Shown here piece after piece: positions 1 to 64,000 of a stretch of 64,000 nucleotides of DNA; position 1 is the stretch's first letter, and the number at the start of each line of letters is the position of its first letter. Source of the stretch: an uncultured Eggerthellaceae bacterium (GTDB taxonomy: Bacteria > Actinomycetota > Coriobacteriia > Coriobacteriales > Eggerthellaceae); NCBI GenBank assembly GCA_903789375.1, contig CAIFEB010000002.1, forward strand, positions 62,001-126,000. The letters run 5' to 3'. Under the pieces are notes generated by a model. That model saw only the letters and a program-made list of their open reading frames with translations, had not been told where the DNA came from and made no database searches. Made by a program: the position numbers and the translations under genes.

Positions 1-437
1 CGGCCCAGCCGCGCTGCCGCGTCGCAGAACGACGTGACGCCCGGCACGACCTCGGTGCGATAGCCGCGCGCCGCGACGCGCGCGTGCGTGTAGTAATAGG
101 TCGAGTACACGCCGACGTCGCCCAGCGTGATGAACGCGACGTCTTTGCCCTCGTCGAGCAGCGCGCACAGGTCGTCGGCGATGCGGTCGTGCGCCTGCGC
201 GACGACCGCGGGGTCTTTGGACATGGGCGTCACACAGTCGACCACCGGCTTTCCCGCGATGTAGTCGGCAACGATGCCAAGCGCGGTCTGACGGTTGCGC
301 CCCGTGCTCGGTGCGGCGATGACGTCGGCCGCCTTGAGCACACGCACTGCCTTGAGCGTGAGATTTTCCGGATCGCCGGGGCCCACGCTCACGCCGTAGA
401 GCGTGCCCTTCTCGCCAGCGTCCGCACGTGCACCCAC
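1..437 (-). CDS. cbiL: Precorrin-2 C20-methyltransferase, partial (3' end off the window)
   Basis: SAM-dependent methylation of (cobalt-)precorrin-2 at C20 in corrin ring synthesis. About 145 N-terminal codons are present and the rest lies beyond the left edge. The SAM-binding N-terminus GVSVGPGDPENLTLKA is the standard tetrapyrrole methyltransferase signature. A later stretch, FITLGDVGVYSTYYY, is typical of the CbiL/CobI branch (the family usually has TxGDPxxYST). The start is a GTG at 437, only two bases after the cbiC stop, so translation is probably coupled. It is the last visible gene of the riboswitch-controlled cobalamin operon. The substrate (cobalt or metal-free form) is inferred from CbiD upstream, which belongs to the anaerobic route. 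Confidence 0.9.
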   Translation of the reverse strand, partial: MGARADAGEKGTLYGVSVGPGDPENLTLKAVRVLKAADVIAAPSTGRNRQTALGIVADYIAGKPVVDCVTPMSKDPAVVAQAHDRIADDLCALLDEGKDVAFITLGDVGVYSTYYYTHARVAARGYRTEVVPGVTSFCDAAARLG

Positions 438-439
438 CG

Positions 440-1093
440 CTAGCCCCGCTCGTTTCCGGAGGCCAGGTACAGAAGCGCGTTGCAGATCGCAGCGGCCACG
501 TTGCTCCCGCCCTTGCGCCCGCGCGCGACGATGTGCGGCACGTCGAGCCCAAGGATGAGCTCCTTCGATTCGACCACGTTGACGAAGCCCACCGGCACGC
601 CGATGATCAGCGCCGGCTCCACCATTTCGCCCGCGCTGATCATCTCGTAGAGCCTGACCAGGGCCGTCGGCGCGTTGCCGATGGCGAATACGAGTGGTTT
701 GCCCAGCTCGGCGGCGCGTTCCATCGAGATGGCCGAGCGCGTGAGCCCGCGTTCCTTGGCGCGCCGTGCCGTCTCGTCGTCCGAAATGAAGTTGTACGCC
801 TCGCCGCCGAACCGGCCGAGCACGCGCTTGTTGATGCCCGCCTGCGCCATCTTGGTGTCGGTCACGATCGAGGTGCCGGCCGCAAGCGCCTTGACGCCGA
901 TCGTCGTGGCATGCGGCGAGAACGTGAGCGTGTCCGCGTAGTCGAAATCCGCCGTCGTGTGGATGACGCGTTTGATCACCGGTTCATTTTCGGGGTCGAG
1001 CTTGCGTTGTCCCAGCTCATGACCGATGATTTCGAAACTCCGGCCCTCGATGTCGGCCGGTTTCACAAACGTCAGCTCGTCAAGCCCGCTCAT
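440..1093 (-). CDS. cbiC: Cobalt-precorrin-8 (precorrin-8X) methylmutase
   Basis: CbiC/CobH moves the C11 methyl group to C12 and forms hydrogenobyrinic or cobyrinic acid. The 217-residue length is normal. The catalytic histidine region reads VIHTTADFDYAD (His45), and the glycine-rich end GLDVPHIVARGRKGGSNVAAA is characteristic of the family. A strong Shine-Dalgarno (AAGGAGA) sits before the ATG. It is separated from the upstream fusion gene by 138 bases with no recognised element, and is followed directly by cbiL. It acts in the cytoplasm in the anaerobic cobalamin route. Confidence 0.95.
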   Translation of the reverse strand: MSGLDELTFVKPADIEGRSFEIIGHELGQRKLDPENEPVIKRVIHTTADFDYADTLTFSPHATTIGVKALAAGTSIVTDTKMAQAGINKRVLGRFGGEAYNFISDDETARRAKERGLTRSAISMERAAELGKPLVFAIGNAPTALVRLYEMISAGEMVEPALIIGVPVGFVNVVESKELILGLDVPHIVARGRKGGSNVAAAICNALLYLASGNERG

Positions 1094-1231
1094 TCGTTCT
1101 CCTTAAAACCATGCGGATGAATGCTGCTACCCGCAGCGCCCATCCTCCTTGCTTGCATTCGCACGCGCAAAGCGCTACGCCGCCCCTCCCACGCATAGTG
1201 GGGATGGTTCGAACGCGCGCCCACAGCTTTC
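1094..1231. other. Short intergenic gap inside the cobalamin operon
   Basis: 138 bases between the CbiF-CbiH fusion gene and cbiC. Apart from the cbiC ribosome binding site at its left end I see no gene, terminator with a T-tract, or clear promoter. Confidence 0.5.
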
Positions 1232-2971
1232 TCAGCCCTGCCGCTGCAGGTAGCCGCGCGGCGTCACCATGCAGTCGCCGATGCGCTTCGTCTGGCTGTT
1301 GCCGATGTAGACCGTCGTGAACATGTCAACATGCGTGTCGCGCAGCTCGCCGAGCGTGAGCACGCGCGATTCCTCGCCATCGCGCCCGATGTTGCGCACG
1401 ATGCCGCACACGGTCGCAGCATCCTTGTGGCGCAGGACCACGTCGCACGCGCGCCGCAGATAGTCGGCGCGTTTTTTGGACGACGGGTTGTACAGGCAGA
1501 TGACGAGGTCGGCCACGGCGGCGTGATCGAGCCGCCGCTCGATCTTCTCCCATGGCGTCATCAGATCCGACAGGGAGATGACCGCGAAATCGTGCATGAG
1601 CGGAGCGCCGAGCGCAGCCGCGCCGCCCAGCGCTGCGCTGATGCCCGGTACCACCTCGATGGCGACGGACGGATGCTCCCCCGCCAGCTCGAAGCAGAGC
1701 CCCGCCATGCCGTAGACGCCCGGGTCGCCCGAGCACACGAGGGCGACGCGCTCGCCGGCAGCCGCGCGCTCGAGCGCCATGCGGCAACGCTCCACCTCGC
1801 GGCGCATGGGCGTGGTGAGCATCTCCTTGTCGGGGAACTCCTCTTTGAGCAGGTCGGTGTAGACCGTGTAGCCCACGATGACGTCGGCCTCTTCGATCGC
1901 CGTGCGAGCGCGCTGCGTCAGATCGGCGCCGCCGCCCGGCCCGATCCCCACGATCGAGAGCTTGCCCGCGTGCGCGGGGGCAACCGCGGTCGCGGGAACC
2001 TGCGTGTGCGCCGATTCCGCCCCCACCGTCGCAACACGCGCGGGCGCCGCCACCGAAGCAGCATCCGTTTCCCGCGCTGCTGCGGGGGCCGACGTTGCCG
2101 AAGCAGCATCCGTTTCCCGCGTTGACGCGGGGGCCGGCGTTGCCGACGAGCCTTCGACCGCACGTCCTTCCGCGCCCATTGCCGAAGAATCGTCGGCTCC
2201 GCTTCGCGACTCCGCCCCTGTCGTCGCCGTGCGGAACATGTGCGAGAAGTCCGGGTCGTACAGCTTGGAGCGGTCGTACGCGTTCCCCAGGAAATCGCCG
2301 ACGGTCACGAGCGCCGTCTTGGTCACATGGTTGTCGCGCGCGGTCTGGGCCAGCGTACCCACCGTGCAGCGGAAAATCCGCTGGTCAGGCCACGTTGCCT
2401 TGTAGACGATCGCCGCCGGCGTGTCGGGCGCGTACGCGCCCTTGAGCAGCTCGTTTTGCGCTCGCTCAAGCAGGCCCGACGACAGGAACAGCACCATCGT
2501 GCAGCCATGCTGCGCCATCTTCGCCATCTTCTCGCCATCGGGGACCGGCGTGCGGCCCTCCATGCGCGTGATGATGACCGACTGCGAGACGTTGGGCAGC
2601 GTGTATTCTGCCTGAAGCGCGGCGGCCGCCCCCGAAAACGACGAGACGCCCGGCGTCACATCGTAGGGGATGCCGACACGGTCGAGCGCGTCCATCTGCT
2701 CGCGAATCGCACCGTACAGCGATGGGTCGCCCGTGTGCAGGCGCACGGTCGTCTTGCCCGCCTGTTCCATCGCGCGCATCGTGGCGATGACGTCCTCGAG
2801 CGTCATGGATGCGGAGTTGTGTATTTCGCAGCCGTCCTTGGCGTAGTCGAGCAGCGCCGGGTTGACGAGCGACCCCGCGTAGATGATGCAGTCCGCCGCG
2901 CTGAGCAGCGTGGCCCCGCGGACGGTGATGAGGTCCGCCGCTCCCGGACCGGCTCCGACGAAATGAATCAT
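1232..2971 (-). CDS. cbiF-cbiH: CbiF-CbiH fusion: cobalt-precorrin-4 C11-methyltransferase plus precorrin-3B C17-methyltransferase
   Basis: A 579-residue bifunctional corrin methyltransferase. Residues 1 to about 245 are CbiF/CobM: MIHFVGAGPGAADLITVRGA, then LHTGDPSLYGAIREQ and the CobM-like VSQSVIITRMEGRTP. Residues from about 335 to the end are CbiH/CobJ: LSIVGIGPGGGADLTQRA, VCSGDPGVYGMAGL and ISLSDLMTPWEKIERRL. Between them lies an 80-90 residue Ala/Ser/Thr/Glu-rich linker with an internal repeat (RETDAAS twice). In many organisms cbiG, the cobalt-precorrin-5A hydrolase, lies between these two genes; no CbiG domain is present here. The gene starts 18 bases after the cbiD stop, so the two are co-transcribed. 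The linker probably arose by repeat expansion at the former gene border. Confidence 0.92.
   Translation of the reverse strand: MIHFVGAGPGAADLITVRGATLLSAADCIIYAGSLVNPALLDYAKDGCEIHNSASMTLEDVIATMRAMEQAGKTTVRLHTGDPSLYGAIREQMDALDRVGIPYDVTPGVSSFSGAAAALQAEYTLPNVSQSVIITRMEGRTPVPDGEKMAKMAQHGCTMVLFLSSGLLERAQNELLKGAYAPDTPAAIVYKATWPDQRIFRCTVGTLAQTARDNHVTKTALVTVGDFLGNAYDRSKLYDPDFSHMFRTATTGAESRSGADDSSAMGAEGRAVEGSSATPAPASTRETDAASATSAPAAARETDAASVAAPARVATVGAESAHTQVPATAVAPAHAGKLSIVGIGPGGGADLTQRARTAIEEADVIVGYTVYTDLLKEEFPDKEMLTTPMRREVERCRMALERAAAGERVALVCSGDPGVYGMAGLCFELAGEHPSVAIEVVPGISAALGGAAALGAPLMHDFAVISLSDLMTPWEKIERRLDHAAVADLVICLYNPSSKKRADYLRRACDVVLRHKDAATVCGIVRNIGRDGEESRVLTLGELRDTHVDMFTTVYIGNSQTKRIGDCMVTPRGYLQRQG
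2035..2150. repeat. Imperfect tandem repeat encoding the linker of the CbiF-CbiH fusion
   Basis: Two adjacent units of about 54 bases, each containing GAAGCAGCATCCGTTTCCCG followed by an Ala-rich stretch, encode the repeated RETDAAS segment of the inter-domain linker. The repeat is in frame, so it lengthens the linker without breaking the protein. Confidence 0.8.
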
Positions 2972-2989
2972 GCGTGTCCCTTCCTTTCC

Positions 2990-4366
2990 CTACGCCATGT
3001 TCGAATGGGGAGCGCGCGAACCGTGCCCGCTTGGGCCAGGTTCACGCGATGTACCCTCGCTTGGGTTCCCCTCGCGTGAACTGCGCTCGTGTGAGCCATC
3101 CTCATCCAGACCGCCCTCGGGCAAGCCGCCCTCGCATGGGCTGTCTTCATCTGGGCCATCCGCGCGCATGCCTTCCTTGCGTGTGCAGCCCTCATGCTGG
3201 CCGCCCTCGCGCACGCCGCCCTCATGCGGATAGCGTTCGACCAGCTCAGTCGCATGCGACGTACGTCCCAACTCGCCGCGCGTCTTGGAGAACACGACCG
3301 CCGCCACGGTGGGCTTGCCGCACGTCCGATGCTCCAACTGGCGTTCGATCCGCTCGACGACCGTCGCCATCACCGGCTCGACGAGGCCCGCGTCATCCAG
3401 CAGGTCGAGCATCTCGTCGGTCGTGCCGGCATCCATGAGCGCGGCAACCAGCTCGCGCGACGCGCCCGCGAGCGCCGCATGCGCGGCAAGCGTCTCGCGG
3501 CGAGCATCGGACACGCGCGAATGGGTGTTCATGTTGCCGGCGGCCACCTTGACGAGCTTCCCGATGTGGCCGATGACCAGCACCGCTTCGAACCCAAGCG
3601 TCACTGCGCGGTCAAGCGCCTCGCCCAGATAGTTGGAGCACTGCACGCAGCGCTCAACCGAAAGCCCGAGCGCATCGCGCGCGAAATCGCGCCCGTAATT
3701 GCCCGGCGCGAGCAGCAGGCGCTTCTCGCTCTCGGCGGCGAGCTGCCGCATCTCGATTTCGAGCGAGCCGATGAGCGACGCCGCGCTCATCGGACGCACG
3801 ATGCCGCTCGTGCCGAGCACCGACAGCCCGCCTTCGATGCCCAGATGCGGGTTGAACGTGCGTTTCGCCAGCTCAACGCCCGCGGGGATGGAAATTTCGA
3901 CGTCGGCGCCGCCCGCGTAGCCGCATTCGCGCGCTGCCTGCTCCACCTGTGCGGCGATCATCGCACGCGGCGTGGAGTTGATGGCCGCCGCCCCGATGGG
4001 CTGGTCAAGTCCCGGCCGCGTGACGCGCCCCACGCCCAGCCCGCCATCGATGCGCACGCCAGGCTCATCCGAACTGGTCACGGTGGCGAACACGAGCGCG
4101 CCGTCCGTCACGTCGGGGTCGTCGCCACCGTCTTTGCGTACGGCGCAGCGCACCCAGCCGTCTCCCCGTTCGAGCTGCTCGATGTCGAGCTCCACCGAGA
4201 TGCCCGCCGGCGTCTCCACGATGACGCTGTCGACAGGCGCGCCCGCAAACAGCGTCTCCGCCGCAGCGCGCGCGGCGCCGGCGGCGCAGGTCCCCGTGGT
4301 GTAGCCGCAGCGCATCATCTTGGTGCCCACGTTGACGTAGCGTTCGAGCTTGTGCACGGCCCTCAC
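2990..4366 (-). CDS. cbiD: Cobalt-precorrin-5B C1-methyltransferase with repetitive C-terminal tail
   Basis: CbiD methylates C1 of cobalt-precorrin-5B and marks the anaerobic, cobalt-early pathway. The N-terminus carries the invariant RCGYTTGTCAAGAARAA motif, followed by INSTPRAMI and GNYGRDFARDALGL. The family is usually 350-390 residues; this protein has 458. The extra 75-80 residues are a low-complexity tail of near-repeats such as HEGGVREGG, CEGGLPEGGLDEDG and REGNPSEGTSREPG, with no known domain. The start is a GTG whose last bases overlap the TGA of the ABC ATPase gene, so translation is coupled. The catalytic core appears complete. The tail is probably an expanded border repeat that became coding. 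Confidence 0.93.
   Translation of the reverse strand: MRAVHKLERYVNVGTKMMRCGYTTGTCAAGAARAAAETLFAGAPVDSVIVETPAGISVELDIEQLERGDGWVRCAVRKDGGDDPDVTDGALVFATVTSSDEPGVRIDGGLGVGRVTRPGLDQPIGAAAINSTPRAMIAAQVEQAARECGYAGGADVEISIPAGVELAKRTFNPHLGIEGGLSVLGTSGIVRPMSAASLIGSLEIEMRQLAAESEKRLLLAPGNYGRDFARDALGLSVERCVQCSNYLGEALDRAVTLGFEAVLVIGHIGKLVKVAAGNMNTHSRVSDARRETLAAHAALAGASRELVAALMDAGTTDEMLDLLDDAGLVEPVMATVVERIERQLEHRTCGKPTVAAVVFSKTRGELGRTSHATELVERYPHEGGVREGGQHEGCTRKEGMRADGPDEDSPCEGGLPEGGLDEDGSHERSSREGNPSEGTSREPGPSGHGSRAPHSNMA
2993..3229. repeat. Degenerate short tandem repeats encoding the CbiD tail
   Basis: A stretch of imperfect 12-18 base units built around CCCTCGCGTG / CCCTCATG-like cores. It encodes the Glu/Gly/Ser-rich tail of CbiD and runs to the gene's stop codon. 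The units are too diverged for exact counting by eye. Confidence 0.7.
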
Positions 4367-5148
4367 CTGCTCTTCTCTGCGGAAAGCGTGACGGTGCCCG
4401 TCGCCGGGTCGTAGCAGCCCGCGGGCAGGTCGTACAGCTCGTCGATGACCTGCGGCACGAACATCTCCTCCGGCGTCCCGCTGGCGAACACGCGCGGCCC
4501 CTTGATGCAGACGATTTCGTCGGACACGATGCGCGCGAGCTGCAGCTCGTGCAGCGACATCACGATCGCCACCCGCTTCTCGTCCGCGAGCGTGCGCAGG
4601 ATGCGCAGCAGGTCGATCTGGTACTTGATGTCCAGATACGACGTGGGCTCGTCAAGGAGGAGCACCGCCGGCTCCTGGCAGATGGCGCGCGCGAGCAGCA
4701 CACGCTGGCGCTGCCCGTCGCTCACGTGCATGAAGTCGCGGTCGGAAAGGTCCTTCACCGCAACGAGGCGCATCGCCTCGTCGACGGCCGCGCGGTCGTC
4801 GTCATCCAGCACGCCCAGGCGCCCCGTGTGGGGATAGCGCCCCGCTTCGACGATATCGGCGCAGGTCAGAAGCTCGGTCGTCAGGCGCTCCGTCAGCATC
4901 ACCGACATCTCGAGCGCACGCTCGTGGCTCGTCAGCTCGTCGAGTGGCTTCCCCGAAAGGTACACCCAGCCGGCGACGGACGGAAGCGAGCCCGCGAGCG
5001 TCTTCAGGATGGTCGATTTTCCCGCGCCGTTGGGGCCGATGAGCGTGACGATCCGCCCCGGTTTCACCTCAAGCTCGATCTGCTCGATCAGAACCGCGCC
5101 GTCGTAGCCAACGCTCAGGTCGTCGCACGCAAGCCCGCGTTCGTCCAC
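4363..5148 (-). CDS. FecCD-type ABC importer ATPase
   Basis: Cytoplasmic ATPase of an iron-complex/cobalamin-type importer, 261 residues. Walker A is GPNGAGKST, the ABC signature is in HVSDGQRQRVLLARAI (LSGGQ variant VSDGQ), and Walker B is AVLLLDEPTSYLD. The reading frame stays open upstream, but the GTG at 5148, two bases after the permease stop, gives a normal BtuD/FecE-like N-terminus (DERGLACDDLSVGYDG) and is taken as the start. The stop overlaps the cbiD start. Control by the cobalamin riboswitch and the neighbouring cbi genes suggest cobalt, corrinoid or a related chelate as cargo; iron or heme cannot be excluded from sequence alone. Confidence 0.9.
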   Translation of the reverse strand: MDERGLACDDLSVGYDGAVLIEQIELEVKPGRIVTLIGPNGAGKSTILKTLAGSLPSVAGWVYLSGKPLDELTSHERALEMSVMLTERLTTELLTCADIVEAGRYPHTGRLGVLDDDDRAAVDEAMRLVAVKDLSDRDFMHVSDGQRQRVLLARAICQEPAVLLLDEPTSYLDIKYQIDLLRILRTLADEKRVAIVMSLHELQLARIVSDEIVCIKGPRVFASGTPEEMFVPQVIDELYDLPAGCYDPATGTVTLSAEKSR

Positions 5149-5150
5149 AG

Positions 5151-6185
5151 CTACCGCCCCCTCTTGCGCTTGAGCAGGATGGCGATGACCACCGGCGCGC
5201 CGAAGATGGCGGTGACGGTGCTGATGGAGATCTCGGTCGGGGCGAACGCGCACCGCGCGATGAGGTCGCAGAACAGACAGAAGATGCCGCCGCCCAGAAA
5301 CGCCGCGGGAATCACGATGAGGGGCTTCGATGTGCCCAGAAAGCGCTTGACCAGGTGCGGAACGGCGATGCCCACGAAGCTGATGGGGCCCGCGAACGCC
5401 GTGACCACGGCCGCGAGCAGGCTCGACAGCACGACGAGCGCCACGCGGAACGCGCGGATGTTCACGCCCATGGACTGCGCGTAGTTCTCGCCCAGCTGAA
5501 ACGCCCCGATGGGCTTCGACAGCAGAAACGTCGCCACCGACGCAGCGAGGACGACCGGCGTCATGCCGGCGATGTCAGCCCAGTTCGTTCCCGAAAAGCT
5601 GCCGAGCGACCAGTTGCGCAGATTCACGATGTTCTGGTCCGACGCAAACGTGATGAGGAAATCCGTGGCGGCTGACGCGATGTAGCCGATCATCACGCCG
5701 GCGACGATGAGCATGGCCATCGAGTTGATGCGCCGCGACACGAGCAGCACGAACACCATGGCGATGGTCGACCCGATGAACGCGGACAGCACGAGCATCC
5801 ACGAGGACATCTGCGCCTGCGATCCCACGACGAAGATCATGACGAACGCGACGACGAACTTCGCGCCCGACGATATGCCCAGGATGTAGGGGCCGGCGAT
5901 CGGGTTGTTGAAGAACGTCTGCAGCAGGAAGCCCGCCAGCGCGAGCGCGCCGCCGAGCAGTATGGCCGCGATGAGGCGCGGCAGGCGGATGTCCCAGATG
6001 ACCTGCGCCGCAACCGTCTTCTGGCCGCCGCCGGCGAGCGCGCCCACGACGTCCGCCGGCGCGAGCATGGTGCTACCGATGCACGCGTTCAGCACGACGA
6101 ACACGGCGAGCGCGATGGCGAGCGACACGTACACCGCGACGATGCGGCGCGTGCGGGGACGTTGCGTTTGCAGGCTGGCGGTCAT
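5151..6185 (-). CDS. FecCD-family ABC importer permease
   Basis: A 344-residue polytopic membrane protein with about ten hydrophobic segments, the usual size for BtuC/FecD permeases. Hallmarks are RLPRLIAAILLGGALALAG near residue 70, NPIAGPYILGISSGA, and AGPISFVGIAVPHLVKRFLG in the C-terminal half, the region that contacts the ATPase. It lies between the binding protein (gap of four bases) and the ATPase (two-base gap). Two copies would form the translocation pore. The transported ligand is inferred only from the riboswitch and neighbours. Confidence 0.93.
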   Translation of the reverse strand: MTASLQTQRPRTRRIVAVYVSLAIALAVFVVLNACIGSTMLAPADVVGALAGGGQKTVAAQVIWDIRLPRLIAAILLGGALALAGFLLQTFFNNPIAGPYILGISSGAKFVVAFVMIFVVGSQAQMSSWMLVLSAFIGSTIAMVFVLLVSRRINSMAMLIVAGVMIGYIASAATDFLITFASDQNIVNLRNWSLGSFSGTNWADIAGMTPVVLAASVATFLLSKPIGAFQLGENYAQSMGVNIRAFRVALVVLSSLLAAVVTAFAGPISFVGIAVPHLVKRFLGTSKPLIVIPAAFLGGGIFCLFCDLIARCAFAPTEISISTVTAIFGAPVVIAILLKRKRGR

Positions 6186-6189
6186 CGGC

Positions 6190-7512
6190 TTACCTCAGTT
6201 TCCGCAGGTAGGTGAGCTGGCTGGCATCGGGGTTCGTGATCGCCTCGTGCAGGTCGGAGATGATCGCGCCCGTGTTCATCATCTGCTGGTACATGTCCTG
6301 GTCGGTGGTCCACACGTTGCCCTCGCGCACCGCCTTGAAGTTCGCGAGCAGGCTGTTCTTGGCAACGAGCTCGTCGATGGAGCTCACCCCGCCGTCGATG
6401 GTCGCGTTGTAGATGATAATGTCGGCGTCCTTCGCCTCGGTATAGAACTTCTCCATCTCCATGGTTACGGTGGAACGCGCCGTGCTGTCGTCGGCCAGGC
6501 TGTCGAACACGTAGCTGCCGCCCGCGATCGCGATCATCTGCGACACGTAGTCGCCCGGCTTGCGCACGACGGCCGCCCCGTTGGAGTTGATGTAGAAGAA
6601 GGCGACCGACGTGTCCGCCTGCGTGGCGCCGACGGCGTCGACCTGGGCCTTCTGCTCGTCGAAGAGCTGGTCGGCAAGGTCTTCCTTGTTCAGGAGCGCG
6701 CCGTACAGCTTGACCCACTCAGTGCGCCCGAGCGGCGACTCCTCGTAGCTCGAACGCTCGGTGAACACGGGAATACCCAGGTCCTCCAGCTTGTCGCGCA
6801 CGTCGGGCGAATGGTTGATCATCGTGGATTCTACGGCTAAGCCGACGTTTTCGCGCAGCAGCAGGTCGTAGTCGGGCGTGTTGTACTTGCCGCCGTACAC
6901 GATGCGCCCATCGTCCATGGCGTCGCACGCCGCCTGCACGTGCCAGTCGTCGCGCTTGATGCCCGAGACGCGAATGGTGTCGACCGCGTCGAGCGCATCG
7001 AACAGGCACATCGAGTCGGACGCCGCCAGGTAGATGTTCTGCAGCGGCTGCTTGAGAGCCACGATGTCGGAGCTGAGGTTGGCCGGAACGTCAGCGCCCT
7101 CCGGCACCACCAGATAGCGCGTGCCGTCGGCCAGGCACACGAGCTTATAGCCGCCGTCGAAGTAGTCGATGGCGAACTGCGTCGCGTACTGCAGGTCGAG
7201 GCTGCGCTCGACCTGCCAGCCCGTGCCGATATCGGTGTTGTGGAAGTCCGTGGGGTTGGAGCTTGCCTGCTGCGCGGCCCCCGACCGCTGCGACGCCGTC
7301 GACGACCCGCATCCGACGAGGGAAAACACGCAGGCAAATGCCACGACCGCGGCGACCACGGCGCACGCGACGCGGTGCGCCCGCGCCCTGCGACCGGCAG
7401 CTGCACCGCCCTCAGGGCGCGGCTTCGCCCGAAACGAGCTCGCACCCTCCTCCGCGCACACCGCCGCCCGCGCCTCGGGCGCCACGTTTCCGTTGTGAGC
7501 ACGCGCCGCCAT
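6190..7512 (-). CDS. Periplasmic-type substrate-binding lipoprotein of the FecCD importer
   Basis: A 440-residue class III solute-binding protein. A hydrophobic segment around residues 47-65 ends in the lipobox LVGC, giving a membrane-anchored lipoprotein. The mature part has the BtuF/FhuD plan, with an IVYGGKYNTPDYDLLL-like first lobe, FTERSSYEESPLGRTEWVK at the hinge and VWTTDQDMYQQMMNTG near the end. The roughly 45 residues before the hydrophobic segment are long for a signal peptide; a later GTG start is possible. The ATG overlaps the stop of the preceding lipoprotein gene (TAATG), so the two are translationally coupled. Confidence 0.88.
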   Translation of the reverse strand: MAARAHNGNVAPEARAAVCAEEGASSFRAKPRPEGGAAAGRRARAHRVACAVVAAVVAFACVFSLVGCGSSTASQRSGAAQQASSNPTDFHNTDIGTGWQVERSLDLQYATQFAIDYFDGGYKLVCLADGTRYLVVPEGADVPANLSSDIVALKQPLQNIYLAASDSMCLFDALDAVDTIRVSGIKRDDWHVQAACDAMDDGRIVYGGKYNTPDYDLLLRENVGLAVESTMINHSPDVRDKLEDLGIPVFTERSSYEESPLGRTEWVKLYGALLNKEDLADQLFDEQKAQVDAVGATQADTSVAFFYINSNGAAVVRKPGDYVSQMIAIAGGSYVFDSLADDSTARSTVTMEMEKFYTEAKDADIIIYNATIDGGVSSIDELVAKNSLLANFKAVREGNVWTTDQDMYQQMMNTGAIISDLHEAITNPDASQLTYLRKLR

Positions 7513-8024
7513 TACTTCGCCTGCACGGTCTTGGAGTCGAAGTGGAGCGTGTAGTCCACCATGTGCGGCTGGCTCATCGCCGTGGTCTCGGCGCTCACCG
7601 CGATGTCGGTGTCAAGCGCGGACACGGGGATGTCGAAGGTGGAGTTGCCCTCGGTGTTCGTAGGCGCGTACTCGACGTCGTTGACGACCATCTTGTCGAA
7701 GCTGTTGCTGGACCATTCGATGGTCGCGGTCATCGCGCCGCCGCTCACGACGAGCTTGGCAGGCGAGGAGACCGACGCGCGGCCCGACCCGCCGGACAGC
7801 GTCACGTCGACTTCGTACGTGCCGTCGGCGAGGGCGCCCTTGGAGGCTGATGCGCTGGCGGATGCTGCTGTGCTGGAAGATGCCGCGCTCGCGGATGCCG
7901 CTGCGCTCGCGCTGGAGCTCGACGCCGCCGCGCTGCTGCTCGAGCTGGCGTTGCTGGAGCTGCAACCAGCCAGGATGCCGCAGGCGAGAACCGCCGCGGC
8001 CAGAATGCTCAGAGTCTTCTTCAT
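7512..8024 (-). CDS. Small surface lipoprotein, first gene of the cobalamin-riboswitch operon
   Basis: 170 residues starting MKKTLSILAAAVLACGILAG followed by the lipobox cysteine. An upstream in-frame extension exists but lacks signal-peptide character, so the ATG at 8024 is chosen. After the lipid anchor comes a 45-residue Ser/Ala linker, then a compact domain of about 105 residues (GTYEVDVTLSGGSGRASV ... NTEGNSTFDIPV ... ETTAMSQPHMVDYTLHF). This domain type is often found beside FecCD importers and resembles iron-transport-associated or NEAT-like beta domains. That comparison is from memory and was not searched. It probably presents ligand to the binding protein encoded next. Confidence 0.8.
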   Translation of the reverse strand: MKKTLSILAAAVLACGILAGCSSSNASSSSSAAASSSSASAAASASAASSSTAASASASASKGALADGTYEVDVTLSGGSGRASVSSPAKLVVSGGAMTATIEWSSNSFDKMVVNDVEYAPTNTEGNSTFDIPVSALDTDIAVSAETTAMSQPHMVDYTLHFDSKTVQAK

Positions 8025-8148
8025 GATGAACCACTGCCTTTCCCTTGTTTTCGTATGGTGCCGGACGCGTCGGGAACGCGCCCGCGCGCAGCTCAGGGCC
8101 GCGCGTCCCTCATATGAATTTGGCTGAACAACCGCTGATGAATGCAAT

Positions 8149-8175
8149 GAAAAACGCGCCTGCTTCCAGACGCGC
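8149..8175 (-). terminator. Intrinsic terminator downstream of the cobalamin riboswitch
   Basis: On the minus strand, the 8-bp stem CGCGTCTG / CAGGCGCG (one G-T pair) with loop GAAG is followed directly by TTTTT. It lies between the riboswitch and the first gene of the operon, the expected place for a transcription-attenuation expression platform. Confidence 0.85.
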
Positions 8176-8244
8176 GACGATGCGTCCGACGCTGCCGCGC
8201 CGTAACGCCGATCGCGCCACTCCGGGGTTCACAGAGCACTCAGC

Positions 8245-8380
8245 GCTCAGGCAGGACGAGCATTCTGGCTCGGAGGTCGCGTCCCATGCGGCATCCCTCA
8301 CAGTAATGGCCCTTGCCCAGGATTCGCACCTGGTTCCCTCGCCACGTTCCGCGCCCACCTCGGCGCGGCTACGACGACTG
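8245..8380 (-). promoter_or_regulatory. Cobalamin riboswitch
   Basis: On the minus strand the conserved core is recognisable: GGGAACCAGGTGCGAATCC (the GGGAA...GGTGcgAaTCC hallmark), then a C-rich strand and TTACTGTGAGGGAT (matching ACTGtgA), then CCGAGCCAGAATGCTCG and TCCTGCC, a divergent B12 box. It lies about 220 bases upstream of the first operon gene, with a terminator in between. Ligand binding is expected to favour termination, lowering import and synthesis when cobalamin is plentiful. Edges are approximate. Confidence 0.88.
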
Positions 8381-8412
8381 CCTGGTTTGTACTTGTCAAA
8401 TTCGCAGCTCGA

Positions 8413-8418
8413 ATTATA
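8413..8418 (-). promoter_or_regulatory. Candidate -10 box for the cobalamin operon
   Basis: A perfect TATAAT on the minus strand, about 35 bases upstream of the riboswitch 5' side. No good -35 hexamer is visible at the usual spacing in the GC-rich DNA upstream, so the promoter assignment is tentative. Confidence 0.5.
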
Positions 8419-8603
8419 CGTCTGCGCGCCCGCGCGCGCGAGCCACGCAAACGGCGCACAGGGCGGGCGCCCCGAAGCAGCCGGCAAGTGACGCGCTTCA
8501 CGAGCACGCGCCCCATCAGCCAAAACGGCCGCATTAGGAGCCGCAGACGCGTGCGAGGCGCCCTGCCTTCACAGCAGCACGGCGCCGCTTTCAACATGCG
8601 CGT
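8419..8603. other. Intergenic region between the activator gene and the cobalamin operon promoter
   Basis: 185 GC-rich bases downstream of the RACE gene and upstream of the riboswitch promoter. I see no gene or T-tract terminator. A run of alternating CG dinucleotides lies near 8425-8442. Confidence 0.4.
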
Positions 8604-10154
8604 TCATTCGAACTCCATCGCATCGAGATAGCACTCATCGAACGTCGGATCGCCCGAGAGCTCGATGTAGCTGCAACGCTCGACGATGCGCCGCAGTTCG
8701 GCACGTGCTGCGGCCGAAAGCAGCACGGCGCTCGCACCCTCGATGCTCGTGTTGCCCACGCTCGTCGCCCGATCCAGCAACGCAGTCGGGAACAACCCGA
8801 CGCGCGCGGCGTTGCGCATATCGAGGAACTGGCCGAATCCGCCGGCGATCTGCAGCTTCGCCACATCGCCCGCGCCGATGCCCCTGCGCGCCAAAAGCGT
8901 CTCAATGCCGCCCGCCACTGCCGCCTTGGCGAGCTGCAAGTTGCGCACGTCCTCTTGCGTGACGGCGATGTCGCCCGCCAACCGGAACGCCGGGCGTCCG
9001 TCGAGCTCGAATATGCGGTCCGCAAGCGCCCGCGGGCAACTGCCGTCGCTCGGCACGCCGGCGCCCTCTTGCGCCCCCTCGTCGGCAATCGCCACCTCGT
9101 CGGCGCCGAGCATGCGCCCCGTCTCGTCGACGACGCCGACGTCGAGCAGCAGCGCCACCGCGTCGATGAGGCCCGTCCCGCAGATGCCGACCGGGTCCTC
9201 CCCGCCAATGACCTGCAGGCGCATGAGGCCGTCCTCGTACCGCACGCCCGAAATCGCACCAAGATACGCCGGCATGCCAAAACGCACGTTCGACCCTTCG
9301 AAGACAGGACCCGCCGCTGTTGCGCACGACACGATGCCCGACACGTCACCAAGCGCCATCTCGCCGTTCGTGCCCAGGTCCATGAACAGCACCGGGTCCC
9401 GTTCGGCGAGCATGTCCACGGCGAGCAAGCCGCACGTGATGTCTCCCCCAACGTAGCCAGCAACGCACGGGGCGAAGTACGCGCTGCCGCCCAAGAACGG
9501 CTCGCGCTTCCCGAACAGCGTCACCGGCGAAAACGGCGCGACGCCGATGCCGTGCGGGTCGAGTCCCGCAGCGATGTGCTCCATAGTGGTGTTGCCCGCC
9601 AGCACGATTTCGCCCACGTCCGCGCGACGCACGCCCGCCCGCTGGCAAAGCGTCGTGACAAGCGATTCGACCTCGTCGGCGATGAGGCTGCGCATCTCTT
9701 CCAGGTGCCCCTCATCTGCGGCTTTGATGCGCGTGATAACGTCCGCGCCGAAGACGATCTGGGCGTTGGAGTTGCCCGCGCTCGCGAGCAGCGCACCCGT
9801 TACCCGGTTGTACAGGCGACACACGGCGGTCGTGGTGCCGACGTCGACCGCAACGCCATAGCCAGCACCCGCGTCAGGTTCCCACCGCCTGCCCGCGCCC
9901 GCCGTGCTGACCTCCATCGCGCGGTTCTTCTGAAGCGTGACCTCCATGTCCGCGCACACCGGGGTCTGACACGCAAGGCGATACGACACGCCCGTGTCAT
10001 CGCGCACGAGCACGCGGCATTTCTTGCAGGTGCCGTTGCCACCGCACGGCGCTTCGATCAGCGCACCGGCGCTGCGCAGCGCTTCGAGCAACGTTGCCCC
10101 CGCAGCGGCTTCGATTTCCCGCCTCTCACCATCTTGGCGAACGACAATCTTCAT
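8604..10154 (-). CDS. RACE-type reductive activator of corrinoid enzymes (2Fe-2S plus ASKHA ATPase)
   Basis: 516 residues. The N-terminal domain is a plant-type [2Fe-2S] ferredoxin with Cys37, Cys43, Cys46 and Cys62 (PCGGNGTCKKC ... LACQT). After a linker, the C-terminal two thirds is the ASKHA ATPase fold of the family (DUF4445): GVAVDVGTTTAVCRLYN, AGNTTMEHIAAGLDP, LFMDLGTNGEMALGD and KLQIAGGFGQFLDMRNA. Such proteins use ATP to push electrons uphill and return accidentally oxidised Co(II) corrinoid to Co(I). Here it is downstream of, and probably co-transcribed with, the methyltransferase genes to its right. Its natural client is probably the corrinoid fusion protein at 14014-15792. Confidence 0.93.
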   Translation of the reverse strand: MKIVVRQDGERREIEAAAGATLLEALRSAGALIEAPCGGNGTCKKCRVLVRDDTGVSYRLACQTPVCADMEVTLQKNRAMEVSTAGAGRRWEPDAGAGYGVAVDVGTTTAVCRLYNRVTGALLASAGNSNAQIVFGADVITRIKAADEGHLEEMRSLIADEVESLVTTLCQRAGVRRADVGEIVLAGNTTMEHIAAGLDPHGIGVAPFSPVTLFGKREPFLGGSAYFAPCVAGYVGGDITCGLLAVDMLAERDPVLFMDLGTNGEMALGDVSGIVSCATAAGPVFEGSNVRFGMPAYLGAISGVRYEDGLMRLQVIGGEDPVGICGTGLIDAVALLLDVGVVDETGRMLGADEVAIADEGAQEGAGVPSDGSCPRALADRIFELDGRPAFRLAGDIAVTQEDVRNLQLAKAAVAGGIETLLARRGIGAGDVAKLQIAGGFGQFLDMRNAARVGLFPTALLDRATSVGNTSIEGASAVLLSAAARAELRRIVERCSYIELSGDPTFDECYLDAMEFE

Positions 10155-10174
10155 GCGTCAAACCCCCGTTGCGC

Positions 10175-10720
10175 CTACAGCAACACAGCGCTCGTATAGG
10201 CGATGGTGAGCGGCCCATGGTTGTAGGGAATACCGGCCGCCTCGCACACCTGGTAGACCAAAAGCCCCGCCGCCTCCATCGAGACAAGGCGGCTTTCAGG
10301 ATGCCGGCACGGCGCATCGGGATACGAACACGTCTCGCACAGCGTGCAGGTGCCCGCCGCCAGCACGAGCGTATCGATGCCCGCCGCGACAAGGCGCCGG
10401 TACAACTTGAGTATGCGCGCTTTCTGCTCGCGTTCGGCGCTCATCATCGTTTCGCCGTCGAACTCGTCCTCGAGCTTGCGCACCGTCTGGACGACGAAGC
10501 ACGTCCGCCGCTGATCGATGAGCTTCTGGTACTTTTCGATGCCGCCGATTGCCGGCGGACACGCCCAGCTGTGCCCGTACATGCGGCACTTGCCCGACGC
10601 GCACATGTCGCGCACGTCCGCGCGTACAGCCAGGTCAGAGGCCGGGCACGTGCCACAATCCTCGAAACCGATGGCGTCGATGAGCTGTTTTACCGTTGCA
10701 ATCTGCGCTTCCGTATCCAT
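10175..10720 (-). CDS. DUF2284 cysteine-rich metal-binding protein
   Basis: 181 residues with many cysteines: FEDCGTCPASDL, MCASGKCRMYGHSWACPPAIG and TCTLCETCSYPDAPCRHPE. The SWACPP motif and the final cluster are typical of the DUF2284 family, whose biochemical role is not established; an Fe-S cluster or zinc is likely. The start codon directly follows the stop of the hydantoinase-like gene, with GGGAGGG as ribosome site, and RACE follows after 20 bases. The tight order suggests a role in metal handling or electron supply for corrinoid activation, but this is inference. Confidence 0.85.
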   Translation of the reverse strand: MDTEAQIATVKQLIDAIGFEDCGTCPASDLAVRADVRDMCASGKCRMYGHSWACPPAIGGIEKYQKLIDQRRTCFVVQTVRKLEDEFDGETMMSAEREQKARILKLYRRLVAAGIDTLVLAAGTCTLCETCSYPDAPCRHPESRLVSMEAAGLLVYQVCEAAGIPYNHGPLTIAYTSAVLL

Positions 10721-12766
10721 CTACCGCACCCTCCCCCGGTGCTCCTCTTCCGATGCGGTGGCGACGACGCTCGTGCCCAGGTAGATGTCGTCCCCGCTCG
10801 CCGTGTACGACTGGGATACCTTCGACGAAACTTCGAAGGCGAGCTCTCCGGCGGCACCGCGCCGACGCGCCTCGGCTTCCGCCTGTCGCGCGGCTTCACG
10901 CTGGGCGAACGCCAGCGCGTCGTCGTAAGCGTCTTCGAGTTCGTCCGCCGTGAACAGGCGTGTGCCCTCTTCGGCGTGAACGAGATAGCCGTCGATGCCC
11001 GCCGGCGTGTTGCGCGGCTCCACCTCAACCGCGCGCGTGGCCGAAACGCCCGCGACGACGACGCCGACCGCGTTCGCGACCTCGGCATGCTCCGGAATCA
11101 CGTACTCCGCGCCCAGCGCCTGCGCGACCGTCGGCAAAAAGATGTGCGTCGGAGCGCCGATGCCGATGAGACGTCCCGGGGTCGAGAAGTTCATGTCGAA
11201 CAGCGCGTCACCCGTGCCGCGGCGCGCTCGCTTCCATTCCTCGCGCAGCACCTCGTCGAAGCCCTGCGGCATCCCGTCTTCGAACGCCTTGGGGTAGCGG
11301 TTGCGCAGCAAAATCCTGACGATGTTCGCGTACAGCTTGAACTCCACCAGGTCGTACACGGCATCGCAGAACCGCTCCTGCGAAAGCTGCGGAAACCCCG
11401 TGCCCATCGATTCGGCGACGTAGCGGATGGTGAGCTCCGCCGCCTTAGTGTCGTACCGGCGGAAATCCCCGGTCACCTGCATGATGTCGGTCGGCGTCAG
11501 CCCGGCGCGCATGACGATACCCTCCGCCTCGAGCCGTGCGCTGTCAAGGGTGTAGATATCCACGCGATCGCGTTCGCCCAGAAGGCACGGACCCTCCTGC
11601 AGCGTTCTGATGAGGTGGCGCTCCTCGCGCGAGTACCGCGCCAGGTCGCCGGGATCGCGCACCAGGTACAGCAGCTCGTTGAAAGGCCGCGACGAGCGCA
11701 GCCCCGAATCCACGAGCGCACGCAGTTTCTCCACCACGCCGGGCCAGCGCTCCGCCGCCGCGCTGATGGGCTCCACGCGCTGCGGAGATATGACGAGCCG
11801 GCTGTCCTTCAGGCGCACGGCGCTGTCGCCGCCCAAACCGAACGTCTCGATGAACACGCCCTTCGTCTGCGTCAGCCAGTCGCCGATGCGAATGCCGCTC
11901 GTCATCACAGGAGCGCCGCCCTCGACGAGCGAGATGTCCGTCGTCGTGCCGCCCATGTCGATGATCAGGCCGTTTGACAGGCTGGCAAGCTCGTGGCTGC
12001 CATGGACGGACGCCGCAGGGCCGGACAAGATCGTCTCCACGGGACGGTCGGCGGCAAGGTCGCTTCCCATGAGGCTGCCATCGCTGCGAACGATCATCAT
12101 GGGCGCGTCGATGCCCGCCTGCGCGAGCGCCGCAGCCGCCGCATGCAGAAAGCTCTCGACAACGGGAAGCAGCCGGCCGTTGAGCAGGGCCGTCGCCCCT
12201 CGCGCCATCATGTTGAGGTCGCTCGACAGCTCGCAGCCCATCACGAACGGCACATCGTAGCGGCTTTTGAGCGCTTCCTTGCCGGCGCGTTCCACGACGG
12301 CGCCGTTGCGGGCGGCGTTCGCCTCGCACAGGCAGATGGCCTGCGCCTCGTCGAACCACGCGTGATGTTCGTCGATGAGCGCGCCCCAATCGGGCATGTC
12401 CACGACCGAGCCGTCGAACGAGCCTTTCGTGTCGAGGCAGAGCACGTCGCCTTCGCGCAGCCCGTACTTCTTCGCTGCGCCGATGCGGCGCAGGACCTGC
12501 TCGGTCGTGCCCATCAGCACGAGCTTCGCGCGCCCGCCTTTGCCTTCGACGCAGGCGTTGGTGGCAAGCGTCGTCGAAAGCGCGACGAACTCCGCCTGTT
12601 TGCGCAGGTCGCCAGGCAGCTCCGAGAGCACGGCGCAGATACCCCGCGCAAGGTCCTCCTTCGTCGTGCGCGCCTTGCCCTTGGCGAGCACGGCACGCGT
12701 CTCGAAGTCGAACACGACGGCATCGGTGTAGGTACCGCCCGTGTCTATGCCGATGCCGATTCTCAT
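10721..12766 (-). CDS. Hydantoinase/oxoprolinase-family ASKHA protein
   Basis: 681 residues. The N-terminal HydA-type ATP-binding fold reads MRIGIGIDTGGTYTDAVVF, then STTLATNACVEGKGGRAKL. A central block, GLIIDMGGTTTDISLVEGG, carries the second phosphate loop. The ATG at 12766 is preferred over an upstream one because GGGAGAG lies just before it and homologues start at the IGIDTGGT strand. Family members hydrolyse ATP with 5-oxoproline or hydantoins, but a divergent group sits beside corrinoid methyltransferase genes, and this copy lies between a URO-D methyltransferase and DUF2284/RACE. An activating or repair role in the methyl-transfer system fits better than hydantoin breakdown, since no HydB-like partner is present. 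This is inference. Confidence 0.85.
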   Translation of the reverse strand: MRIGIGIDTGGTYTDAVVFDFETRAVLAKGKARTTKEDLARGICAVLSELPGDLRKQAEFVALSTTLATNACVEGKGGRAKLVLMGTTEQVLRRIGAAKKYGLREGDVLCLDTKGSFDGSVVDMPDWGALIDEHHAWFDEAQAICLCEANAARNGAVVERAGKEALKSRYDVPFVMGCELSSDLNMMARGATALLNGRLLPVVESFLHAAAAALAQAGIDAPMMIVRSDGSLMGSDLAADRPVETILSGPAASVHGSHELASLSNGLIIDMGGTTTDISLVEGGAPVMTSGIRIGDWLTQTKGVFIETFGLGGDSAVRLKDSRLVISPQRVEPISAAAERWPGVVEKLRALVDSGLRSSRPFNELLYLVRDPGDLARYSREERHLIRTLQEGPCLLGERDRVDIYTLDSARLEAEGIVMRAGLTPTDIMQVTGDFRRYDTKAAELTIRYVAESMGTGFPQLSQERFCDAVYDLVEFKLYANIVRILLRNRYPKAFEDGMPQGFDEVLREEWKRARRGTGDALFDMNFSTPGRLIGIGAPTHIFLPTVAQALGAEYVIPEHAEVANAVGVVVAGVSATRAVEVEPRNTPAGIDGYLVHAEEGTRLFTADELEDAYDDALAFAQREAARQAEAEARRRGAAGELAFEVSSKVSQSYTASGDDIYLGTSVVATASEEEHRGRVR

Positions 12767-12842
12767 ATACGCGATTCTTCTCTCCCGTAATGTGCAAATC
12801 ATGCGGGGCCGCCTACTTGGGCAGCCTTACGCCGCGAGCATC

Positions 12843-13886
12843 CTACTTCTCGTAGGCGCCATACGTCTTGGCTATCTCTTGCATAAGGTGAGCACGCTTG
12901 AAGTCGGCATCGGGCGGGTACTCGCAACCCGTGGCAAGTACGAAGCCGCCACCCGCCGCCATATCGTCGATGCTCCTTTTGCATTCGGCAATCCAGTCCT
13001 CATCGCTACCAAACACCGCATGCGTCGGGTCGACCGCCCCGATGAGCGTGGTCTTGTCGCCGTACTTCTCCTTGCACTCCTTGAAATCTTTGCAATCGTC
13101 GGGTGGGTACAGGAACGAAATCGCCTCGGGGTGCATACGCTCAATCTGACGGTCGAAGTAGATCTTGGCGCCACAGTTGTGAATCATGACCATGCCACCA
13201 CGACCGTGCACGTACTCTGCCAGCTCCTGGACCAGGTCGCCTTCCATGTCGTCCCACATGTCCTTACTCATGATGGAGCCCGACGAAAACAGCGTGTCAT
13301 ACATGATGCCGACAGCGCCAGCATCTAGAAGCGCACCTGAGAACTCGAGCAGGGTCTTGTTGACCTCGGCTGCCGCGGCCTTCACGGCATCAGGCTCGTC
13401 ATAGATGTCCATGTACATCTCTTCTTGCTTGCGCATCATGGAAAGCGTGCCCAGCGGGCCGAACACAAAAGCGACAACCGGAACCTCGTCGCCGAAATGC
13501 TCGACGAGCTTTTTAACCGTGTCGACGTGCATCATCATGCGATCGCAGGTACGGTAATCGACATATTTGATCTTCTCATAGTCGTCTATGTCTTGAATGA
13601 GTTGGTTGTCGTAGTTGGGATGCGCCGCCTCGTTTTCGGGGTAGACGAGCTCCTGGCCCCACGCAGTGCACTCGACCGACAGGTCGATCAGCGTGACAAT
13701 GCAGTCGAGATTGAATTCCTCCTGCGCCTTGATGTAGGACTCGGCACAGAGGTCGGCATCCTTCGACCAGTCGGGATAGCTGCAACCGATGAGCCTACGA
13801 GCGCATCCGGCAATTATCGGGTAGTTCGGGACGCGGTCGGCTTCCTCATGGTTGAGTGCCTTGACGACTCGCTCCATGCAGTTCAT
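12843..13886 (-). CDS. URO-D superfamily methyltransferase, MtaA-like with complete zinc site
   Basis: 347 residues of the uroporphyrinogen decarboxylase fold as used by methylcobalamin:thiol methyltransferases. The zinc ligands of MtaA-type enzymes are all present: His236-x-Cys238 in MVMIHNCGAKIYF and Cys321 in VLATGCEYPP. The spacing is close to that known for MtaA. The complete thiolate zinc site suggests it takes the methyl group from a methylated corrinoid protein and passes it to a zinc-activated acceptor (a thiol, or tetrahydrofolate in an acetogen-like scheme). A strong ribosome site (GGGAGGAGAG) precedes the ATG. It lies between the corrinoid fusion gene and the hydantoinase-like gene, all on the minus strand. 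Confidence 0.88.
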   Translation of the reverse strand: MNCMERVVKALNHEEADRVPNYPIIAGCARRLIGCSYPDWSKDADLCAESYIKAQEEFNLDCIVTLIDLSVECTAWGQELVYPENEAAHPNYDNQLIQDIDDYEKIKYVDYRTCDRMMMHVDTVKKLVEHFGDEVPVVAFVFGPLGTLSMMRKQEEMYMDIYDEPDAVKAAAAEVNKTLLEFSGALLDAGAVGIMYDTLFSSGSIMSKDMWDDMEGDLVQELAEYVHGRGGMVMIHNCGAKIYFDRQIERMHPEAISFLYPPDDCKDFKECKEKYGDKTTLIGAVDPTHAVFGSDEDWIAECKRSIDDMAAGGGFVLATGCEYPPDADFKRAHLMQEIAKTYGAYEK

Positions 13887-13910
13887 GCAACTCTCCTCCC
13901 AAGATACGAA

Positions 13911-13949
13911 AAGCCCTTCCCGTCGCTAAAGCGGGAACAGGAAGGGCTT
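13911..13949 (-). terminator. Hairpin between the corrinoid fusion gene and the MtaA-like gene
   Basis: A 10-bp perfect stem AAGCCCTTCC / GGAAGGGCTT with a 19-base loop is followed on the minus strand by a short TTTT run. It could partly terminate the upstream transcript, giving more fusion protein than downstream enzyme, or mark two transcription units. Confidence 0.7.
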
Positions 13950-14013
13950 ATCCGATGTGTTATCTACGCCGCTTTGGGGCACGCAGACTCGATGCCGCGC
14001 ACGCAGGCGTTGC

Positions 14014-15792
14014 CTACTTCTCCTGCAGCAGCTCCACTGCTCGGTTTGCCGCCTGGCCGGCGTCTTCGGTGTACGCGTCCGCTCCGACCTCGTCGGCGTA
14101 CGCCTGGGTCACCGGCGCACCGCCGATCATGATCTTCACCTGGTCGCGCAGGCCGGCTTCCTCGATCGCCTTGATCGTTGTGTTGATCTCGGGAATCGTG
14201 GTGGTGAGCAGGGCCGAGCAGCACACGATGTCGATGTCGTCATGCTGCTGCAAGAACGTCACGAACGTCTCGGCCGGCACGTCGGTGCCCAGGTCGGTCA
14301 CCTCGATGCCCTTGCCCTCGAGCATCATGCGGACGAGATTCTTGCCGATATCGTGCTGATCGCCCTTGACGGTGCCGATGACCGCCTTGCCGATGGGCTC
14401 CGAGCCTTCCTTGGTTAGGTAGGGCTTGAGCACCTTGGTACCGGCGCTCATGGCGCGAGCTGAAACGAGCATCTCCGGAACGAAGACCTCGCCGGCGGAG
14501 AACTTGTCGCCGATGATGGACATAGCCGCGACCAAGCCTTTGTTCAGAACGTCTTCGGGATTGCAGCCCTCGTCGACGGCCTTCTGCACGAGCGCCTTGA
14601 CGTCCTTGCGCTTGCCGTGCTGGACGGCCGCGGAGATCTCGTCGTAGATGGAACCGCCCTCTTCGGACGCCTCGTCGTTCGCGTCGGCAGGCGCAGCAGG
14701 AGCCTTTTCGACCTGCTCAGCGGGCTTGGTCTCAGTGCTGATGACAACCTTCTCGCGCTCAGCCGGCTCGGCCGAGAAGTCCTTGAAGTTCTTGCGGTCG
14801 TAGGTCTTGAAATACTCTGCGCTGTACTCGTCAATCGCCTTGTGGATTTCGCCGTATACCTCCGGATAGGACGAAATGTTCAGACCCTGGGTCTGGCACG
14901 GGATGAACGACAGCGGGCCGTTCGCGTCGCACGCCTTCTTCACCTGGGCGCGAATCTTCTCGGGCGTCCAGTCGGGAACATCGACGATGGTGGAGTCGAC
15001 GCCGCCCATGAACGCGATCTTATCGCCGTACTGGTCGATCATCTTGGGGATGTCGTTGGTGGACATGACGCCCTGCCACACGTTGATGCCCATCTCGATC
15101 ATGTACGGGACGAGCGTTTCGGCGTACGAGTCGGAATGGTGCACGACATACTTTACGCCATGATCGTGGTAGTAGCCGTAAATCTGCTTGTAGGCATCCA
15201 GGAAGAACTCAGCGAACATGTCGGGTGCCAAGAACGTCGAGGTGTTGGTACCCCAGTCGTCATGATGGAACATCACATCGGGCTTGATGTAGGTGCAGAT
15301 GCCCTCGGCGATGTTGAGCTCCCACTCGGTGATGTACTGGATGAGCTCCTTCATCTCCTTCGGGTGTTCATAGAAATCCGCGAGGATGCGGGTGATCTCG
15401 CCCAGATAGTGGGTCAGCTCGAAGACGCCGGGCAACTCCATCGCAGTAACGAACTGCTTCGAGCGGTCGACCTGTTCGGCCTGCGCGATGAACTCTTCCC
15501 ATTCGCTTTCCGGGTAGATGCTCTTGGGCGCGTGGACCGTTTCTTTCCAATGCGTGATGTCGGGCATGACGATGAGGTCCGGGCGATGGTTCGGGAAGGC
15601 GCCCGGCTGGCCGACAGGCCACGACACCGTGCAGCCCCAGTCGTTGATCTTGTCGATTTCGCCCTTCTTCGCCTGGTTGCGGTGCTTCAGAATCGGGTTG
15701 CGTACGAACGCAAACGCATCGTACTGATTGGCGAAACGCTCGGGATTGCCGCGTTTGATTACCTCTTCAAAGTTCTCTCGCTCGGTGAGCAT
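14014..15792 (-). CDS. CmuA-like fusion: URO-D methyltransferase with C-terminal corrinoid-binding domain
   Basis: 592 residues. Residues 1-345 are a URO-D-fold methyltransferase (starts LTERENFEEVIKRGNPERF). Residues 346-378 are an acidic, Ala-rich linker. Residues 380-460 form the helical cap of MetH-type corrinoid proteins. Residues 465-592 are the B12-binding Rossmann domain with the base-off motif GDQHDIGKNLV; His480 is the expected lower cobalt ligand, followed by IMIGGAPVT. The domain order matches CmuA, the chloromethane-utilising methyltransferase/corrinoid protein. The methyltransferase half has HHSD (218-221) where MtaA-type enzymes have HxC, so it probably acts on the methyl donor rather than a thiol. 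The donor is not deducible. It is the first gene of the island's left operon, divergent from the PucR regulator. Confidence 0.9.
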   Translation of the reverse strand: MLTERENFEEVIKRGNPERFANQYDAFAFVRNPILKHRNQAKKGEIDKINDWGCTVSWPVGQPGAFPNHRPDLIVMPDITHWKETVHAPKSIYPESEWEEFIAQAEQVDRSKQFVTAMELPGVFELTHYLGEITRILADFYEHPKEMKELIQYITEWELNIAEGICTYIKPDVMFHHDDWGTNTSTFLAPDMFAEFFLDAYKQIYGYYHDHGVKYVVHHSDSYAETLVPYMIEMGINVWQGVMSTNDIPKMIDQYGDKIAFMGGVDSTIVDVPDWTPEKIRAQVKKACDANGPLSFIPCQTQGLNISSYPEVYGEIHKAIDEYSAEYFKTYDRKNFKDFSAEPAEREKVVISTETKPAEQVEKAPAAPADANDEASEEGGSIYDEISAAVQHGKRKDVKALVQKAVDEGCNPEDVLNKGLVAAMSIIGDKFSAGEVFVPEMLVSARAMSAGTKVLKPYLTKEGSEPIGKAVIGTVKGDQHDIGKNLVRMMLEGKGIEVTDLGTDVPAETFVTFLQQHDDIDIVCCSALLTTTIPEINTTIKAIEEAGLRDQVKIMIGGAPVTQAYADEVGADAYTEDAGQAANRAVELLQEK

Positions 15793-16376
15793 ATCTTCCC
15801 CTTCCCCCTGCGATGCAAGTTCTGTTAAACCTACGCTTCAACAGTACCTAGCCGCCCTGGCACCTGCATCATGACGTGTGCCCAGATTTGCCCTGCCAAC
15901 CTTGTGCAGCCTTGCCAATGACGAGGGAAACTATGCCGCTTTCGAACGTTTACCCTGTTCATCTCTATTATTTTCAATTGGTTATAATTGATTCAATACG
16001 TGTCTTTCCCAGCCGTTTCCACCCAGATGTCCGCAGCCGTATTCCCGTTTTCAAAGCGGTTTACAAAGAGCAGGTCCACTCATCCGCCGCAACCTCGGCC
16101 AGCACATTATTTTGTTTTGGCAATCGATTCGTCTCGACTCGTCCGCCCCGTGCAACTTTGGTTGAGCCGGAACAAGCGGGCGGGTTAGAATTGCCCTTAT
16201 GGGATAAACGTGCTCGTAAAGCAAGTCGCCGGCACAGCCAATGCCCTTGGTGCGCAGTAATTCCAGCGCAAAAAAATGCGCTGCGAGGAGGGGGACAGAG
16301 CACCCCCGGCATCGTGCGGCTCGGAAAACTCAACGACTAGCGCGTAAAAAATATTGAGGGGACTAGGTGGATCGCG
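15793..16376. promoter_or_regulatory. Divergent promoter region between the corrinoid fusion gene and the PucR regulator
   Basis: 584 bases with no credible gene and clearly lower GC than the surroundings. It holds a TATAAT near 15981 and, on the plus strand near 16162-16190, a TTGAGC/TTAGAA pair about 17 bases apart that could be a promoter for the regulator. A small palindrome, AGCGCA-AAAAAA-TGCGCT, lies at 16265-16282. Regulator binding sites are expected here but I cannot define them. Confidence 0.5.
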
Positions 16377-17963
16377 ATGGAACTGTCTCTTGCATTCATC
16401 GCTTCAAGTTTACAGAGGTCGTATCCGGTTGCGCTACGCGGCGCCGACGGCTATTTCCGCCAAATTGACAATCCCTACCACATAGACGGCTCACCGACGT
16501 TCAAAACCGCGAGAATACTGATGAAGGCGCATCCTACAAAGAACATTGAGAAGTATCTCTCAATTGCATGCGAAGGGGATGACTTCGGTCCCCATACGCT
16601 TGACGGAATATCGGGTCTCATCTGGATCGGAATCACAGAGCCACCAAGAGGCATCGACAGCCTTTGGATTTCCGCCCAAGCAAGCGCAACCAACGTTTTC
16701 TATCAGGTCCTTAACCTATTCGATTATTACAACGAATGGGAAAATGAGCTACGCGACATGCTGCTGAAGCGCCGTCCTATCAAAGAGGTCGTGGCGAAAA
16801 TCGGCGAAGTTACTGATCGGCCCTTCTGGTATGCGGATACGAAGCTTCATGTCCTCTATATGAGCGACTCTCCCGAACTTGCAGAAAAGAGCGAAAAATG
16901 GCGCCATCAAAAGCAAACAGGGCGCTATCCCAACGATGTCATCAGCACACTCGTTGCGAGCGGCGAGCTCGATTTAATCAATAATCACCCGCATGCGTGG
17001 ATTTTCGACGGCGCCAACAGCCGAACCTACTCCATGCCCTTCGTCTCCAAGACGATAAACCTGAACGGGAGCGTTTACGGCCACATCTTCATCATCGAGG
17101 ACGAACCGGGGCATGCCGCCTGCGACCTCGCCCTCGCCGAAACGGTCGGCAATCTCGTCGCCACCTACGTCCAGCACGGCTACAACAGCGGCGGTAGCGG
17201 CAAACGCTATACCGAACAGCTATTGCGCTCATGCCTTTCAGGCGACGACGTGAGCGTCGATGAACGTACCGGGTTGCTCGCCATGCTCGGATGGAGCGCC
17301 AGCAGCGATTTCGCCGTTGTGGTCTTCGACCGCTGCGATGCCTCCAATGGCAGAAAGGAAGCGCCTCCAGTCCAAGTAGACCAAATCGCCTGGCGCTTTC
17401 CGAACGCACGCGTTTTCTCTTACGACATCTACATCGTACTCGTCAGCGAAATACCAGCACGTGGGTTTGACGCATTCATTGCCCGCATCGCAGACTCCTG
17501 CAACGAGCTGGGATGGAGAGCAGGAATCAGCAACGAGCTCGATGATTTCCAAGAACTCGACTCCCAATACGGACAAGCGACTATCGCTCTGCGTAAGGGA
17601 GCGGAGCGCAACCCGACATCGCGAGTGTATCTGTATCAGGATTATTCAATGGATTACATCTGCCAGAGGCTGAACAGCGAAATCAACGAGCATCTGCTCA
17701 TCCATCCCGACATCGAACGGATTATCAACCACGACCGCGAAAACGGATCTGAGCTCTTTCAGACGCTGAAAATCTATCTAGCCAACGAACGCAACGTATC
17801 ACAGACGGCCAAAGCGCTGTACCTGCATCGCAACAGCGTGACCTACCGCATTGAGAAAATCAGCTCCATCATGAAGACGAGCCTCGACAACGCCGACAAT
17901 CGATTGTCAATTGAGCTGTCGATCAGGCTTTGGGAATCCCGAAAACGATGCGAACCCGAATAG
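16377..17963 (+). CDS. PucR/CdaR-type transcriptional regulator
   Basis: 528 residues, cytoplasmic, no membrane segments. The C-terminal 60 residues are the PucR-family helix-turn-helix (KIYLANERNVSQTAKALYLHRNSVTYRIEKI). The middle part resembles GGDEF-like/CdaR linkers and the N-terminal half is a probable GAF-like sensor region. It is transcribed away from the corrinoid methyltransferase operon across a 584-base spacer, the usual layout for a pathway-specific activator that senses the substrate. Its base composition is less GC-rich than neighbouring genes, and a remnant of a homologous C-terminus follows directly, so the gene may have been acquired or replaced by recombination. Confidence 0.88.
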   Translation: MELSLAFIASSLQRSYPVALRGADGYFRQIDNPYHIDGSPTFKTARILMKAHPTKNIEKYLSIACEGDDFGPHTLDGISGLIWIGITEPPRGIDSLWISAQASATNVFYQVLNLFDYYNEWENELRDMLLKRRPIKEVVAKIGEVTDRPFWYADTKLHVLYMSDSPELAEKSEKWRHQKQTGRYPNDVISTLVASGELDLINNHPHAWIFDGANSRTYSMPFVSKTINLNGSVYGHIFIIEDEPGHAACDLALAETVGNLVATYVQHGYNSGGSGKRYTEQLLRSCLSGDDVSVDERTGLLAMLGWSASSDFAVVVFDRCDASNGRKEAPPVQVDQIAWRFPNARVFSYDIYIVLVSEIPARGFDAFIARIADSCNELGWRAGISNELDDFQELDSQYGQATIALRKGAERNPTSRVYLYQDYSMDYICQRLNSEINEHLLIHPDIERIINHDRENGSELFQTLKIYLANERNVSQTAKALYLHRNSVTYRIEKISSIMKTSLDNADNRLSIELSIRLWESRKRCEPE

Positions 17964-17992
17964 ACGGCTTGACGCCCCGCCGCGCCCCCTAC

Positions 17993-18055
17993 CTCGAAAA
18001 CGCCGACAACCGCCTGTCGCTCGAGCTGTCGATCAAGCTCTGGGAAACCCGGTAG
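17993..18055 (+). pseudogene. Remnant of a second PucR-type regulator C-terminus
   Basis: Twenty codons plus stop encode LENADNRLSLELSIKLWETR, nearly identical to the end of the preceding regulator (DNADNRLSIELSIRLWESR) but with GC-rich codons typical of the genome. It has no start or ribosome site. It looks like the tail of an older resident copy left after recombination. Confidence 0.85.
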
Positions 18056-18066
18056 CGGCCCCAGCC

Positions 18067-18993
18067 CTACCGCGAGAACCCGACGACCTCGTCGTGGTAG
18101 GTCTCCGCCGCGTGCTTCACGTACTTGTACGCGCTCATGCCCTTGCCCGACAGAATGACGAGCGTGTTGAGCTTGTCGGCGTCCACCGCGCCGGAGAACG
18201 GCTCGATCGACGAGTACGTGCCCACGCAGTTGACGATCATAACGCCTTCGACTGTGTTCACGAACCCTTTCACGCGGTACGTCTGGTCAAGAAACGTCTC
18301 GATGATGTGCTCGAGCGTCGCGCGGGGCACGCCGTCTGCCAGCTGCAGATACAGAACGCGCGAGGTCAGATCCGCCGTCATCGGCGCCTCCATCCCATCA
18401 TCGTGCTGATGCTTCGCAAGCACGTCGAGCACGTCGAAGTCGATGGCGCCGAAACTCGTCTCCACAATGGGGATGTCAGGACGCTGCCCCACGATGATGT
18501 CGCGCGTGGCGGCCAGCTGCGCAGGCGTCGCTTTGTCCACCTTGTTGATGAGGGCGATGTCGCTCGATGCGAGCTGCTTGACCGCGTTCTGCGCCGTTGC
18601 GTAGATTTTGGGAAACCGAATCGCGTCGACCAGGCAAATGGCCCCTTCGTAGGAGATGCCCGGGAACCGGTCCGTCTGCGCGAGCAGCTTGCGCACGCCC
18701 GTGGGATTCGAAAGCCCCGACGCCTCGACGATCACGACGTCGCTGTCCTCTTTGACAAAGCGCTGCAGCGCGCGCTCGAACTCGTCGATACGGCACGAGC
18801 AGAACACCGACCCGCCGGCGATTTCGTCGAGCTCTGCGCCGAGCTCGGCAAGCAGGGTGCCGTCGACGCCTTCCCTGCCGAAATCGTTGATGATGAGCTG
18901 CGTCTTCTGACCTGCGAACAGGCGGATGAAGTTCTTGATGAACGTGGATTTGCCCGCGCCCAGAAATCCCGTGACCAGATACAGCTTCGTCAT
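18067..18993 (-). CDS. CobW/G3E-family metallochaperone GTPase
   Basis: 308 residues starting MTKLYLVTGFLGAGKST (Walker A). The metal-site region reads GGSVFCSCRIDEF, close to the family CxCC motif but with CSC only. The G4 motif is NKVDKAT. The C-terminal CobW domain follows. The ATG at 18993 has a GGAGGGGGA ribosome site, so it is preferred over an upstream in-frame start. G3E GTPases deliver metals (Zn, Co, Ni) to target enzymes. Between URO-D/corrinoid genes, loading zinc into methyltransferases or cobalt handling are both plausible. Related CobW-like proteins are often found beside URO-D methyltransferases in anaerobes (general knowledge). Confidence 0.88.
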   Translation of the reverse strand: MTKLYLVTGFLGAGKSTFIKNFIRLFAGQKTQLIINDFGREGVDGTLLAELGAELDEIAGGSVFCSCRIDEFERALQRFVKEDSDVVIVEASGLSNPTGVRKLLAQTDRFPGISYEGAICLVDAIRFPKIYATAQNAVKQLASSDIALINKVDKATPAQLAATRDIIVGQRPDIPIVETSFGAIDFDVLDVLAKHQHDDGMEAPMTADLTSRVLYLQLADGVPRATLEHIIETFLDQTYRVKGFVNTVEGVMIVNCVGTYSSIEPFSGAVDADKLNTLVILSGKGMSAYKYVKHAAETYHDEVVGFSR

Positions 18994-19182
18994 CGTCCGT
19001 TCCCCCTCCATGCGCACCGCGCCCGAGCGCGTTCGCCCGGTTCGCGCAAACGTTTGTCCGCATCAGAACGCGATCGCCCAGCTCACGTAAGCATTCGCCC
19101 ATATGCGTACGCGGCGCGTCCGCGTGGCCGACCACGCCGCAACGCACCGCGCATTCGCAAGAGCGCTTGTGAATCGAGCGCC
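18994..19182. other. GC-rich spacer between the CobW gene and the URO-D/thioredoxin gene
   Basis: 189 bases containing the CobW ribosome site and several partly complementary CGCG-rich blocks. No T-tract terminator, gene or clear promoter is visible. Confidence 0.4.
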
Positions 19183-20568
19183 TTACGCACCCATCTTCTC
19201 AATCGCTTCTTCGATGGTACTCTTGAGCTCCTCATTGGAAGGAATAATCGACTTCCACTTGAGCTCGCCGTTCAAGTACATCGACGGCAGGTTGGGTACG
19301 CCCATCTTCACGCAACGGGCGACGTTCTCCTTGTAGATGTACTTGTACTCGACCATGTCGATCTTATCGCCGAACTGCGCCTTCGCCCAGTTGGCCGCGT
19401 TCATCATGTAGCCGCACGCCGCGCACTGCGACGAGTCGAGGGTGAACACCTCGAGCAGTGGCTTCTTCAGATGCTCGTAGTCGGGCAGCACCACGCCGGA
19501 CGTGTCAACCTCGGCGGCCTGGTAGTTCTTCACCATCTCACGTACGTTGTCGGTTTCGATGGCAGCCTGCGCGCACCCGATGCAGTTCTCGATAGGCACG
19601 TCGTAGGGCATGTCGCAGCCCGGGGCGATGATGAAGTTGTGCTTGGAGTCGACGCTGTCCAGGATGTCGACGACGCACTTCATGTTGTCCTGCTGGTTGC
19701 CAAGGCGCATGACCGTGGTCAGCGGGATGTTGCCTCCAATCGCCACGTTGTAACGGTCGGTGATCTCCTTCGCCTTGACGATGTCGACGTTCTCATCGAC
19801 GGAGATGGAATCGGGGCCGGTCTTGCACATGCCCTCGACGTTGCGCGACGCGTCGCCGCAGACGAAGAAGGACGAGAACGCGCCCTTCTCGCGAATGTGG
19901 TTGAAGATGTCGGTGTAGGGCTTGATCATGTACTTCTCGAAGTCATCGGCCGAAATCTGGGAGATCAGCGGGTCGACCAGAGCGATGACGTCCATTCCGG
20001 CCTCGATGTAGTAGTCCGCCATCTTCATCGCCGTGCGCGCGCAGAATGCGAACAGGTCGGAAATCTCGTCCTCGAAGTCATACATGTCGGTGAAGACCTC
20101 GTTGCCGCGCAGGTGCGAAGCCAGCGTGAACGGGCCGCAGATCAGGCCATACAGAGCGGTCGTGTCGCCGACCTCCTTCTTCATGCGGCGCATGACCTCG
20201 AGCACGTACGGAATGCGGCCGGATTCCTTGGTCGGGATCTTGCAGTCGCACGGCGTCTCGGGCGGCTCCTCGTCGTCCTCGGTTTCGAGGGGGTGGCTGG
20301 TGACCGAGGGCGGGTTGTCATCGGCCCAGGCAAGGTCGCAGCCGAAGCACTCGGCCTCGATCTGCAGGTCGAAGATGACGGGCTGACCGTCGGGACGATA
20401 CAGCTTGTTGACCTCGAGCAGCGATTCCACCGCCGCATCGGGGTCGGTCAGAAACTTGGTTGCAGGATATCCCTTGAGGTGGCCGGCGTGAACGCCGCAG
20501 AACGGAACCCACGGAGCACGCTCGACTTCCTCGTGCTTCAACGTACGAAGCAGCAAATCCTTGCTCAT
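19183..20568 (-). CDS. URO-D methyltransferase fused to a C-terminal thioredoxin-like domain
   Basis: 461 residues. Residues 1-350 have the URO-D methyltransferase fold (MSKDLLLRTLKHEEVERAPW start, GPFTLASHLRG at 145-155). The zinc site is partly kept: Cys237 in FFVCGDA and Cys318 in APGCDMPYD, but the usual His two before the first Cys is Phe235. Residues 370-461 form a small thioredoxin-like domain with a CAAC pair at 382-385 (SSQCAACGYMM) and the cis-proline region NLPSMYLNGE. A GAGGAGG ribosome site precedes the ATG. A built-in dithiol could act as methyl acceptor, zinc ligand or reductant of the corrinoid partner. I know of no characterised enzyme with this layout, so the function is open. 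Confidence 0.85.
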   Translation of the reverse strand: MSKDLLLRTLKHEEVERAPWVPFCGVHAGHLKGYPATKFLTDPDAAVESLLEVNKLYRPDGQPVIFDLQIEAECFGCDLAWADDNPPSVTSHPLETEDDEEPPETPCDCKIPTKESGRIPYVLEVMRRMKKEVGDTTALYGLICGPFTLASHLRGNEVFTDMYDFEDEISDLFAFCARTAMKMADYYIEAGMDVIALVDPLISQISADDFEKYMIKPYTDIFNHIREKGAFSSFFVCGDASRNVEGMCKTGPDSISVDENVDIVKAKEITDRYNVAIGGNIPLTTVMRLGNQQDNMKCVVDILDSVDSKHNFIIAPGCDMPYDVPIENCIGCAQAAIETDNVREMVKNYQAAEVDTSGVVLPDYEHLKKPLLEVFTLDSSQCAACGYMMNAANWAKAQFGDKIDMVEYKYIYKENVARCVKMGVPNLPSMYLNGELKWKSIIPSNEELKSTIEEAIEKMGA

Positions 20569-20803
20569 AGCATGACCTCCTCAGACATGGGGCCCAGAGG
20601 AGCGCTCCTCGCTCCTCGCATCTGTTGGCCCCCCTCTGCCAGATAGCGCCTTGAATACTAGTGAGAGATGCCGTGCAAGGCATCGGAGCAACTGCACAAA
20701 AACCCGGCGCGGCGATTGTGCTTTTTTTGGGGGCGCCAATACCATCTTTTCCCCTAGTGGCATTCATACAAAATTGAGCCACGCAACCCTAAGCTTGCCT
20801 TGC
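20569..20803. other. Spacer downstream of the broken molybdopterin gene
   Basis: 235 bases upstream of the URO-D/thioredoxin gene. They hold its ribosome site and presumably its promoter; no gene is recognisable. Confidence 0.4.
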
Positions 20804-22166
20804 TTAACTAATGGCACGCGCCAACCTCAAACTGCATATTTTAATCGGGTAAGGCTTGCCAGTTTCAAGGGCCTTGAGCATCAAATCAGCTTGCGCATTA
20901 AAAATGATCATGCAGTACGCGGGATACTCCTCAAGGCCTATCATCTTCTTTTCAAGGTCTTTTCCAACGCCCTTCTCGAATCCGAAACCAGCCTCATTGT
21001 GACCAGCCCCCGCGCCAGGCAGAATCTGCCCGCCCGGAGCATCGAGGTTGCCCGTGATGGCCATAAGAGCAACGGTTACCTGACCTTGTTGCATGCCATT
21101 GGTCTTCTGATCTGCCGCCAGCCCCCACTGGATAGCACCAGGCTTGGCTTCGGCGTACATACGCGCAGCAGCATAAATCTTTTCAACCGGAACCTCGCAG
21201 ATTTCAGCTGCCTTCTCAGGCGTCATGCTCCGAACGCGGTCTTTCAGCTCATCGAAGCCATAGCACCAATATTCGACAAAACCAGGATTATAAAGATCTT
21301 CGTTAATGATGGTGCTCAGGAACGCCATGCCGAGCGCCGTATCAGTACCGGCGCGGAGGCGAAGATGGATGTCGGCCCGCGCAGCGAGCCACGTAGCACG
21401 GGGATCAATGACAATAAGCCGCGTGCCCCTTCTCATCGCGTCGACCACCGCATGCCCAAAAAAGCCGTCGGGACTTGATTCGAGCGGAGCCTTGCCCCAG
21501 ATCATAAGAACTTCCGTAAGCTCGTATCGAGGATCGTCCCAATGTCCGGGCAGCGCACCTGAGTAGTCCCATTCCGGATACGCCGTACCAGCGATATAAG
21601 CGATTGCAGCCAACCGGGGGTATAGCACGCATAGCCGGATTGCGTATAGCAGAAGTTCGGCGTCCCAAAGCATATCGAGCTATACGGCGCAAACGTACCG
21701 CTTTCGCGCCCAGTGCCCGCAAAGACGACGATAGACTCGCGTCCGTACTTTGCAGTGATACGGTCGTAGTTCTCCTTGATTATCGAGAAGGCTTCCTCCC
21801 AGGATATCTGCTCCCAAGCGTTGGTTTTACCGCAATCTTCCTTCGCCCGCTTCATCGGATGGAGAATTCGAGCAGTCGAGCAGGGTTATAGATGTAGTCC
21901 TTCAGCGCAATGCAACGCGGACACAAACGTCCTTGCGTGACCGGGTTGTTCTCGTTCCCTTCAACTTTCACCAATCTGCCGTCATCGTTTGCATAGAGCT
22001 TCAAGCCACATCCTACAGGATGGCACCCGGGAGGCGACCACGGGCTTGTGCGCGTTACCGTCAGCCCGTCCTCCTCATACCGCCATGGCTTTCCGATATC
22101 GTTTACGTCGGAAAGCGTATCGAGCTTAACTACCTGAGCCTTCTTATAGAACTCGTCTTCGCTCAT
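20804..22166 (-). pseudogene. Broken molybdopterin oxidoreductase large subunit (frameshifted and truncated)
   Basis: Three consecutive frames give one protein related to the intact enzyme at 28848-31118. The N-terminus (MSEDEFYKKAQVV, ATG at 22166, with PGCHPVGCGLKLY and GRLCPRCIAL as Fe-S ligands) runs to about 21855. It continues in a second frame (MKRAKEDCGKTNAWEQISWEE to SGYACYTPGWLQS near 21600) and in a third (IAGTAYPEWDYSGALPGHWD to ALETGKPYPIK near 20825), then ends after an unrelated LRLARAIS tail. Two frameshifts and loss of roughly the C-terminal 40 percent, including the cofactor-closing domain, make it non-functional. It interrupts the methyltransferase island, and a partner ferredoxin is absent. 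Confidence 0.9.
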
Positions 22167-22674
22167 CCTGCCCCCTCTCTCGTAACGCCGCTTCAAATCT
22201 CCCAGTAAAGCAGCAATTCCGACCGACAGGCAGACAGTAGCAAGCTCTGAAGTGCTCATCATCCCGATGGTCTCGGCAATGGCGCTCTTCATCAAGAATT
22301 GATGAGCTTGTTGATACAAGCAGGCACTTTGCGATGGATTCGACAGAAGCCCTACGCAATTAGCAAATCCCACCAACTAGACAAATACGTACAGTCAATT
22401 TGTTTATGCGATCTGTACACACTTTGCGAAAAGCACAGGCATCAGCCGCCCAACCCAATTGCCTCAAGGTAATTCGAGGGAGGGTTGTCACCGTACAATG
22501 CTCTCACGAGGATGAAGCATTAAAGAGCCGTCTATCCGCATCGAACAGGTTCGGGGGCACATTTTTTGTCGTACAGGCGCGGCGGACACCAGAAGCTTTA
22601 GTAGGCGTTGGTGGATTGGCACGCAACCCACCAACTTGCTACCAACCGCGCCCCGGGTATCGTACCCCCAAAAA
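22167..22674. other. Spacer upstream of the broken molybdopterin gene
   Basis: 508 bases, AT-richer than average. The reading frame of the pseudogene stays open upstream to about 22376 but gives no recognisable domain. An inverted repeat GTTGGTGG (22607-22614) / CCACCAAC (22628-22635) lies just downstream of the next methyltransferase gene and may end its transcript, though no T-run follows. No intact gene is seen. Confidence 0.45.
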
Positions 22675-23664
22675 TTAATCACGAGGGTTCTCTAGAGCCC
22701 ACTCCCTTCCGTAGTCTTTCAACTCGTCAAGCATGACCTTTCTGCATCGATCGTTGAAGGGAAGCGGCGTTGCTTGAGGGAAGAACCTTCCTCCGGGGCA
22801 GTAGGTATCTATGCAGCGATGAACCTCCGCACGAACCTCATCGTCCGTGATCTCTTCGCCATCGATTGCGGGACTGTCGATTCCACCTGCAATGGCGAGT
22901 TTGTGATCCGTCCTCTCCTGAATCCCCACAATGTCGTTCTGAGGAATTACTCCTTGCCAGAGGTCAATGCCCACATCCACCATGTCTTCAACGATAGGTT
23001 CGCATACGCAGTCAGCATGGTGGAAATACAGGGCCCCGCAATCGTGAATGGTCTGAGCAATCTCTTTCTGCAGCGGCTTGATGAGCTCACGCCAGGTTCT
23101 GGGCGGAAGGAATAGATTCTGCTTAGTTCCCCAGTCGTCTTGGAAAAACACAACGTCAGGGTGAATATGAACAGCTGCCTCTTTGATGGCAGCAATCTTG
23201 AAGTCAGCAATGGCTCGCAGGAGCTCCCCCATCGCCTCGGGCTCTTCGAGGTACGCGCAAAGCGCATTTTCCATTCCCATCAGGAAATGCGCCCGTTCGA
23301 ACAAACCCGCCGTGCTGAAGTAGTAGACGAACTTTTGGCTTCGGTCTACTTGCGCCGCTGCCGCTTCGGCTTCTGACCAGTCGAGCCCCGTTACCGGCGG
23401 TATTTTAATCTGCTCTTTCCATTTCGTAACGTCTTTGATTACCGCGTTCTCATCGGTGACATAGGGGTGCTTCCCCGGAGCACCCGGAAGCCAAATGCAC
23501 GTCGTTCCCCAAGAATCCTGATGCTGCTGCCCGTCGTTGGGGATTCTGTCGGCTTTGAGAATAGGGTCGTTTACAATGAGCGCCATCGACTCTCGAATAT
23601 CGGCATAATGATCTGGTTGCTTCATATCGTAAATCGCCATGAAGTTCTCACGCGGTGTCATCAT
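22675..23664 (-). CDS. URO-D superfamily methyltransferase, single domain
   Basis: 329 residues. It is closest in visible sequence to the N-terminal half of the corrinoid fusion protein: the starts MTPRENFMAIYD and LTERENFEEVI are alike, and both share DPILK, FFQDDWGT / FHHDDWGT and IDLWQGVIPQND / INVWQGVMSTND. It has HHAD (215-218) at the metal site and no cysteine at the third zinc position, as in the fusion. It has no corrinoid domain of its own, so it may use the corrinoid half of the fusion protein or one encoded elsewhere. The ribosome site GGAGGG fits the first of two adjacent ATGs. It is probably a substrate-specific methyltransferase with unknown donor. Confidence 0.85.
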   Translation of the reverse strand: MMTPRENFMAIYDMKQPDHYADIRESMALIVNDPILKADRIPNDGQQHQDSWGTTCIWLPGAPGKHPYVTDENAVIKDVTKWKEQIKIPPVTGLDWSEAEAAAAQVDRSQKFVYYFSTAGLFERAHFLMGMENALCAYLEEPEAMGELLRAIADFKIAAIKEAAVHIHPDVVFFQDDWGTKQNLFLPPRTWRELIKPLQKEIAQTIHDCGALYFHHADCVCEPIVEDMVDVGIDLWQGVIPQNDIVGIQERTDHKLAIAGGIDSPAIDGEEITDDEVRAEVHRCIDTYCPGGRFFPQATPLPFNDRCRKVMLDELKDYGREWALENPRD

Positions 23665-23838
23665 CCTGCTGCCCTCCGTTTTCGCTTATCGGACGCAATC
23701 AAATTTTGCGCTTGCTCCGCTGCGAAAAATCCTAGGGCGCTGCACGCGAGAGCTCTTCGGGCAGGATGTATAAAATCTGCAAACAAAGGTCTATAGACCC
23801 TCGTTCCATCCTGTTAGCCAAATAGTATTACGCGTTAT
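23665..23838. other. Spacer between LuxR-type regulator and URO-D methyltransferase genes
   Basis: 174 bases, AT-rich near the regulator end. The methyltransferase ribosome site lies at its left; I see no terminator. Confidence 0.4.
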
Positions 23839-25374
23839 TTATGCTGATAGATGCGATGTTTCTTCAATCTTATCTTGAGCTTGGAAGCCCTCGAGGAGAT
23901 CGATGAGCTCCTGCCGCGAATGTACATCAGTCTTCTGGTAGATACCGTAGATGTGGGCTTTTACCGTGTGGTTGGTGACAACGAGCTCTTCTTCTATCTT
24001 CGCTGTCGAATACCCCTTTGCGAGCAATATGAGCACTTCTGTTTGACGGGCGGTCAGCGAATAGTGCTCCGCAAACGACTCGCACCGTCTCTTCCATGCA
24101 CCGGTTCGGGGACCGTCTGGAACGATATCGCTTCGATCACATTCTTCGGTCATCGTTTTATGTTCCACAAAAGGAGTGTAACTATCCTTAAAGAAAAATA
24201 CCTGAATCGCCACGAAGAAAATGACCACGATATCCGTAAGCAATCCCGCATCGATATTTGGGCCTAACGTATTTCCAAGCACTTCCGCACCAAAAGAGAA
24301 TCCGAGAAACAGCCCCACGATGTCCCCAAAACGTCCAAATGCCATATTGGCAAAAGGTTGAACCTGATGAATGTGCATGTACTCTGCGACCGCAGTCCAG
24401 CAAACCACCTCGTCAATCATTGCGAACATCATGCACGCAGCAAACAGGAAATAACGTTGCGGCATCGGAATATAGGGCATAAGCAAAAATGTCACCGCCG
24501 CGACAGGCGCGATGATTTTAATAATCATATCAACCTGATAGCGAAGCCCATGGGTCGCGTCGAACAACTTGTAAACGGCAGCAATGATGATCGCAAAAGA
24601 AATCGCCATCCACCCATACGGGTTTCCGGACGAAGCCATCACATAAAAGCCGAATCCTAGAAGAAAGCTGTTTGCGACCATTGCGCCAGCCGAATGAAGC
24701 AAAGATCCAAGGTCGTAAGGTCGCGTCTTCTTCGGGCAAACGAATTCTCCCCGCGACCACAACGAAATCGCCCAAAACAGAAACAAAGCCGCTGAGGTAA
24801 GAGGGAGGATTACACCCAGGTAGGGAAGAGCTTCTGCCTTGAGCAGAAGAGAATCGGAGGCAAGTATGACGCCGGCAATCAGAGTTGATATCGCCGGAAA
24901 GACAACAGCGCGCTTATGGTCCAGCTGCGCAAGAAAGAATCCCCAAAGCGAAAGCATGCTTACCATGCCCATTCCGCTCACAAACCAGCAGACGAACAAT
25001 CCAAGGAGCGAGAATGAAAGAATGGAGGACACGCTTGGCAAACATAATGCCAGGGCAGCGATAACCGAAACCGCTTTGAGCACGTTTTGGCGAGTGAGGC
25101 GCTTCGCCAGCATGCCAAGAAACACCGCTGCGCATGCTTCCCCGAGCAGAAACACAAGAATGAGGCTGTTTTCCGAGGTTCGCCCGATGAAAGCCGAGGG
25201 CAGGATGCTGCCGGTCATCATCACGTAAAAATCTGCGAGATAGAAACCGAACCCGAGAATCCCAACCGCTTCGAGTGGAGAGGCCAAGCTAATCGAGGCA
25301 TCTGCCCCCCTGCCTTCGGACATTGCCTTTCTCGTCGTTTCACCGCTCGTTATAGCATCCATTGCAATCCCCAT
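23839..25374 (-). CDS. Membrane-bound LuxR-family regulator with 12-helix N-terminal domain
   Basis: 511 residues. Residues about 35-400 form roughly twelve hydrophobic segments arranged like a small MFS-type membrane domain. The last 80 residues are a LuxR/GerE helix-turn-helix (YSLTARQTEVLILLAKGYSTAKIEEELVVTNHTVKAHI). Such regulators are abundant in Eggerthellaceae and often sit beside molybdopterin oxidoreductase operons, where they are thought to sense the small molecule the neighbouring enzyme uses. The ATG at 25374 is used; an in-frame ATG four codons later has an equally good GGGGATT ribosome site. Likely targets are the symporter/MFS/molybdoenzyme genes to the right or the methyltransferase genes to the left. 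Confidence 0.9.
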   Translation of the reverse strand: MGIAMDAITSGETTRKAMSEGRGADASISLASPLEAVGILGFGFYLADFYVMMTGSILPSAFIGRTSENSLILVFLLGEACAAVFLGMLAKRLTRQNVLKAVSVIAALALCLPSVSSILSFSLLGLFVCWFVSGMGMVSMLSLWGFFLAQLDHKRAVVFPAISTLIAGVILASDSLLLKAEALPYLGVILPLTSAALFLFWAISLWSRGEFVCPKKTRPYDLGSLLHSAGAMVANSFLLGFGFYVMASSGNPYGWMAISFAIIIAAVYKLFDATHGLRYQVDMIIKIIAPVAAVTFLLMPYIPMPQRYFLFAACMMFAMIDEVVCWTAVAEYMHIHQVQPFANMAFGRFGDIVGLFLGFSFGAEVLGNTLGPNIDAGLLTDIVVIFFVAIQVFFFKDSYTPFVEHKTMTEECDRSDIVPDGPRTGAWKRRCESFAEHYSLTARQTEVLILLAKGYSTAKIEEELVVTNHTVKAHIYGIYQKTDVHSRQELIDLLEGFQAQDKIEETSHLSA

Positions 25375-25426
25375 AGTCCCCGAGTTCCATTGCCCCTCGA
25401 CGTAAATGATACCGCGTAGTGCGCGC

Positions 25427-25461
25427 GAAAGCCCCTTCGCAAACTATGCGGAGGGGCTTTC
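25427..25461 (-). terminator. Terminator hairpin after the symporter gene
   Basis: Stem GAAAGCCCCTTCGC / GCGGAGGGGCTTTC with loop AAACTAT and one mismatch. T residues follow on either strand, so it can stop the symporter transcript on the minus strand. Confidence 0.75.
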
Positions 25462-25592
25462 TTCGATTCGTCGCGCGACTCGAAAGAACGTGCAAAAGCG
25501 GAGGGCTCTCTCGTACGGGTAAACGAACGTCATCCGCCGATTAATTTGATGAGATATTGCGCTGGACGAAAAGGAACGCTCGCCCGGCTTGT

Positions 25593-27050
25593 TCAAGCCG
25601 GGTCGTCAACACTTTGCCGGCATTCAATCTGTTGGCGAACGCGAGTCTCATACGCAAGATAATCCGGAGAAATCTGCGTTTTAGAACCATGGAGGCTTAC
25701 CACAACGATAATGACGATGCTCGAAAGCGCACCGATCCAGAGAGGTTGAACTCCAAAAGGGTTGCCACACATATACCAAATAGTGCTCAGAGTTCCTCCT
25801 GTTAATAGTCCCGCAAACCCAGCGCGATTCGTGGTTCTCTTCCAATACAAACCGAACAGGAGCAAAATCGTTGCGATTGCCTTTATCTGCGCTGCACTCA
25901 TCAATGAGTTAAGAAGCGATACGTTCGTGCCGCTTATAGCAACTGAGCCAAAAAGAATTAGGACAATCGACAAACGCGTTACTCGCAACGACCGCTTCTC
26001 GGAAACAGCCTTGCCCCGATGTCGTTTCAGCGGAAGGTAAAGCTCTCGCACGATAAGCTGGGCAGCGGATAAGAGGAACCAGGGACCCGTTGAAAATATC
26101 GCTGCAAAGACCGCCATAACCGCAATGCCAGCCAACCAGGGGTCGACGAGGTTCGTCATGGCGTAAAGAGCCGTGTCCGGTCTGATGTCTCCGCACGATG
26201 CTGCCGCGCACAACCCGATAGTAGTTGGGGCAAGAGCGAACAGAGCACTTATCGCTGCAACAATTGCATGGCTCTCGCGAGCAACCTTCATACTCTTCGA
26301 GCAAAACGCTATTGCAATGGACGTCGTTGAAAGAGAGAACCCTAGCGCACCTCCAATGAACTGAGCCAACGCACTTGAAATGCCGTTTGCAAACGGGTTG
26401 AAGTAGCCCGCCGGCAGTGTCGCCGCTAATGTATCCGAGCCTCCAACATAGTTCAAGCAAACGATGGCAGAAAACGAGAGACCAAAAAAGATGACGAATG
26501 CGTTCACTTTGTTCATCTCTGCGATACCAGTAATGCCCAATAGCGCCATGATGAGAAAAAGCACAGATACAACAGCGGTCGCAAGGGCTCCATTGATGCC
26601 AAGCATACTTGAGAGATACATGCTCGCTGCCGTTACTTGCGTAGAAAAGATTATTAACAGCGGAATGAGCGTGAAAACGAGGAAGAGGTAGCGGATTTTC
26701 TGATTAAAACGTAGGCCAATCGCTTCCGGGCCCGTCGTAACCCCAGTTGGACGAATCTTGAAAAAGAATCTGCAGAGGAATGCGCTGAAAACAATGCATC
26801 CCAAGCTGCTGCCCCAGATGCCCCAAAGCGCCGCCACTCCCGTCGAATAGGCGGTTCCCGCCGTTCCAGTCGTAGTAGAAGCAGCAATCAAGTCCCCGAA
26901 CAGCATGGTGGAAACGGCGAAAAGCGGCATGGCCCCATCCGCCACAAAAAACTGCCGTGTCGTGGTGTCCTTGCCGCGCCTTTTCTTGACAGCAAACCCA
27001 ACGGCAAGCGTTACGGCAAGATACGCAACCGCTAAAGCGAAAGCAACCAT
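25593..27050 (-). CDS. Sodium:solute symporter (SSS family)
   Basis: 485 residues with about 13 hydrophobic segments. The family pattern is seen in RQFFVADGAMPLFAVSTMLFG near residue 45, GTAGTAYSTGVAALWG and FAIFSTGPWFL-like segments (FAAIFSTGPWFLLSAAQL). The ATG at 27050 follows GGGGACAGAG and removes a charged 14-residue leader, so it is chosen. SSS carriers bring in amino acids, carboxylates, choline-like compounds or nucleosides with sodium. Here it lies between a LuxR membrane regulator and an MFS carrier, upstream of a molybdopterin enzyme, so it may import that enzyme's substrate or a methylated compound for the corrinoid system. Its cargo cannot be read from sequence. Confidence 0.88.
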   Translation of the reverse strand: MVAFALAVAYLAVTLAVGFAVKKRRGKDTTTRQFFVADGAMPLFAVSTMLFGDLIAASTTTGTAGTAYSTGVAALWGIWGSSLGCIVFSAFLCRFFFKIRPTGVTTGPEAIGLRFNQKIRYLFLVFTLIPLLIIFSTQVTAASMYLSSMLGINGALATAVVSVLFLIMALLGITGIAEMNKVNAFVIFFGLSFSAIVCLNYVGGSDTLAATLPAGYFNPFANGISSALAQFIGGALGFSLSTTSIAIAFCSKSMKVARESHAIVAAISALFALAPTTIGLCAAASCGDIRPDTALYAMTNLVDPWLAGIAVMAVFAAIFSTGPWFLLSAAQLIVRELYLPLKRHRGKAVSEKRSLRVTRLSIVLILFGSVAISGTNVSLLNSLMSAAQIKAIATILLLFGLYWKRTTNRAGFAGLLTGGTLSTIWYMCGNPFGVQPLWIGALSSIVIIVVVSLHGSKTQISPDYLAYETRVRQQIECRQSVDDPA

Positions 27051-27168
27051 CGTCTCTGTCCCCTGTCCCTCATGCAGCCGTCGCACACGCATGGCTTTCG
27101 ATTTGAGCCGGGCGGCAGCAGCGGGCGGCGGGGGGGGTCAACCGCCCCGCCGCACCAGCTGTTAACGC

Positions 27169-28458
27169 TTACTTCGTCGGTTCAATGTCTTCCCATTTGT
27201 ATTTGCCGATCTGAGTGGACGCGACACAGGCGAGAATCGCAATGAGCACTACCACGACCATGCCAATGATGAGGGTGGGCTTGTACGAACCCAAGAAGTC
27301 GTAGCACCAGCCCATCAAAGAGGTTGCAAGACCGCCCATAATCGAAGACCCCGTTGCGATGTAGCCCCAGATTTTCGAGTAGTCGGCGTTGCCGAAAATC
27401 TTTCGTATGGCCATCGGCCACCCAACGCGGGACGGAGCATTGCAGAAGCCCAAGCAGAACCCACCAGCGATAAGGAAAGCCGAGGTTGTTCCAAAGAAGA
27501 ACCAGAGAACGAACGCCAGGAACCAGACAACCTGGAACACGACGAACGTCACACCAAGCTTGCACCGGTCGACCATAGCGCCCATAGCGAGCTTCGAGAT
27601 AAGATTGCCAAGTGCTGCCGCGGACACCATAGCCGCCCCGACGACCGCTGCGTTGCCCGCCTCAGGTGTATTCGCGAGCAGTTCCTTTGCAATTCCGGAC
27701 TGGCTGTTATTCCATCCCATGCCAAGCGAAGTGAGCATCACGCCGAGCAGGACAATCCAGAATGCGGGGGTTTTGAGAGCAGCAGAAGCCTTCACGCCCA
27801 TCTGCTGTTTTGACTCCTCCGCGTCGTCCTCTTCAGAAGAGTAGCCATAAGGCTGCAGGCCCTTATCCGCAGGCTCACGCTTAATCACAAAGATGGTCCA
27901 AGGAAGAATGAGCACCGCCATGAGAATGGCATTGACGAGATAAGAGAACTGCCACCCCTGTTCCGCGATAATCCAGCGAAAGAGCGGTGCCCAGAAAATC
28001 GTCGAAACACCTGCAAACGCCGATGCAATGCCGATCATCTTGCCTCTGTATTTCTTCGCAAACCAGTTACCGCAGAGCACGGGAGTTGCCATTGTGAAGC
28101 ACGCCGCAATCCCAATGCCTCCGATAAAGCCTGCAACATAGAACATCGGCAGACTGGTTGCCATCGAACAAAGCAATGGGCACATAATCATGCATATTGC
28201 GCCGATGGTCAGAGCAAGGTTGATATTAATCTTCTTATTCTGAAAGATGTTGCCCCAGACAGGCATCGACAACACGATGGATATCGCCTGGGTGGTAAGC
28301 ATGAAGGTGAAGTTGCCTCTGCCTACACCCAGCGAAGTCGTGACGGGGATGACATAGACGCTGATGATAGAGTTAATAAGCGCCATTGATCCGGCGAACA
28401 TGAAGCAGCACGATACAAGAATCCACCAGGCATAATGCTTCTTCCCTGATTGACCCAT
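27169..28458 (-). CDS. MFS transporter, OFA-like
   Basis: 429 residues with twelve transmembrane segments, beginning GKKHYAWWILVSCCFMFAG. That pattern and the mid-protein charged loop (SSEEDDAEESKQQ around residue 205) resemble oxalate/formate antiporter-like MFS proteins common in Eggerthellaceae. The ribosome site GGAGGGG precedes the ATG. It follows the ferredoxin gene of the molybdopterin enzyme on the same strand, so the carrier may move substrate or product of that enzyme. Confidence 0.88.
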   Translation of the reverse strand: MGQSGKKHYAWWILVSCCFMFAGSMALINSIISVYVIPVTTSLGVGRGNFTFMLTTQAISIVLSMPVWGNIFQNKKININLALTIGAICMIMCPLLCSMATSLPMFYVAGFIGGIGIAACFTMATPVLCGNWFAKKYRGKMIGIASAFAGVSTIFWAPLFRWIIAEQGWQFSYLVNAILMAVLILPWTIFVIKREPADKGLQPYGYSSEEDDAEESKQQMGVKASAALKTPAFWIVLLGVMLTSLGMGWNNSQSGIAKELLANTPEAGNAAVVGAAMVSAAALGNLISKLAMGAMVDRCKLGVTFVVFQVVWFLAFVLWFFFGTTSAFLIAGGFCLGFCNAPSRVGWPMAIRKIFGNADYSKIWGYIATGSSIMGGLATSLMGWCYDFLGSYKPTLIIGMVVVVLIAILACVASTQIGKYKWEDIEPTK

Positions 28459-28494
28459 GAAGACCCCTCCTTATACGCTAGCGCGCATGCATCT

Positions 28495-28531
28495 CATGGG
28501 CGTTCTCCGCCCTCCGCAGAGAACGCCCATG
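28495..28531 (-). terminator. Hairpin between the ferredoxin and MFS genes
   Basis: A 13-bp perfect stem CATGGGCGTTCTC / GAGAACGCCCATG with an 11-base loop. No T-run follows, so it may stabilise the ferredoxin mRNA end or give partial termination rather than full stop. Confidence 0.65.
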
Positions 28532-28537
28532 CGTTCG

Positions 28538-28879
28538 TTACTCTTGATCAGGAACGAAAAGAACTTGCCGTCCCTTTTTCTCCAGGTCTTTCGACAGCTC
28601 CTCAACCGTGCCGAATTTCATGCACCCCGTGTAGCAGCTGTGCACACATGCCGGTTTCTTCCCCTTCGAAACGCGATCTGAGCACAGGTCACACATATCC
28701 GTAGGTACGGGAACGTAGGTCAACTGCCATTTATCGCCCTCGATGTTCCAAGGACCGACTTCATAAACCTTTATTCCCCATTTACCTTCGGGGATGTCAT
28801 GCTCCATCTTGCATTCGACCTCGCAGGTGTGGCAGTTTGAGCAATACTCATAGTCTATGAGAAGTGCTTGCTTTGTCAT
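28538..28879 (-). CDS. 4Fe-4S ferredoxin-type electron-transfer subunit
   Basis: 113 residues. The first cluster motif is CSNCHTCEVECKMEH. Further cysteines lie in MCDLCSDRVSKGKKPACVHSC and CMKFG. This is shorter than DmsB-type subunits (about 190-200 residues) and holds fewer cysteines than needed for four clusters; two are likely. The ATG at 28879 has a GAGGAGG ribosome site and overlaps the end of the molybdopterin enzyme gene by 32 bases. It presumably passes electrons to or from that enzyme in the cytoplasm, as neither protein has a signal peptide or membrane anchor. Confidence 0.88.
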   Translation of the reverse strand: MTKQALLIDYEYCSNCHTCEVECKMEHDIPEGKWGIKVYEVGPWNIEGDKWQLTYVPVPTDMCDLCSDRVSKGKKPACVHSCYTGCMKFGTVEELSKDLEKKGRQVLFVPDQE

Positions 28880-31118
28880 TTGCGTCCTCCTCGTCGCATT
28901 TGTAAATCTTGCAGAGCAGCGCCTTAACATCGGCCCCGAAACCAGTTGGACCTTGCTGTCCAAGCTCTGAGAGAAGATTGGGGTTTACATCCCAGCACCC
29001 GTACATCGGATCCTCATGCGGATCCTCTTCGGGGAACCACCAGCCGCTGTTGACGTTTGCCATACCGTATTTCACGATCGGTGTGGGCTTCGCACGCTGT
29101 TTAATGCGCCCGATCTTGTTTTCGACCCAGAGCCAATCGCCCTGCTCGATGCCCTGTTCCTTAGCCCATACATCATTGATTTCGATTTCCGGCTCAGGCT
29201 GCATCTCGCGAAGCTTCTTGATGTCCCTGTGCTCAGAATGGAAATAATAGATGTTACGCGAGCCCGTCATAACGATAACCGGATACTCTTTGTACAGGTC
29301 AGGCGACGAATACGGCCCGTAGTATGGCTCATCGTAATATGGGAGCGGATCTTCGTTAATCCTGCTTGCAAACGTCGACCACAGCTCGATGCGACCGGTG
29401 CTCGTGTTGAAACCAGGCTGACCGTCAGCACGAAGCAGGCCCTTTTCGTAGCGACGGTACTCTTGTTTGGGCCACGCCCAGTTCATATCGCGAATTTCTT
29501 TCCAAGTCCATCCTGACTTCCGAACGAGGTGATCGTAGATCTGCTCAACGTTATCCCAGGGGAACATCTCTTTGTTGAAGCGTCCGCCAAGAAGCAGGGC
29601 GATTTCAGCATCGGACTTCGGCTCCCCTTGGATTTCAAGACCGGCGATTGGCGACATTGCGCAAGCGCCCGTGCGCTTTGCTATCATCCCGACCTTTTCG
29701 ACGCACATGGCAACCGGAAGCGCAACGTCTGCGAGCGTCTGGATGGTCGGCGTGATACGCCAATCGCAGACGCAAATGAATTTCAGCTTTTTCAGGACAG
29801 GATATACGCGGTTCAAATCGGCATTCGACATGCAGCACAAAGGATTCGTGCCCATCATGATTGCGCCGGTGAAACCGTAGGGTTCTTCCTTTTCCGCCTG
29901 GACAACCGCAAGATCCGGCTGATCGAGAACCATTCCCATACGGATGAAGGGATACTCGTCGTATCCGATCACCATCTTCTGTACTTCCTCGGGGAGTTCT
30001 TTGAAACCCCAGCTGAAATACGAAAAATCATAGGGCTCCGGTGTGAATATCTGTCCACCGGGCTGATCGATATCGCCACAAATCGCAAGCATTGCAATGA
30101 TGGCACGAGCTGCGCCGATGCCATTACGCTGCATGTCGAGTGAAAGCCCCAACTGGATAGCCGTATGATTTCCACTCGCAATCATGCGAGCGGCTTCTTT
30201 TACCTTTTCCGAGTCAACCCAGGCACGTTCGCACAGCGTATCGAAATCGTATTCGCGTGTACGGGCGACGAGCTCATCGAAACCATAGCACCACCGGTCA
30301 ACGAAGTCGTGATCGTAAAGATCCTCTTCGATGATGACTTTGAGCATCGCCATAGCAAGAGCAGAATCAACTGCAGGACGCGGCTGAATCCAAAGGTCAG
30401 CACGTGCGGCCATCCAAGTGAGACGCGGATCGATGACAATCATTTTCGCCCCGCGCTTCACGACCTCGACCACCCAGTCGCCGAAAAAGCCATCGGAATT
30501 CGAAGCAACGCAGTTATTGCCCCACACGACTATAACTTCTGGATCTTTGTACTCGGGATTGTCATAGCGATCCTCGTGGCACTCGGAGCAGTCCGGCATC
30601 ATATACCCGCCGGTGGCGCAGTTGTATGACATCAAGCGCGGCATCCAGCATGCAAGACCAGACGCGTAGCTCTCAACATGAGGCGTACCCATGGAATACG
30701 CGAGGCGCTGGGACTGCCACAGGATGTCACGCCCCGTGCCGCAGAAGACTTGCAGCGTATGCTTTCCATACTTTTCACCGAGTTCAGTCATGGTGTTGTA
30801 AACGAGGTCGAGCGCCTCGTCCCACGAGACCCGCTCCCACGCATCCGGGTCGCCTCTACGAGAAGGGTCTCGCTTCATAGGGTAGAGGAGTCGTTCTTTA
30901 CTATTTACCACATCGGGAAGTGCTGCACAGCGCGGGCAAATGCGACCTTGATTGAAGGGATGTTCGGGATCCCCCTCGACTTTTACGAGCTTCCCATCTT
31001 TCACATAGCAGATGATGCCGCAACCGGCATGGCATCCAGGCGCCGACCACGCTGTTGTTCGCGTGCAAATGTAGCCGTCTTCTTCCCAAGAAGTCGGCAG
31101 GTCTTTGCCACTACCCAT
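28848..31118 (-). CDS. Acetylene-hydratase-like molybdopterin oxidoreductase, catalytic subunit
   Basis: 756 residues of the DMSO-reductase superfamily. The Fe-S ligands are Cys29, Cys33, Cys37 and Cys61 (PGCHAGCGIIC ... GRICPRC). The metal-ligand loop is probably the cysteine in YASGLACWMPRL. Segments such as EEDLYDHDFVDRWCYGFDEL, DMQRNGIGAARA, LPYYDEPYYG and the ending CKIYKC recall Pelobacter acetylene hydratase rather than Tat-exported respiratory reductases. There is no signal peptide, so it is cytoplasmic. The ATG at 31118 has a GAGAGGAG ribosome site. Chemistry (redox or hydration-like, Mo or W) is not predictable. The partner ferredoxin, MFS and SSS carriers and LuxR regulator form the likely functional group. 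Confidence 0.9.
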   Translation of the reverse strand: MGSGKDLPTSWEEDGYICTRTTAWSAPGCHAGCGIICYVKDGKLVKVEGDPEHPFNQGRICPRCAALPDVVNSKERLLYPMKRDPSRRGDPDAWERVSWDEALDLVYNTMTELGEKYGKHTLQVFCGTGRDILWQSQRLAYSMGTPHVESYASGLACWMPRLMSYNCATGGYMMPDCSECHEDRYDNPEYKDPEVIVVWGNNCVASNSDGFFGDWVVEVVKRGAKMIVIDPRLTWMAARADLWIQPRPAVDSALAMAMLKVIIEEDLYDHDFVDRWCYGFDELVARTREYDFDTLCERAWVDSEKVKEAARMIASGNHTAIQLGLSLDMQRNGIGAARAIIAMLAICGDIDQPGGQIFTPEPYDFSYFSWGFKELPEEVQKMVIGYDEYPFIRMGMVLDQPDLAVVQAEKEEPYGFTGAIMMGTNPLCCMSNADLNRVYPVLKKLKFICVCDWRITPTIQTLADVALPVAMCVEKVGMIAKRTGACAMSPIAGLEIQGEPKSDAEIALLLGGRFNKEMFPWDNVEQIYDHLVRKSGWTWKEIRDMNWAWPKQEYRRYEKGLLRADGQPGFNTSTGRIELWSTFASRINEDPLPYYDEPYYGPYSSPDLYKEYPVIVMTGSRNIYYFHSEHRDIKKLREMQPEPEIEINDVWAKEQGIEQGDWLWVENKIGRIKQRAKPTPIVKYGMANVNSGWWFPEEDPHEDPMYGCWDVNPNLLSELGQQGPTGFGADVKALLCKIYKCDEEDANDKASTSHRL

Positions 31119-31471
31119 ATGAGCTCCTCTCTCGTAATTGGCGAACCTCATGCAGTTATCGCCAACCAGGCGCTTTCGAGAGAGCTCTCTTTCCCAAGCC
31201 CATCCCTGCGTCAAGCGGCGATGGACTCAACTTACGTTTCGGAGAACACGAACGCATCGGTTCGGATGGATAAGAAGGACCGTAGCTTGGTATGAATTTC
31301 GGAGCTAATGCACGCTGTTAAACCGGTATAGCCCATTGGTATGAGGCGTTTCGCATAATTAAGACCCCGATTGGCAAGAATGGCTAACGCCGCTCGAAAC
31401 GAATGCCTACAATTTTTCGCGTCTTGCAGGTTAGAGTGATTTAAGAGAAGAAAGCGGCTCACCTGCTCATA
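31119..31471. promoter_or_regulatory. Upstream region of the molybdopterin enzyme operon
   Basis: 353 bases with lower GC. A 12-bp palindrome AGAGAGCTCTCT (31179-31190) lies about 65 bases upstream of the start codon and could be a regulator site. No gene is visible. Confidence 0.4.
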
Positions 31472-31502
31472 AAGCCCCGACAGCGCTCGGCTGCCGGGGC
31501 TT
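31472..31502 (-). terminator. Terminator after the ferredoxin gene at 31526
   Basis: Stem AAGCCCCG / CGGGGCTT extended by CAGC / GCTG past one mismatch, followed on the minus strand by TTTA. It lies 24 bases after the ferredoxin stop. Confidence 0.8.
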
Positions 31503-31525
31503 CAGTTGCATTCGCGCGCCCAGGC

Positions 31526-31942
31526 CTACTTGCCTGGCGTCAGGTAAAGCACGTTCGCGTGCGTATCCTCCCATTCGTCAAGCTCGTACGCCCGGAATCC
31601 GCGGGCGGTCAGCTCTTCGCGCTTCTTCCCCGCCTCACTCGCGGGATCGTCCACGTCGCCCAGGTACAGCGCGTGCGCGGGGCACGAGAGCACGCAGTAG
31701 GGCAGGTCGCCTTCGGCCTGACGATCGGGGCAGCGCGTGCACTTCTTCGACCACACGGGCAGCCAGCTCATGTGCAGGTCGGGGAACGTCCCGCTCGGCT
31801 CGTCGATGCCGCCTGATCCGAGCGTCCTCACGCTCATGCGGTACTCGTCCACATCCAGATGGTTGCCCATCTTGCACGCCATCGCGCACGACCAGCACCC
31901 CACGCAGCGGTTCAGGTCAACCAGAATAGTCTGTCCTGCCAT
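31526..31942 (-). CDS. 4Fe-4S ferredoxin subunit of a lost molybdopterin oxidoreductase
   Basis: 138 residues. Cluster motifs are CVGCWSCAMACKMGN, CTRCPDRQAEGDLPYCVLSC and a final LYLGDVDD segment as in small DmsB-like subunits. It is intact, with a good ribosome site (GGAGGGC) inside the end of the preceding gene, and its ATG overlaps that gene's stop (TAATG). The catalytic subunit it should serve survives only as a 3' fragment directly upstream. It may now serve another oxidoreductase, or be on its way to decay. Confidence 0.88.
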   Translation of the reverse strand: MAGQTILVDLNRCVGCWSCAMACKMGNHLDVDEYRMSVRTLGSGGIDEPSGTFPDLHMSWLPVWSKKCTRCPDRQAEGDLPYCVLSCPAHALYLGDVDDPASEAGKKREELTARGFRAYELDEWEDTHANVLYLTPGK

Positions 31943-32370
31943 TACTCAGCCCTCCTGACATCGCACAGGATGTCCCAAATCGTCTCGGCGCCGCTGATGC
32001 CGCAGCTGTTGCAGAGCGCAGCCGGCACGCCGAGCTTGCCGTACAGGTCCACCAGGTACGGAGTCCAGGTCGCATTCAGCTCGTCGGCTCCTTTGTACAT
32101 GCCGCAGTTGCTGCCAAGCTCCTGAGCAGGCTCGGAACCGTAAGGCTCATACCATTTCACGCCGTAGGCGTACCAAAGGTGCACCATGCCGGGCTGCAGG
32201 AAGTTCACGATGACGAGCGGCACCTTGACGATGCCCTTGCCGTTGAACACTTCCACCATGTCGCCCTGCTTGAGGCCGCGCGCCTGCGCGTCCTCCACCG
32301 TCATGCCCAGACGCGGACCGAAACCGGACAGCGCGTCCAGTTCCGCGATCTCGCGCAGCTGGCCCTGCAT
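31942..32370 (-). pseudogene. C-terminal remnant of a molybdopterin oxidoreductase
   Basis: About 142 codons encode the end of a large subunit: FGPRLGMTVEDAQARGLKQGD, then MVEVFNGKGIVKVPLVIVNF, PGMVHLWYAYGVKWYEP and a C-terminal stretch with LCNSCGISGAETIWDI. This is the molydop-binding domain that closes over the cofactor. Everything upstream (Fe-S and catalytic domains, some 600 or more residues) is missing. The fragment is joined, out of frame, to an antitoxin-like gene, marking a deletion junction near 32370. An ATG at 32370 could still permit translation, but the product would not bind cofactor. Confidence 0.85.
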
Positions 32371-32629
32371 GAGCTTCCTTCATTTGCTCGAGATCAGCCC
32401 GCATATCACTGACGTTTCTGGCCGCAATGCCTCGGTCGGACTCTGCAAGCAGGCGTTCAAGATGTTCTTCGGAGGCTCCTCCGCGAAGTCCGCGAGAGAG
32501 CCCAGGGTTGACCGCCGCAAACTGGTCAACGCCATCTTTGGCGACGATGGCAGAGTCGCCAGCTGTCGCAACCTTGCGAGCAAATGCGGCTGCATTTTCG
32601 CCATCGTTGATAGGCACGCGTGAAGGCAT
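32147..32629 (-). pseudogene. Antitoxin-like gene running into the molybdopterin gene remnant
   Basis: The ATG at 32629 has an excellent ribosome site (AGGAGGTCAGC). The first 86 codons (MPSRVPINDGENAAAFARKV ... HLERLLAESDRGIAARNV) resemble small Phd/YefM- or RelB-like antitoxins, notably the acidic C-terminal helix LAESDRGIAARNVSDMRADL. After about 32372 the frame continues into DNA of the molybdopterin gene in a shifted frame, adding about 75 nonsense residues to the stop at 32147. No toxin gene is adjacent. The family call is by eye. Confidence 0.6.
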
Positions 32630-32689
32630 GCTGACCTCCTGGATTCGGTAATAGCCCACCCTACCACGGCACGCTGGGAAGCACGACAT

Positions 32690-32895
32690 CGACGACGTCG
32701 CGAGAGCCGTCTTCTACGTCGTCAGCATATCCCGTCATTCCCAGCTCATCAGGAAAAACAGCCTGTAACAGCCATGACCGAGCGTTTCATCCGTCGAGCC
32801 CATTTCACCCCCTTGCCTTCCCGCCGTCATTCCAAAGACGGTATCATGGGCGCGCACGCACTGCACACGCCGCCCCCACGCGAGAGGCACAGACC
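32690..32895. other. Spacer between antitoxin-like gene and SEC-C protein gene
   Basis: 206 bases between divergent genes; presumed promoters for both. No repeat or hairpin of note. The SEC-C gene start has a weak GAGAGGC ribosome site. Confidence 0.35.
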
Positions 32896-34887
<1,992 letters not shown>

Positions 34888-35001
34888 CGAAAGCGAGCTG
34901 ATCCTGCCCGCTCGGCACATGCGAGCGCGTGAAAAGCGCAATCGCCCGACACGTGGCCGAGCAGGGTGTCGAAACCGTGCAGCGCGCCCCGCCCTTGTCG
35001 C

Positions 35002-35103
35002 AAATTCCGAAAAGTCAAAAAATTTTTGAGAATTCGGAATTTGTTTTCGGGCAACGGGATACAATTCCGAAAAAGCAAAATTTTTTAGAGAATTCGGAAT
35101 TCG
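35002..35103 (+). repeat. Pair of long palindromic repeats abutting the ATPase start codon
   Basis: Two copies of a roughly 41-base element start at 35002 and 35062, exactly 60 bases apart. Each has arms AATTCCGAA and TTCGGAATT around an A-run/T-run core (for example AAAAGCAAAATTTTTTAGAG). The second copy ends two bases before the ATG at 35105, so the expected ribosome site position is occupied by the repeat. It is strikingly AT-rich in a GC-rich genome. Likely an operator for autoregulation, or a recognition site of the ATPase. Confidence 0.85.
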
Positions 35104-35104
35104 C

Positions 35105-36406
35105 ATGGCAGACAGGACTCGTAAAGCAGGCAGCGAAAAACTTCGCAAACGCGACCGTTATCTCGAGGAAGCGCTGATGTTCCGCGACACCGACCTCGTC
35201 AAGGTCGTCACCGGGATTCGACGCTGCGGCAAGTCGAGCCTGCTCGGACTCGTGCGAAGCCGCATCGAATCGGAGCAGGATCCCACGCGGGCGTTCGTCT
35301 CGGTGAACCTCGAGAACCGCGAGTTCGGCATCAAGACAGCGGATGACCTCTATGCGTACTGCAAAGCCCACCTGTCAAAAAACGGGAAGACGTACTTCTT
35401 CCTCGACGAAATCCAGCGGATCGAGGGCTGGCACGACGTCGTGAACTCGATGAGGGTCGGCTTCGACTGCGATATCTACCTCACTGGTTCCAATGCGTTT
35501 CTGCTCTCGGGCGAGCTGGCCACGTACCTGTCCGGTCGTTACGTTGAAATCAAAATGCTGCCCCTCGCCCTCTCCGAATACGCAAGCTTCTGCGATTTGC
35601 GCATATCAAAGGACCACGCGCTCGCAATCCCTCCGACCGGAGATCCCCTGACGACCGATCGGCTTCTCGAACGGTACCTGGAGTTCGGCGGGATGCCCGC
35701 CATCGCCGGCCTCGCAACGACCCGCGCCGAACACCGGACCTACCTATCGAGCCTCTACGAAACCGTGATCGTGCGCGACATCCTCGACCGCGAGCGCAAC
35801 GCATCCCAAAGGGCAATTCAGAACCCCGATGCGCTCCGCCTGATTACGGAGTTCCTCGCAGACAACGTCGGGAACCCCACGTCTGCGAAGAAAATAGCCG
35901 ACACGCTGACCTCTGCGGGTTCGAAGATCAGCGACAAAACCGTCGCAGCGTACATCCGCGCACTCGACGATGCCTACATTTTCTATCCGACAAAGCGCTT
36001 CGACCTTCACGGCAAGGCGATACTCAGAACCGCTTCGAAGCAGTACATCGTCGATACGGGTTTGCGTTCCTTTCTAACGGATTACCGAGGATCGGACATC
36101 GGCCGCGTGTTCGAAAATGCCGTTTACCTGCAGCTTCTTTACGAAGGTTGGACGGTGCACGTCGGGCGCCTATACGACCAGGAAGTCGACTTCGTCTGCA
36201 CCAAGGAAGGTCGGACCGTCTATCTCCAGGTTACGGATGAGCTCTATTCCGAGCAGACGCGCAAGCGGGAAATCGCGCCTCTCGCGAAAATACGCGACAA
36301 CTACGAGAAGGCGATCGTCGTCAGGCAAGGCGACTACGACCGAGACGTCGATGGTATCAGAATCATTCCCGCTCGCGATTTCTTCTTCGCCGACAAAGAC
36401 GAGTGA
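35105..36406 (+). CDS. AAA ATPase with DUF4143 domain
   Basis: 433 residues. Walker A is VTGIRRCGKSSLL and Walker B is YFFLDEIQRIEGW. The GSNAFLLSGELATYLSGRYV block is the family sensor region. The C-terminal DUF4143 part (YIVDTGLRSFL, then VFENAVYLQLLYEGWTVHVG and EVDFVCTKEG) resembles a PD-(D/E)xK nuclease-like fold. These genes are widespread and variable in gut bacteria; cellular function is not established. The N-terminal 20 residues are basic. No Shine-Dalgarno is visible because a long palindromic repeat abuts the start. A related gene lies at 48766-50055, also behind repeats. Confidence 0.9.
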   Translation: MADRTRKAGSEKLRKRDRYLEEALMFRDTDLVKVVTGIRRCGKSSLLGLVRSRIESEQDPTRAFVSVNLENREFGIKTADDLYAYCKAHLSKNGKTYFFLDEIQRIEGWHDVVNSMRVGFDCDIYLTGSNAFLLSGELATYLSGRYVEIKMLPLALSEYASFCDLRISKDHALAIPPTGDPLTTDRLLERYLEFGGMPAIAGLATTRAEHRTYLSSLYETVIVRDILDRERNASQRAIQNPDALRLITEFLADNVGNPTSAKKIADTLTSAGSKISDKTVAAYIRALDDAYIFYPTKRFDLHGKAILRTASKQYIVDTGLRSFLTDYRGSDIGRVFENAVYLQLLYEGWTVHVGRLYDQEVDFVCTKEGRTVYLQVTDELYSEQTRKREIAPLAKIRDNYEKAIVVRQGDYDRDVDGIRIIPARDFFFADKDE

Positions 36407-36429
36407 GCTGGGCGAACGCTGCCGCGGAA

Positions 36430-36566
36430 TTCCCGGGGCCGCAGCTGCGCAGCCGCAGCATCGCAGCGCCGGCGGAACGCGCGGAGCCGCGCGGCGCCCT
36501 TCGCGCTGCTCCACACGGTGCCCTTCGCGCTTCGCTGCCGCACGGCGCCCGACGAGCCCGCGCCGC
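36430..36566. repeat. Degenerate GC-rich tandem repeat between ATPase and APC permease genes
   Basis: Near-copies of GGCGCCCTTCGCGCTGCT, roughly 27 bases apart (for example near 36497 and 36526), within a run of GCGGCGCG-rich sequence. Non-coding, between convergent genes. Confidence 0.6.
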
Positions 36567-36570
36567 AGCC

Positions 36571-38088
36571 TTACACCACCGCGTACGGGAAGGCAAAGAG
36601 CACGAGCGCGACGATACAGGCGACCGCCACCACGGTCTTCCACACCTTGTACTCGCGGTCCATCTTGGCCCGCTCCGCCGGCGTCGGCTCGTCGTTGGCA
36701 CCCGAGGCCGCCAGGTCGAGCGTGAACTCGCCGCCCTTGCCGTACACCTTGTAGCAGATGGCGTACACGACGAGCGCGATGACGCAGAACACGATGCCCG
36801 TCGTGAACGCGTCAGGCTCGAGCTGCGTCATCATCAGAACGTAGATAACGGCGCTGACCGGCGCGCCAATCTTGATGCCCGGCGCCTTGTACGCGCGTTT
36901 GAGCTGGGGGAACCGCACACGCAGGCAGAGCGCGGCGATGATGCCGATGACGTAGTAGAACAGGTCGGCGAACAGGGACAGGTTCGCGATGTAGTCGAGC
37001 GAGTTGGTGAGGATCAGCACGATCGAAAGCGCGCCGAGCGTGATGACCGAAACGTAGGGCGTGGAGAAGCGCTTGGAGGTCTTCGCGAACACCTTGGGCA
37101 CGGCGCCGTCGCGCGCCATGACGAAGAGGTAGCGGCCCGTGGTCACGCTCGAGGCGTTGAGCGTCGAGAAGTCGCCGCCGAACGCGATGCCGATGCAGAG
37201 CAGGACGAGCGGGAAGCCCATGATTCCCGCGGAGATCATCGCCTCGGCGAAGGGAGCGTCGGCGTCGGAGAGCATCCCCATGGAATCGACCGGCGTGATG
37301 CCCACGAGGAACCACTGGAACAGCGCGTTGACGGCGAAGACCACGAACGGCGTAAGGAACATCGCGCGCGGGATGTTGATGTGCGGGTATTTGATCTCCT
37401 CGCCCATCGAGACGGCCGATTCGAAGCCGGCGAAGCACCACCAGATCATGCACATCGCGGCGAAGAACGTTATCGGCGTGTTCTCGCTGATGAAATCGGG
37501 CGTCGTGACGAAAGTCGGCAGACTGACGTTGGGGATCATCGTAAGGAACCAGATGAGCGCGACGCCCCAGAAGAAGAACATCGAGGCGTTCTGCACGCGG
37601 CCGGAGATTTCGACGCCGAAGACGTTGACCACGGTGAAGCCCGCCACGACGATCGCGGCAAGGACCGCATCGTCGATGGGCAGGTCAATGCCAAGCGCGA
37701 GGAAGATGGTCTTGAAATAGTAGCTGAAGGCGAGGGCCTCGCCGCCGGTCACCGAGACCAGCGAGATGATGAAGTTCCAGCCCGCGAGCACGCCCGCCCA
37801 GCGGCCGATGCCCATCGAGGCGAATTGGTAGGTGCCGCCGGCGTACGGGAGCTCGGCGCCCATTTCCGCGTAGAGCAGCGAGGGATAGACGCTCACGACC
37901 AAGGCGAGCAGCGTCGCGAAGATGACGAACGGCCCGAGGTCGCCCACGACGTTGGAGCCCGTCGTGAACAGGCCGACGCCGATGACCGACCCCGCCGCCG
38001 TCGTCACGGCCTCGCGCATGCCGAACTTGCGTTTGAGCTGGCCTTTCCCTTGCGTGCTCGCAACCTTTTCCAGCGATTCCTCCGCCAT
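36571..38088 (-). CDS. APC-superfamily amino acid permease
   Basis: 505 residues with twelve transmembrane segments. The N-terminal segment has the APC consensus AAGSVIGVGLFTTGSNVVGDLGP (substrate-binding GSxIGxGLF region), followed by AELPYAGGTYQFA and FAGFESAVSMGEEIKYPHINIPRA. The ATG at 38088 has AGGGGAG as ribosome site and the upstream frame is repeat DNA, so this start is chosen. It is a plasma-membrane amino acid or amine uptake/exchange carrier; the cargo is unknown. It stands alone between non-coding repeats. Confidence 0.9.
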   Translation of the reverse strand: MAEESLEKVASTQGKGQLKRKFGMREAVTTAAGSVIGVGLFTTGSNVVGDLGPFVIFATLLALVVSVYPSLLYAEMGAELPYAGGTYQFASMGIGRWAGVLAGWNFIISLVSVTGGEALAFSYYFKTIFLALGIDLPIDDAVLAAIVVAGFTVVNVFGVEISGRVQNASMFFFWGVALIWFLTMIPNVSLPTFVTTPDFISENTPITFFAAMCMIWWCFAGFESAVSMGEEIKYPHINIPRAMFLTPFVVFAVNALFQWFLVGITPVDSMGMLSDADAPFAEAMISAGIMGFPLVLLCIGIAFGGDFSTLNASSVTTGRYLFVMARDGAVPKVFAKTSKRFSTPYVSVITLGALSIVLILTNSLDYIANLSLFADLFYYVIGIIAALCLRVRFPQLKRAYKAPGIKIGAPVSAVIYVLMMTQLEPDAFTTGIVFCVIALVVYAICYKVYGKGGEFTLDLAASGANDEPTPAERAKMDREYKVWKTVVAVACIVALVLFAFPYAVV

Positions 38089-38289
38089 TGCCGCTCCCCT
38101 GAACCGAATGAATACCGTCGTACCTTGCCGCCGCACACCGCAGCGCGTCGACGTGCGTCGTCGCCATGCGTCGGCGCCGTCCATCGCAGCGCGTCAGCAT
38201 GCGGTGCCGCCTTGCAACGCCGCGTTTCGCCGTGCTTTGCCGCTGCACACCGCGGTGCCTTGCCGCTACGCGTCGTCGTGCGCTTTATC
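38089..38289. repeat. Degenerate tandem repeats upstream of the APC permease gene
   Basis: Repeated blocks such as CCTTGCCGC, ACACCGC, GCAGCGCGTC and CGTCGTCG recur at irregular 25-50 base spacing through the whole stretch. Open frames that cross it are artefacts of the composition. Confidence 0.6.
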
Positions 38290-38309
38290 GCACTAGAGCG
38301 CTGTAGTGC
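38290..38309. promoter_or_regulatory. 20-bp palindrome, candidate operator
   Basis: GCACTA and TAGTGC arms separated by GAGCGCTG form a 20-base inverted repeat about 200 bases upstream of the permease start and 180 upstream of the DMT gene. Size and symmetry suit a dimeric repressor site. Confidence 0.5.
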
Positions 38310-38486
38310 ACGTGGGAGAGTCTAGCGCACTTGCGAGCGAGCGCAAGGGGTCTTCGGGAGTTATCTGGATTCGGCCAAAGCGGAACATGCGGAGCCCCGT
38401 CCAAGCGCCGTGAGCTTTGCTCGCCGCATGGTATAATCCCGCCCGCCGTTCTCCCCGGCAACTCCAATCCCAGAAAGCAGGTTCCA

Positions 38487-39470
38487 TTGAAAGCAAAAGG
38501 CCCGATATTGCTGATCATCACCGCCGTGCTGTGGGGCATGGCCTTCGTGGCGCAGACCTCGGCCGCCGACAGCGTCGGACCGTTCACGTTCAACGCCTCG
38601 CGCAACCTCATCGGCGCCCTGTTCCTGACCGGCGTGATCGCATTTCGCAAGCGCACGGGCCAGGACACGCCGCCCGCGCGCCCCATCCCCTCAACCGGCC
38701 GGCGCAGCACCGTGGGCGCCGCGACCCCAACCGAAGGTTCCCCCTACACCAGGCGCACGCTCATCGTCTCGGGCGTCCTGTGCGGCGTCGCCCTGTGCAT
38801 CGCGTCGCTTTTGCAGCAGGCAGGCATCACGTCGTATCCGCCCGACGCTGCAGCCGCATCGCGGTCCGGATTCGTCACGGCCACCTATATGGTGATGGTC
38901 GCCGTCATGATGACGGGTATGGGAAAACGTCCGCACGTTGTCGTGTTCGTTGCCGTTGTCGTCGCCCTCGTCGGAATGTACCTGCTCTGCGTGCCCAACG
39001 GGCTTGGAAGCGTGTATCTGGGCGACTGGCTCGTGCTGGCATCAGCGCTCGGCTACGCCGTCCACATCCTGATTATCGACCGGTTCACGCAGGTGGACGG
39101 CGTGCGTCTCTCCCGCGTACAGCTCATGGTGTCGTGCGCGATTTCGCTGGTCGGGGCGCTCGTATTCGAGCACCCCGAACCCGCTGCCCTCCTCGCCGCG
39201 CTCGTGCCGATTCTGTACGCAGGCATCTGCTCCGACGGCGTCGCCTACACGCTCCAGATCATCGCGCAGAAGACGACCGACGCGACCGTCGCCTCTATCA
39301 TCATGAGCCTGGAGTCGGTTTTCGCCGCAATTGGCGGCTGGCTGATCCTTTCGGAAAGTCTGACGCCCGTGGAGCTCAGCGGATGCGCCCTCGTTTTCGC
39401 CGCGGTGCTGCTTTCGCAGGCTCCCGCCTTCATCGAAGCGAAGCGCAGCAAGAACGATTCGCCGGCATAG
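38487..39470 (+). CDS. EamA/DMT-family transporter
   Basis: 327 residues with about ten hydrophobic segments. The N-terminus after a TTG start reads KAKGPILLIITAVLWGMAFV, the EamA pattern, and the second EamA repeat ends in SLESVFAAIGGWLILSESLTPVEL. TTG at 38487 is chosen because AAGCAGG lies at the correct distance and the upstream in-frame sequence is hydrophilic and repeat-like. DMT carriers usually export amino acids or metabolites; the cargo here is unknown. A 45-residue hydrophilic insert follows the second helix (QDTPPARPIPSTGRRS region). A strong terminator follows the gene. Confidence 0.87.
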   Translation: MKAKGPILLIITAVLWGMAFVAQTSAADSVGPFTFNASRNLIGALFLTGVIAFRKRTGQDTPPARPIPSTGRRSTVGAATPTEGSPYTRRTLIVSGVLCGVALCIASLLQQAGITSYPPDAAAASRSGFVTATYMVMVAVMMTGMGKRPHVVVFVAVVVALVGMYLLCVPNGLGSVYLGDWLVLASALGYAVHILIIDRFTQVDGVRLSRVQLMVSCAISLVGALVFEHPEPAALLAALVPILYAGICSDGVAYTLQIIAQKTTDATVASIIMSLESVFAAIGGWLILSESLTPVELSGCALVFAAVLLSQAPAFIEAKRSKNDSPA

Positions 39471-39575
39471 CGGCTTGCTGACGCACGAGCATAGCTGCTC
39501 GCCGGCGCGGACACGCTCGACGAGCCTCTGCCTCCCGCGGGGCGTGAGCCGTGAGTTAGAATGTTGGAACACGGA

Positions 39576-39635
39576 GGTCTCCTCTCGCTGCAACCTTCGA
39601 CAAGTCACAGCTTGAAGGAGACCCCCCTTTTTTTT
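39576..39635 (+). terminator. Intrinsic terminator after the DMT transporter gene
   Basis: Stem GGTCTCCT / AGGAGACC with a 32-base loop, followed by CCCC and eight T residues. It also ends near the convergent flavin reductase gene. Confidence 0.8.
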
Positions 39636-39673
39636 GTCACGTCATGTGTCAACAACCTGTTGGCACGCAACAG

Positions 39674-40228
39674 CTAGCGCAGCGGCAGCCCGTCGTGCCA
39701 GGCCTTGCCCACCACGTCGCCCACGACGCGGTAGCTGCGCGTCGCTATGTCGAACACGATCGGCTTCAGCTTGCCCGCGTCGACCACGCCGTCGGTCAGG
39801 ATGGACTCGTCCGCCTGCTCGGCGACGACCGTGCCCGTGAGGATGCCGGTGCTCGGATCGTAGCTCTTCACCGTGCACTCGAGCGTGAGCGGGTACTCTT
39901 CGATAATCGGCGCGTTGACGTGCGCGCTCTTGCGCACATGGACACCCGCCTTCTCGATCTTGTTGGCCTTCGAGCCCGTTTCGATGCCGAAGTAATCGGA
40001 GATCGCCACCGTGTCGACAGTGCCGAACGCCACGGTGAAGGCGCCGGTCTTCTGCAGGTTTTCGGTGGTCTTGTGCGCACCCAAGAAGAACGTGATCTCC
40101 CCGTAGCCGGACTGCACGCCCCACGCCGCGTTCATCGCGTTGGGCACGCCGTTTTCGTCGTAGGTGCCGATGATGTAGACGCCCTCCGGCATCATCGCGG
40201 CCTTCTTCGCTTCGATTTCGACCGTCAT
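39674..40228 (-). CDS. Flavin reductase (flavoredoxin) family protein
   Basis: 184 residues of the FMN-binding split-barrel family. GVYIIGTYDENGVPNAMNAAW near the start and FLGAHKTTENLQKTGAF are typical of flavoredoxin-like proteins. A TAAA-free N-terminus starts MTVEIEAKK with AAAGGAAACG as ribosome site. These proteins bind FMN and reduce flavins or transfer electrons in anaerobes. It is monocistronic here, facing the DMT gene terminator. Confidence 0.88.
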   Translation of the reverse strand: MTVEIEAKKAAMMPEGVYIIGTYDENGVPNAMNAAWGVQSGYGEITFFLGAHKTTENLQKTGAFTVAFGTVDTVAISDYFGIETGSKANKIEKAGVHVRKSAHVNAPIIEEYPLTLECTVKSYDPSTGILTGTVVAEQADESILTDGVVDAGKLKPIVFDIATRSYRVVGDVVGKAWHDGLPLR

Positions 40229-40927
40229 CTTCGTTTCCTTTCGTCGAGGTTGTTTACCAGCTCAATGGTAAGCCAGCGCCGACCGCCCGAGGGGCGCGGC
40301 GCCGTGCAAACGACGACGGTCTGCTATGCAACGGATGTATGGAGGGCGTGATACGAACCAGGGCGGAGTTCTGCCGATCACCGTGCGCGTCAAGGTAATC
40401 AACAACCCCCAGTTCAGACAGCCCCAGTTCAAAGGCTGGATTGGCGGTATGAACGGAAAGTTGAAGATAGTTGAACAGGAATAGCAGAACGAGAGCGCAA
40501 GACGTCCTTTTTCGAGCAGGCTGCGCGCCTTGTCTGGAAGCAAAATGTCGTTTGCCTCAGAAAGCCACCTGACTGAAAACCCACTAGACGAGCGCATGCA
40601 CCTGCGGAAGCGACTCCTCGTTGAACGTTTTCAGTTGATAGGTCTTCTCCAAAAGCGTCCCCCAACACACCTTCAATGCAACGAGTTCAACCCGCCCTTA
40701 AGAGCTCCGAAACCCGCGATCTTGCCCCATCATGCGACGTTTCCAAACGGCGGCGCCCACTTGTGAAGCCCCTCCACGCCAAACGACCGCACACCAGCTT
40801 TTCGGCGCAATCCTCTATTTCTCACGTCTTGGGTATTCCCGCACCAGGACAACATCCGTAATGTTGCGCGCAGCTTGAAGCACATTGACGTCGTGTGTGG
40901 AATTACAGACAAGAAGGGGTGAGCTAC
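40229..40927. other. Long non-coding stretch upstream of formate dehydrogenase
   Basis: 699 bases, lower GC, with no gene I can support. On the minus strand two short open pieces look vaguely gene-like (CWGTLLEKTYQLKTFNEES near 40620-40670; ILLPDKARSLLEKGRLA near 40500-40550) but are in different frames with nearby stops. They could be relics of a decayed gene. The formate dehydrogenase promoter should lie near the right end. Confidence 0.45.
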
Positions 40928-43900
40928 ATGGAGATTACGAGACGCGGCTTTTTCAAAGCCAGCGCCCTCGCCCTCGCTGGCTCGATGGCTTACGAGCTCT
41001 CCGGGCAGTCGAAAGCGTTCGCTATCGACACCCAGAAAACTTGGAAGCTCGAGAACACCGAAGAGGTAAGCACGATCTGCTGCTACTGCGCATGCGGTTG
41101 CGGTCTCATCGGCTCGGTGCGCGATGGCGAGCTCGTCCACGTCGAGGGCGACCCCGACCATTTCGTGAGCGAAGGCGGCCTGTGCCCCAAGGGCGCGGCC
41201 GAGTTCCACGCGGAGTACATCATCGACCCTAAAACGGGTTCGCTCGTGGAAAACCCCGGACGCGTGACCAGCCCGAAGGTTCGCCGCCCCGGCTCGTCGG
41301 ACTGGGAGGACATCTCCTGGGACGATGCGATCGAAGAAATCGCGCGCCACATGAAGGACACGCGCGACGCAACCTTCAAAGAGACCAACGACAAAGGCGA
41401 AACGATCAACCGCACCGAGGCCATTGCCTGCCTGGGCGGCTCGTCCATGACGATCGAGGAGGAGTACTTCATCGTCAAGCTCTTCCGCGAGCTGGGTGCC
41501 GTTTCCCTCGACAACCAGGCCCGCGTTTGACACTCCTCCACGGTGTCCGGTCTGGGACCCACATTCGGTAGAGGCGCGATGACGGGTCAGTGGGGCGATC
41601 TTGCCAACGCTGACGTGCTTCTTACCTGCGGCTGCAACAACGCCGAAAACCATCCCGCATCCATGCGCTGGGTCGATCGTGCGCGCGAAAACGGCGCCAC
41701 GTTCATCGTCGTCGACCCGCGTTTCACCCGTACCGCTGCGGTGGCGGACATCTACTGCCCCATTCGCCCCGGCACGGACATCGCCTTCTATGGCGGCATG
41801 ATCAACTACATATTCGAGCACGACCGTTGGCAGCACGAGTACTGCCTGAACTACACCAACCTGTCGTACCTGATCAATCCCGATTTCTCGTTCGATCCCG
41901 AAACGGGCTTCTTCAGCGGCTACGATGCGCAGAAGGGCTCCTACGACAAATCGACCTGGTCCTACCAGACCGAGTCGGAGACGACGTGGGACAACTCTGC
42001 CACCGGCGCCTACGCGTGGATGACCGAACCCGGCGTGCCGGCGTTCAGCCCGCTCACGGTGAAGACCCCCAAGAAGGACCCGACGCTCCAGGATCCCAAC
42101 TGCGTCTACCAGATCATGAAGAAGCACTATGAGCGCTACGACCTGGACACGGTCTGCAGCGTGTGCGGCATGAGCAAGGAAGCGCTCGAGCAGGTCTACG
42201 ACGTTTACACGTCCACCGGCGCGACCGACAAGGCGGGCACGATCCTGTACGCCCTGGGCCAGACCCAGCACTCCACCGGCGTGGGCAACACCCGCAGCAT
42301 GTCGATCGTCCAGTTGCTGCTCGGCAACATCGGCGTCCCCGGCGGCCAGCTCGCGGCCCTGCGCGGCGAGCCCAACGTCCAGGGCTGCACCGACATGTGC
42401 ATCGCCCCGGGCGACATGACCGGCTACCTGAAGTGGCCTGTCGAGGGCAAGAACACCTCCATCGCCGCCTATTGCGAAAACGAGACCGCCGTCGACGGCT
42501 ACTGGTCGAACACGCCCAAGTTCCTCGTGAGCTACCTGAAGTCCTTCTTCGGCGACGCGGCAACGGCCGAGAACGATTACGGCTACAACTGGCTGCCCAA
42601 GCTGGACAACGCGGCGAAGCGCTCGCTGCAGAACACCTGGCACCTCATGGAGCAGGGCGTGGTGAAGGGCTACATGTTCTTCGGCCAGAACCCCATGCAG
42701 TCCCAGGCCAACGCGAGTTACTACCGCCGCGTGGCCGAGAACCTCGACTGGCTCGTGTTCGACGACATGTACTACACCGAGACGGCCGAATTCTGGAAGT
42801 CGCCCGAAAACAAGGACCGCGCTTCGGAGATCAAGACCGAGTGCTACTTCCTGCCCATCGCGAGCATGTTCGAGAAGTTCGGCACGATCATCAACTCCGG
42901 CCGCGTCATGCAGTGGCGCAACAAGTGCACCGAAACGCGCGGCGATTCCAAGGCCGACTCCGAAGTGCTCATGCTCATCCACAAGAAGCTCGTCGAGCTC
43001 TACGAGAAGGAAGGCGGCGCCTTCCCCGACCCGATCCTCAACGCCAAATGGGACTACGAGGGCGCGGACGGCAAGCCCGACCATCGCAAGATCGCGTGGG
43101 AGCTCAACGGCTACAGCACCGACGGCGCGACGGAGGATTTCCAGAGCAACACGCCCAAGCTGCTCGACGCCTTCAGCAAGCTGAAGGCCGACGGCTCCAC
43201 GGCGAGCGCCTGCTGGATCTACACGGGCTACTACGGAAACGCCCAGGCCCCGATGGACCCGGCCCAGCAGAACGTCGGCCGCCGCGACAACACCGACTAC
43301 GGCGACCTGCACATCTTCCCCAAGTGGGCCTTCAGCTGGCCGGCCAACCGCCGCATCCTCTACAACCGCGCGTCCTGCGACATGCAGGGCAAGCCGTGGC
43401 AGGCGGACAAAACGCCCGTCTCATGGAACGGCGCCGCATGGGACACCATCGACGTGCCCGACTTCGTGGCGAGCAAGTCCAACGCCGACGGCACCACCAC
43501 GCCGGTTGAGCCCAACAACAAGGCCTTCATGATGCGCTGGGAGCAGAACGCCTGCCTGTTCAGCAACGTGGTCAACGACATGCCGATTCCCGAGCACTAC
43601 GAGCCGTTCGAATCGCCGGTCTCAAACCAGCTCAACGGCTCGGCCCACAACCCGGCGATTCTGTTCGCCGACGACCCGTCGATCCGCGACACCAAGGGCT
43701 CGGTCGACGAGTACCCCTACATCGCGACGACCTATTCGTTCACCGAACACTGGTCTTCAGGCGCTGAAACGCACACGATCCCCGTGCTCAACGAGATGAT
43801 GCCCGAGCAGTTCGCCGAGATACCCGCGGAGCTCGCAGCCGAAAAGGGAATCAACAACGGCGACACGGTGCGCATCTTCAACAAACGCGGATCGGTCAAG

Positions 43901-44104
43901 GTTGCCGCCATCGTGACCAAGCGCGTCCCGCCGCTCGAGGTCAACGGCAAGACGCATTACGCGATCGGCATCGTGCACGACTGGGGCTACTCCAACGTGT
44001 TCACCAACGGTGACATCGTCAACGACCTGGTGCCCAACGTGGGCGACCCGACCAGCTTCATCCAGGAATCGAAGGCCTTCCTCGTGGGCCTCGAGAAAGC
44101 ATAA
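40928..44104 (+). CDS. fdnG: Selenocysteine formate dehydrogenase, catalytic subunit (FdnG-like)
   Basis: 1058 residues if the in-frame TGA at 41528 is read as selenocysteine (residue 201). The N-terminus is a twin-arginine signal (EITRRGFFKASALALAG), so the enzyme is exported. The Fe-S motif CCYCACGCGLIG...GGLCPKGAAE follows. The Sec context DNQARV-U-HSSTVSGLGPTF matches that of FdnG/FdoG. After it come the molybdenum/tungsten bis-MGD domains with VVDPRFTRTA and ALGQTQHSTGVGNTRSMS, and the C-terminal molydop-binding domain. The start ATG has GGGGTG as ribosome site. Subunits fdnH, fdnI and the assembly factor fdhE follow in one operon. It oxidises formate outside the membrane and feeds quinone. 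Confidence 0.95.
41528..41570 (+). promoter_or_regulatory. Bacterial SECIS element with selenocysteine TGA
   Basis: Directly after the TGA, the RNA can form a hairpin with apical stem GTCC / GGAC and loop GGTCTG, which matches the SelB-binding GGUCU loop of formate dehydrogenase mRNAs. Loop position about 20 bases after the TGA is as expected. Confidence 0.85.
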
Positions 44105-44119
44105 GGAAGGGGGATCTGC

Positions 44120-45019
44120 ATGTCTGAAGAAATGGCAATCTACTACGACGCCTCCAAGTGCACCGCCTGCCGCGGCTGCCAGGCTGCGTGCAAGGTGTGG
44201 AACGAGCTTCCCTCTCCCATCGACTTCAACTCGGGCATCTGCACGGGCTCGTACCAGAACCCGGCCGACCTCGACCCCAACACGCGTCTGATCATCACGT
44301 TCAACGAACGCGAGCGCGAAAACGGCTACGGCGTCGACTGGGCCTTCGGGCGGCGGTCGTGCATGCACTGCACCAACGCCGGCTGCGTCAACGTGTGCCC
44401 GAGCGGGGCGCTCTACCACGACCCCGACGGCACCGGCCTGGTCATCTACGACAAGGACAAGTGCATCGGCTGCCAGTACTGCCGCAGCGGCTGTCCCTAC
44501 GACGTTCCGCGCCACACCGGCGTGGGCATCCAGGGTGCCGGCATCAAGATCAACAAGTGCACGGGCTGCATCGACCGCGTGCGCAACGGTCGCAAGCCGG
44601 CCTGCGTGAGCACGTGCCAGCCCAACGCGCTCGACTTCGGGCCCCGCTCCGAGATGCTCAAACGGGCGCACGCACGCGTCGACGCCCTGAAGAAGAAGGG
44701 CTTCGCCGACGCGAGCGTCTACGGCGAGACCGAGTGCGGCGGCTGCCACACCATCATGGTGCTCAAGTACGACCGCTCCATGTACACGCACGTGCCCGAG
44801 AACGCCGAGCCGAGCGGGCTGACCGAGGCCCTGGGCTTCATGAAGCCGCTCGCCGCGGTGGGCGCCGTGGGCATCGTCGCCGGCCTGGGGCTTTCCTTCC
44901 TCACCGGCGTGGGCTACAAGCGCGACCGCCTGTACTACGACGAGAACGACCACGACGAAATCGACGTCGACACCGGCGAGGTCATCAAGCACATCGACAA
45001 GGAAAAGGGTGAGCGCTAA
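44120..45019 (+). CDS. fdnH: Formate dehydrogenase iron-sulfur subunit (FdnH-like)
   Basis: 299 residues with four [4Fe-4S] motifs: CTACRGCQAAC near residue 14, CMHCTNAGCVNVC, CIGCQYCRSGC and CTGCIDRVRNGRKPAC. A single membrane anchor lies near the C-terminus (AAVGAVGIVAGLGLSFLTG), as in FdnH/FdoH, followed by a charged tail. It carries electrons from the catalytic subunit to the cytochrome subunit. It starts 16 bases after fdnG with AAGGGGG as ribosome site and its stop overlaps the fdnI ATG (TAATG). Confidence 0.95.
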   Translation: MSEEMAIYYDASKCTACRGCQAACKVWNELPSPIDFNSGICTGSYQNPADLDPNTRLIITFNERERENGYGVDWAFGRRSCMHCTNAGCVNVCPSGALYHDPDGTGLVIYDKDKCIGCQYCRSGCPYDVPRHTGVGIQGAGIKINKCTGCIDRVRNGRKPACVSTCQPNALDFGPRSEMLKRAHARVDALKKKGFADASVYGETECGGCHTIMVLKYDRSMYTHVPENAEPSGLTEALGFMKPLAAVGAVGIVAGLGLSFLTGVGYKRDRLYYDENDHDEIDVDTGEVIKHIDKEKGER

Positions 45020-45723
45020 TGGCACGCACAGAGTATCCCGAGCGCGATATCCAGCGCCATTCGCTGCAGACGCGCATCACCCATGACACGGTGGCCGTCG
45101 CCTGCATCTGGCTGGCGATATCGGGCCTGTTCGTCTTCGTGCCGGCACTGGCGGCGGCGTTCCCCGACGTGGCCCAGGGCATGCGCATGAGCCACCGCAT
45201 CGTGGGCGCCATCTTCATCATCGTGCCCATCCTGAGCGCGATCACGGCACCGCGGGGCTTCAAGGCCTTCCTGCACAAGTACTTCGTGAAGTGGACGCCC
45301 GAGGACTTCGAGTTCATGAAGAAGTTCGTGCCCTACATGCTCGGACCGAAAAAGGTTCACATGCCCGACCAGGACGAGGTGAAGTCGGGCCAGCGCATCG
45401 CCGACGGCGCCATGGTGCTCGCCGCGATCCTGATCGCGACATCGGGCCTGGTCCTGTGGCTGGGCACGAGCGTGTTCCACGCCGGCGCCCAGGCCGAGCT
45501 GGCCATGCGCCTGGTGCACGACGTGTGCTTCATCCTGTTCATCGTGTTCGGCCTCGCCCACATCTACCTGGGCGCGGGCATCTTCCAGCCCTACCGCGGC
45601 ACCGCCCGGCTCATGTGGAAGGACGGCAAGGTTTCCGAATCGAACGCCCTGTACCACTGGGGCTTCTGGGCTCGCAAGGAAATCGAAGAGGGCAACGTCG
45701 AAACCGTGAAGAAGGAGGAGTAG
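45019..45723 (+). CDS. fdnI: Formate dehydrogenase cytochrome b subunit (FdnI-like)
   Basis: 234 residues with four transmembrane segments. Histidines in SLQTRITHDT, MSHRIVGA and LVHDVCFILFIVFGLAHIYLG are at the positions that bind two b-type hemes and sit near the quinone site in FdnI. GPKKVHMPDQDEVKSGQRI is the usual loop before helix three. It anchors the dehydrogenase and reduces menaquinone. It overlaps fdnH by one base and is followed by fdhE. Confidence 0.94.
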   Translation: MARTEYPERDIQRHSLQTRITHDTVAVACIWLAISGLFVFVPALAAAFPDVAQGMRMSHRIVGAIFIIVPILSAITAPRGFKAFLHKYFVKWTPEDFEFMKKFVPYMLGPKKVHMPDQDEVKSGQRIADGAMVLAAILIATSGLVLWLGTSVFHAGAQAELAMRLVHDVCFILFIVFGLAHIYLGAGIFQPYRGTARLMWKDGKVSESNALYHWGFWARKEIEEGNVETVKKEE

Positions 45724-45724
45724 C

Positions 45725-46624
45725 GTGGACCTCGAGCGAATCCATACGGCCGTCGCCGCCTATCTGCGCGATGCGGAGCCGGCTGACGCCGCCCGGCTCG
45801 AGTTCTTCGAAGGGCTCTACGGCGTGATCGACGAACGCGGGAAGGCCGTGACCGCCGCCGGCGGCTACGCCGTTCCCGCGGCGGGCGAACTGCACGGCAT
45901 GCTCGCCGCCGGCAATCCCGTGTTCTCCCAGGCGTCCGTGCAGATTGACGAGGACGCCTTCGGCAAGACCTGCGCCGACGTGGCGACCTTCATGGCCGAC
46001 CATGCGGGGCTCGAGGAGAGCGCGGCCGGCGCTCTGCGCGCCTACGATTGGGCTCGCTTCGCCGAGCGCGCCGACATGGCCCAGGCGGGCAGCGACCCGA
46101 CCGCGTTCGTCAACGAGGTGCTCGCCAATCTGGGATCCTACGACGTGCCAGTCGACCTGCCGGCCAACCTGTGCGCGATGGCGGTGGTGTTCTCTCTGCG
46201 CGCCCACCTCGAGCCGGCGTCCGAAGCCGTCCTTGCCGCATGCGAGCAGGCGGCGGAAGAGGGCGAGCCCGTGCCGGCGTCCATCGACTGCCCGGTATGC
46301 GGATCCCCCGCTGCCGCCTCGTGGGTGGGCAACACCGGCGACACGTCGGGGTCGGGGCGCAGGCAGTACTGCGCCCAGTGCGGCGCCCAGTGGCACTACG
46401 ACCGCGTGCGCTGCGGCCGCTGCGGAACCCGCAACCAGGGCCATCTGCATTACACCAACGTGAAGGGCGACCGGGCGCACCGCCTGCAGACCTGCGATGA
46501 GTGCGGCGACTATGAGCGCGTCGTGTTCCAGGAGGACCTGCCGTCGGGCATTCCCCTGGTGATGGAGGTCGAAGACGTGGCGATGGCTCCCCTGGACGCG
46601 ATCGCCCAGGAGCGCGAAGCGTAA
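45725..46624 (+). CDS. fdhE: Formate dehydrogenase accessory protein FdhE
   Basis: 299 residues. The C-terminal half has the rubredoxin-like iron/zinc motifs of FdhE: DCPVCGSPAAASW, YCAQCGAQWHYDRVRCGRCG and QTCDECGDY. The start is GTG at 45725, just after the fdnI stop, with an AAGGAGGAG ribosome site. FdhE is needed for maturation of exported selenocysteine formate dehydrogenases. The sulfurtransferase FdhD and the sel genes are not in this window. Confidence 0.92.
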   Translation: MDLERIHTAVAAYLRDAEPADAARLEFFEGLYGVIDERGKAVTAAGGYAVPAAGELHGMLAAGNPVFSQASVQIDEDAFGKTCADVATFMADHAGLEESAAGALRAYDWARFAERADMAQAGSDPTAFVNEVLANLGSYDVPVDLPANLCAMAVVFSLRAHLEPASEAVLAACEQAAEEGEPVPASIDCPVCGSPAAASWVGNTGDTSGSGRRQYCAQCGAQWHYDRVRCGRCGTRNQGHLHYTNVKGDRAHRLQTCDECGDYERVVFQEDLPSGIPLVMEVEDVAMAPLDAIAQEREA

Positions 46625-46738
46625 AGCTGCAAGACGCAGACCCAGGGAGTTGCGGACCCCCAAGAGGTTTGCGAACACAAAAGGTTGCGGGCCCGAGGCT
46701 GTCAGAAGCTCGGGCCCGCAACCAGCGGAAAGCGCGAA
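46625..46738. repeat. Decayed repeats and strong hairpin after the formate dehydrogenase operon
   Basis: Three near-repeats GTTGCGGACC, GTTTGCGAAC and GTTGCGGGCC lie about 25-30 bases apart. The last forms a 15-bp perfect stem GGTTGCGGGCCCGAG / CTCGGGCCCGCAACC (46683-46723). No T-run follows. It probably ends the operon transcript from either side, as the flanking genes converge. Confidence 0.75.
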
Positions 46739-47077
46739 TTATCGAACGATTTCAGAAAGAATCGCTCTGATTGCGACGATGTCGACTTCGGCAAGATGAC
46801 CGATGAGGCCGGCAGTGCCCAAATAGCCGGGGGGAATCTCGGCGATGCGGTCGAGACGAGCGATAGAAGACTTGTCGAGCCCCGCAGCCTCCCATTCGCG
46901 TATGAGGTAATCGTGCTCGAGGGAAAGTCTGTTGGTCGCGCTTGTCACCATGGTCACGACCGAGCCGTCCGCACGCGACGCCAGCACGATGACGGGTCGG
47001 TACTTGTATCCATGTCCCTCGGAGAAGTCGAAGCGAGCATGCCAGACCTCCCAGGGTTGCGGAATGTTCTCACTCAT
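46739..47077 (-). CDS. PemK/MazF-family toxin
   Basis: 112 residues. The fold is seen in PQPWEVWHARFDFSEGHGYK, then RPVIVLASRADGSVVTMVTS and ARLDRIAEIPPGYLGTAGLIG, matching endoribonuclease toxins of the MazF/PemK type. The ATG at 47077 lies inside the antitoxin gene's end (8-base overlap). An in-frame upstream start is rejected because it would reach far into the antitoxin. It cleaves RNA when free of antitoxin (family knowledge). Confidence 0.85.
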   Translation of the reverse strand: MSENIPQPWEVWHARFDFSEGHGYKYRPVIVLASRADGSVVTMVTSATNRLSLEHDYLIREWEAAGLDKSSIARLDRIAEIPPGYLGTAGLIGHLAEVDIVAIRAILSEIVR

Positions 47078-47348
47078 CGTCGTCGTCCCAGTCCGACGGC
47101 AGTACGGCCACTCCCTCATCGTTCAGCTTGGGCTTGTAGGCAATTGCCGCAATGGCGTCGTAGGACGGGGCTTCCGGGCGAAGGTCGAAAGGAAGACCTC
47201 CAACCTCGATCGACTTGATGAGGAAGGTGTTGATTGCGTCGCTGAGGCTCAAACCCCAGCGGGCGTACACTTCCGTCGCGTTCTTCTTAACTTCATCCGT
47301 TGTGCGCGTCTTGATTTCAGCACGCCTCGTACCTACTGCTGTAGCCAT
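47070..47348 (-). CDS. RelB/DinJ-family antitoxin
   Basis: 92 residues. The N-terminal ribbon-helix-helix reads TRRAEIKTRTTDEVKKNA followed by YARWGLSLSDAINTFLIKS, a typical DinJ/RelB dimerisation and DNA-binding domain. The acidic C-terminus (PSDWDDDDE) binds the toxin. The ATG at 47348 has an AGGAGGTGCG ribosome site. The pairing of a RelB-type antitoxin with a PemK-type toxin is a mixed but known combination. Probably autoregulated through the repeat at 47365-47395. Confidence 0.88.
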   Translation of the reverse strand: MATAVGTRRAEIKTRTTDEVKKNATEVYARWGLSLSDAINTFLIKSIEVGGLPFDLRPEAPSYDAIAAIAYKPKLNDEGVAVLPSDWDDDDE

Positions 47349-47364
47349 AGCGCACCTCCTTTTA

Positions 47365-47395
47365 GTAGTACCCATAGTGTACCCATAATGGGTAA
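47365..47395 (-). promoter_or_regulatory. Operator-like repeats upstream of the antitoxin
   Basis: Two direct copies of TACCCATA and an inverted TGGGTA (TACCCATAATGGGTA forms a palindrome) lie just upstream of the antitoxin ribosome site. This is the expected place for RHH antitoxin binding. The inverted copy overlaps the start of the ORF6N fragment on the other strand. Confidence 0.7.
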
Positions 47396-47677
47396 CAGCA
47401 GCAACATCCGAATCAAGAACATGATCTACACCGTGCGCGGCGAGCAGGTAATGTTTGATGGTGGGCTGGCCGAGCTATACGGGGTCGAGACGAGCTACCT
47501 CAACAGGGCGGCGAAGCACAACGATGACAGGTTCCCCGAGGACTTCCGCTTCCAGCTCACCAAGAAGGAGTACCAGAACTTGAAATGCCAAATTGGCACA
47601 TCAAGTACCGAAAACGCGCATGGCGGCCTAAGGAAGTTGCCATACGTGTACACCGAGCAGGGCGTGGCAATACCCGC
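47388..47677 (+). pseudogene. Truncated ORF6N-domain gene
   Basis: About 95 codons encode the ORF6N DNA-binding domain found in phage antirepressors and mobile elements: NMIYTVRGEQVMFDGGLAEL, TSYLNRAAKHNDDRFPEDFR and LPYVYTEQGVA. The usual continuation (an aliphatic segment, then the C-terminal half) is absent; after GVAIP the frame reads unrelated DNA leading into the ion channel gene. It is a remnant left by a deletion. Confidence 0.8.
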
Positions 47678-47764
47678 AGACGCCTCGTCCCCGAACAGCC
47701 TCGTTTCCGCTATAGTGATTCCGTCCGATCGTCTGCTCCGCATCTTGCGGTCGAAAAGTTCTCT

Positions 47765-48190
47765 ATGCTCAACTTCAGGCTTCTCCGCGCCGTCTTCAAG
47801 AGCTCCGGCCTGGGGCACGTCACGGTCCTGTTCTGCTGCGCGTTCGTGGCGTGCGCGGCGCTGCTGGCGCTGTTCGAGCCCGGCATCGACGGAATCGGCG
47901 ATGCGCTCTGGTGCTGCTTCGAGACGGTCTCGACCATCGGGTTCGGCGACGTGCTGGTGCAGACGGCGCCCGGACAGACGGTGGTCGTGATTCTGAGCGT
48001 GGCGAGCATCTTCTTTTTGGCGGTGCTCACCGCGTTCGTCGTCAACTACTGCAGCGAGGCCATGCGCGCGCGGCGCGACCAGAGCATCGCGCTGTTCGTC
48101 GACCGGCTCGAACACCTCCCCGACTTGGATGCAGCCGAGCTCGCGGAGCTCTCCAACCAGGTGAAGGAGCTGCGGAAGAGGCGCGCATGA
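47765..48190 (+). CDS. Small two-helix potassium channel-like protein
   Basis: 141 residues with two membrane helices flanking a pore loop ETVSTIGFGDVLV. TIGFGD corresponds to the selectivity filter (commonly TVGYGD). A helical cytoplasmic tail follows (LDAAELAELSNQVKELRKRR). The ATG at 47765 gives the natural N-terminus; no strong ribosome site is visible, perhaps because the upstream DNA was replaced when the ORF6N gene was truncated. It would form tetrameric cation channels if expressed. The gene end overlaps the apparent start of the chloride channel fragment. Confidence 0.78.
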   Translation: MLNFRLLRAVFKSSGLGHVTVLFCCAFVACAALLALFEPGIDGIGDALWCCFETVSTIGFGDVLVQTAPGQTVVVILSVASIFFLAVLTAFVVNYCSEAMRARRDQSIALFVDRLEHLPDLDAAELAELSNQVKELRKRRA

Positions 48191-48233
48191 AAGGCAGCTC
48201 ACCTGAAGCACCGCACCGGGCGACGCGCGCTAC

Positions 48234-48653
48234 GTGGGCGGCTACGGTCCGGACGCGGGACGCGGGGGCTTTGCCTGGAAGCTCGCGCTCGCTGCTCTCT
48301 CGGTGGCGATCGGCTTCACGGCGGCGCTCGCCATCCGCGCGGTGATTTTCCTTGTCACCGCCTGCACGCACCTGCTGTGGGAGACGCTGCCCCAGGCGGT
48401 CGGCCTGCCATGCCCGGCGCTTGTCATCTGCACGCTCGGCGGGCTTTGCATCGGGCTGTGGACCAAGCGCTTCGGGGGTGCCCTGCAGCCGCTTTCCAGC
48501 GTGATGGCGGCCGTGCGCGAGCGCAGCGGCTACCGGGCGCAGAACGTCCCTGCAAGCGGCGTCGGCTTCGCGCTGCCGCGGGCGCTGCGCTTCCCGTCGG
48601 AGACGAGGAAAGAAGTCGGGGCGCCAGCCGCCGTCATATGTCATACAAATTGA
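48234..48653 (+). pseudogene. N-terminal fragment of a ClC-type chloride channel
   Basis: About 110 codons encode a first membrane region (KLALAALSVAIGFTAALAIR, then THLLWETLPQAVGLP and ICTLGGLCIGLWTKRFGG) followed by PLSSVMAAVRERSGYRAQ. This resembles the N-terminus of ClC-type proteins in related bacteria, which are 400 or more residues; the rest is missing. The natural start may be the ATG at 48187, overlapping the ion channel stop, which would need a frameshift near 48230. It is non-functional as it stands. Confidence 0.65.
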
Positions 48654-48673
48654 ATACAGTCAAACAGAGCATA

Positions 48674-48713
48674 CGGCCCACCCCGCGAAGGGAACCGCCC
48701 GCGGGGTGGGCCG
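48674..48713. terminator. Long GC-rich hairpin between convergent genes
   Basis: A 13-bp perfect inverted repeat CGGCCCACCCCGC / GCGGGGTGGGCCG with a 14-base loop. No T-run on either side. It is probably a bidirectional transcript end or mRNA stabiliser. Confidence 0.65.
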
Positions 48714-48765
48714 CATCACGCAACAAATCGCGATTTCGCGGGCGGTGCCGGTTCGACCATGTGTC

Positions 48766-50055
48766 TCATGCAGTGAGCGTGCGAATGGGAATTGCATAGA
48801 TACCGTCCTCGACGCGGTAGGCATACTCGGACACGCCCGTTATCACCGCCATGAACTCGGGCGGCCTGACACGCGCAGCCTTGTTCTCGCACAGCTTCTC
48901 CCTCAGACGCTTCAAGCTGGCAACGCCGTCAGGCACCTTCGCTTCGCTTGTCTTGACTTCGAATGCGGCCCATCGCCCATCGGCAAGTTCGACGATGGCA
49001 TCCGCTTCGAGCCCCGTTGCGTCACGATAGTAGCGAACGGGAACGTCCCCGCAGAGTTCCTGGGCCTCAGCGTAGATCTCAAGATCGCGCACGCAGAGAT
49101 TCTCAAACACCAGCCCAAACGTTTGCCAATCCGCCATCAGACCCTCAGGAAGAAGCGCGAGCTGGGCAACGACAAGCGACGGGTCTGCCAAATAGCGTTT
49201 CGGCTTGGTATTGAGACGCTTCGCTGATCGAGCGGGGGGCACCCACCCGGGAACCTCGTCGATAAGGTACGAGGCTCTGAGCAAATCGAGATACGCCGAT
49301 ACCGTCTGCACGCTTGGCACAGCTTCAGCCGAGGGGTCGGTTGCGTCCGCTGCCAAGGTTTTGTAAGTGGCCGCCTGCCCGGCGTTTCTTGCGAGCGAGA
49401 ACAGCACCCGCCTCATGAGCTCCGGGCCTTTGCCCTGGCTGGAAGCCGTCACCGTGCGGAAAAGCCGCAGATACTCACGGGCTATTTCCTGCGCGTCCCT
49501 TGCAGAAAGATCAATTGCTTCCGGCCAACCGCCCCGCGCGGCAAGCTCGACAAGCTCGCGAGCGTCCGTCTTCGTCCGTGTCGACTCGAACTCTCCCCGA
49601 AAAAGACCCGCAAGGGACACCTTCCCCGAAGAATCCCCGCTTTCGAAAAGGGACATGGGACGCATGCGAACACGACCGATACGCCCGGCGCCACTGTGCT
49701 GCGGAAGCTCAGCCTCGTCTTTCACGAGCGGCGAGGACGACCCCGTTAAGATGAAAGCCCCTCTCGTGCCCCTCGACTTGTCCACCTCATGCCGTACGAC
49801 ATCCCAGATTGCAGGCACTCGCTGCCATTCATCGATGACGTGCGGTCTTTCACCAGCAAGCATCGCCGTGGGGTCGTCCGTTGCAAGCATCAGATTCTCG
49901 TCGACGTAGCTTACGCTTTGCGCGTGCTTGAGCGCGCACCAGGTTTTACCGCACCACTTGGTACCTGCGATTTCGATAGCTCCGAAAATTCGCAGGTAGC
50001 GTTCGACTTTCGCATCGACCAACCTTGGGAGATACCCCTCGAGCTCGATAGGCAT
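48766..50055 (-). CDS. AAA ATPase of the DUF4143 group
   Basis: 429 residues. Walker A is variant: IAGTKWCGKTWCA. Walker B is HVIDEWQRVPAIW, and the sensor reads FILTGSSSPL. The C-terminal nuclease-like part has FENLCVRDLEIYA, YRDATGLEADAIVELADGRW and AAFEVKTSEAKV, matching the PD-(D/E)xK pattern (E..D..EVK). The ATG at 50055 has a GAGGAAG ribosome site. It is a distant relative of the ATPase at 35105-36406 (DEIQ versus DEWQ) and, like it, sits behind AT-rich repeats. Cellular role unknown; AAA/DUF4143 genes are often lost and gained between strains. Confidence 0.88.
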   Translation of the reverse strand: MPIELEGYLPRLVDAKVERYLRIFGAIEIAGTKWCGKTWCALKHAQSVSYVDENLMLATDDPTAMLAGERPHVIDEWQRVPAIWDVVRHEVDKSRGTRGAFILTGSSSPLVKDEAELPQHSGAGRIGRVRMRPMSLFESGDSSGKVSLAGLFRGEFESTRTKTDARELVELAARGGWPEAIDLSARDAQEIAREYLRLFRTVTASSQGKGPELMRRVLFSLARNAGQAATYKTLAADATDPSAEAVPSVQTVSAYLDLLRASYLIDEVPGWVPPARSAKRLNTKPKRYLADPSLVVAQLALLPEGLMADWQTFGLVFENLCVRDLEIYAEAQELCGDVPVRYYRDATGLEADAIVELADGRWAAFEVKTSEAKVPDGVASLKRLREKLCENKAARVRPPEFMAVITGVSEYAYRVEDGIYAIPIRTLTA

Positions 50056-50112
50056 ACCAACTTCCTCACTACGGGCATTGCTTCGCACGCAAACCGTTCT
50101 TTCTCGGGAGCG

Positions 50113-50227
50113 ATATCAATTTTCCCATATATTTAATATCGTTTTTCCGTCTATGTCGATATTGATTTTCCACTATTTTCAATATCGATTTTCCCCTGTT
50201 TTCTATACCACTCCCCTCACCCTCGGT
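50113..50227 (-). repeat. Five 23-bp iterons upstream of the second ATPase
   Basis: Units begin at 50113, 50136, 50159, 50182 and 50205, exactly 23 bases apart. The conserved core is ATATCGATTTTCC; the first four match it closely and the fifth is degenerate. The rest of each unit is AT-rich. The array lies 58-172 bases upstream of the start codon, so it probably covers the promoter. Confidence 0.85.
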
Positions 50228-50635
50228 ATCGTTTTCTGCCGTCACGTCGGCCGGCCTCCCACGTCTCATTCATCTGAGACTTCGCCGATGGCGGTAATGC
50301 GCGTCCGTACTTCCATGGGGGAGTCGACACGCATTCGGCTCGTATGGGACCGAATCGGGCACGCAGCAGCGAAGGGGCTGACAGAACGCCTGTGGAAAAC
50401 CAGGGCCCTGAGATGCCGCTTCAGGACGTTCAGGAATTCATTTATTCAGAAGGGATTCAATACGGTTGCTCCATGGCGCAAGCAATCGCGTCGAAGGTTG
50501 CGCTGAGGTGCGAAGACGGTTGCCCCGTGCCGTTACCGCTTTTGCGCTATGGCGCAAGCTAAGAACCCTTGGTTACGCTGGAGCGCATATGGGAAGACGT
50601 TTTTCCGCGATTTTCCGCTCGACCCCGAAATTTTT
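50228..50635. other. Non-coding stretch between iterons and tRNA region
   Basis: 408 bases without a recognisable gene. A short plus-strand frame (PLQDVQEFIYSEGIQYGCSM, ending near 50562) shows some codon-like character but no domain. Two near-copies of GCTATGGCGCAAGC lie at about 50472 and 50547. Confidence 0.4.
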
Positions 50636-50675
50636 TGTCGGTAGAATGTCGGCTGGATTGTCGGTCGGATGTCGG
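50636..50675. repeat. Four TGTCGG repeats at helical phasing
   Basis: TGTCGG occurs at 50636, 50647, 50659 and 50670, spaced 11, 12 and 11 bases, close to one DNA turn each. The array ends just before the terminator of the tRNA gene and faces one side of the helix, as binding sites often do. Confidence 0.7.
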
Positions 50676-50680
50676 TCAAC

Positions 50681-50712
50681 AAAAAAGCCTGACCGTTTAT
50701 ACAGGTCAGGCT
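50681..50712 (-). terminator. Terminator of the initiator tRNA gene
   Basis: Stem AGCCTGACC / GGTCAGGCT with loop TGTATAAAC, followed on the minus strand by six T residues. Confidence 0.9.
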
Positions 50713-50720
50713 AGGTGTTT

Positions 50721-50797
50721 TGGTCGCGGGGGCTGGATTTGAACCAACGACCTCCGGGTTATGAGCCCGGCGAGCTACCAGACTGCTCCACCCCGCA
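50721..50797 (-). tRNA. Initiator tRNA-fMet (CAT)
   Basis: 77 bases with encoded CCA. The anticodon loop CTCATAA is flanked by three G:C pairs (GGG/CCC), the initiator hallmark. The T-arm is GTTGG-TTCAAAT-CCAGC. Acceptor positions 2-7 pair (GCGGGG with CCCCGC); position 1 is T opposite G72, so there is no Watson-Crick 1:72 pair, as expected for initiators. A terminator follows. Confidence 0.96.
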
Positions 50798-50963
50798 TCG
50801 TTATATGTTCCGCTCGGCTCGCCGAATGCATTCCTAAGCGGCAAAAAGGTATGTTACAGCCCTCTTCCACACCTGGCAACGGTTTCGGAAGAAACGCCAC
50901 GTTCCCTTCACAAACGCCCCCGGGCGTGTCCATGCGCGCTGCCCGCATCGCTCGCGCCGCCCG

Positions 50964-51881
50964 CTAATCCTTGCCGTCAATCCCCAGGTACTCGCGCAGC
51001 GCTGGCCATTGCTCCGCCATGGTGCGCACGCCATCGATGTACGCGGCGAACAGCTTGTCCGTGTCGCGTTCCGCCGTGCCCGCGACGATTTCCTCCTTGG
51101 GCCAGATGGCGAACACCCCGCCGTCGTCGTGCAGGCGTTCCACCGCACGCCGCGCCGCGTTGTTTCGCTCGAACCGCGTGCCCAGAAGCTCGGCGAATCG
51201 CGGGTAGCGCGCATAGCGCGCCCGGTCGATCACCCACTCCGACGTGGTCTTCTGCCGAAAGCCGCGCGGGCGCGTGAGGATGACCACCTGGCGCCCAGCG
51301 TACTCCCGATGATCGCGCCTGAATGGAACGACATCCGCCACCCCGCCGTCGAGCAGGCGTTTCCCGTCCACATCCACCGCCCGGTTGGCGAACGGCACCG
51401 ACGCGCCGCCCACCATGTAGCGCATGCCGCGCTGCAGGTCATGCTCGTCGTCGTAATCGTGGTAGTCGGCGCACCCGCGCTCCATGTCCGTCGCAACCGA
51501 CACGAGCTTCGCCGGCGACTTGGTGAACCAGCTCTGGTCGAGCGGCTCCACCTTGTTCGGAAGCGTGTCGAAGATGTATTCCGACCCCACGTAATTGCCG
51601 GTCAAAAGCTTGGAACGCATCGACATGAACCGCCAGTCGCTTCGGTATTCCATGCTGAAGTACGCCATGCGCCCCGTCGCTCCGGCCACGTAGTTGTAGC
51701 CGCAGATGGCACCCGCCGACGTGCCTATCACCGACTCGGCGACCACGCCCCGATCGAGCAGGAAATCGACGGCGCCACATGTGAACAAGCTGCGCATCGC
51801 ACCGCCCTCAAGCACCAGCTGAAACGGCATCGTGCCGTGATCGGCCCAAACCGGGCGATCGACGTTTGACGATTGAGCCAT
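50964..51881 (-). CDS. Patatin-like phospholipase
   Basis: 305 residues. The glycine-rich oxyanion loop is LEGGAMRSLFTCG. The nucleophile elbow is GTSAGAICG, with Ser in GTSAG near residue 57. The catalytic Asp is in LLDGGVADVVP. This layout is the patatin/YjjU family of serine acylhydrolases. The reading frame is open far upstream, but the ATG at 51881 has a GAGGGAGG ribosome site and gives the normal N-terminus. It is likely cytoplasmic and acts on lipids; a monocistronic gene. Confidence 0.9.
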   Translation of the reverse strand: MAQSSNVDRPVWADHGTMPFQLVLEGGAMRSLFTCGAVDFLLDRGVVAESVIGTSAGAICGYNYVAGATGRMAYFSMEYRSDWRFMSMRSKLLTGNYVGSEYIFDTLPNKVEPLDQSWFTKSPAKLVSVATDMERGCADYHDYDDEHDLQRGMRYMVGGASVPFANRAVDVDGKRLLDGGVADVVPFRRDHREYAGRQVVILTRPRGFRQKTTSEWVIDRARYARYPRFAELLGTRFERNNAARRAVERLHDDGGVFAIWPKEEIVAGTAERDTDKLFAAYIDGVRTMAEQWPALREYLGIDGKD

Positions 51882-52073
51882 GAAACCTCCCTCTGAGCGC
51901 ATTCGCACCGTGCCCATTGTACGGTGCCCATCCGGCCAAAACGCTGCATTTGACCAGGTCGCGCGATATGCGCATCCTTCGGACACATCATGCCCACCTC
52001 TGGCGCCCGCCGCGCCAGCGATACAATCTGAAAGAAAGAACCTACGCACACGTCTTCGCACCAAGGAGCAGCC

Positions 52074-52883
52074 ATGCCCATCATCGACGCCCACGCTCAT
52101 ATTTATCCGAAGAAAATCGCCGAACGAGCCGTCGAAGGCATCGGCGACATGTACAACTACAGCGCCATGTACGGCAAGGGAACGGCCGAGCACCTGATCG
52201 GCTGCACCGCGGATACGCCCATCACGCATTTCCTCGTGCACTCGGTGGCCACGACGGCGCGGAGCGTGCCGCGTATCAACGACTTTCTGGCACAGGAGCA
52301 GCACGACCACAGCCAGTTCGTCGCCTTCGGCACCATGCATCAAGATTTCGCCGACAAGGAAGCCGAAGTCGACCGCGCCCTTGGCCTGGGGCTTCACGGG
52401 TTCAAGCTGCATCCCGACACGCAGCGCGTCAACATGGACGACCCGCGTCTCATGGAGTTCTACGAGATCATCGCCGGACGCGCGCCGCTCGTGGTGCACA
52501 CGGGCGATTACCGCTACGACTATTCCAGCCCCAAGCGGCTGCTGCACATCCTGAAAACCTTCCCCGACCTGGTCGTCGACGCCGCGCACATGGGCGGATG
52601 GTCGCAGTTCGACCGCGGGTACGACACGCTGCACGACATCGCGCACGCGTCCGACCGCGTGTTCGTCGACGCGTCGAGCACGGTCCACTTCACCGGGGTG
52701 CGCCACCTGCGCGAGCTCATCGACATGTGGGGCACCGACCGCGTGATGTTCGGATCGGACTACCCCATGTGGAACCCGGGCGGCGAGCTTGAGCAGCTGC
52801 GCGCGTGCGGGCTTTCGGAGGACGATTGGGAGAAGATCACCTGGCACAACGCCGAGTGCTTCACCGGCGTGACCATCGGATAG
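52074..52883 (+). CDS. Amidohydrolase family protein (TatD/amidohydrolase-2-like)
   Basis: 269 residues of a TIM-barrel metal hydrolase. The first metal motif is IIDAHAHIYP, Lys/His ligands appear in GFKLHPD and APLVVHTGDY, and the final acid is in VMFGSDYPMW. This is the amidohydrolase-2 pattern with a DxHxH start and a GSDxP end. The ATG follows AAGGAGCAGCC. Substrate unknown; such enzymes may be decarboxylases or hydrolases of small carboxylates. Monocistronic. Confidence 0.9.
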   Translation: MPIIDAHAHIYPKKIAERAVEGIGDMYNYSAMYGKGTAEHLIGCTADTPITHFLVHSVATTARSVPRINDFLAQEQHDHSQFVAFGTMHQDFADKEAEVDRALGLGLHGFKLHPDTQRVNMDDPRLMEFYEIIAGRAPLVVHTGDYRYDYSSPKRLLHILKTFPDLVVDAAHMGGWSQFDRGYDTLHDIAHASDRVFVDASSTVHFTGVRHLRELIDMWGTDRVMFGSDYPMWNPGGELEQLRACGLSEDDWEKITWHNAECFTGVTIG

Positions 52884-53057
52884 CCGACGACGGGCCGACC
52901 TCGCCGAAGCGACGAGCGCTGACGGGCCGTACCGAAACGGCGAGCGCACGCAGACGCCGCCGTTCGGCTGGCAACCCACCACCCGGCGCACTGACGCGGC
53001 AGAGCGCACATCGTCGCAGGTCAACCGACTGATCTGCAACCGCATGCGTCGGCGGCG
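52884..53057. repeat. Decayed tandem repeat after the amidohydrolase gene
   Basis: Two near-copies of GACGGGCCG...CCGAAACGGCGAGCGC, about 35 bases apart (52889 and 52921), in GC-rich non-coding DNA between convergent genes. No terminator T-run. Confidence 0.6.
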
Positions 53058-54383
53058 CTATTCGTCCTCGTCGACGTCCTTGGCAGGCGTGACGTTCACG
53101 CGAATCTTGTCGATGCTCAGGTTGTCCATGTCAACCACCATGAACGCGGCCTTCGCGCCGCGTGGGCCGTCGACGGACACCTTCTCGCCCTCCGACGGGA
53201 TGCGGTCGAACAGCGACAGCAGAAGCCCGCCTGCCGTTTCGCATTCGTCCGCTTCATCGGGCTCGAACCCGATGAGGTCGACCACGTCGTCGATAGGGTA
53301 CGACCCGTCGATCAGGTAACTGTTCTCGCCCAGCTTCACCACGTCGTCCTGGTCGCCGTGGTTGTACTCGTCCTGCGCGGCGCCCACCATCTGCTCCATG
53401 ATGTCGGTCATCGTGACGATGCCGGACGTGCCGCCATGCTCGTCGACCACCAGCACGATCTTCGTATGCTTGTTCTGCATGACCTGCAGCAGTTTGGCGA
53501 GCGGAATGCTCTCGGGCACTGCCTCGATCGGGCGAATGCGCATCTCGCTTGCCGGTTCATCGTCGTCTGCCAGGTACAGGTCCTTCACGTGGATGAATCC
53601 GACGATGCGGTCCTTGCTGCCCCGGCACACGGGGTAGCGCGTGAACTTGTAGTTGCGCACGAGCGCGCGGTTCTCGTCGATCGAATCCTCCAGGTCGACG
53701 CACACCAGGTCGGTGCGCGGCGTCATGATGGCCTCGGCATCCTTGTCGCCCAGGTCGAAGATGTTGTCGACGATCTCGTTCTGCTCGGGGTCGATGAGGC
53801 CGCTTTCGGTGGACTCGTCGATGAGCAGCTTGATTTCCTCGTCGGTGTACACATCGTGTTCGGTGGCGTCCTTGTGGCCTGCCAGGTGCACCACGCCGTT
53901 CGTGATGGAGTTGAACAGCCACATGATCGGGTAGGTGATGCGGTAGAACCAGTACAGAACGGGCGCCGTGTTCAGGGCATACTGCTCGGTGGCGAAGATG
54001 GCGAACGATTTGGGGATGAGCTCGCCCACCACGACGTGCAGCGTGGTCATGATGAAGTAGCCGAGCGCAACGGAAATGGTGGCGATGGCGGCCTCGGGCA
54101 TGCCGAACGGCGCGAAGATGGGACGGATGAGCGCGGCGAACGCCGGCTCGCCGAGCCAGCCCAACGCCAGCGATGCCAGCGTGATGCCCAGCTGGCAAGC
54201 GGAAAGGTAGGCGTTGACGTTGTCGGTCACGCGCTTGGCGTAGCGCGCGCCCTTGCGGCCCTCTTGCACGGCCATCTCAATCTGGGACGGGCGCACGCGC
54301 ACCATCGCGAATTCGCCAATGACGAAGAACGCGTTCATCCCCAGGAAGAACGCAATCAACACGAAGGTCAGCCATATCGGCAT
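53058..54383 (-). CDS. CNNM/CorC-type hemolysin family membrane protein
   Basis: 441 residues. Residues 1 to about 190 form the DUF21 transmembrane domain (NAFFVIGEFAMVRVR, LGITLASLALGWLGEP, VVVGELIPKSFAI). Two CBS domains follow (DAEAIMTPRTDLVCVD; VVDEHGGTSGIVTMTDIMEQM), and a CorC/HlyC domain ends the protein (SYLIDGSYPIDDVVDLIGF ... KVSVDGPRGAK). These proteins act in magnesium or other divalent cation transport. The ATG at 54383 begins at the first helix. Monocistronic, upstream of the mscL region in divergent orientation. Confidence 0.93.
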   Translation of the reverse strand: MPIWLTFVLIAFFLGMNAFFVIGEFAMVRVRPSQIEMAVQEGRKGARYAKRVTDNVNAYLSACQLGITLASLALGWLGEPAFAALIRPIFAPFGMPEAAIATISVALGYFIMTTLHVVVGELIPKSFAIFATEQYALNTAPVLYWFYRITYPIMWLFNSITNGVVHLAGHKDATEHDVYTDEEIKLLIDESTESGLIDPEQNEIVDNIFDLGDKDAEAIMTPRTDLVCVDLEDSIDENRALVRNYKFTRYPVCRGSKDRIVGFIHVKDLYLADDDEPASEMRIRPIEAVPESIPLAKLLQVMQNKHTKIVLVVDEHGGTSGIVTMTDIMEQMVGAAQDEYNHGDQDDVVKLGENSYLIDGSYPIDDVVDLIGFEPDEADECETAGGLLLSLFDRIPSEGEKVSVDGPRGAKAAFMVVDMDNLSIDKIRVNVTPAKDVDEDE

Positions 54384-54954
54384 ATGTGTTTGTCACTCCT
54401 CTGCCGGCGTGTCGGTCCGGCTCATGTGTCGTGCCCGCGGCGCAGGGGCTACAGTTCCATCAGCGTTGGTGTGCTGCTCGACGGTGAAAACATCGTCGTT
54501 CTGCCTGATTGCGGGCGGATTGTTTAATGATACATTGTATCCGACGACTTCCGCGCGACTCGCAGACGATACCGAACGGGCATATATCGCAGGACGTCTT
54601 CACAACGACGCGGCGAAAAGCCTGGCACCGGCTGCGCCCACACAATATGCGAACCGCAGGCGAAAGATGCAGAGCGCGCGGATGCGCGTCGGCGTCATCT
54701 TCCGCGGATGCGGCCGCGGCATGTTGGTACGGCGAATTGGAATGACGTGCGGAAGGCGCTGCCGCGGCGCGTGGACGGTGCGAACGCGGCGTGCGGACGG
54801 TGCGGGCGTGGAAGGCGCTGCGGCAGTACGCGGACGGCATCGCGGCTGCGTTGCGGCGGTGCGGCGGCGACGCGAGCGTGGTGCAGATGCGGCGTGTGGA
54901 AGGCGCTGCGGCGGCGTGGGCGCAGAAGCGGAACATCTACGAAAGGACGAAAAC
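54384..54954. repeat. 571-base divergent spacer with palindrome and GC-rich tandem repeats
   Basis: The left part holds a 13-bp AT-rich palindrome GATACATTGTATC (54529-54541), a possible operator. From about 54660 to 54950 the DNA consists of imperfect GC-rich units with the recurring core GTGTGGAAGGCGCTGCGGC (near 54746, 54809 and 54896). Long frames through it are composition artefacts. No gene is supported. Confidence 0.65.
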
Positions 54955-55431
54955 ATGGCAAAAGGCTCGGGATTCATCGCGGAGTTCAGGCAGTTCATTC
55001 AGCGGGGCAACGTGATGGACATGGCCGTCGGCGTCATCATCGGCGGCGCGTTCACCGCCATCGTCACCTCGCTGACGACCGACATCATCAACCCGCTCAT
55101 CACGCTGATCAGCGGCGGCAAGGGCGCGGACATGGGCGCGCTCAACCTGAAGATCACCGACACCGTCTCGATGAACTTCGGGTCGTTCATCGGCGCCGTC
55201 ATCAACTTCCTCATTATCGCGCTCATCGTGTTCTGCCTGGTCAAAGCGTTCAACAAGGCCGAGGAGGCCGGCAAGCGCCTGACGCATCACGAAGACGAAG
55301 CAAAGCCCGTAGCGCCCACGTGCCCGTACTGCCTCGAAGAGGTGAAGGTCGGCGCGACGCGGTGCGCCCACTGCAGCGGCGAGTTCGCAGCGCCCGCGAA
55401 GGAAGGCGGCCCCGCGCAGGCGAAGGCGTAG
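54955..55431 (+). CDS. mscL: Large-conductance mechanosensitive channel with C-terminal zinc ribbon
   Basis: 158 residues. The N-terminal amphipathic helix FIAEFRQFIQRGNVMDMAVG is the MscL signature and the two membrane helices follow (GVIIGGAFTAIVTSL; SFIGAVINFLIIALIVF). After the usual cytoplasmic helix the protein continues with a zinc ribbon CPYCLEEVKVGATRCAHC and an Ala/Gly tail, absent from E. coli MscL (136 residues). The ATG at 54955 follows GAAAGGACG. It releases solutes under hypo-osmotic shock. The ribbon may serve in assembly or protein contact. Confidence 0.94.
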   Translation: MAKGSGFIAEFRQFIQRGNVMDMAVGVIIGGAFTAIVTSLTTDIINPLITLISGGKGADMGALNLKITDTVSMNFGSFIGAVINFLIIALIVFCLVKAFNKAEEAGKRLTHHEDEAKPVAPTCPYCLEEVKVGATRCAHCSGEFAAPAKEGGPAQAKA

Positions 55432-55454
55432 GGAAATTTAGCCAGCCCCACGCG

Positions 55455-55501
55455 AAAGCGGGCGGAACCCGGGATTCTCTCCCTGGTTCCGCCCGCTTTT
55501 T
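55455..55501 (+). terminator. Intrinsic terminator after mscL
   Basis: Stem AAAGCGGGCGGAACC / GGTTCCGCCCGCTTT with a 15-base loop, ending in a TTTTT run. Confidence 0.92.
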
Positions 55502-55504
55502 CAT

Positions 55505-55834
55505 GCGACGCAGCGTTGGTGAATGGCTGCGGTGGTCGGCGGCTGCGATGGTCGATGGGCGACCACATAGCAAGCAAGATCGACCGGATGGCTGCGTTGG
55601 TCGAAGGCTGCGATGCCTGATGGGCTGCGGATGTCGCATGGACCGTCGAACGCCCCCGTGCCGCTCTCGCCCACGATGGGAAGCGACTACCGCATTCTAC
55701 GGCGGCGTGTTCGCTGGCGACGTGCCTCACGCGCGCGTTGCCACGATGGCAGACCGCTCTCGCCCTTCCAATTCATTCCGACCAAGCATTTTTCTTACAT
55801 TTAAATGCGAAACGGCCGTTTTCTTTCAATTTTG
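55505..55834. repeat. Decayed tandem repeat downstream of mscL and plain spacer
   Basis: GGCTGCG recurs at 55525, 55541, 55590, 55606 and 55623, often as GGCTGCGATGGTCGA. The pair at 55525/55541 is repeated 65 bases later at 55590/55606. From 55640 to 55834 the DNA becomes AT-rich with no gene or terminator evident. Confidence 0.65.
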
Positions 55835-56104
55835 TTAGATTTTGTACATAAATTGGAAGACGTCCTCACGCTGCAGCGTGATTTGGACGCCCAGCTCTTC
55901 GCCCTTCTTGCTCAGACGCTCCTGAACAGTGTTGAAGTCGGCGACCTCGGGGTCGAGCGTCACCAGCATGGTCATCGAGAAAATCTCGCCCAGAATGGTC
56001 TGGCTGATGTCGTCGATGTTCGCGCCGCACTCGGCCAGCACGACCGAGACGCCGGCGACGATGCCCGAGCGGTCCTTGCCCAGAACAGAGATAACGCACT
56101 TCAT
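55835..56104 (-). CDS. ACT-domain protein
   Basis: 89 residues forming a single ACT fold: MKCVISVLGKDRSGIVAGVS, then CGANIDDISQTILGEIFSM and a second beta-alpha-beta unit ending FQFMYKI. This matches the UPF0237 group of small ACT proteins, thought to bind amino acids or similar ligands. The ATG at 56104 has an AAAGGACC ribosome site; the upstream open frame is not used. In other genomes it is usually next to a DUF711/PFL-family gene, which is absent here. Confidence 0.9.
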   Translation of the reverse strand: MKCVISVLGKDRSGIVAGVSVVLAECGANIDDISQTILGEIFSMTMLVTLDPEVADFNTVQERLSKKGEELGVQITLQREDVFQFMYKI

Positions 56105-56348
56105 AAGGGTCCTTTCGTCAGGGTTGCGCATGCCCTTCGAGCCGTTGCGCGCGGCGCGGCATCGTCGCGCCAGGGTTCGCTCAGATTCTACCCCCGCACG
56201 CGTGCATCGCCCGGCTCGGCCGGCAATCAACCCGCCGACACACCGCAATCTGGAGAATTGCTCCATATGGGCAAGCGGAAAAAAAGAGAGCCGCTGGCTC
56301 GTTGCCTTCGTGAATCAGCAGCCCGCAAGCACTGCGCTGCTCCCCGCC

Positions 56349-56918
56349 TTACGAGTGATCGGCGAAGATGAGGTGCATCGCCTCGTTGCGCGTGGCCTGG
56401 TTGGATTGGAAGATGCCGCGCACGGCGCTCGTCATGGTGCGCGCGCCCGGCTTCTTCACGCCACGCATGCTCATGCACATGTGCTCCGCCTCCAGCACGA
56501 CGATGACGCCCTGCGGGTTGATCTCGTGCATGAGCGTGTCGGCGATTTGCGAGGTCAGACGCTCCTGAACCTGCGGACGTTTCGCGTACACCTCGACAAG
56601 GCGCGCGAGCTTCGACAGCCCGCAGATCTTGCCGTCCTTCGCGGGAATGTAACCCACGTGCGCCACGCCGAAGAACGGAACCAGGTGATGCTCGCACATG
56701 GAGTAGAACGAGATGTCCTTGACCAGCACCATCTCCTGATGGTGCTCATCGAACAGCGTTTCGAAATGCTCGTGGGGGTCCTGCTCAAGCCCCGCGAAGA
56801 CCTCCTCGTACATCCGAGCGACGCGTGCCGGCGTTTTCTTGAGCCCTTCGCGGTCGGGATCTTCGCCGATGCCCTCGAGAATCAGGCGAACGCCCTGCTC
56901 GATCTTGTCTGTATCCAT
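56349..56918 (-). CDS. folE: GTP cyclohydrolase I
   Basis: 189 residues. Zinc and catalytic residues are present: [14 protein letters not shown] (Cys and His), and a later cysteine in [39 protein letters not shown] is the conserved substrate region. FolE opens GTP to dihydroneopterin triphosphate for folate synthesis. The ATG at 56918 follows AAAGGCAGG; an upstream in-frame start is unsupported. Stands alone; other fol genes are not in the window. Confidence 0.95.
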
Positions 56919-57055
56919 GTGCCTGCCTTTGCCGATTGCGTCAGACGCGCGTCTGCGGCGCGCGATTGGCACTCAATATAGCATTGCGCCCCATACCAGC
57001 CACAACGGCTCGCGCAGCCCCCACATGATGAGCAGCGTGGGGAAACGTTGGCAGG

Positions 57056-59461
57056 CTACAGCGCCGTTCCCTTCGTCGGAACGAACAGGCCTTCGAGAGG
57101 CGCGCCCTCATGTTTGAGCAGGGCGAGCTTGCGGTCGACGCCGCCCGCGTACCCGGTCAGGCTGCCCGACGCGCCCACAACGCGGTGACATGGGATGATG
57201 ATCGATATAGGGTTGTGTCCTACGGCGCCGCCGACCGCTTGGGCCGACACGTGCTCCTTGCCCGATTCCTCAGCAAGCGTTCGCGCGATGGCGCCGTACG
57301 TCGTCGTCGCGCCGTACGGGATAAGGCAGAGCTGACGCCACACTGCCTGACGGAACGCACTGCCCTCGGGCGCGAGCGGCAGGTCGTTCGGCTGCGGTTT
57401 CTCGCCGGCGAAGTAGCGATCGAGCCAGGTCATCGCCTGCGACAACGCCGAAAGCGCCGCCGTACGGCCATCGTCCACCTTTGCATCCGATTTCGGAAGG
57501 TCCGTGCGGTCGACGAACATCGCGCCGGCGAGCAGGGCGTTCTTCGTTCCGCCGAAGTACTTCTGCCCCTCGATCCACAGACCGCTGACGCCTTGCGGCG
57601 TTGCCGCGAGCGTGAGCTTCCCCAAAGGCGACTCGTATTCCACAGCATATCGTTCGCGCTTGATACGCGACGCACCCTTTACCGTCGCCATGTCATGGTC
57701 AGTTCGACGTTCGCGCGGCCTCTGCTCGGTCTGCGCTTGCGAAGTCGTTCCCGTCATCGTCTTGTTCTCCTTCCGATGCGCGATTCTGGAAGTGTGCGCA
57801 CCCTGCTCATCAGCACTCCGCCTCACTTCCGCCTCTTCTGCCGGCGCCGCGGCAGCGTTCGCCTTCCCACCATGCGTTCGCTTGCGCGCGGGCGCGGCTT
57901 GCGCCGCTTCAAGATTCCATAGATTGAGCGTTGCGTAGGCGCGCCAGGGACTCCACGTACGCGCGAGCTCGCGAACCTCGCGTTCGTTGCGCGGCGCGAG
58001 CGCCTTCTTCACGCCCAGGTCGGTTGCGGGAAACGCGTCCGCGTAGCGCAGCGCGCGCATCGCGATGTACTGCGCCGTCCAGTCGCCGATGCCCGGAAGC
58101 GCCCGCAGGTTCTCAATCTGCCGAAGCGGATCGCAACCGTATCCGCAGTCCACGTCCCCGCTGGCGAACGCGTGTGCAAGCGCCGCGATCGTGCGCTGAC
58201 GCGTGCGGATAACGCCCAGCCGCCCGAGCTCGTCCCCCAAGCGCGCGCCGCGGGCCTCGACCTCTTCAGCCGTTGGAAATACGCACGTCACCTCGGGAAA
58301 CGACGACGAGACCGGATGCCCCAACTCATGGGCGATGCGTCCTGCCAGCGTCGAAGCCGCCTTCACGGTGATCTGCTGCCCCAGCACGGCGCGCACGGAC
58401 ATCTCGAACGGGTCGAAGCACCCTGGCACCCGCAAACCCCTGATGGGAAGACTCGCGTCGATGCTGCTCATTGGCGCAAGCCGATCGAAAACCGCGTCCA
58501 CGTCGCACCGCAGGTCGAACAAGTCCTTCACGCGCGCGATGACAAGCGGCAGAACCGGCGCGAGCGAATCCTGCGCCTCAAGCACGAGCGCATCCTTTTT
58601 TGGATGACGGATCACACGGATAGCGCCTTCCGCAAATGTGCCGTCCTGCCTGCGCACACGCACAGCCCGCACGTACTCTCCGTCCCGTTCGCGCTGCGGG
58701 ACTTGCACCGACTCGACCCCGGGAATGGCGCGCAGGCTCAGAAACTCAAGCTGTTCCCGCCACGCGTACGGCGGCCGGTACCCCAGCTGGACGGCAATCG
58801 ACGTCTTTCCCTCGCCTGAGGAATCGTGCGCACGCTTCCTCAAGTCGGTCGGCTGCAGCCGGTACTGCTGTTTGAACGCGTCGTTGAAACGCCGAACGCT
58901 TTTGAACCCGCATGCCAGAGCGACCTCCGAAACCGGCACCGTCGTTTCGCTGAGCAGGTTCTTCGCCAGTAATAGCCGACAGGTTTGCAAATACTGGTGC
59001 GGCGTCACCTGATAGGCGCTTTCGAACGCGCGGCGCAAGTGGCGGCTCGTGTATCCAAGCCGCGCCGCCACGTCGTCAAGGTTTCCGATGGTCGCGCATT
59101 CGCTTTCGATCATCCGCGCCGCCCGCGCGGCAAGGGACGAGACCGCATCGGACGTCGAACGCCCGGGCGCAGCTTCGGGACGGCATTGCAGACAGGGTCG
59201 ATAGCCGGCGCTTTCCGCCTCCGCCGCCGTGCGAAAGAACGTGCAATTTTCGAACTTGGGAAGGCGCGCGTGACAGATGGGGCGACAGTAGATCTTCGTC
59301 GAGCTGACGCCGACGAAGAACACGCCGTCGGAACGCGGGTCGTGCGTCTTCAACGCCTCGTAGCAGGCGCGCGCGTCAAGCGGTTCGGGCTCAGCGTCAG
59401 GTGCAAGGTCAAGCGCGGAGCCGCCCGGTTCACCCTCGGATATTCCCTGTTCATTCGCCAT
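57056..59461 (-). CDS. Ada-AlkA-Ogt triple fusion for alkylation repair
   Basis: 801 residues in one open frame. Residues about 30-105 are the Ada methyl-phosphotriester domain with zinc cysteines in YCRPICHARLP and PCLQCRPE. Residues 110-205 are an AraC-type helix-turn-helix. Residues 220-330 are the AlkA N-terminal fold and 345-540 the HhH-GPD glycosylase (LRALPGIGDWTAQYIAMRAL, with the catalytic Asp in FPATDLGVKKAL). A 50-residue linker follows, then residues 585-801 are O6-methylguanine methyltransferase with the active site IPCHRVVGASG. AdaA-AlkA chains are common in Actinobacteria, usually followed by a separate ogt; here ogt is fused in frame. An internal ATG at 57757 with a strong ribosome site could also give Ogt alone. 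Confidence 0.93.
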   Translation of the reverse strand: MANEQGISEGEPGGSALDLAPDAEPEPLDARACYEALKTHDPRSDGVFFVGVSSTKIYCRPICHARLPKFENCTFFRTAAEAESAGYRPCLQCRPEAAPGRSTSDAVSSLAARAARMIESECATIGNLDDVAARLGYTSRHLRRAFESAYQVTPHQYLQTCRLLLAKNLLSETTVPVSEVALACGFKSVRRFNDAFKQQYRLQPTDLRKRAHDSSGEGKTSIAVQLGYRPPYAWREQLEFLSLRAIPGVESVQVPQRERDGEYVRAVRVRRQDGTFAEGAIRVIRHPKKDALVLEAQDSLAPVLPLVIARVKDLFDLRCDVDAVFDRLAPMSSIDASLPIRGLRVPGCFDPFEMSVRAVLGQQITVKAASTLAGRIAHELGHPVSSSFPEVTCVFPTAEEVEARGARLGDELGRLGVIRTRQRTIAALAHAFASGDVDCGYGCDPLRQIENLRALPGIGDWTAQYIAMRALRYADAFPATDLGVKKALAPRNEREVRELARTWSPWRAYATLNLWNLEAAQAAPARKRTHGGKANAAAAPAEEAEVRRSADEQGAHTSRIAHRKENKTMTGTTSQAQTEQRPRERRTDHDMATVKGASRIKRERYAVEYESPLGKLTLAATPQGVSGLWIEGQKYFGGTKNALLAGAMFVDRTDLPKSDAKVDDGRTAALSALSQAMTWLDRYFAGEKPQPNDLPLAPEGSAFRQAVWRQLCLIPYGATTTYGAIARTLAEESGKEHVSAQAVGGAVGHNPISIIIPCHRVVGASGSLTGYAGGVDRKLALLKHEGAPLEGLFVPTKGTAL
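57755..57775 (-). promoter_or_regulatory. Internal ribosome binding site and start within the Ada-AlkA-Ogt gene
   Basis: GGAAGGAGAACAAGACG followed by ATG at 57757, in frame with the fusion. It would start a 233-residue free Ogt protein (MTGTTSQAQTEQRP...), right where the linker begins. The match to AAGGAG is among the best in the window. Confidence 0.75.
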
Positions 59462-59484
59462 GTTCGACCTTTCTATCGAACAAA

Positions 59485-59500
59485 TGTTTCACGTGAAACA
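59485..59500. promoter_or_regulatory. parS site (ParB/Spo0J binding)
   Basis: TGTTTCACGTGAAACA, a perfect 16-bp palindrome and an exact member of the bacterial parS consensus TGTTNCACGTGNAACA. It lies 24 bases upstream of the ada fusion gene. Such sites cluster around the chromosomal origin. Confidence 0.92.
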
Positions 59501-59682
59501 CAAATAGGTCGCCGGGTGGAAATCCCCCGAACCATGCGGCCCAAACGCACGCGGACCCGCGCGCTGCTGGTCTGTGCCTTCAGCCGCGTTTCACACTGCT
59601 TGTTATAGCAAAATGCCGTTCGATATTTAGCCGTTTTCGGACATGGCTGCAGATTGCACAGCCGCGTAATCCCTCCACGCTT

Positions 59683-59931
59683 CTCGGTCAGTCGCAAGGC
59701 AGTGGGGCGATTCTCCGACAACGTGCAGCGCCGATGCGCTCACGACGACGTTCCTCAGTCGGTCACGAGGCCAAATGGCGACATATCGGCAACGTATGCG
59801 CCGCTGCGGCGTCGCTTTCCGTCCCTCAACCGGTCACAAGGTCGAAGGCGACGGGGCCAAGGCGCGCGATTCCGCACGCCGCTCCCCGCTTCTCAGTCCG
59901 TTACAAGATCGAGAGCGACAGGGCAGTGGTC
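59683..59931. repeat. 71-bp tandem array derived from the 3' end of the exonuclease III gene
   Basis: CTC-rich unit starts lie at 59683, 59754, 59825 and 59892, spaced 71, 71 and 67 bases. The last unit is the true end of the exonuclease gene (stop plus codons for ALDLVTD). On the minus strand the next two still read VAFDLVTG-stop and PFGLVTD-stop; the outermost is more decayed. The array fills the spacer between parS and the gene end. Confidence 0.8.
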
Positions 59932-60705
59932 CGATCCGAACACCTCGTTGTGGATGCTCGCGTCAGCGATGCGCGGGCGCAGGTCGTCGGACACCAGGAA
60001 ATAGTCGATGCGCCATCCCGCGTTCGTCTGGCGCGCCTTGAACCGGTAGCTCCACCACGAGTACATGCCCGTCGCATCGGGGTGCAGGTACCGGAACGTG
60101 TCGGTGAACCCAGCATCGAGCAGTTCGGTGAACTTCCCGCGCTCCTCATCGGAGAATCCGGCATTTCCCCTGTTGGGACCAGGGTTCTTCAAGTCGATTT
60201 CCTCATGTGCCACGTTGAAGTCGCCACACATGACCACCGGCTTCGGCGCCACGACGTGCGTCCCCGCCTCCTTGGCGCCCACGCCCTCGGGCAGCGTTCC
60301 CTCATGAAGCCCCTGGCAGAACTCGCGGAACGCGTCGTCCCACTCCATGCGATGCCCAATGCGCGCAAGCCCCTGCTGGGCGTTGGGCGTGTACACGTCC
60401 ACGAACCAGAGCTTCGGGAACTCCAACGCCACGATGCGGCCCTCGTTGTCCAGATAATCGTCGCCCAGGCCGTGGAGCACCTGCAGCGGCTCCTCTTTGG
60501 AGAACACGGCCGTCCCTGAATAGCCCTTCTTCTCCGCATAGCTCCAGTAGTCGTGGTACTGCGGAAACTCCAGGTCAATCTGTCCTTCCTGCAGCTTGGT
60601 CTCCTGCAGGGCGAACACGTCCGCATCAAACTCGGCGAAGATGTCCTCGAAGCCCTTCTTCATAACGGCGCGCAGACCGTTGACGTTCCACGACACGAAT
60701 TTCAT
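59893..60705 (-). CDS. xth: Exodeoxyribonuclease III
   Basis: 270 residues of the EEP nuclease fold. Active-site motifs are all present: MKFVSWNVNGLRA, FALQETKL, WFVDVYTPNAQQG, VVMCGDFNVAHEEIDL, then WRIDYFLVSDDL and the final GSDHCPVALDL. It removes abasic sites and 3' blocking groups in DNA. The ATG at 60705 follows GAGGAG, and a TTG two codons upstream is less likely. Its 3' end is the source unit of a 71-bp tandem array. It lies next to the alkylation-repair fusion gene, on the same strand. Confidence 0.95.
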   Translation of the reverse strand: MKFVSWNVNGLRAVMKKGFEDIFAEFDADVFALQETKLQEGQIDLEFPQYHDYWSYAEKKGYSGTAVFSKEEPLQVLHGLGDDYLDNEGRIVALEFPKLWFVDVYTPNAQQGLARIGHRMEWDDAFREFCQGLHEGTLPEGVGAKEAGTHVVAPKPVVMCGDFNVAHEEIDLKNPGPNRGNAGFSDEERGKFTELLDAGFTDTFRYLHPDATGMYSWWSYRFKARQTNAGWRIDYFLVSDDLRPRIADASIHNEVFGSDHCPVALDLVTD

Positions 60706-60951
60706 TGCCAACTCCTCGGTTCTCTCGTTCGAATCCGCGCAACAGGGCGGCCCGCGAGCGGTACCGCTGCGGTCGTCATGCGCGGTTTCGGATGCCTTGC
60801 CCTCAATCCCGTCGCACGGCTGCCGCCGTTCTCGACCGCCGTCCTACCCGGGATCGGGTACCTCGTGCGAGCACTTCTCCCGTTCAAATCCCGTGCGCGA
60901 GTTTTTTGCTTCGTTCGGGTTCCGTGCGCGAGCTCTTCTCTCGTTCGAATC
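60706..60951. repeat. Decayed 35-40 bp repeats between rlmH and exonuclease genes
   Basis: CGTGCGCGAG followed by CTCTTCTCTCGTTCGAATCC-like sequence recurs (around 60864, 60892 and 60928; TTCTCTCGTTCGAATCCG also near 60720). The unit resembles the rlmH end region, so it may be a 3'-end-derived array like the neighbouring one. No gene. Confidence 0.6.
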
Positions 60952-61422
60952 CTACTTATGATAGGGCTCGCCATGCGAGATTTTCTGCACGCGGTACAGC
61001 TGCTCGAGAAGCACCACGCGCGCGAGATTGTGCGGCAGCGTGATGGGACCGAACGACACCGCTTCGTTGGCGCGGTTCCGCACCGCGCCGCTGACGCCGC
61101 ACGAGCCGCCGAGCACGAACGTGAAATCGCTCACGCCCGAAAGCTCCAGCTGGTCGAAATGCCTCGACAGTTTCTCACTCGAACGCTCGACGCCGTCGAT
61201 GGCAAGCAGCACGACGTGCGACCGCTCGGGAATAGCGCGCAGAATGGCCTCTCCTTCGCGCTCAACCGCAGCGCTTTCGCCGCCCACCTTGTTAGGATTC
61301 ACATCGGTCACTTGAATGACCTGGGTTTTCGCATACGGCTGCAGACGCTTCAGATATTCGGCGCACGCGTCCGACCAGAAGCGCTCCTTCAGCTTGCCTA
61401 CCGCGACGACCGTGTACTTCAT
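60952..61422 (-). CDS. rlmH: 23S rRNA (pseudouridine-1915-N3)-methyltransferase RlmH
   Basis: 156 residues, the family's normal length. SPOUT-fold motifs are visible: MKYTVVAVGKLKERFW at the start, ERSHVVLLAIDGVERSSEKL, FVLGGSCGVSGAV (SAM knot) and SFGPITLPHNLARVVLLEQLYR, ending KISHGEPYHK with the conserved HPYHK-like tail. It methylates pseudouridine 1915 of 23S rRNA in intact ribosomes. rlmH is frequently near the origin, consistent with the parS site. Confidence 0.97.
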   Translation of the reverse strand: MKYTVVAVGKLKERFWSDACAEYLKRLQPYAKTQVIQVTDVNPNKVGGESAAVEREGEAILRAIPERSHVVLLAIDGVERSSEKLSRHFDQLELSGVSDFTFVLGGSCGVSGAVRNRANEAVSFGPITLPHNLARVVLLEQLYRVQKISHGEPYHK

Positions 61423-61527
61423 GCCGCTTCCCGCCTCGTCTCGTGCGTGGGCGTCTCGTTCTCCCCTGCGATGCCCGTGTGCTTCATGCCGTTGTACCTC
61501 ATGCCACTCCCGACCCTTCCTGCGACG
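61423..61527. repeat. Short decayed repeat upstream of rlmH
   Basis: CTTCATGCCG and CTCATGCCAC-type units recur three times between 61420 and 61512. The rlmH ribosome site is weak here. No T-tract terminator is visible after the LCP gene. Confidence 0.5.
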
Positions 61528-63432
61528 CTAGCTCGTGCTCGATGTCGAACCCGAGCCCGTGCCGCCGCCTGTCCAATCGTCGCCGATGATGACGAGGAAC
61601 TTCGTGCTGAACACGTAATCGCCGTCGTTCTTCACCGCCGTGCCCTGCCCGAGCGCCGCCACAATCTGGTTCGCTTCGTACTGCAGCGTGTCGTCGTTGT
61701 AGATGACGAGCGTGTTGGGATACGCGAGGCTATTCGCGTTGCCGGCGACCACGTTGGTGAACCCGGCCGATTTGAGCAGCTCGACGGCACGCGTCGCCGC
61801 GCCCGTGACCTGCGTCCCGTTCTTCACGCTGACCGACGCCGTCTTCTGCCCCGAATCCTCCGCACCGGCGCCCGACGTCGACGTGACCGTGCCCGTCACC
61901 TCGTCGACCGTGCCGGTCTCGTTGGGCGGCAGGCCCGCATCGACGCGCTTCATCATGGTTTTCCAGGCGCTTTCGTCGGTGTAGCTGTACCATCCGCCGT
62001 CGATGTACTCGTTGGTCACCGGCTGCATGCCGGTATAGACGTCGGTGTCGGGGTCGAGACCCTTGAGCGCCTGCGCGATGCCGATGATGTCGTCGACGTC
62101 CAGGTCGGTTGTCACGTACTGCGAAAGCACGTTGATCGTCTTCGCAATCGTCGCCGGATCAGATGCCAGAATCTTCTCGGCAAGTGCCGACAGCACGAGC
62201 CGTTGGTTTGCCGCGCGCATGGAGTCGGGGTCGGCCGACGTGTCGGCGTAGGTGTCGCGCGAACGGCACAGGATGAGCGCCTGCTCGCCGTTGAGCGTCT
62301 GCAGCCCGGCATCGAGATGTCCGCCCGCGTCCTCGTCGTCGATTTCGACGGGCACGTCCACCTGGACACCTCCGACCGCATCGACGACCTGGGCGAATCC
62401 GTCGAAATTGATGCCCGCATAATGCGAGATGCCCACGCCCGCCATGGACGAGACCGTCTGAACGGCGAGCGCCGGACCGCCGAACGCGTAGGCCGCATTG
62501 AGCTTCTGCTTGCCGTATTTCCCCAGGTCAACCATCGTATCACGATGGATCGACACAAGCGTCGCCTTCTTGTTCTGCGCGTCGATGCGCAGAAGCATGA
62601 TGCTGTCGCTGCGGAAGCTGCCGCCGTAGTCGCCCGATTCGTCGCGGTCGCTCGACTCGTCCGTCCCCAGCAGCAGCACGTAGAACGGCTCGTTCGTCAT
62701 GTCCGTCTGCACGAGCGAGCTGCGCAGGCTGCTGTCGATGCCCGCATGCAGGTTGCCGTTGATGTACTGGGAGTACGCCCACGCCCCGCCGGCGCCCGCG
62801 AGCACGATCACCGCCAGCACGATGGCGAGCACTTTGGGCCACCGCCTCTTCGAGCGCGCTCGCTTCCGGGGGCGAGCCCCCTTGCCACCACGCGTTTGCT
62901 CGCGTTCGGCACGACGCGCCGCCGCGGCCTCGGAGGGGAGCAAGTCCGCCTGCGCATCTGATACCCCCTGGTCATACGCATCATGTTCGCCATGGCGACG
63001 TCGCGTGCGGCCGTGATGGCGACGACCTCTCTTGGCCGCATGTTCGGCGTGGGAAGCATGCTCCGCCCCTGCGCCGTCGAATCCTGCAGCTGCAGCTGCA
63101 CCCGCTCCCGCAAAGCCGGATCCGTCATCGGAACTCGCGCCTGAGCTGGCAAAATCCGCGCGAACGGAACGCGTCGTTCCCGCAAGCGTCGCCGTGTAGT
63201 CGGAAGAGGCGGCAACCGGCGCCACGCCAGTGCGAGCGCTCGCGTGCGCAGCGTGGGTGCGAGCTCTGGCGTGCTCGGCGTGCGCGGCTCCCCCGCGGGC
63301 TGCACGATCAGCCGCCACTCCCGCGCCCGCGTCGCCACCGTGGCCGTATCCGCCGACGAGCTGGGGCCCGTTGTACTCGGTATTCAGATGCGAGGGAGCA
63401 GTCGTCCCCCGGCGCGATGCATGGCGCGCCAT
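61528..63432 (-). CDS. LytR-CpsA-Psr (LCP) family cell-wall ligase
   Basis: 634 residues. The first 180 or so are a long, low-complexity cytoplasmic segment rich in Ala, His, Arg and Gly (GAEHASHAEHAAKRGRRHH). One membrane helix follows (VLAIVLAVIVLAGAGGAWAY). The LCP catalytic domain is outside: LLLGTDESSDRDESGDYGGS, FRSDSIMLLRIDAQNKKATL, VSIHRDTMVDL and GGVQVDVPVEI. A C-terminal LytR_C domain (SVSVKNGTQVTGAATRAVELL) and a Gly/Ser/Thr tail end it. LCP proteins attach glycopolymers to peptidoglycan. The ATG at 63432 is three bases after the gatD stop. The cytoplasmic segment is unusually long. Confidence 0.93.
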   Translation of the reverse strand: MARHASRRGTTAPSHLNTEYNGPQLVGGYGHGGDAGAGVAADRAARGGAAHAEHARARTHAAHASARTGVAPVAASSDYTATLAGTTRSVRADFASSGASSDDGSGFAGAGAAAAAGFDGAGAEHASHAEHAAKRGRRHHGRTRRRHGEHDAYDQGVSDAQADLLPSEAAAARRAEREQTRGGKGARPRKRARSKRRWPKVLAIVLAVIVLAGAGGAWAYSQYINGNLHAGIDSSLRSSLVQTDMTNEPFYVLLLGTDESSDRDESGDYGGSFRSDSIMLLRIDAQNKKATLVSIHRDTMVDLGKYGKQKLNAAYAFGGPALAVQTVSSMAGVGISHYAGINFDGFAQVVDAVGGVQVDVPVEIDDEDAGGHLDAGLQTLNGEQALILCRSRDTYADTSADPDSMRAANQRLVLSALAEKILASDPATIAKTINVLSQYVTTDLDVDDIIGIAQALKGLDPDTDVYTGMQPVTNEYIDGGWYSYTDESAWKTMMKRVDAGLPPNETGTVDEVTGTVTSTSGAGAEDSGQKTASVSVKNGTQVTGAATRAVELLKSAGFTNVVAGNANSLAYPNTLVIYNDDTLQYEANQIVAALGQGTAVKNDGDYVFSTKFLVIIGDDWTGGGTGSGSTSSTS

Positions 63433-63434
63433 GA

Positions 63435-64000
63435 TTATCGCTGGTCCTTGGCAACCGGCTCCTGAGAGGCACGCGACGAAACGCCGAAGCGCTCGCACAA
63501 TGCGCGGTTCGCAGCGATTTCGACCGCATCGTCAAGCGGCGCGAGCTCGGCCGGCTCCTCGCCCGTCGCGCGGCAGCGGCGCACGAGCGCGCGGCGAATC
63601 AGCTCGTCTGCCACTTGCGGATTCTTGGCGAGCAGCGGTCCATGCAGGTACGTGCCCACCAGGTTGCGGTAGATGATGCCGTCGGCGGCGTCCTCGTCGT
63701 TGTTGCCATGCCCGTTCTGCCCGATGACGCGCCCGAACGGCTTCACACCCGCGCCCAGGTACGTGCGGCCGGCGTGGTTTTCGAACCCGACGACCGGCAG
63801 CGTCGCGAGCGGGCTGTCCAGCACGATGTTGCCGACGAGCCGGTTGTGCGAACCGCCCTCCTTGCGCTTCGTCTCGAAATCGGCGAGTGCGAGCCCCGGG
63901 ACGGCCTCGTCTCCCAGAAGCCACGTGCGACCGGCAATCTGATAGCCGCCGCAGATGGCGAGCAGCACGCCGTCGTCTTCGACGTACGCGGCGAGCGCAT
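63435..64000 (-). CDS. gatD: Lipid II isoglutaminyl synthase, glutamine amidotransferase subunit GatD (5' end off the window)
   Basis: 188 C-terminal codons of a class I CobB/CobQ-type glutaminase. The catalytic cysteine lies in LLAICGGYQIAG and the catalytic histidine in GTYLHGPLLAKNP. FENHAGRTYLG is typical of GatD, which with MurT amidates the stem-peptide glutamate of lipid II. The N-terminus and presumably murT lie beyond the right edge. Cobyric acid synthase is an alternative family, but the small C-terminal domain and the neighbouring LCP gene favour GatD. It is probably co-transcribed with the LCP gene (gap of two bases). Confidence 0.88.
   Translation of the reverse strand, partial: ALAAYVEDDGVLLAICGGYQIAGRTWLLGDEAVPGLALADFETKRKEGGSHNRLVGNIVLDSPLATLPVVGFENHAGRTYLGAGVKPFGRVIGQNGHGNNDEDAADGIIYRNLVGTYLHGPLLAKNPQVADELIRRALVRRCRATGEEPAELAPLDDAVEIAANRALCERFGVSSRASQEPVAKDQR

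Follow-up and report, generated by a model that had tools for sequence, protein, structure and literature searches.

A URO-D–corrinoid fusion enzyme in an Eggerthellaceae genome and its possible role in folate-independent O-demethylation

Results

Within the window, the whole 64,000-nucleotide stretch of DNA that we analyzed, a cluster of methyltransferase genes (Table 1) centers on FUS, a protein with a methyltransferase domain (FUS_N) and a corrinoid-binding domain in one chain. Domains, corrinoid motif, fold, phylogeny and gene content were established by computation and support a corrinoid methyltransferase (demethylation) island. An undescribed demethylation pathway, for example for O-, N-, S- or halo-methyl compounds, had been proposed in the first-pass annotation; context and relatives narrow this list and favor O-methyl donors (methoxyaromatics) over halomethanes. 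Corrinoid chemistry is nearly certain. We tentatively read FUS as an O-demethylase-type MT1–corrinoid fusion that would hand the methyl group to a thiol, not to folate or acetate; with donor and acceptor both deduced indirectly, this reading is quite possibly, though far from securely, correct.

Table 1. Features of the corrinoid methyltransferase island
Feature	Position	Strand	Basis
RACE/RACo-type ATP-dependent reductive corrinoid activator	8604-10154	-	Pfam RACo domains and 2Fe-2S
DUF2284, Cys-rich (11 Cys)	10175-10720	-	Pfam
HyuA-like ASKHA ATPase	10721-12802	-	Partial Hydantoinase_A match
UroD_B, MtaA-like methyltransferase	12843-13886	-	URO-D; full His-Cys-Cys zinc site
FUS, MT1-type URO-D–corrinoid fusion, 592 aa	14014-15792	-	Pfam
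Block 5' of FUS, present also in L061, the nearest relative; candidate regulator site	15860-15915	-	Conservation
PucR-type regulator, divergent	16377-17963	+	Pfam
CobW-type GTPase (metallochaperone)	18067-19017	-	Pfam
UroD_Trx, MtaA-like URO-D with thioredoxin-like domain	19183-20568	-	Pfam
Decayed Mo-bis-MGD oxidoreductase gene	20804-22376	-	Two frameshifts, truncated
UroD_D, stand-alone second MT1-type URO-D protein	22675-23664	-	Pfam; sister clade of FUS_N

Gene content and the fusion protein

All genes named in the first-pass annotation lie at or near the coordinates given there and were upheld by Pfam: the 592-residue fusion with its corrinoid-ligand motif GDQHDIG (His480), RACE, DUF2284, a second ASKHA protein, CobW, two further URO-D enzymes and the divergent PucR, together with an MtaA-like enzyme, UroD_B, whose zinc site is intact (H236-x-C238...C320) and whose gene adjoins FUS. 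The four URO-D genes of the island are the only PF01208 matches in the genome, and FUS is the only corrinoid carrier besides MetH. The sole Rfam match was a tRNA, with no cobalamin riboswitch found.

FUS consists of a URO-D domain (residues ~1-340; E = 1e-13), a linker and a corrinoid-binding domain (~382-590; B12-binding_2, 1.5e-20; B12-binding, 3.7e-24) that carries the DxHxxG/GG motif and is closely homologous to solved corrinoid proteins. The predicted fold of FUS_N is a URO-D TIM barrel (pLDDT 94.7; TM 0.64 to MtaA). In the zinc-site alignment, HIC of MtaA corresponds to HHS in FUS_N, where the third Cys is not conserved either, an absence of MtaA-type Cys ligands that had been overlooked. 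The His-Cys-Cys site is likewise absent from UroD_D, and in UroD_Trx its His is replaced by Phe235.

Phylogeny of the methyltransferase domain

The earlier description of the fusion as CmuA-like holds for architecture and fails for lineage. CmuA of Methylorubrum extorquens CM4 has the same order of URO-D and corrinoid domains in one chain (617 vs. 592 aa), but its N-terminal domain carries Cys motifs (HTC...GC) that FUS_N lacks, and it has Gln (GNTQDIG) in place of the corrinoid-ligand His that FUS keeps. The tree and the AU test reject a grouping of FUS_N with CmuA (p = 7.1e-6, to be read with caution as CmuA forms a long branch), and on these grounds and the motif differences we reject CmuA homology of FUS_N. 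CmuB is a PF00809-type enzyme. It is the MT2 of the Cmu system (PMC13222342), whereas no MT2 of this type was found in the window genome.

FUS_N belongs to a large URO-D clade without a solved structure, widespread in Clostridia and Coriobacteriia of gut and rumen and usually encoded by a stand-alone MT1 gene adjoining a separate corrinoid protein; our literature search found no characterized member. The UroD_D clade is its sister. Both lie outside the MtaA/Mlp set, which holds UroD_B and UroD_Trx, and the FUS_N clade is separate from the MtvB/OdmB/VdmB/CdmB clade, in a tree that lacks reference sequences for MtvB, OdmB, VdmB, MtoB, MecC, MecE and Mlp1-3 and in which CdmB alone represents the latter clade. 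Run as a profile against the PDB, the FUS_N alignment matched nothing; CdmB, although contained in that database, was not matched at E <= 1. A fused gene of Vescimonas arose in a separate event (AU test, p = 7e-4).

Neighborhoods in relatives

We mapped the genes around FUS_N in relatives, scoring high-GC loci by homology and codon position. There, FUS_N has a gene of its own, adjoining genes for a corrinoid protein, RACE, DUF2284, PucR, an MFS_2 transporter and a PF00809 MT2, which gives an MT1/CP/MT2/AE layout. A PucR gene occurs in the vicinity of FUS_N in 35 of 80 loci of relatives, DUF2284 is a recurrent companion of RACE and the corrinoid protein, and the position of the HyuA-like gene between DUF2284 and the corrinoid gene is conserved in rumen Eggerthellaceae.

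The acetogen systems Odm/Vdm/Mtv and CdmBCA also combine MT1, corrinoid protein and RACE activator, and FUS_N relatives share their MT2/CP/RACE set; in Lachnospiraceae, FUS_N directly follows, and is operonic with, an MT1 of the CdmB/O-demethylase clade. They differ from the window system in that the FUS_N proteins are shorter and form a URO-D clade of their own, the window has its MT1 and corrinoid protein fused, and the genome lacks a folate MT2.

A possible route from methoxyaromatics to thiols

In the scheme that we infer for donor, acceptor, direction of transfer and the roles of accessory proteins, FUS_N would act as MT1, taking a methyl group from an O-methyl donor, most likely plant methoxylated aromatics, and loading it on Co(I) of the corrinoid domain to which it is fused, and UroD_D would be a second MT1 of other specificity using the same carrier. 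The zinc enzyme UroD_B may be a thiol-directed MT2, with sulfide, homocysteine or another thiol receiving the methyl group that Co(III) carries. RACE would re-reduce Co(II), perhaps supplied by DUF2284 as a possible electron donor; PucR would sense the substrate, CobW and UroD_Trx are putatively accessory, and any role of the HyuA-like protein is likewise conjectural.

An O-methyl donor is suggested by the following observations. The FUS_N clade is expanded in Acetobacterium and Sporobacter (31 and 32 URO-D genes, respectively), both methoxyaromatic demethylators (PMC8359953); FUS_N follows a CdmB-clade MT1 in Lachnospiraceae; a corrinoid, MT2 and PucR set of Sporobacter carries an enzyme of the same kind; and two Cys zinc ligands that are conserved in S-methyltransferases are missing from FUS_N, as is stated for O-demethylases (PMC10418091). 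Against this, FUS_N is by sequence outside the proven O-demethylase clade.

The same carrier and activator would also serve an MT1 domain acting on another hard donor, an N-methyl amine or betaine, a methylated sugar or uronic acid, or a halomethane. The corrinoid domain scores best against models of MtgC (glycine betaine) and MtbC, and GPH/MFS_2 family transporters flank FUS_N in relatives (our literature search found nothing on GPH transporters paired with O-demethylases); the Vescimonas fused gene lies ~2.7 kb from glycine cleavage genes, beside an amidohydrolase gene and near one of the homocysteine S-methyltransferase family. We nevertheless consider such donors fairly unlikely, given that amine enzymes of the MttB type belong to a different superfamily, that those URO-D enzymes with proven activity on halomethanes for which a placement was possible, CmuA and CdmB, sit elsewhere in the tree, and that the expansion of FUS_N is in methoxyaromatic users.

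For the acceptor, gene content argues against folate, the acceptor of Cmu and acetogen systems, and for a thiol. In the window genome, 94.9% complete, PF00809 matches only DHPS and MetH, and neither a methyl-corrinoid:tetrahydrofolate methyltransferase (MT2) nor CdhC/acetyl-CoA synthase was found; there is one carrier besides MetH, and an enzyme with the His-Cys-Cys site adjoins FUS. Such an enzyme adjoins the corrinoid gene in five of the six near-complete FUS genomes without MT2. UroD_E, the counterpart of UroD_B, also occurs in genomes with MT2 and is thus not simply an MT2 replacement, and one genome (G180) has neither. MetH might be an indirect methyl acceptor, and UroD_B could run in reverse, demethylating methyl-thiols.

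Acetogen-type O-demethylation, with the methyl group passed to tetrahydrofolate by an unrelated enzyme or by an MT2 missing from the incomplete assembly, would accord with the strong association of the FUS system with MT2 in the order (30 of 42 genomes vs. 1 of 257; 299 genomes; Fisher p = 2e-30), with the MT2 beside the same operon in the sister genus (g65) and with the presence of FTHFS. It is highly unlikely here, as five other near-complete Eggerthellaceae carrying the system agree with the absence of MT2, and acetyl-CoA synthase is lacking. Chemistry on S- or Se-methyl donors by MtaA-like enzymes would fit the missing MT2: type 1 mlp clusters (Kountz and Balskus 2023) likewise hold several MtaA-like URO-D enzymes, a corrinoid protein and RACE but lack a folate methylase, UroD_B and UroD_Trx are in the MtaA-like set (UroD_B compared without Mlp1/Mlp2/Mlp3 references), and in Acetobacterium the neighbors of the UroD_B homologue are CobW, RACE, a corrinoid protein and an MtaA-like enzyme, resembling the mlp layout (PMC10418091). 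Yet the Cys ligands described as the hallmark of S/Se enzymes are missing from FUS_N and UroD_D, which both group outside the MtaA/Mlp set, and relatives couple their types to folate MT2 and GPH/PucR genes, so that we judge this alternative unlikely.

Were O-demethylation with a thiol acceptor correct, the fusion and the zinc MtaA-like enzyme could carry out folate-independent methoxyaromatic demethylation in gut Actinobacteria, using O-methyl groups from the diet to methylate sulfide or homocysteine to methanethiol/dimethylsulfide or methionine, a possibility that we hold to be doubtful. The physiology of sulfide-dependent O-demethylation has reportedly been known since work by Bak et al. in 1992; Sporobacter and Parasporobacterium convert methoxyaromatics to methanethiol/DMS, and among the 32 URO-D genes of Sporobacter are members of the FUS_N clade and a homologue of UroD_E (53%). 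The literature that we found names no enzymes of sulfide methylation or genes of sulfide-dependent O-demethylation, for which the island would supply candidates. Acetogens are the source of the known corrinoid enzymes of the gut. With a system that needs neither folate transfer nor acetyl-CoA synthase, demethylation would extend to nonacetogenic gut Actinobacteria and be connected with methionine or volatile sulfur compounds. Gut O-demethylation alters exposure to drugs and plant phenolics (PMC12915777).

Accessory and decayed genes

UroD_Trx ends in a thioredoxin-like domain with CAAC at 382-385, overlooked in the first-pass annotation, and is linked with CobW in two other loci (L059 and L132). 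A selenoprotein (SAO) connection was rejected, the NCBIfam scores for CobW_rel_Se and HUIPC_Trx being weak and far below cut-off. The decayed Mo-oxidoreductase gene, also previously overlooked, retains nothing after residue 443 of 790; an intact orthologue adjoins a corrinoid system in another genome (G136).

The island and its genes

The corrinoid methyltransferase island proposed in the first-pass annotation was borne out by open reading frame, Pfam and NCBIfam results, and is a real corrinoid methyltransferase system. Its MT1 (methyl donor to corrinoid methyltransferase) comes from a structurally unsolved clade and is joined to its carrier in a single protein, while the genome lacks both acetyl-CoA synthase and a folate MT2 (PF00809 methyl-corrinoid:tetrahydrofolate methyltransferase). 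Five minus-strand genes with short gaps, from the fusion (FUS) to the corrinoid reductive activator (RACE), likely form one operon.

Genes of the island, with window coordinates
Gene	Coordinates	Strand	Position or state
FUS	15792-14014	minus	first gene of likely operon
UroD_B (URO-D protein)	13886-12843	minus	second gene of likely operon
HyuA-like ASKHA	12802-10721	minus	third gene of likely operon
DUF2284	10720-10175	minus	fourth gene of likely operon
RACE	10154-8604	minus	last gene of likely operon
PucR	16377-17963		divergent from FUS operon
CobW		minus	after PucR
UroD_Trx (URO-D protein)	19183-20568	minus	after CobW
Mo-bis-MGD oxidoreductase	20804-22376		decayed
UroD_D (URO-D protein)	22675-23664	minus	after UroD_Trx

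The GC content of the island is a mosaic, at 63-67% in RACE, DUF2284 and HyuA, 56-60% in UroD_B and FUS, and ~53% in PucR and from UroD_D onward. Across 16377-31214 (UroD_D, LuxR-like, SSS, MFS and Mo-enzyme genes) it drops from ~65% to ~53%, suggesting acquired DNA; CobW and UroD_Trx are exceptions at 60-62%. Directly downstream of the island (1232-8147) lie genes for cobalamin biosynthesis and an ABC uptake set of the iron/corrinoid type; Rfam gave no riboswitch.

Origins of the fusion

The corrinoid half of FUS contains B12-binding_2 and B12-binding domains with a GDQHDIG motif (His480) and has matches at E=1e-51 among corrinoid proteins of solved structure. The N-terminal MT1 domain, FUS_N, has a URO-D score of only 51 bits, and sequence and profile searches of the PDB gave no match; AlphaFold models it, at pLDDT 94.7, as a URO-D/MtaA barrel with TM 0.64 to MtaA.

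A genome scan found 283 relatives, 80 of which were kept. FUS_N occurs without the fusion in 79 of these, and the window-type fusion is found only in L061 (93%), a contig of rumen Coriobacteriaceae. This fusion (L061/L167), 92-93% identical to that of the window, lies on a 3984-base contig of G063, a genome (82% complete) placed in a different family, reflecting either horizontal transfer or misbinning. A second fused protein, from Vescimonas fastidiosa, is 40% identical over 589 residues. Its gene (L057 12097-25714) is accompanied by DUF2284, homocysteine S-methyltransferase family and amidohydrolase genes and precedes glycine-cleavage genes by ~2.7 kb, a neighborhood hinting at a different donor or acceptor.

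In the tree, a single URO-D clade unites FUS_N, UroD_D and numerous paralogues from Acetobacterium and Sporobacter. MtaA is joined, at a modest support of 82, by UroD_B, UroD_Trx and UroD_E (the relatives' MtaA-like counterpart of UroD_B); a separate clade holds CdmB and its kin, and CmuA is placed apart. FUS_N lies outside both the CmuA and the MtaA groups, with which the first-pass annotation had proposed to compare it. AU tests rejected a common clade for the fusion of the window and that of Vescimonas (p=7e-4), as well as a grouping of CmuA, itself a long branch, with FUS_N (p=7e-6), and MT1-corrinoid fusions therefore probably had at least three independent origins. The earlier description of the enzyme as "CmuA-like" holds for architecture but not for lineage, the likeness being architectural convergence. 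The ease of forming such fusions is shown by genome G136 (L155 13084-14958), where MT1 and corrinoid genes share one frame and are kept apart by only one TGA plus a few codons.

Conservation across relatives

PucR regulators are found near FUS_N in 35 of the 80 loci; other neighbors are the MFS_2/GPH transporter family, RACE, DUF2284 and corrinoid proteins. The gene order is MT2-RACE-DUF2284-HyuA-corrinoid|PucR, plus MFS_2-FUS_N, in rumen Eggerthellaceae and FUS_N-MT2-corrinoid-MFS_2, with PucR, in Acetobacterium. Counted by N or C part, FUS homologues are present in 42 of 299 genomes of the order. PF00809 MT2 occurs in 30 of these 42 and in 1 of the 257 others, a clear association despite a Fisher P value (2e-30) inflated by shared ancestry.

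Inferred methyl donor and acceptor

Acetobacterium and Sporobacter, methoxyaromatic users (PMC8359953), carry 31 and 32 URO-D genes per genome. At three loci from Lachnospiraceae, the start of FUS_N lies just downstream of a CdmB-clade MT1 of 417 aa, and in Sporobacter a CdmB-clade MT1 is grouped with genes for PucR, corrinoid protein and MT2. Neither FUS_N nor UroD_D conserves the zinc motif of MtaA, HxC...C: the HIC of MtaA aligns with HHS, while D178, D179 and H219 are invariant; His-Cys-Cys is kept in S-methyltransferases and not in O-enzymes (PMC10418091). From the expansion in methoxyaromatic users, the CdmB-clade neighbors and the lack of His-Cys-Cys, we infer the donor and favor O-methyl compounds.

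On the acceptor side, PF00809 in the window genome is represented by DHPS and MetH only, and no acetyl-CoA synthase was found there. This genome has one corrinoid carrier besides MetH, and all four of its URO-D proteins, which would use the common carrier in FUS, sit in the island. Six near-complete FUS genomes lack MT2 (G000, G136, G004, G006, G180 and G219), and acetyl-CoA synthase was found in none of the six. In five of them an MtaA-like His-Cys-Cys enzyme adjoins the corrinoid gene: UroD_E in four and, in the window genome, UroD_B (H236, C238 and C320). UroD_E is also present in some MT2-carrying genomes and is therefore not a strict replacement; a homologue in Sporobacter is 53% identical. 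Methylation of sulfide to methanethiol and DMS is established physiology of O-demethylating anaerobes (PMC7374477, PMC8359953), and MtgC/MtgD of marine bacteria set a precedent for a corrinoid route from demethylase to methionine (PMC12478193). In L069 (13077-15239) and its homologues in G051, G057, G262 and G266, two MtaA-like domains, which in L069 are of the UroD_E and UroD_B types, share one open frame of about 700-726 aa.

UroD_Trx and a decayed molybdenum enzyme

UroD_Trx joins an MtaA-like URO-D domain to a thioredoxin-like domain with CAAC. The His of its zinc motif is changed to Phe, as in both its homologues (3 of 3 known copies), and UroD_Trx is paired with CobW as a module in Subdoligranulum and in a MAG of Eubacteriaceae. 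The Mo-bis-MGD oxidoreductase gene of the window is truncated with two frameshifts. Its G136 orthologue (L155 16059-18431), 78-93% identical by segment, is intact and directly follows an MT1-corrinoid-MtaA-like set. O-demethylation of guaiacyl compounds yields catechols. Bacteria of this group typically have Mo-dependent catechol dehydroxylases (PMC7028382); we can only guess that the decayed gene is a former enzyme of this kind.

Follow-up and report, generated by a model that had tools for sequence, protein, structure and literature searches.

The stretch of DNA analysed here (the window; 64,000 nucleotides of contig CAIFEB010000002.1 from an uncultured Eggerthellaceae bacterium) encodes on its minus strand a 461-residue protein in which a URO-D methyltransferase barrel is followed by a predicted thioredoxin-like domain. 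We refer to this protein as URO-D-Trx (Table 1). Its open reading frame has a GAGGAGG-type ribosome site 5' of the ATG and a GC content of 0.56/0.36/0.87 by codon position; a long plus-strand frame across the same positions was considered as the gene and discarded as antisense. The coordinates given in the sequence-only reading, which names no strand, are correct. The next gene downstream encodes a CobW/COG0523 GTPase (PF02492, 104.5 bits, above the gathering threshold of 20.7), and the surrounding genes encode further URO-D proteins, one of them fused to a corrinoid protein, as well as a RACo-like protein that we take to be a corrinoid reductive activator (2Fe-2S and ASKHA domains). Just upstream of the URO-D-Trx gene, positions 20804-22376 of the minus strand encode molybdopterin oxidoreductase fragments of 289 and 174 aa that resemble an intact 788-aa frame at 28848-31214 and look like a broken copy.

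Table 1. Positions of the features discussed, in the window unless a locus (L) is named
Feature	Position	Strand	Basis or remark
URO-D-Trx gene	19183..20568	minus	461 aa and stop; ORF, Pfam
URO-D/MtaA-like barrel	19582..20565	minus	residues 2-329; PF01208 E 7.4e-55
Thioredoxin-like domain (predicted)	19186..19461	minus	residues 370-461; Pfam, profile, fold
CAAC dithiol	19414..19425	minus	residues 382-385; invariant in 37-row alignment
Pro428	19285..19287	minus	aligned with cis-Pro of thioredoxins (1nho/1fo5 alignment)
Phe235	19864..19866	minus	position of MtaA zinc histidine
Cys237	19858..19860	minus	metal-ligand Cys kept (predicted)
Cys318	19615..19617	minus	metal-ligand Cys kept (predicted); TGA (Sec) in split orthologues
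CobW/COG0523 GTPase, next gene downstream	18067..18993	minus	PF02492 E 6e-30; ATG at 18993 assumed as start
PucR-type regulator, divergent	16377..17963	plus	PF13556
URO-D methyltransferase fused to corrinoid (B12-binding) protein	14014..15792	minus	PF01208, PF02607, PF02310
Second URO-D protein, His-Cys-Cys (MIHNCG, GCE)	12843..13886	minus	PF01208; motif
Hydantoinase A-like protein	10721..12769	minus	PF01968; recurrent, its cluster in 6/75 loci
DUF2284-like protein	10175..10720	minus	clusters with L018 protein matching PF10050
RACo-like protein	8604..10154	minus	sequence and cluster
Further URO-D protein, upstream	22675..23664	minus	PF01208 E 9.9e-11
CobW-related protein, GGGUIGC	L209:4965-5597; L210 near 4996-5600; L211 near 8392-9054	L211: reverse strand numbering	metal motif
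NorQ/CbbQ-type AAA ATPase and VWA pair	L209:387-3796; L211:3761-7008	L211: reverse	family scan on L209 only

Structural models and relation to known enzymes

The window protein matched the URO-D family with 186.8 bits (gathering threshold 23.9), and AlphaFold2 modelled it with a pLDDT of 93.0 and a pTM of 0.90. The closest structure to the barrel (model residues 1-341) was that of MtaA, 4ay8, with a VIA Z score of 41.6 and an rmsd of 1.8 over 326 residues; true UROD entries scored lower, at about 36. Foldseek of the model returned MtaA of Methanosarcina mazei (E 1.7e-22), and a profile search returned 4ay7 (E 7.6e-28). In the profile alignment to the PDB sequences, the MtaA histidine (LHICG) lies opposite Phe235 and both cysteines are kept. 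This agrees with the sequence-only reading, which held the zinc histidine to be lost and Cys237 and Cys318 to be retained. In an alignment of 37 rows (the window protein and 36 of the 38 relatives introduced below), Phe235, Cys237, Cys318, Cys382 and Cys385 are invariant.

Because the VIA alignment of the whole model covered mainly residues 1-345, the thioredoxin domain was modelled alone, giving a pLDDT of 90 and the order b-a-b-a-b-b-a. Foldseek matched this module to thioredoxins with E values from 7.5e-5 and TM scores of about 0.6-0.74. Its profile matched the archaeal thioredoxins 1nho (1.8e-8) and 1fo5 (1.1e-6), CAAC aligning with the CxxC of these proteins and Pro428 with their conserved Pro, and Thioredoxin_3 (PF13192) matched residues 379-452 (E 1e-4; 22.7 bits, below the gathering threshold of 24.8). 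On these models and profiles, the C-terminal domain is predicted to be a thioredoxin-like fold with a CxxC and a conserved Pro. A thioredoxin-like module with CAAC at 382-385 had been proposed from the sequence, and a C-terminal structure of another kind would have spoken against the proposal; the predicted fold matches thioredoxins. The proposed cis-proline loop stands as a proline loop, and the cis geometry of Pro428 is putative, being read from the 1nho/1fo5 alignment. The module resembles 1nho, 1fo5 and the HUIPC thioredoxin-like (seleno)protein family NF047660 in its fold, CxxC/UxxC and Pro loop; unlike it, those proteins stand alone, and the NF047660 match was weak (23.7 bits vs a cut-off of 105).

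URO-D-Trx shares with MtaA and MtbA (4ay7/4ay8; TIGR01463) the barrel fold and two metal-site cysteines, but it differs from them in the absence of the zinc histidine, the extra thioredoxin module and scores far under the curated cut-offs (TIGR01463, 134.2 vs 235.4; MtbA, 121 vs 600; MtaA, 120.7 vs 400). S-methyltransferases of the URO-D superfamily have been described with a His-Cys-Cys motif, which in the available part of that account is kept by the Mlp proteins of type 1 mlp clusters except several Mlp1 (Kountz and Balskus, PMC10418091). The window protein has Phe-Cys-Cys, and none of 76 family members has the His. Given these scores and this motif, we did not file URO-D-Trx as MtaA or Mlp; at most, it works like them.

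A conserved family and its gene neighbours

A scan of genome contigs recovered 38 related loci with 54-95% identity to the window protein, in Coriobacteriaceae, Butyricicoccus, Oscillospiraceae, Lachnospiraceae, Acidaminobacter, Acetivibrio and others. In a sample of Clostridia, 42 of 391 genomes matched at E <= 1e-40, 40 strongly (E < 1e-120) and the other two weakly; among the strong matches, the gene of G576 was cut at a contig end and that of G580 was broken. The enzyme is thus present in roughly a tenth of the sampled Clostridia genomes, gut Butyricicoccus and its relatives among them. At E <= 1e-30, six of 396 Actinobacteriota genomes matched: the window genome, two with a split form described below and three with URO-D proteins lacking the module. 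A single fusion or an assembly artefact is ruled out by the 38 loci and the 40 Clostridia genomes. The database search that had been proposed for the same domain pair and its neighbours uncovered a conserved and widespread family, common in anaerobes of the gut and elsewhere and linked to a CobW GTPase that the sequence-only reading does not mention, and no isolated oddity.

We collected 76 distinct members, that is, sequences carrying the thioredoxin module or paired with it, and 44 relatives without it. At the position of the histidine, 74 members have Phe and two Tyr; Cys237 is present in all 76, and position 318 is Cys in 74 and Sec in two. The dithiol is CAAC in 61 members, CAPC in 12 (among them that of L102), UPAC in two and STMC in one, so that 75 of 76 have CxxC or UxxC. 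Relatives without the module kept the His in 41 of 44 cases and the whole His-Cys-Cys in 36. Judged by these alignments, the loss of His goes hand in hand with the presence of the module (76/76 vs 3/44), and the residue pattern, kept by 76 distinct homologues, exceeds chance. FastTree placed the module-bearing proteins in one clade (support 1.0 each for the split pair and the 75 fused rows, 0.88 for the 77 rows together); His loss and module therefore represent one evolutionary transition, maintained since then, with no independent repeats. The STMC member (L106, genome G638) has SxxC in place of CxxC and no CobW gene in its stretch. A stand-alone thioredoxin-like gene with PCTAC lies near a family member on the reverse strand of L095 at about 10.8 kb (G483) and also occurs in L157.

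Neighbouring genes were counted in 75 distinct loci, with the partial loci L037, L038 and L040 excluded; the counts are approximate, as stretches were at most 20 kb, some short, and a custom gene caller was used. A CobW/COG0523 gene was found in 68 of the 75 loci, in 67 of them within 2.5 kb. The seven others were L016 and L034 (contig ends), L092 and L093 (split), L094 (broken), L097, and L106 with its SxxC. CobW lay near 5 of 46 URO-D genes without the thioredoxin module vs 65 of 77 with it, a contrast that is biased by comparison flanks of which many were only ~0.6-1.5 kb and by a few remaining duplicates. Small corrinoid proteins were encoded in 34 loci, RACo-like proteins in 26, PocR-AraC regulators in 20, BioB-like radical SAM proteins in 14, MttB-family proteins in seven and MeTr-type H4folate methyltransferases in six, with MeTr genes near the family member in L119, L100-L102 and L105.

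Three loci (L032, L034 and L035) contain, along with the family gene and a corrinoid protein gene, a gene interrupted by an in-frame TAG that we take to be dimethylamine-methyltransferase-like (MtbB-like, of the pyrrolysine type), and what are presumably PylS- or PylC-like genes lie near the family member in these loci and in L039. Like MtaA/MtbA, URO-D-Trx is thus placed beside a corrinoid protein and a substrate methyltransferase in methylamine clusters; in those of methanogens, MtbA occupies the corresponding place. Presumed AmtB/GlnB-like genes adjoin the member in L036, L039 and L108, a hint that methylamine may serve as a nitrogen source. CODH/ACS (CdhC) was detected in nine of 47 host genomes and one of 20 controls (a 25-bit match), which argues that most hosts are no acetogens and, together with the few MeTr loci, that a folate sink is not general. 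In 19 of 41 hosts, no protein other than the family member matched the MtaA/CmuA model at E <= 1e-25. A corrinoid protein was present in 46 of 47 hosts and 16 of 20 controls, a weak discriminator because MetH was counted.

Other neighbours recur in subsets of loci. The BioB-like gene adjoins the URO-D-Trx/CobW pair or lies close to it in L007, L008, L010-L013, L015, L017, L018, L021, L024, L036, L116 and L117, accompanied in L007, L008, L011, L013 and L036 by an SsuA-type ABC transporter. A PadR-like regulator gene lies near the pair in L004-L007, L009, L013, L014 and L032, and the L007 copy has Cys-rich ends (CAC N-terminal, CCCC C-terminal). Genes for a BCCT transporter, a corrinoid protein and an EamA permease precede URO-D-Trx and CobW in L119, L120 and L123, where we also take some genes to be PanE/PanB-like.

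A split form with in-frame TGA codons

Barrel and thioredoxin are encoded by separate, adjacent genes in six of 18 genomes (four of 12 genera) of one Actinobacteriota family, first in G043 and G250 and then in four more. An in-frame TGA lies exactly at Cys318 of the barrel (SPGUDMPYDVPVEN) and exactly at the first Cys of the CxxC, Cys382, of the thioredoxin (LTLDSLQUPACGYM), each in six of six genomes; the four later proteins, which stand outside the 76-member count, also have Tyr, Sec and UPAC. Compared with the halves of the window protein, the split barrel of L209 has 36% identity (329 aligned) and the split thioredoxin 38% (85 aligned). Sequence past each TGA is conserved, with differences mostly at the third codon position: 4/1/14 over 38 codons (L092-L208) and 16/10/38 over 85 in another comparison, the L211 barrel being left out. 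A tRNA-Sec was found in five of the six genomes, the sixth being 78% complete. Candidate SECIS hairpins occur 3' of the TGA in both of the two genomes tested, at a level not above background. From these reading frames, both split partners appear to carry selenium at matching spots, and the presence of Sec at both positions within one operon speaks for a chemistry shared by these residues. The split form appears to add a URO-D family to the selenoproteins; the words uroporphyrinogen and MtaA are absent from a selenoprotein review (PMC13188914). A TAG in L042/L043 was considered as pyrrolysine inside one fused protein. This reading was rejected, as a GGAGG ribosome-site-like sequence lies 5' of it and a TTG start directly 3', and L208-L211 have the two genes in different frames, each with its own ATG.

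In L209-L211 two CobW-type genes precede the split pair, one with GGGCICC and the other with GGGUIGC, which includes an in-frame TGA; this Sec-type CobW is thus found in three of the six split-form genomes. The L209 protein scored 132.6 bits against NF041053, below the cut-off of 180. No CobW gene was found in the stretches of L092 and L093 or the short stretch of L208. The AAA ATPase of L209 has a CbbQ/NirQ/NorQ C-terminal domain (CbbQ_C) and is encoded with a VWA protein further upstream, and by gene calls only L211 has genes of like size and place; the pair is possibly a metal-insertion machine. On the 3' side of the thioredoxin gene, L092 and L093 encode GcvH-like and DGC-domain-like proteins, and the GcvH-like protein of L092 is by eye apparently fused to a methyltransferase-like domain. 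L043 contains the start of a second thioredoxin-like frame with UPCC.

Possible roles of the thioredoxin dithiol

The sequence-only interpretation is supported in part: the module with its dithiol and the loss of the zinc histidine with both Cys kept are borne out, and a CAAC that reaches the barrel mouth, binds the metal or accepts a methyl group is a proposal. The reading we prefer, with a probability of roughly 0.45, is that URO-D-Trx is a corrinoid thiol methyltransferase in which the thioredoxin dithiol acts at the barrel metal site and replaces a soluble thiol such as coenzyme M, the small thiol used by methanogen enzymes. It would form a new subfamily of the MtaA kind of corrinoid-dependent methyltransferase. 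The CobW GTPase would help to equip Cys237 and Cys318, where the His is gone, with a metal that is probably zinc; with Phe in the position of His and both Cys kept, a third thiolate could occupy the vacated place. The module, fused in the window protein and a separate subunit elsewhere, would bring its CxxC dithiol to this site, with Cys382 (Sec in the split form) standing in for coenzyme M. Either metal-bound or paired with Cys318, Cys382 would attack the methyl carried by the methyl-corrinoid protein; the product, a methylated sulfur compound, would be released by Cys385 or another thiol. URO-D-Trx would then be the acceptor-side enzyme (MT2) in methylamine clusters. The metal and its identity, the docking of CAAC at the barrel mouth, the direction of transfer, the acceptor and the product are what we infer from the MtaA-like barrel, the loss of His together with the module, the CobW linkage, the corrinoid context and Sec at both split sites. 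Several observations weigh against this assignment. The L106 member has SxxC and no CobW in its stretch; the correlation of His loss with the module is one event in one clade; many loci have no nearby substrate methyltransferase; and members near a MeTr gene would need no extra thiol acceptor. Further, a methylated CxxC needs a release step, for which nothing was found, and a role in redox chemistry or metal transfer would also account for Sec at a metal-ligand position.

We consider it doubtful that a small thiol or selenol such as sulfide, selenide or homocysteine, bound at the barrel metal, is the acceptor instead, with the module acting as reductant of it or of Cys237/Cys318, or as a persulfide carrier, and not as methyl acceptor. 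Such a role would suit the thioredoxin fold, whose CxxC and Pro loop are normal, and thiol-disulfide exchange between residues 318 and 382 would be well served by Sec at both; several members adjoin genes for SsuA-type (sulfonate family) transporters, and an Mlp relative methylates selenide (PMC10418091). By itself, however, a small-thiol acceptor leaves the loss of His exactly in this clade unexplained.

It is rather unlikely that URO-D-Trx is a donor-side enzyme (MT1) that moves a methyl group from a methyl-sulfur, methyl-selenium or methyl-metal(loid) compound to the corrinoid protein, with CAAC and Cys237/Cys318 holding the soft atom. The 19 of 41 hosts in which nothing else matches MtaA/CmuA, the single small corrinoid gene of L132 with no adjoining substrate methyltransferase, and a binding-protein gene that is weakly SaoX-like (65.6 bits, cut-off 300) would fit this direction of transfer, but the pyrrolysine and betaine clusters already have a donor-side enzyme. 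Improbable, too, is a module confined to metal delivery or maturation, passing metal from CobW to CxxC to Cys237/Cys318 without a role in turnover. CobW in 68 of 75 loci points that way, as do the three split clusters in which CobW, URO-D protein and thioredoxin partner all have Sec, the NorQ-like AAA/VWA pair, and the loss in L106 of the first Cys together with the nearby CobW; against it, maturation factors are rarely fused to their client, and almost the whole clade has the module. A docking or structural appendage with no redox or catalytic role, to which the missing first Cys of L106 might point, is most improbable given CxxC/UxxC in 75 of 76 members across wide divergence and Sec in six genomes.

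Returning to the thiol methyltransferase reading, the split Sec pair at matching spots suggests a thiol-based methyl-transfer chemistry not described before. A broader proposal, which we rate as unlikely, is that bacteria without coenzyme M evolved a protein-borne replacement: a thioredoxin dithiol or selenol, either fused to the barrel or on a partner subunit, would accept the methyl group or enter a mixed disulfide at a remodelled Cys/Sec metal site that a dedicated CobW GTPase loads. The metal might then be a soft one other than zinc, given Sec in the CobW, barrel and thioredoxin proteins of three split clusters. If true, this would be a general methyl sink for demethylation of methylamine, betaine and other compounds in non-acetogenic gut anaerobes. 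The family is a concrete candidate for the destination of the methyl group after methylamine or betaine demethylation in anaerobes without coenzyme M or acetyl-CoA synthase.

Parts of the arrangement have precedents in the portions of the literature at hand. Type 1 Mlp systems likewise have URO-D relatives in non-methanogens, corrinoid and RACo partners, a sulfur/selenium link and usually no H4folate methyltransferase, but no thioredoxin module is described in that portion of the article, and the His-Cys-Cys invariant in Mlp2/Mlp3 is absent here (PMC10418091). COG0523/CobW subfamily 13 also adjoins corrinoid methyltransferase genes, in clusters whose partners, as far as excerpted, are mtaA/mtaB/mtaC, whereas here the partner is URO-D-Trx (Haas et al. 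2009, PMC2770081). The SAO (Sec-assisted organometallic) system shares the feature of several neighbouring selenoproteins including a thioredoxin-like one, but has no URO-D or CobW among its proteins in the section at hand (PMC13188914). The sequence-only reading knew of no characterised enzyme of the URO-D-Trx architecture, and our literature search for a URO-D-thioredoxin fusion likewise found no description of one. A protein table in PMC10134865 gives the number 461, perhaps a length, for the URO-D protein ISORED2_02836.
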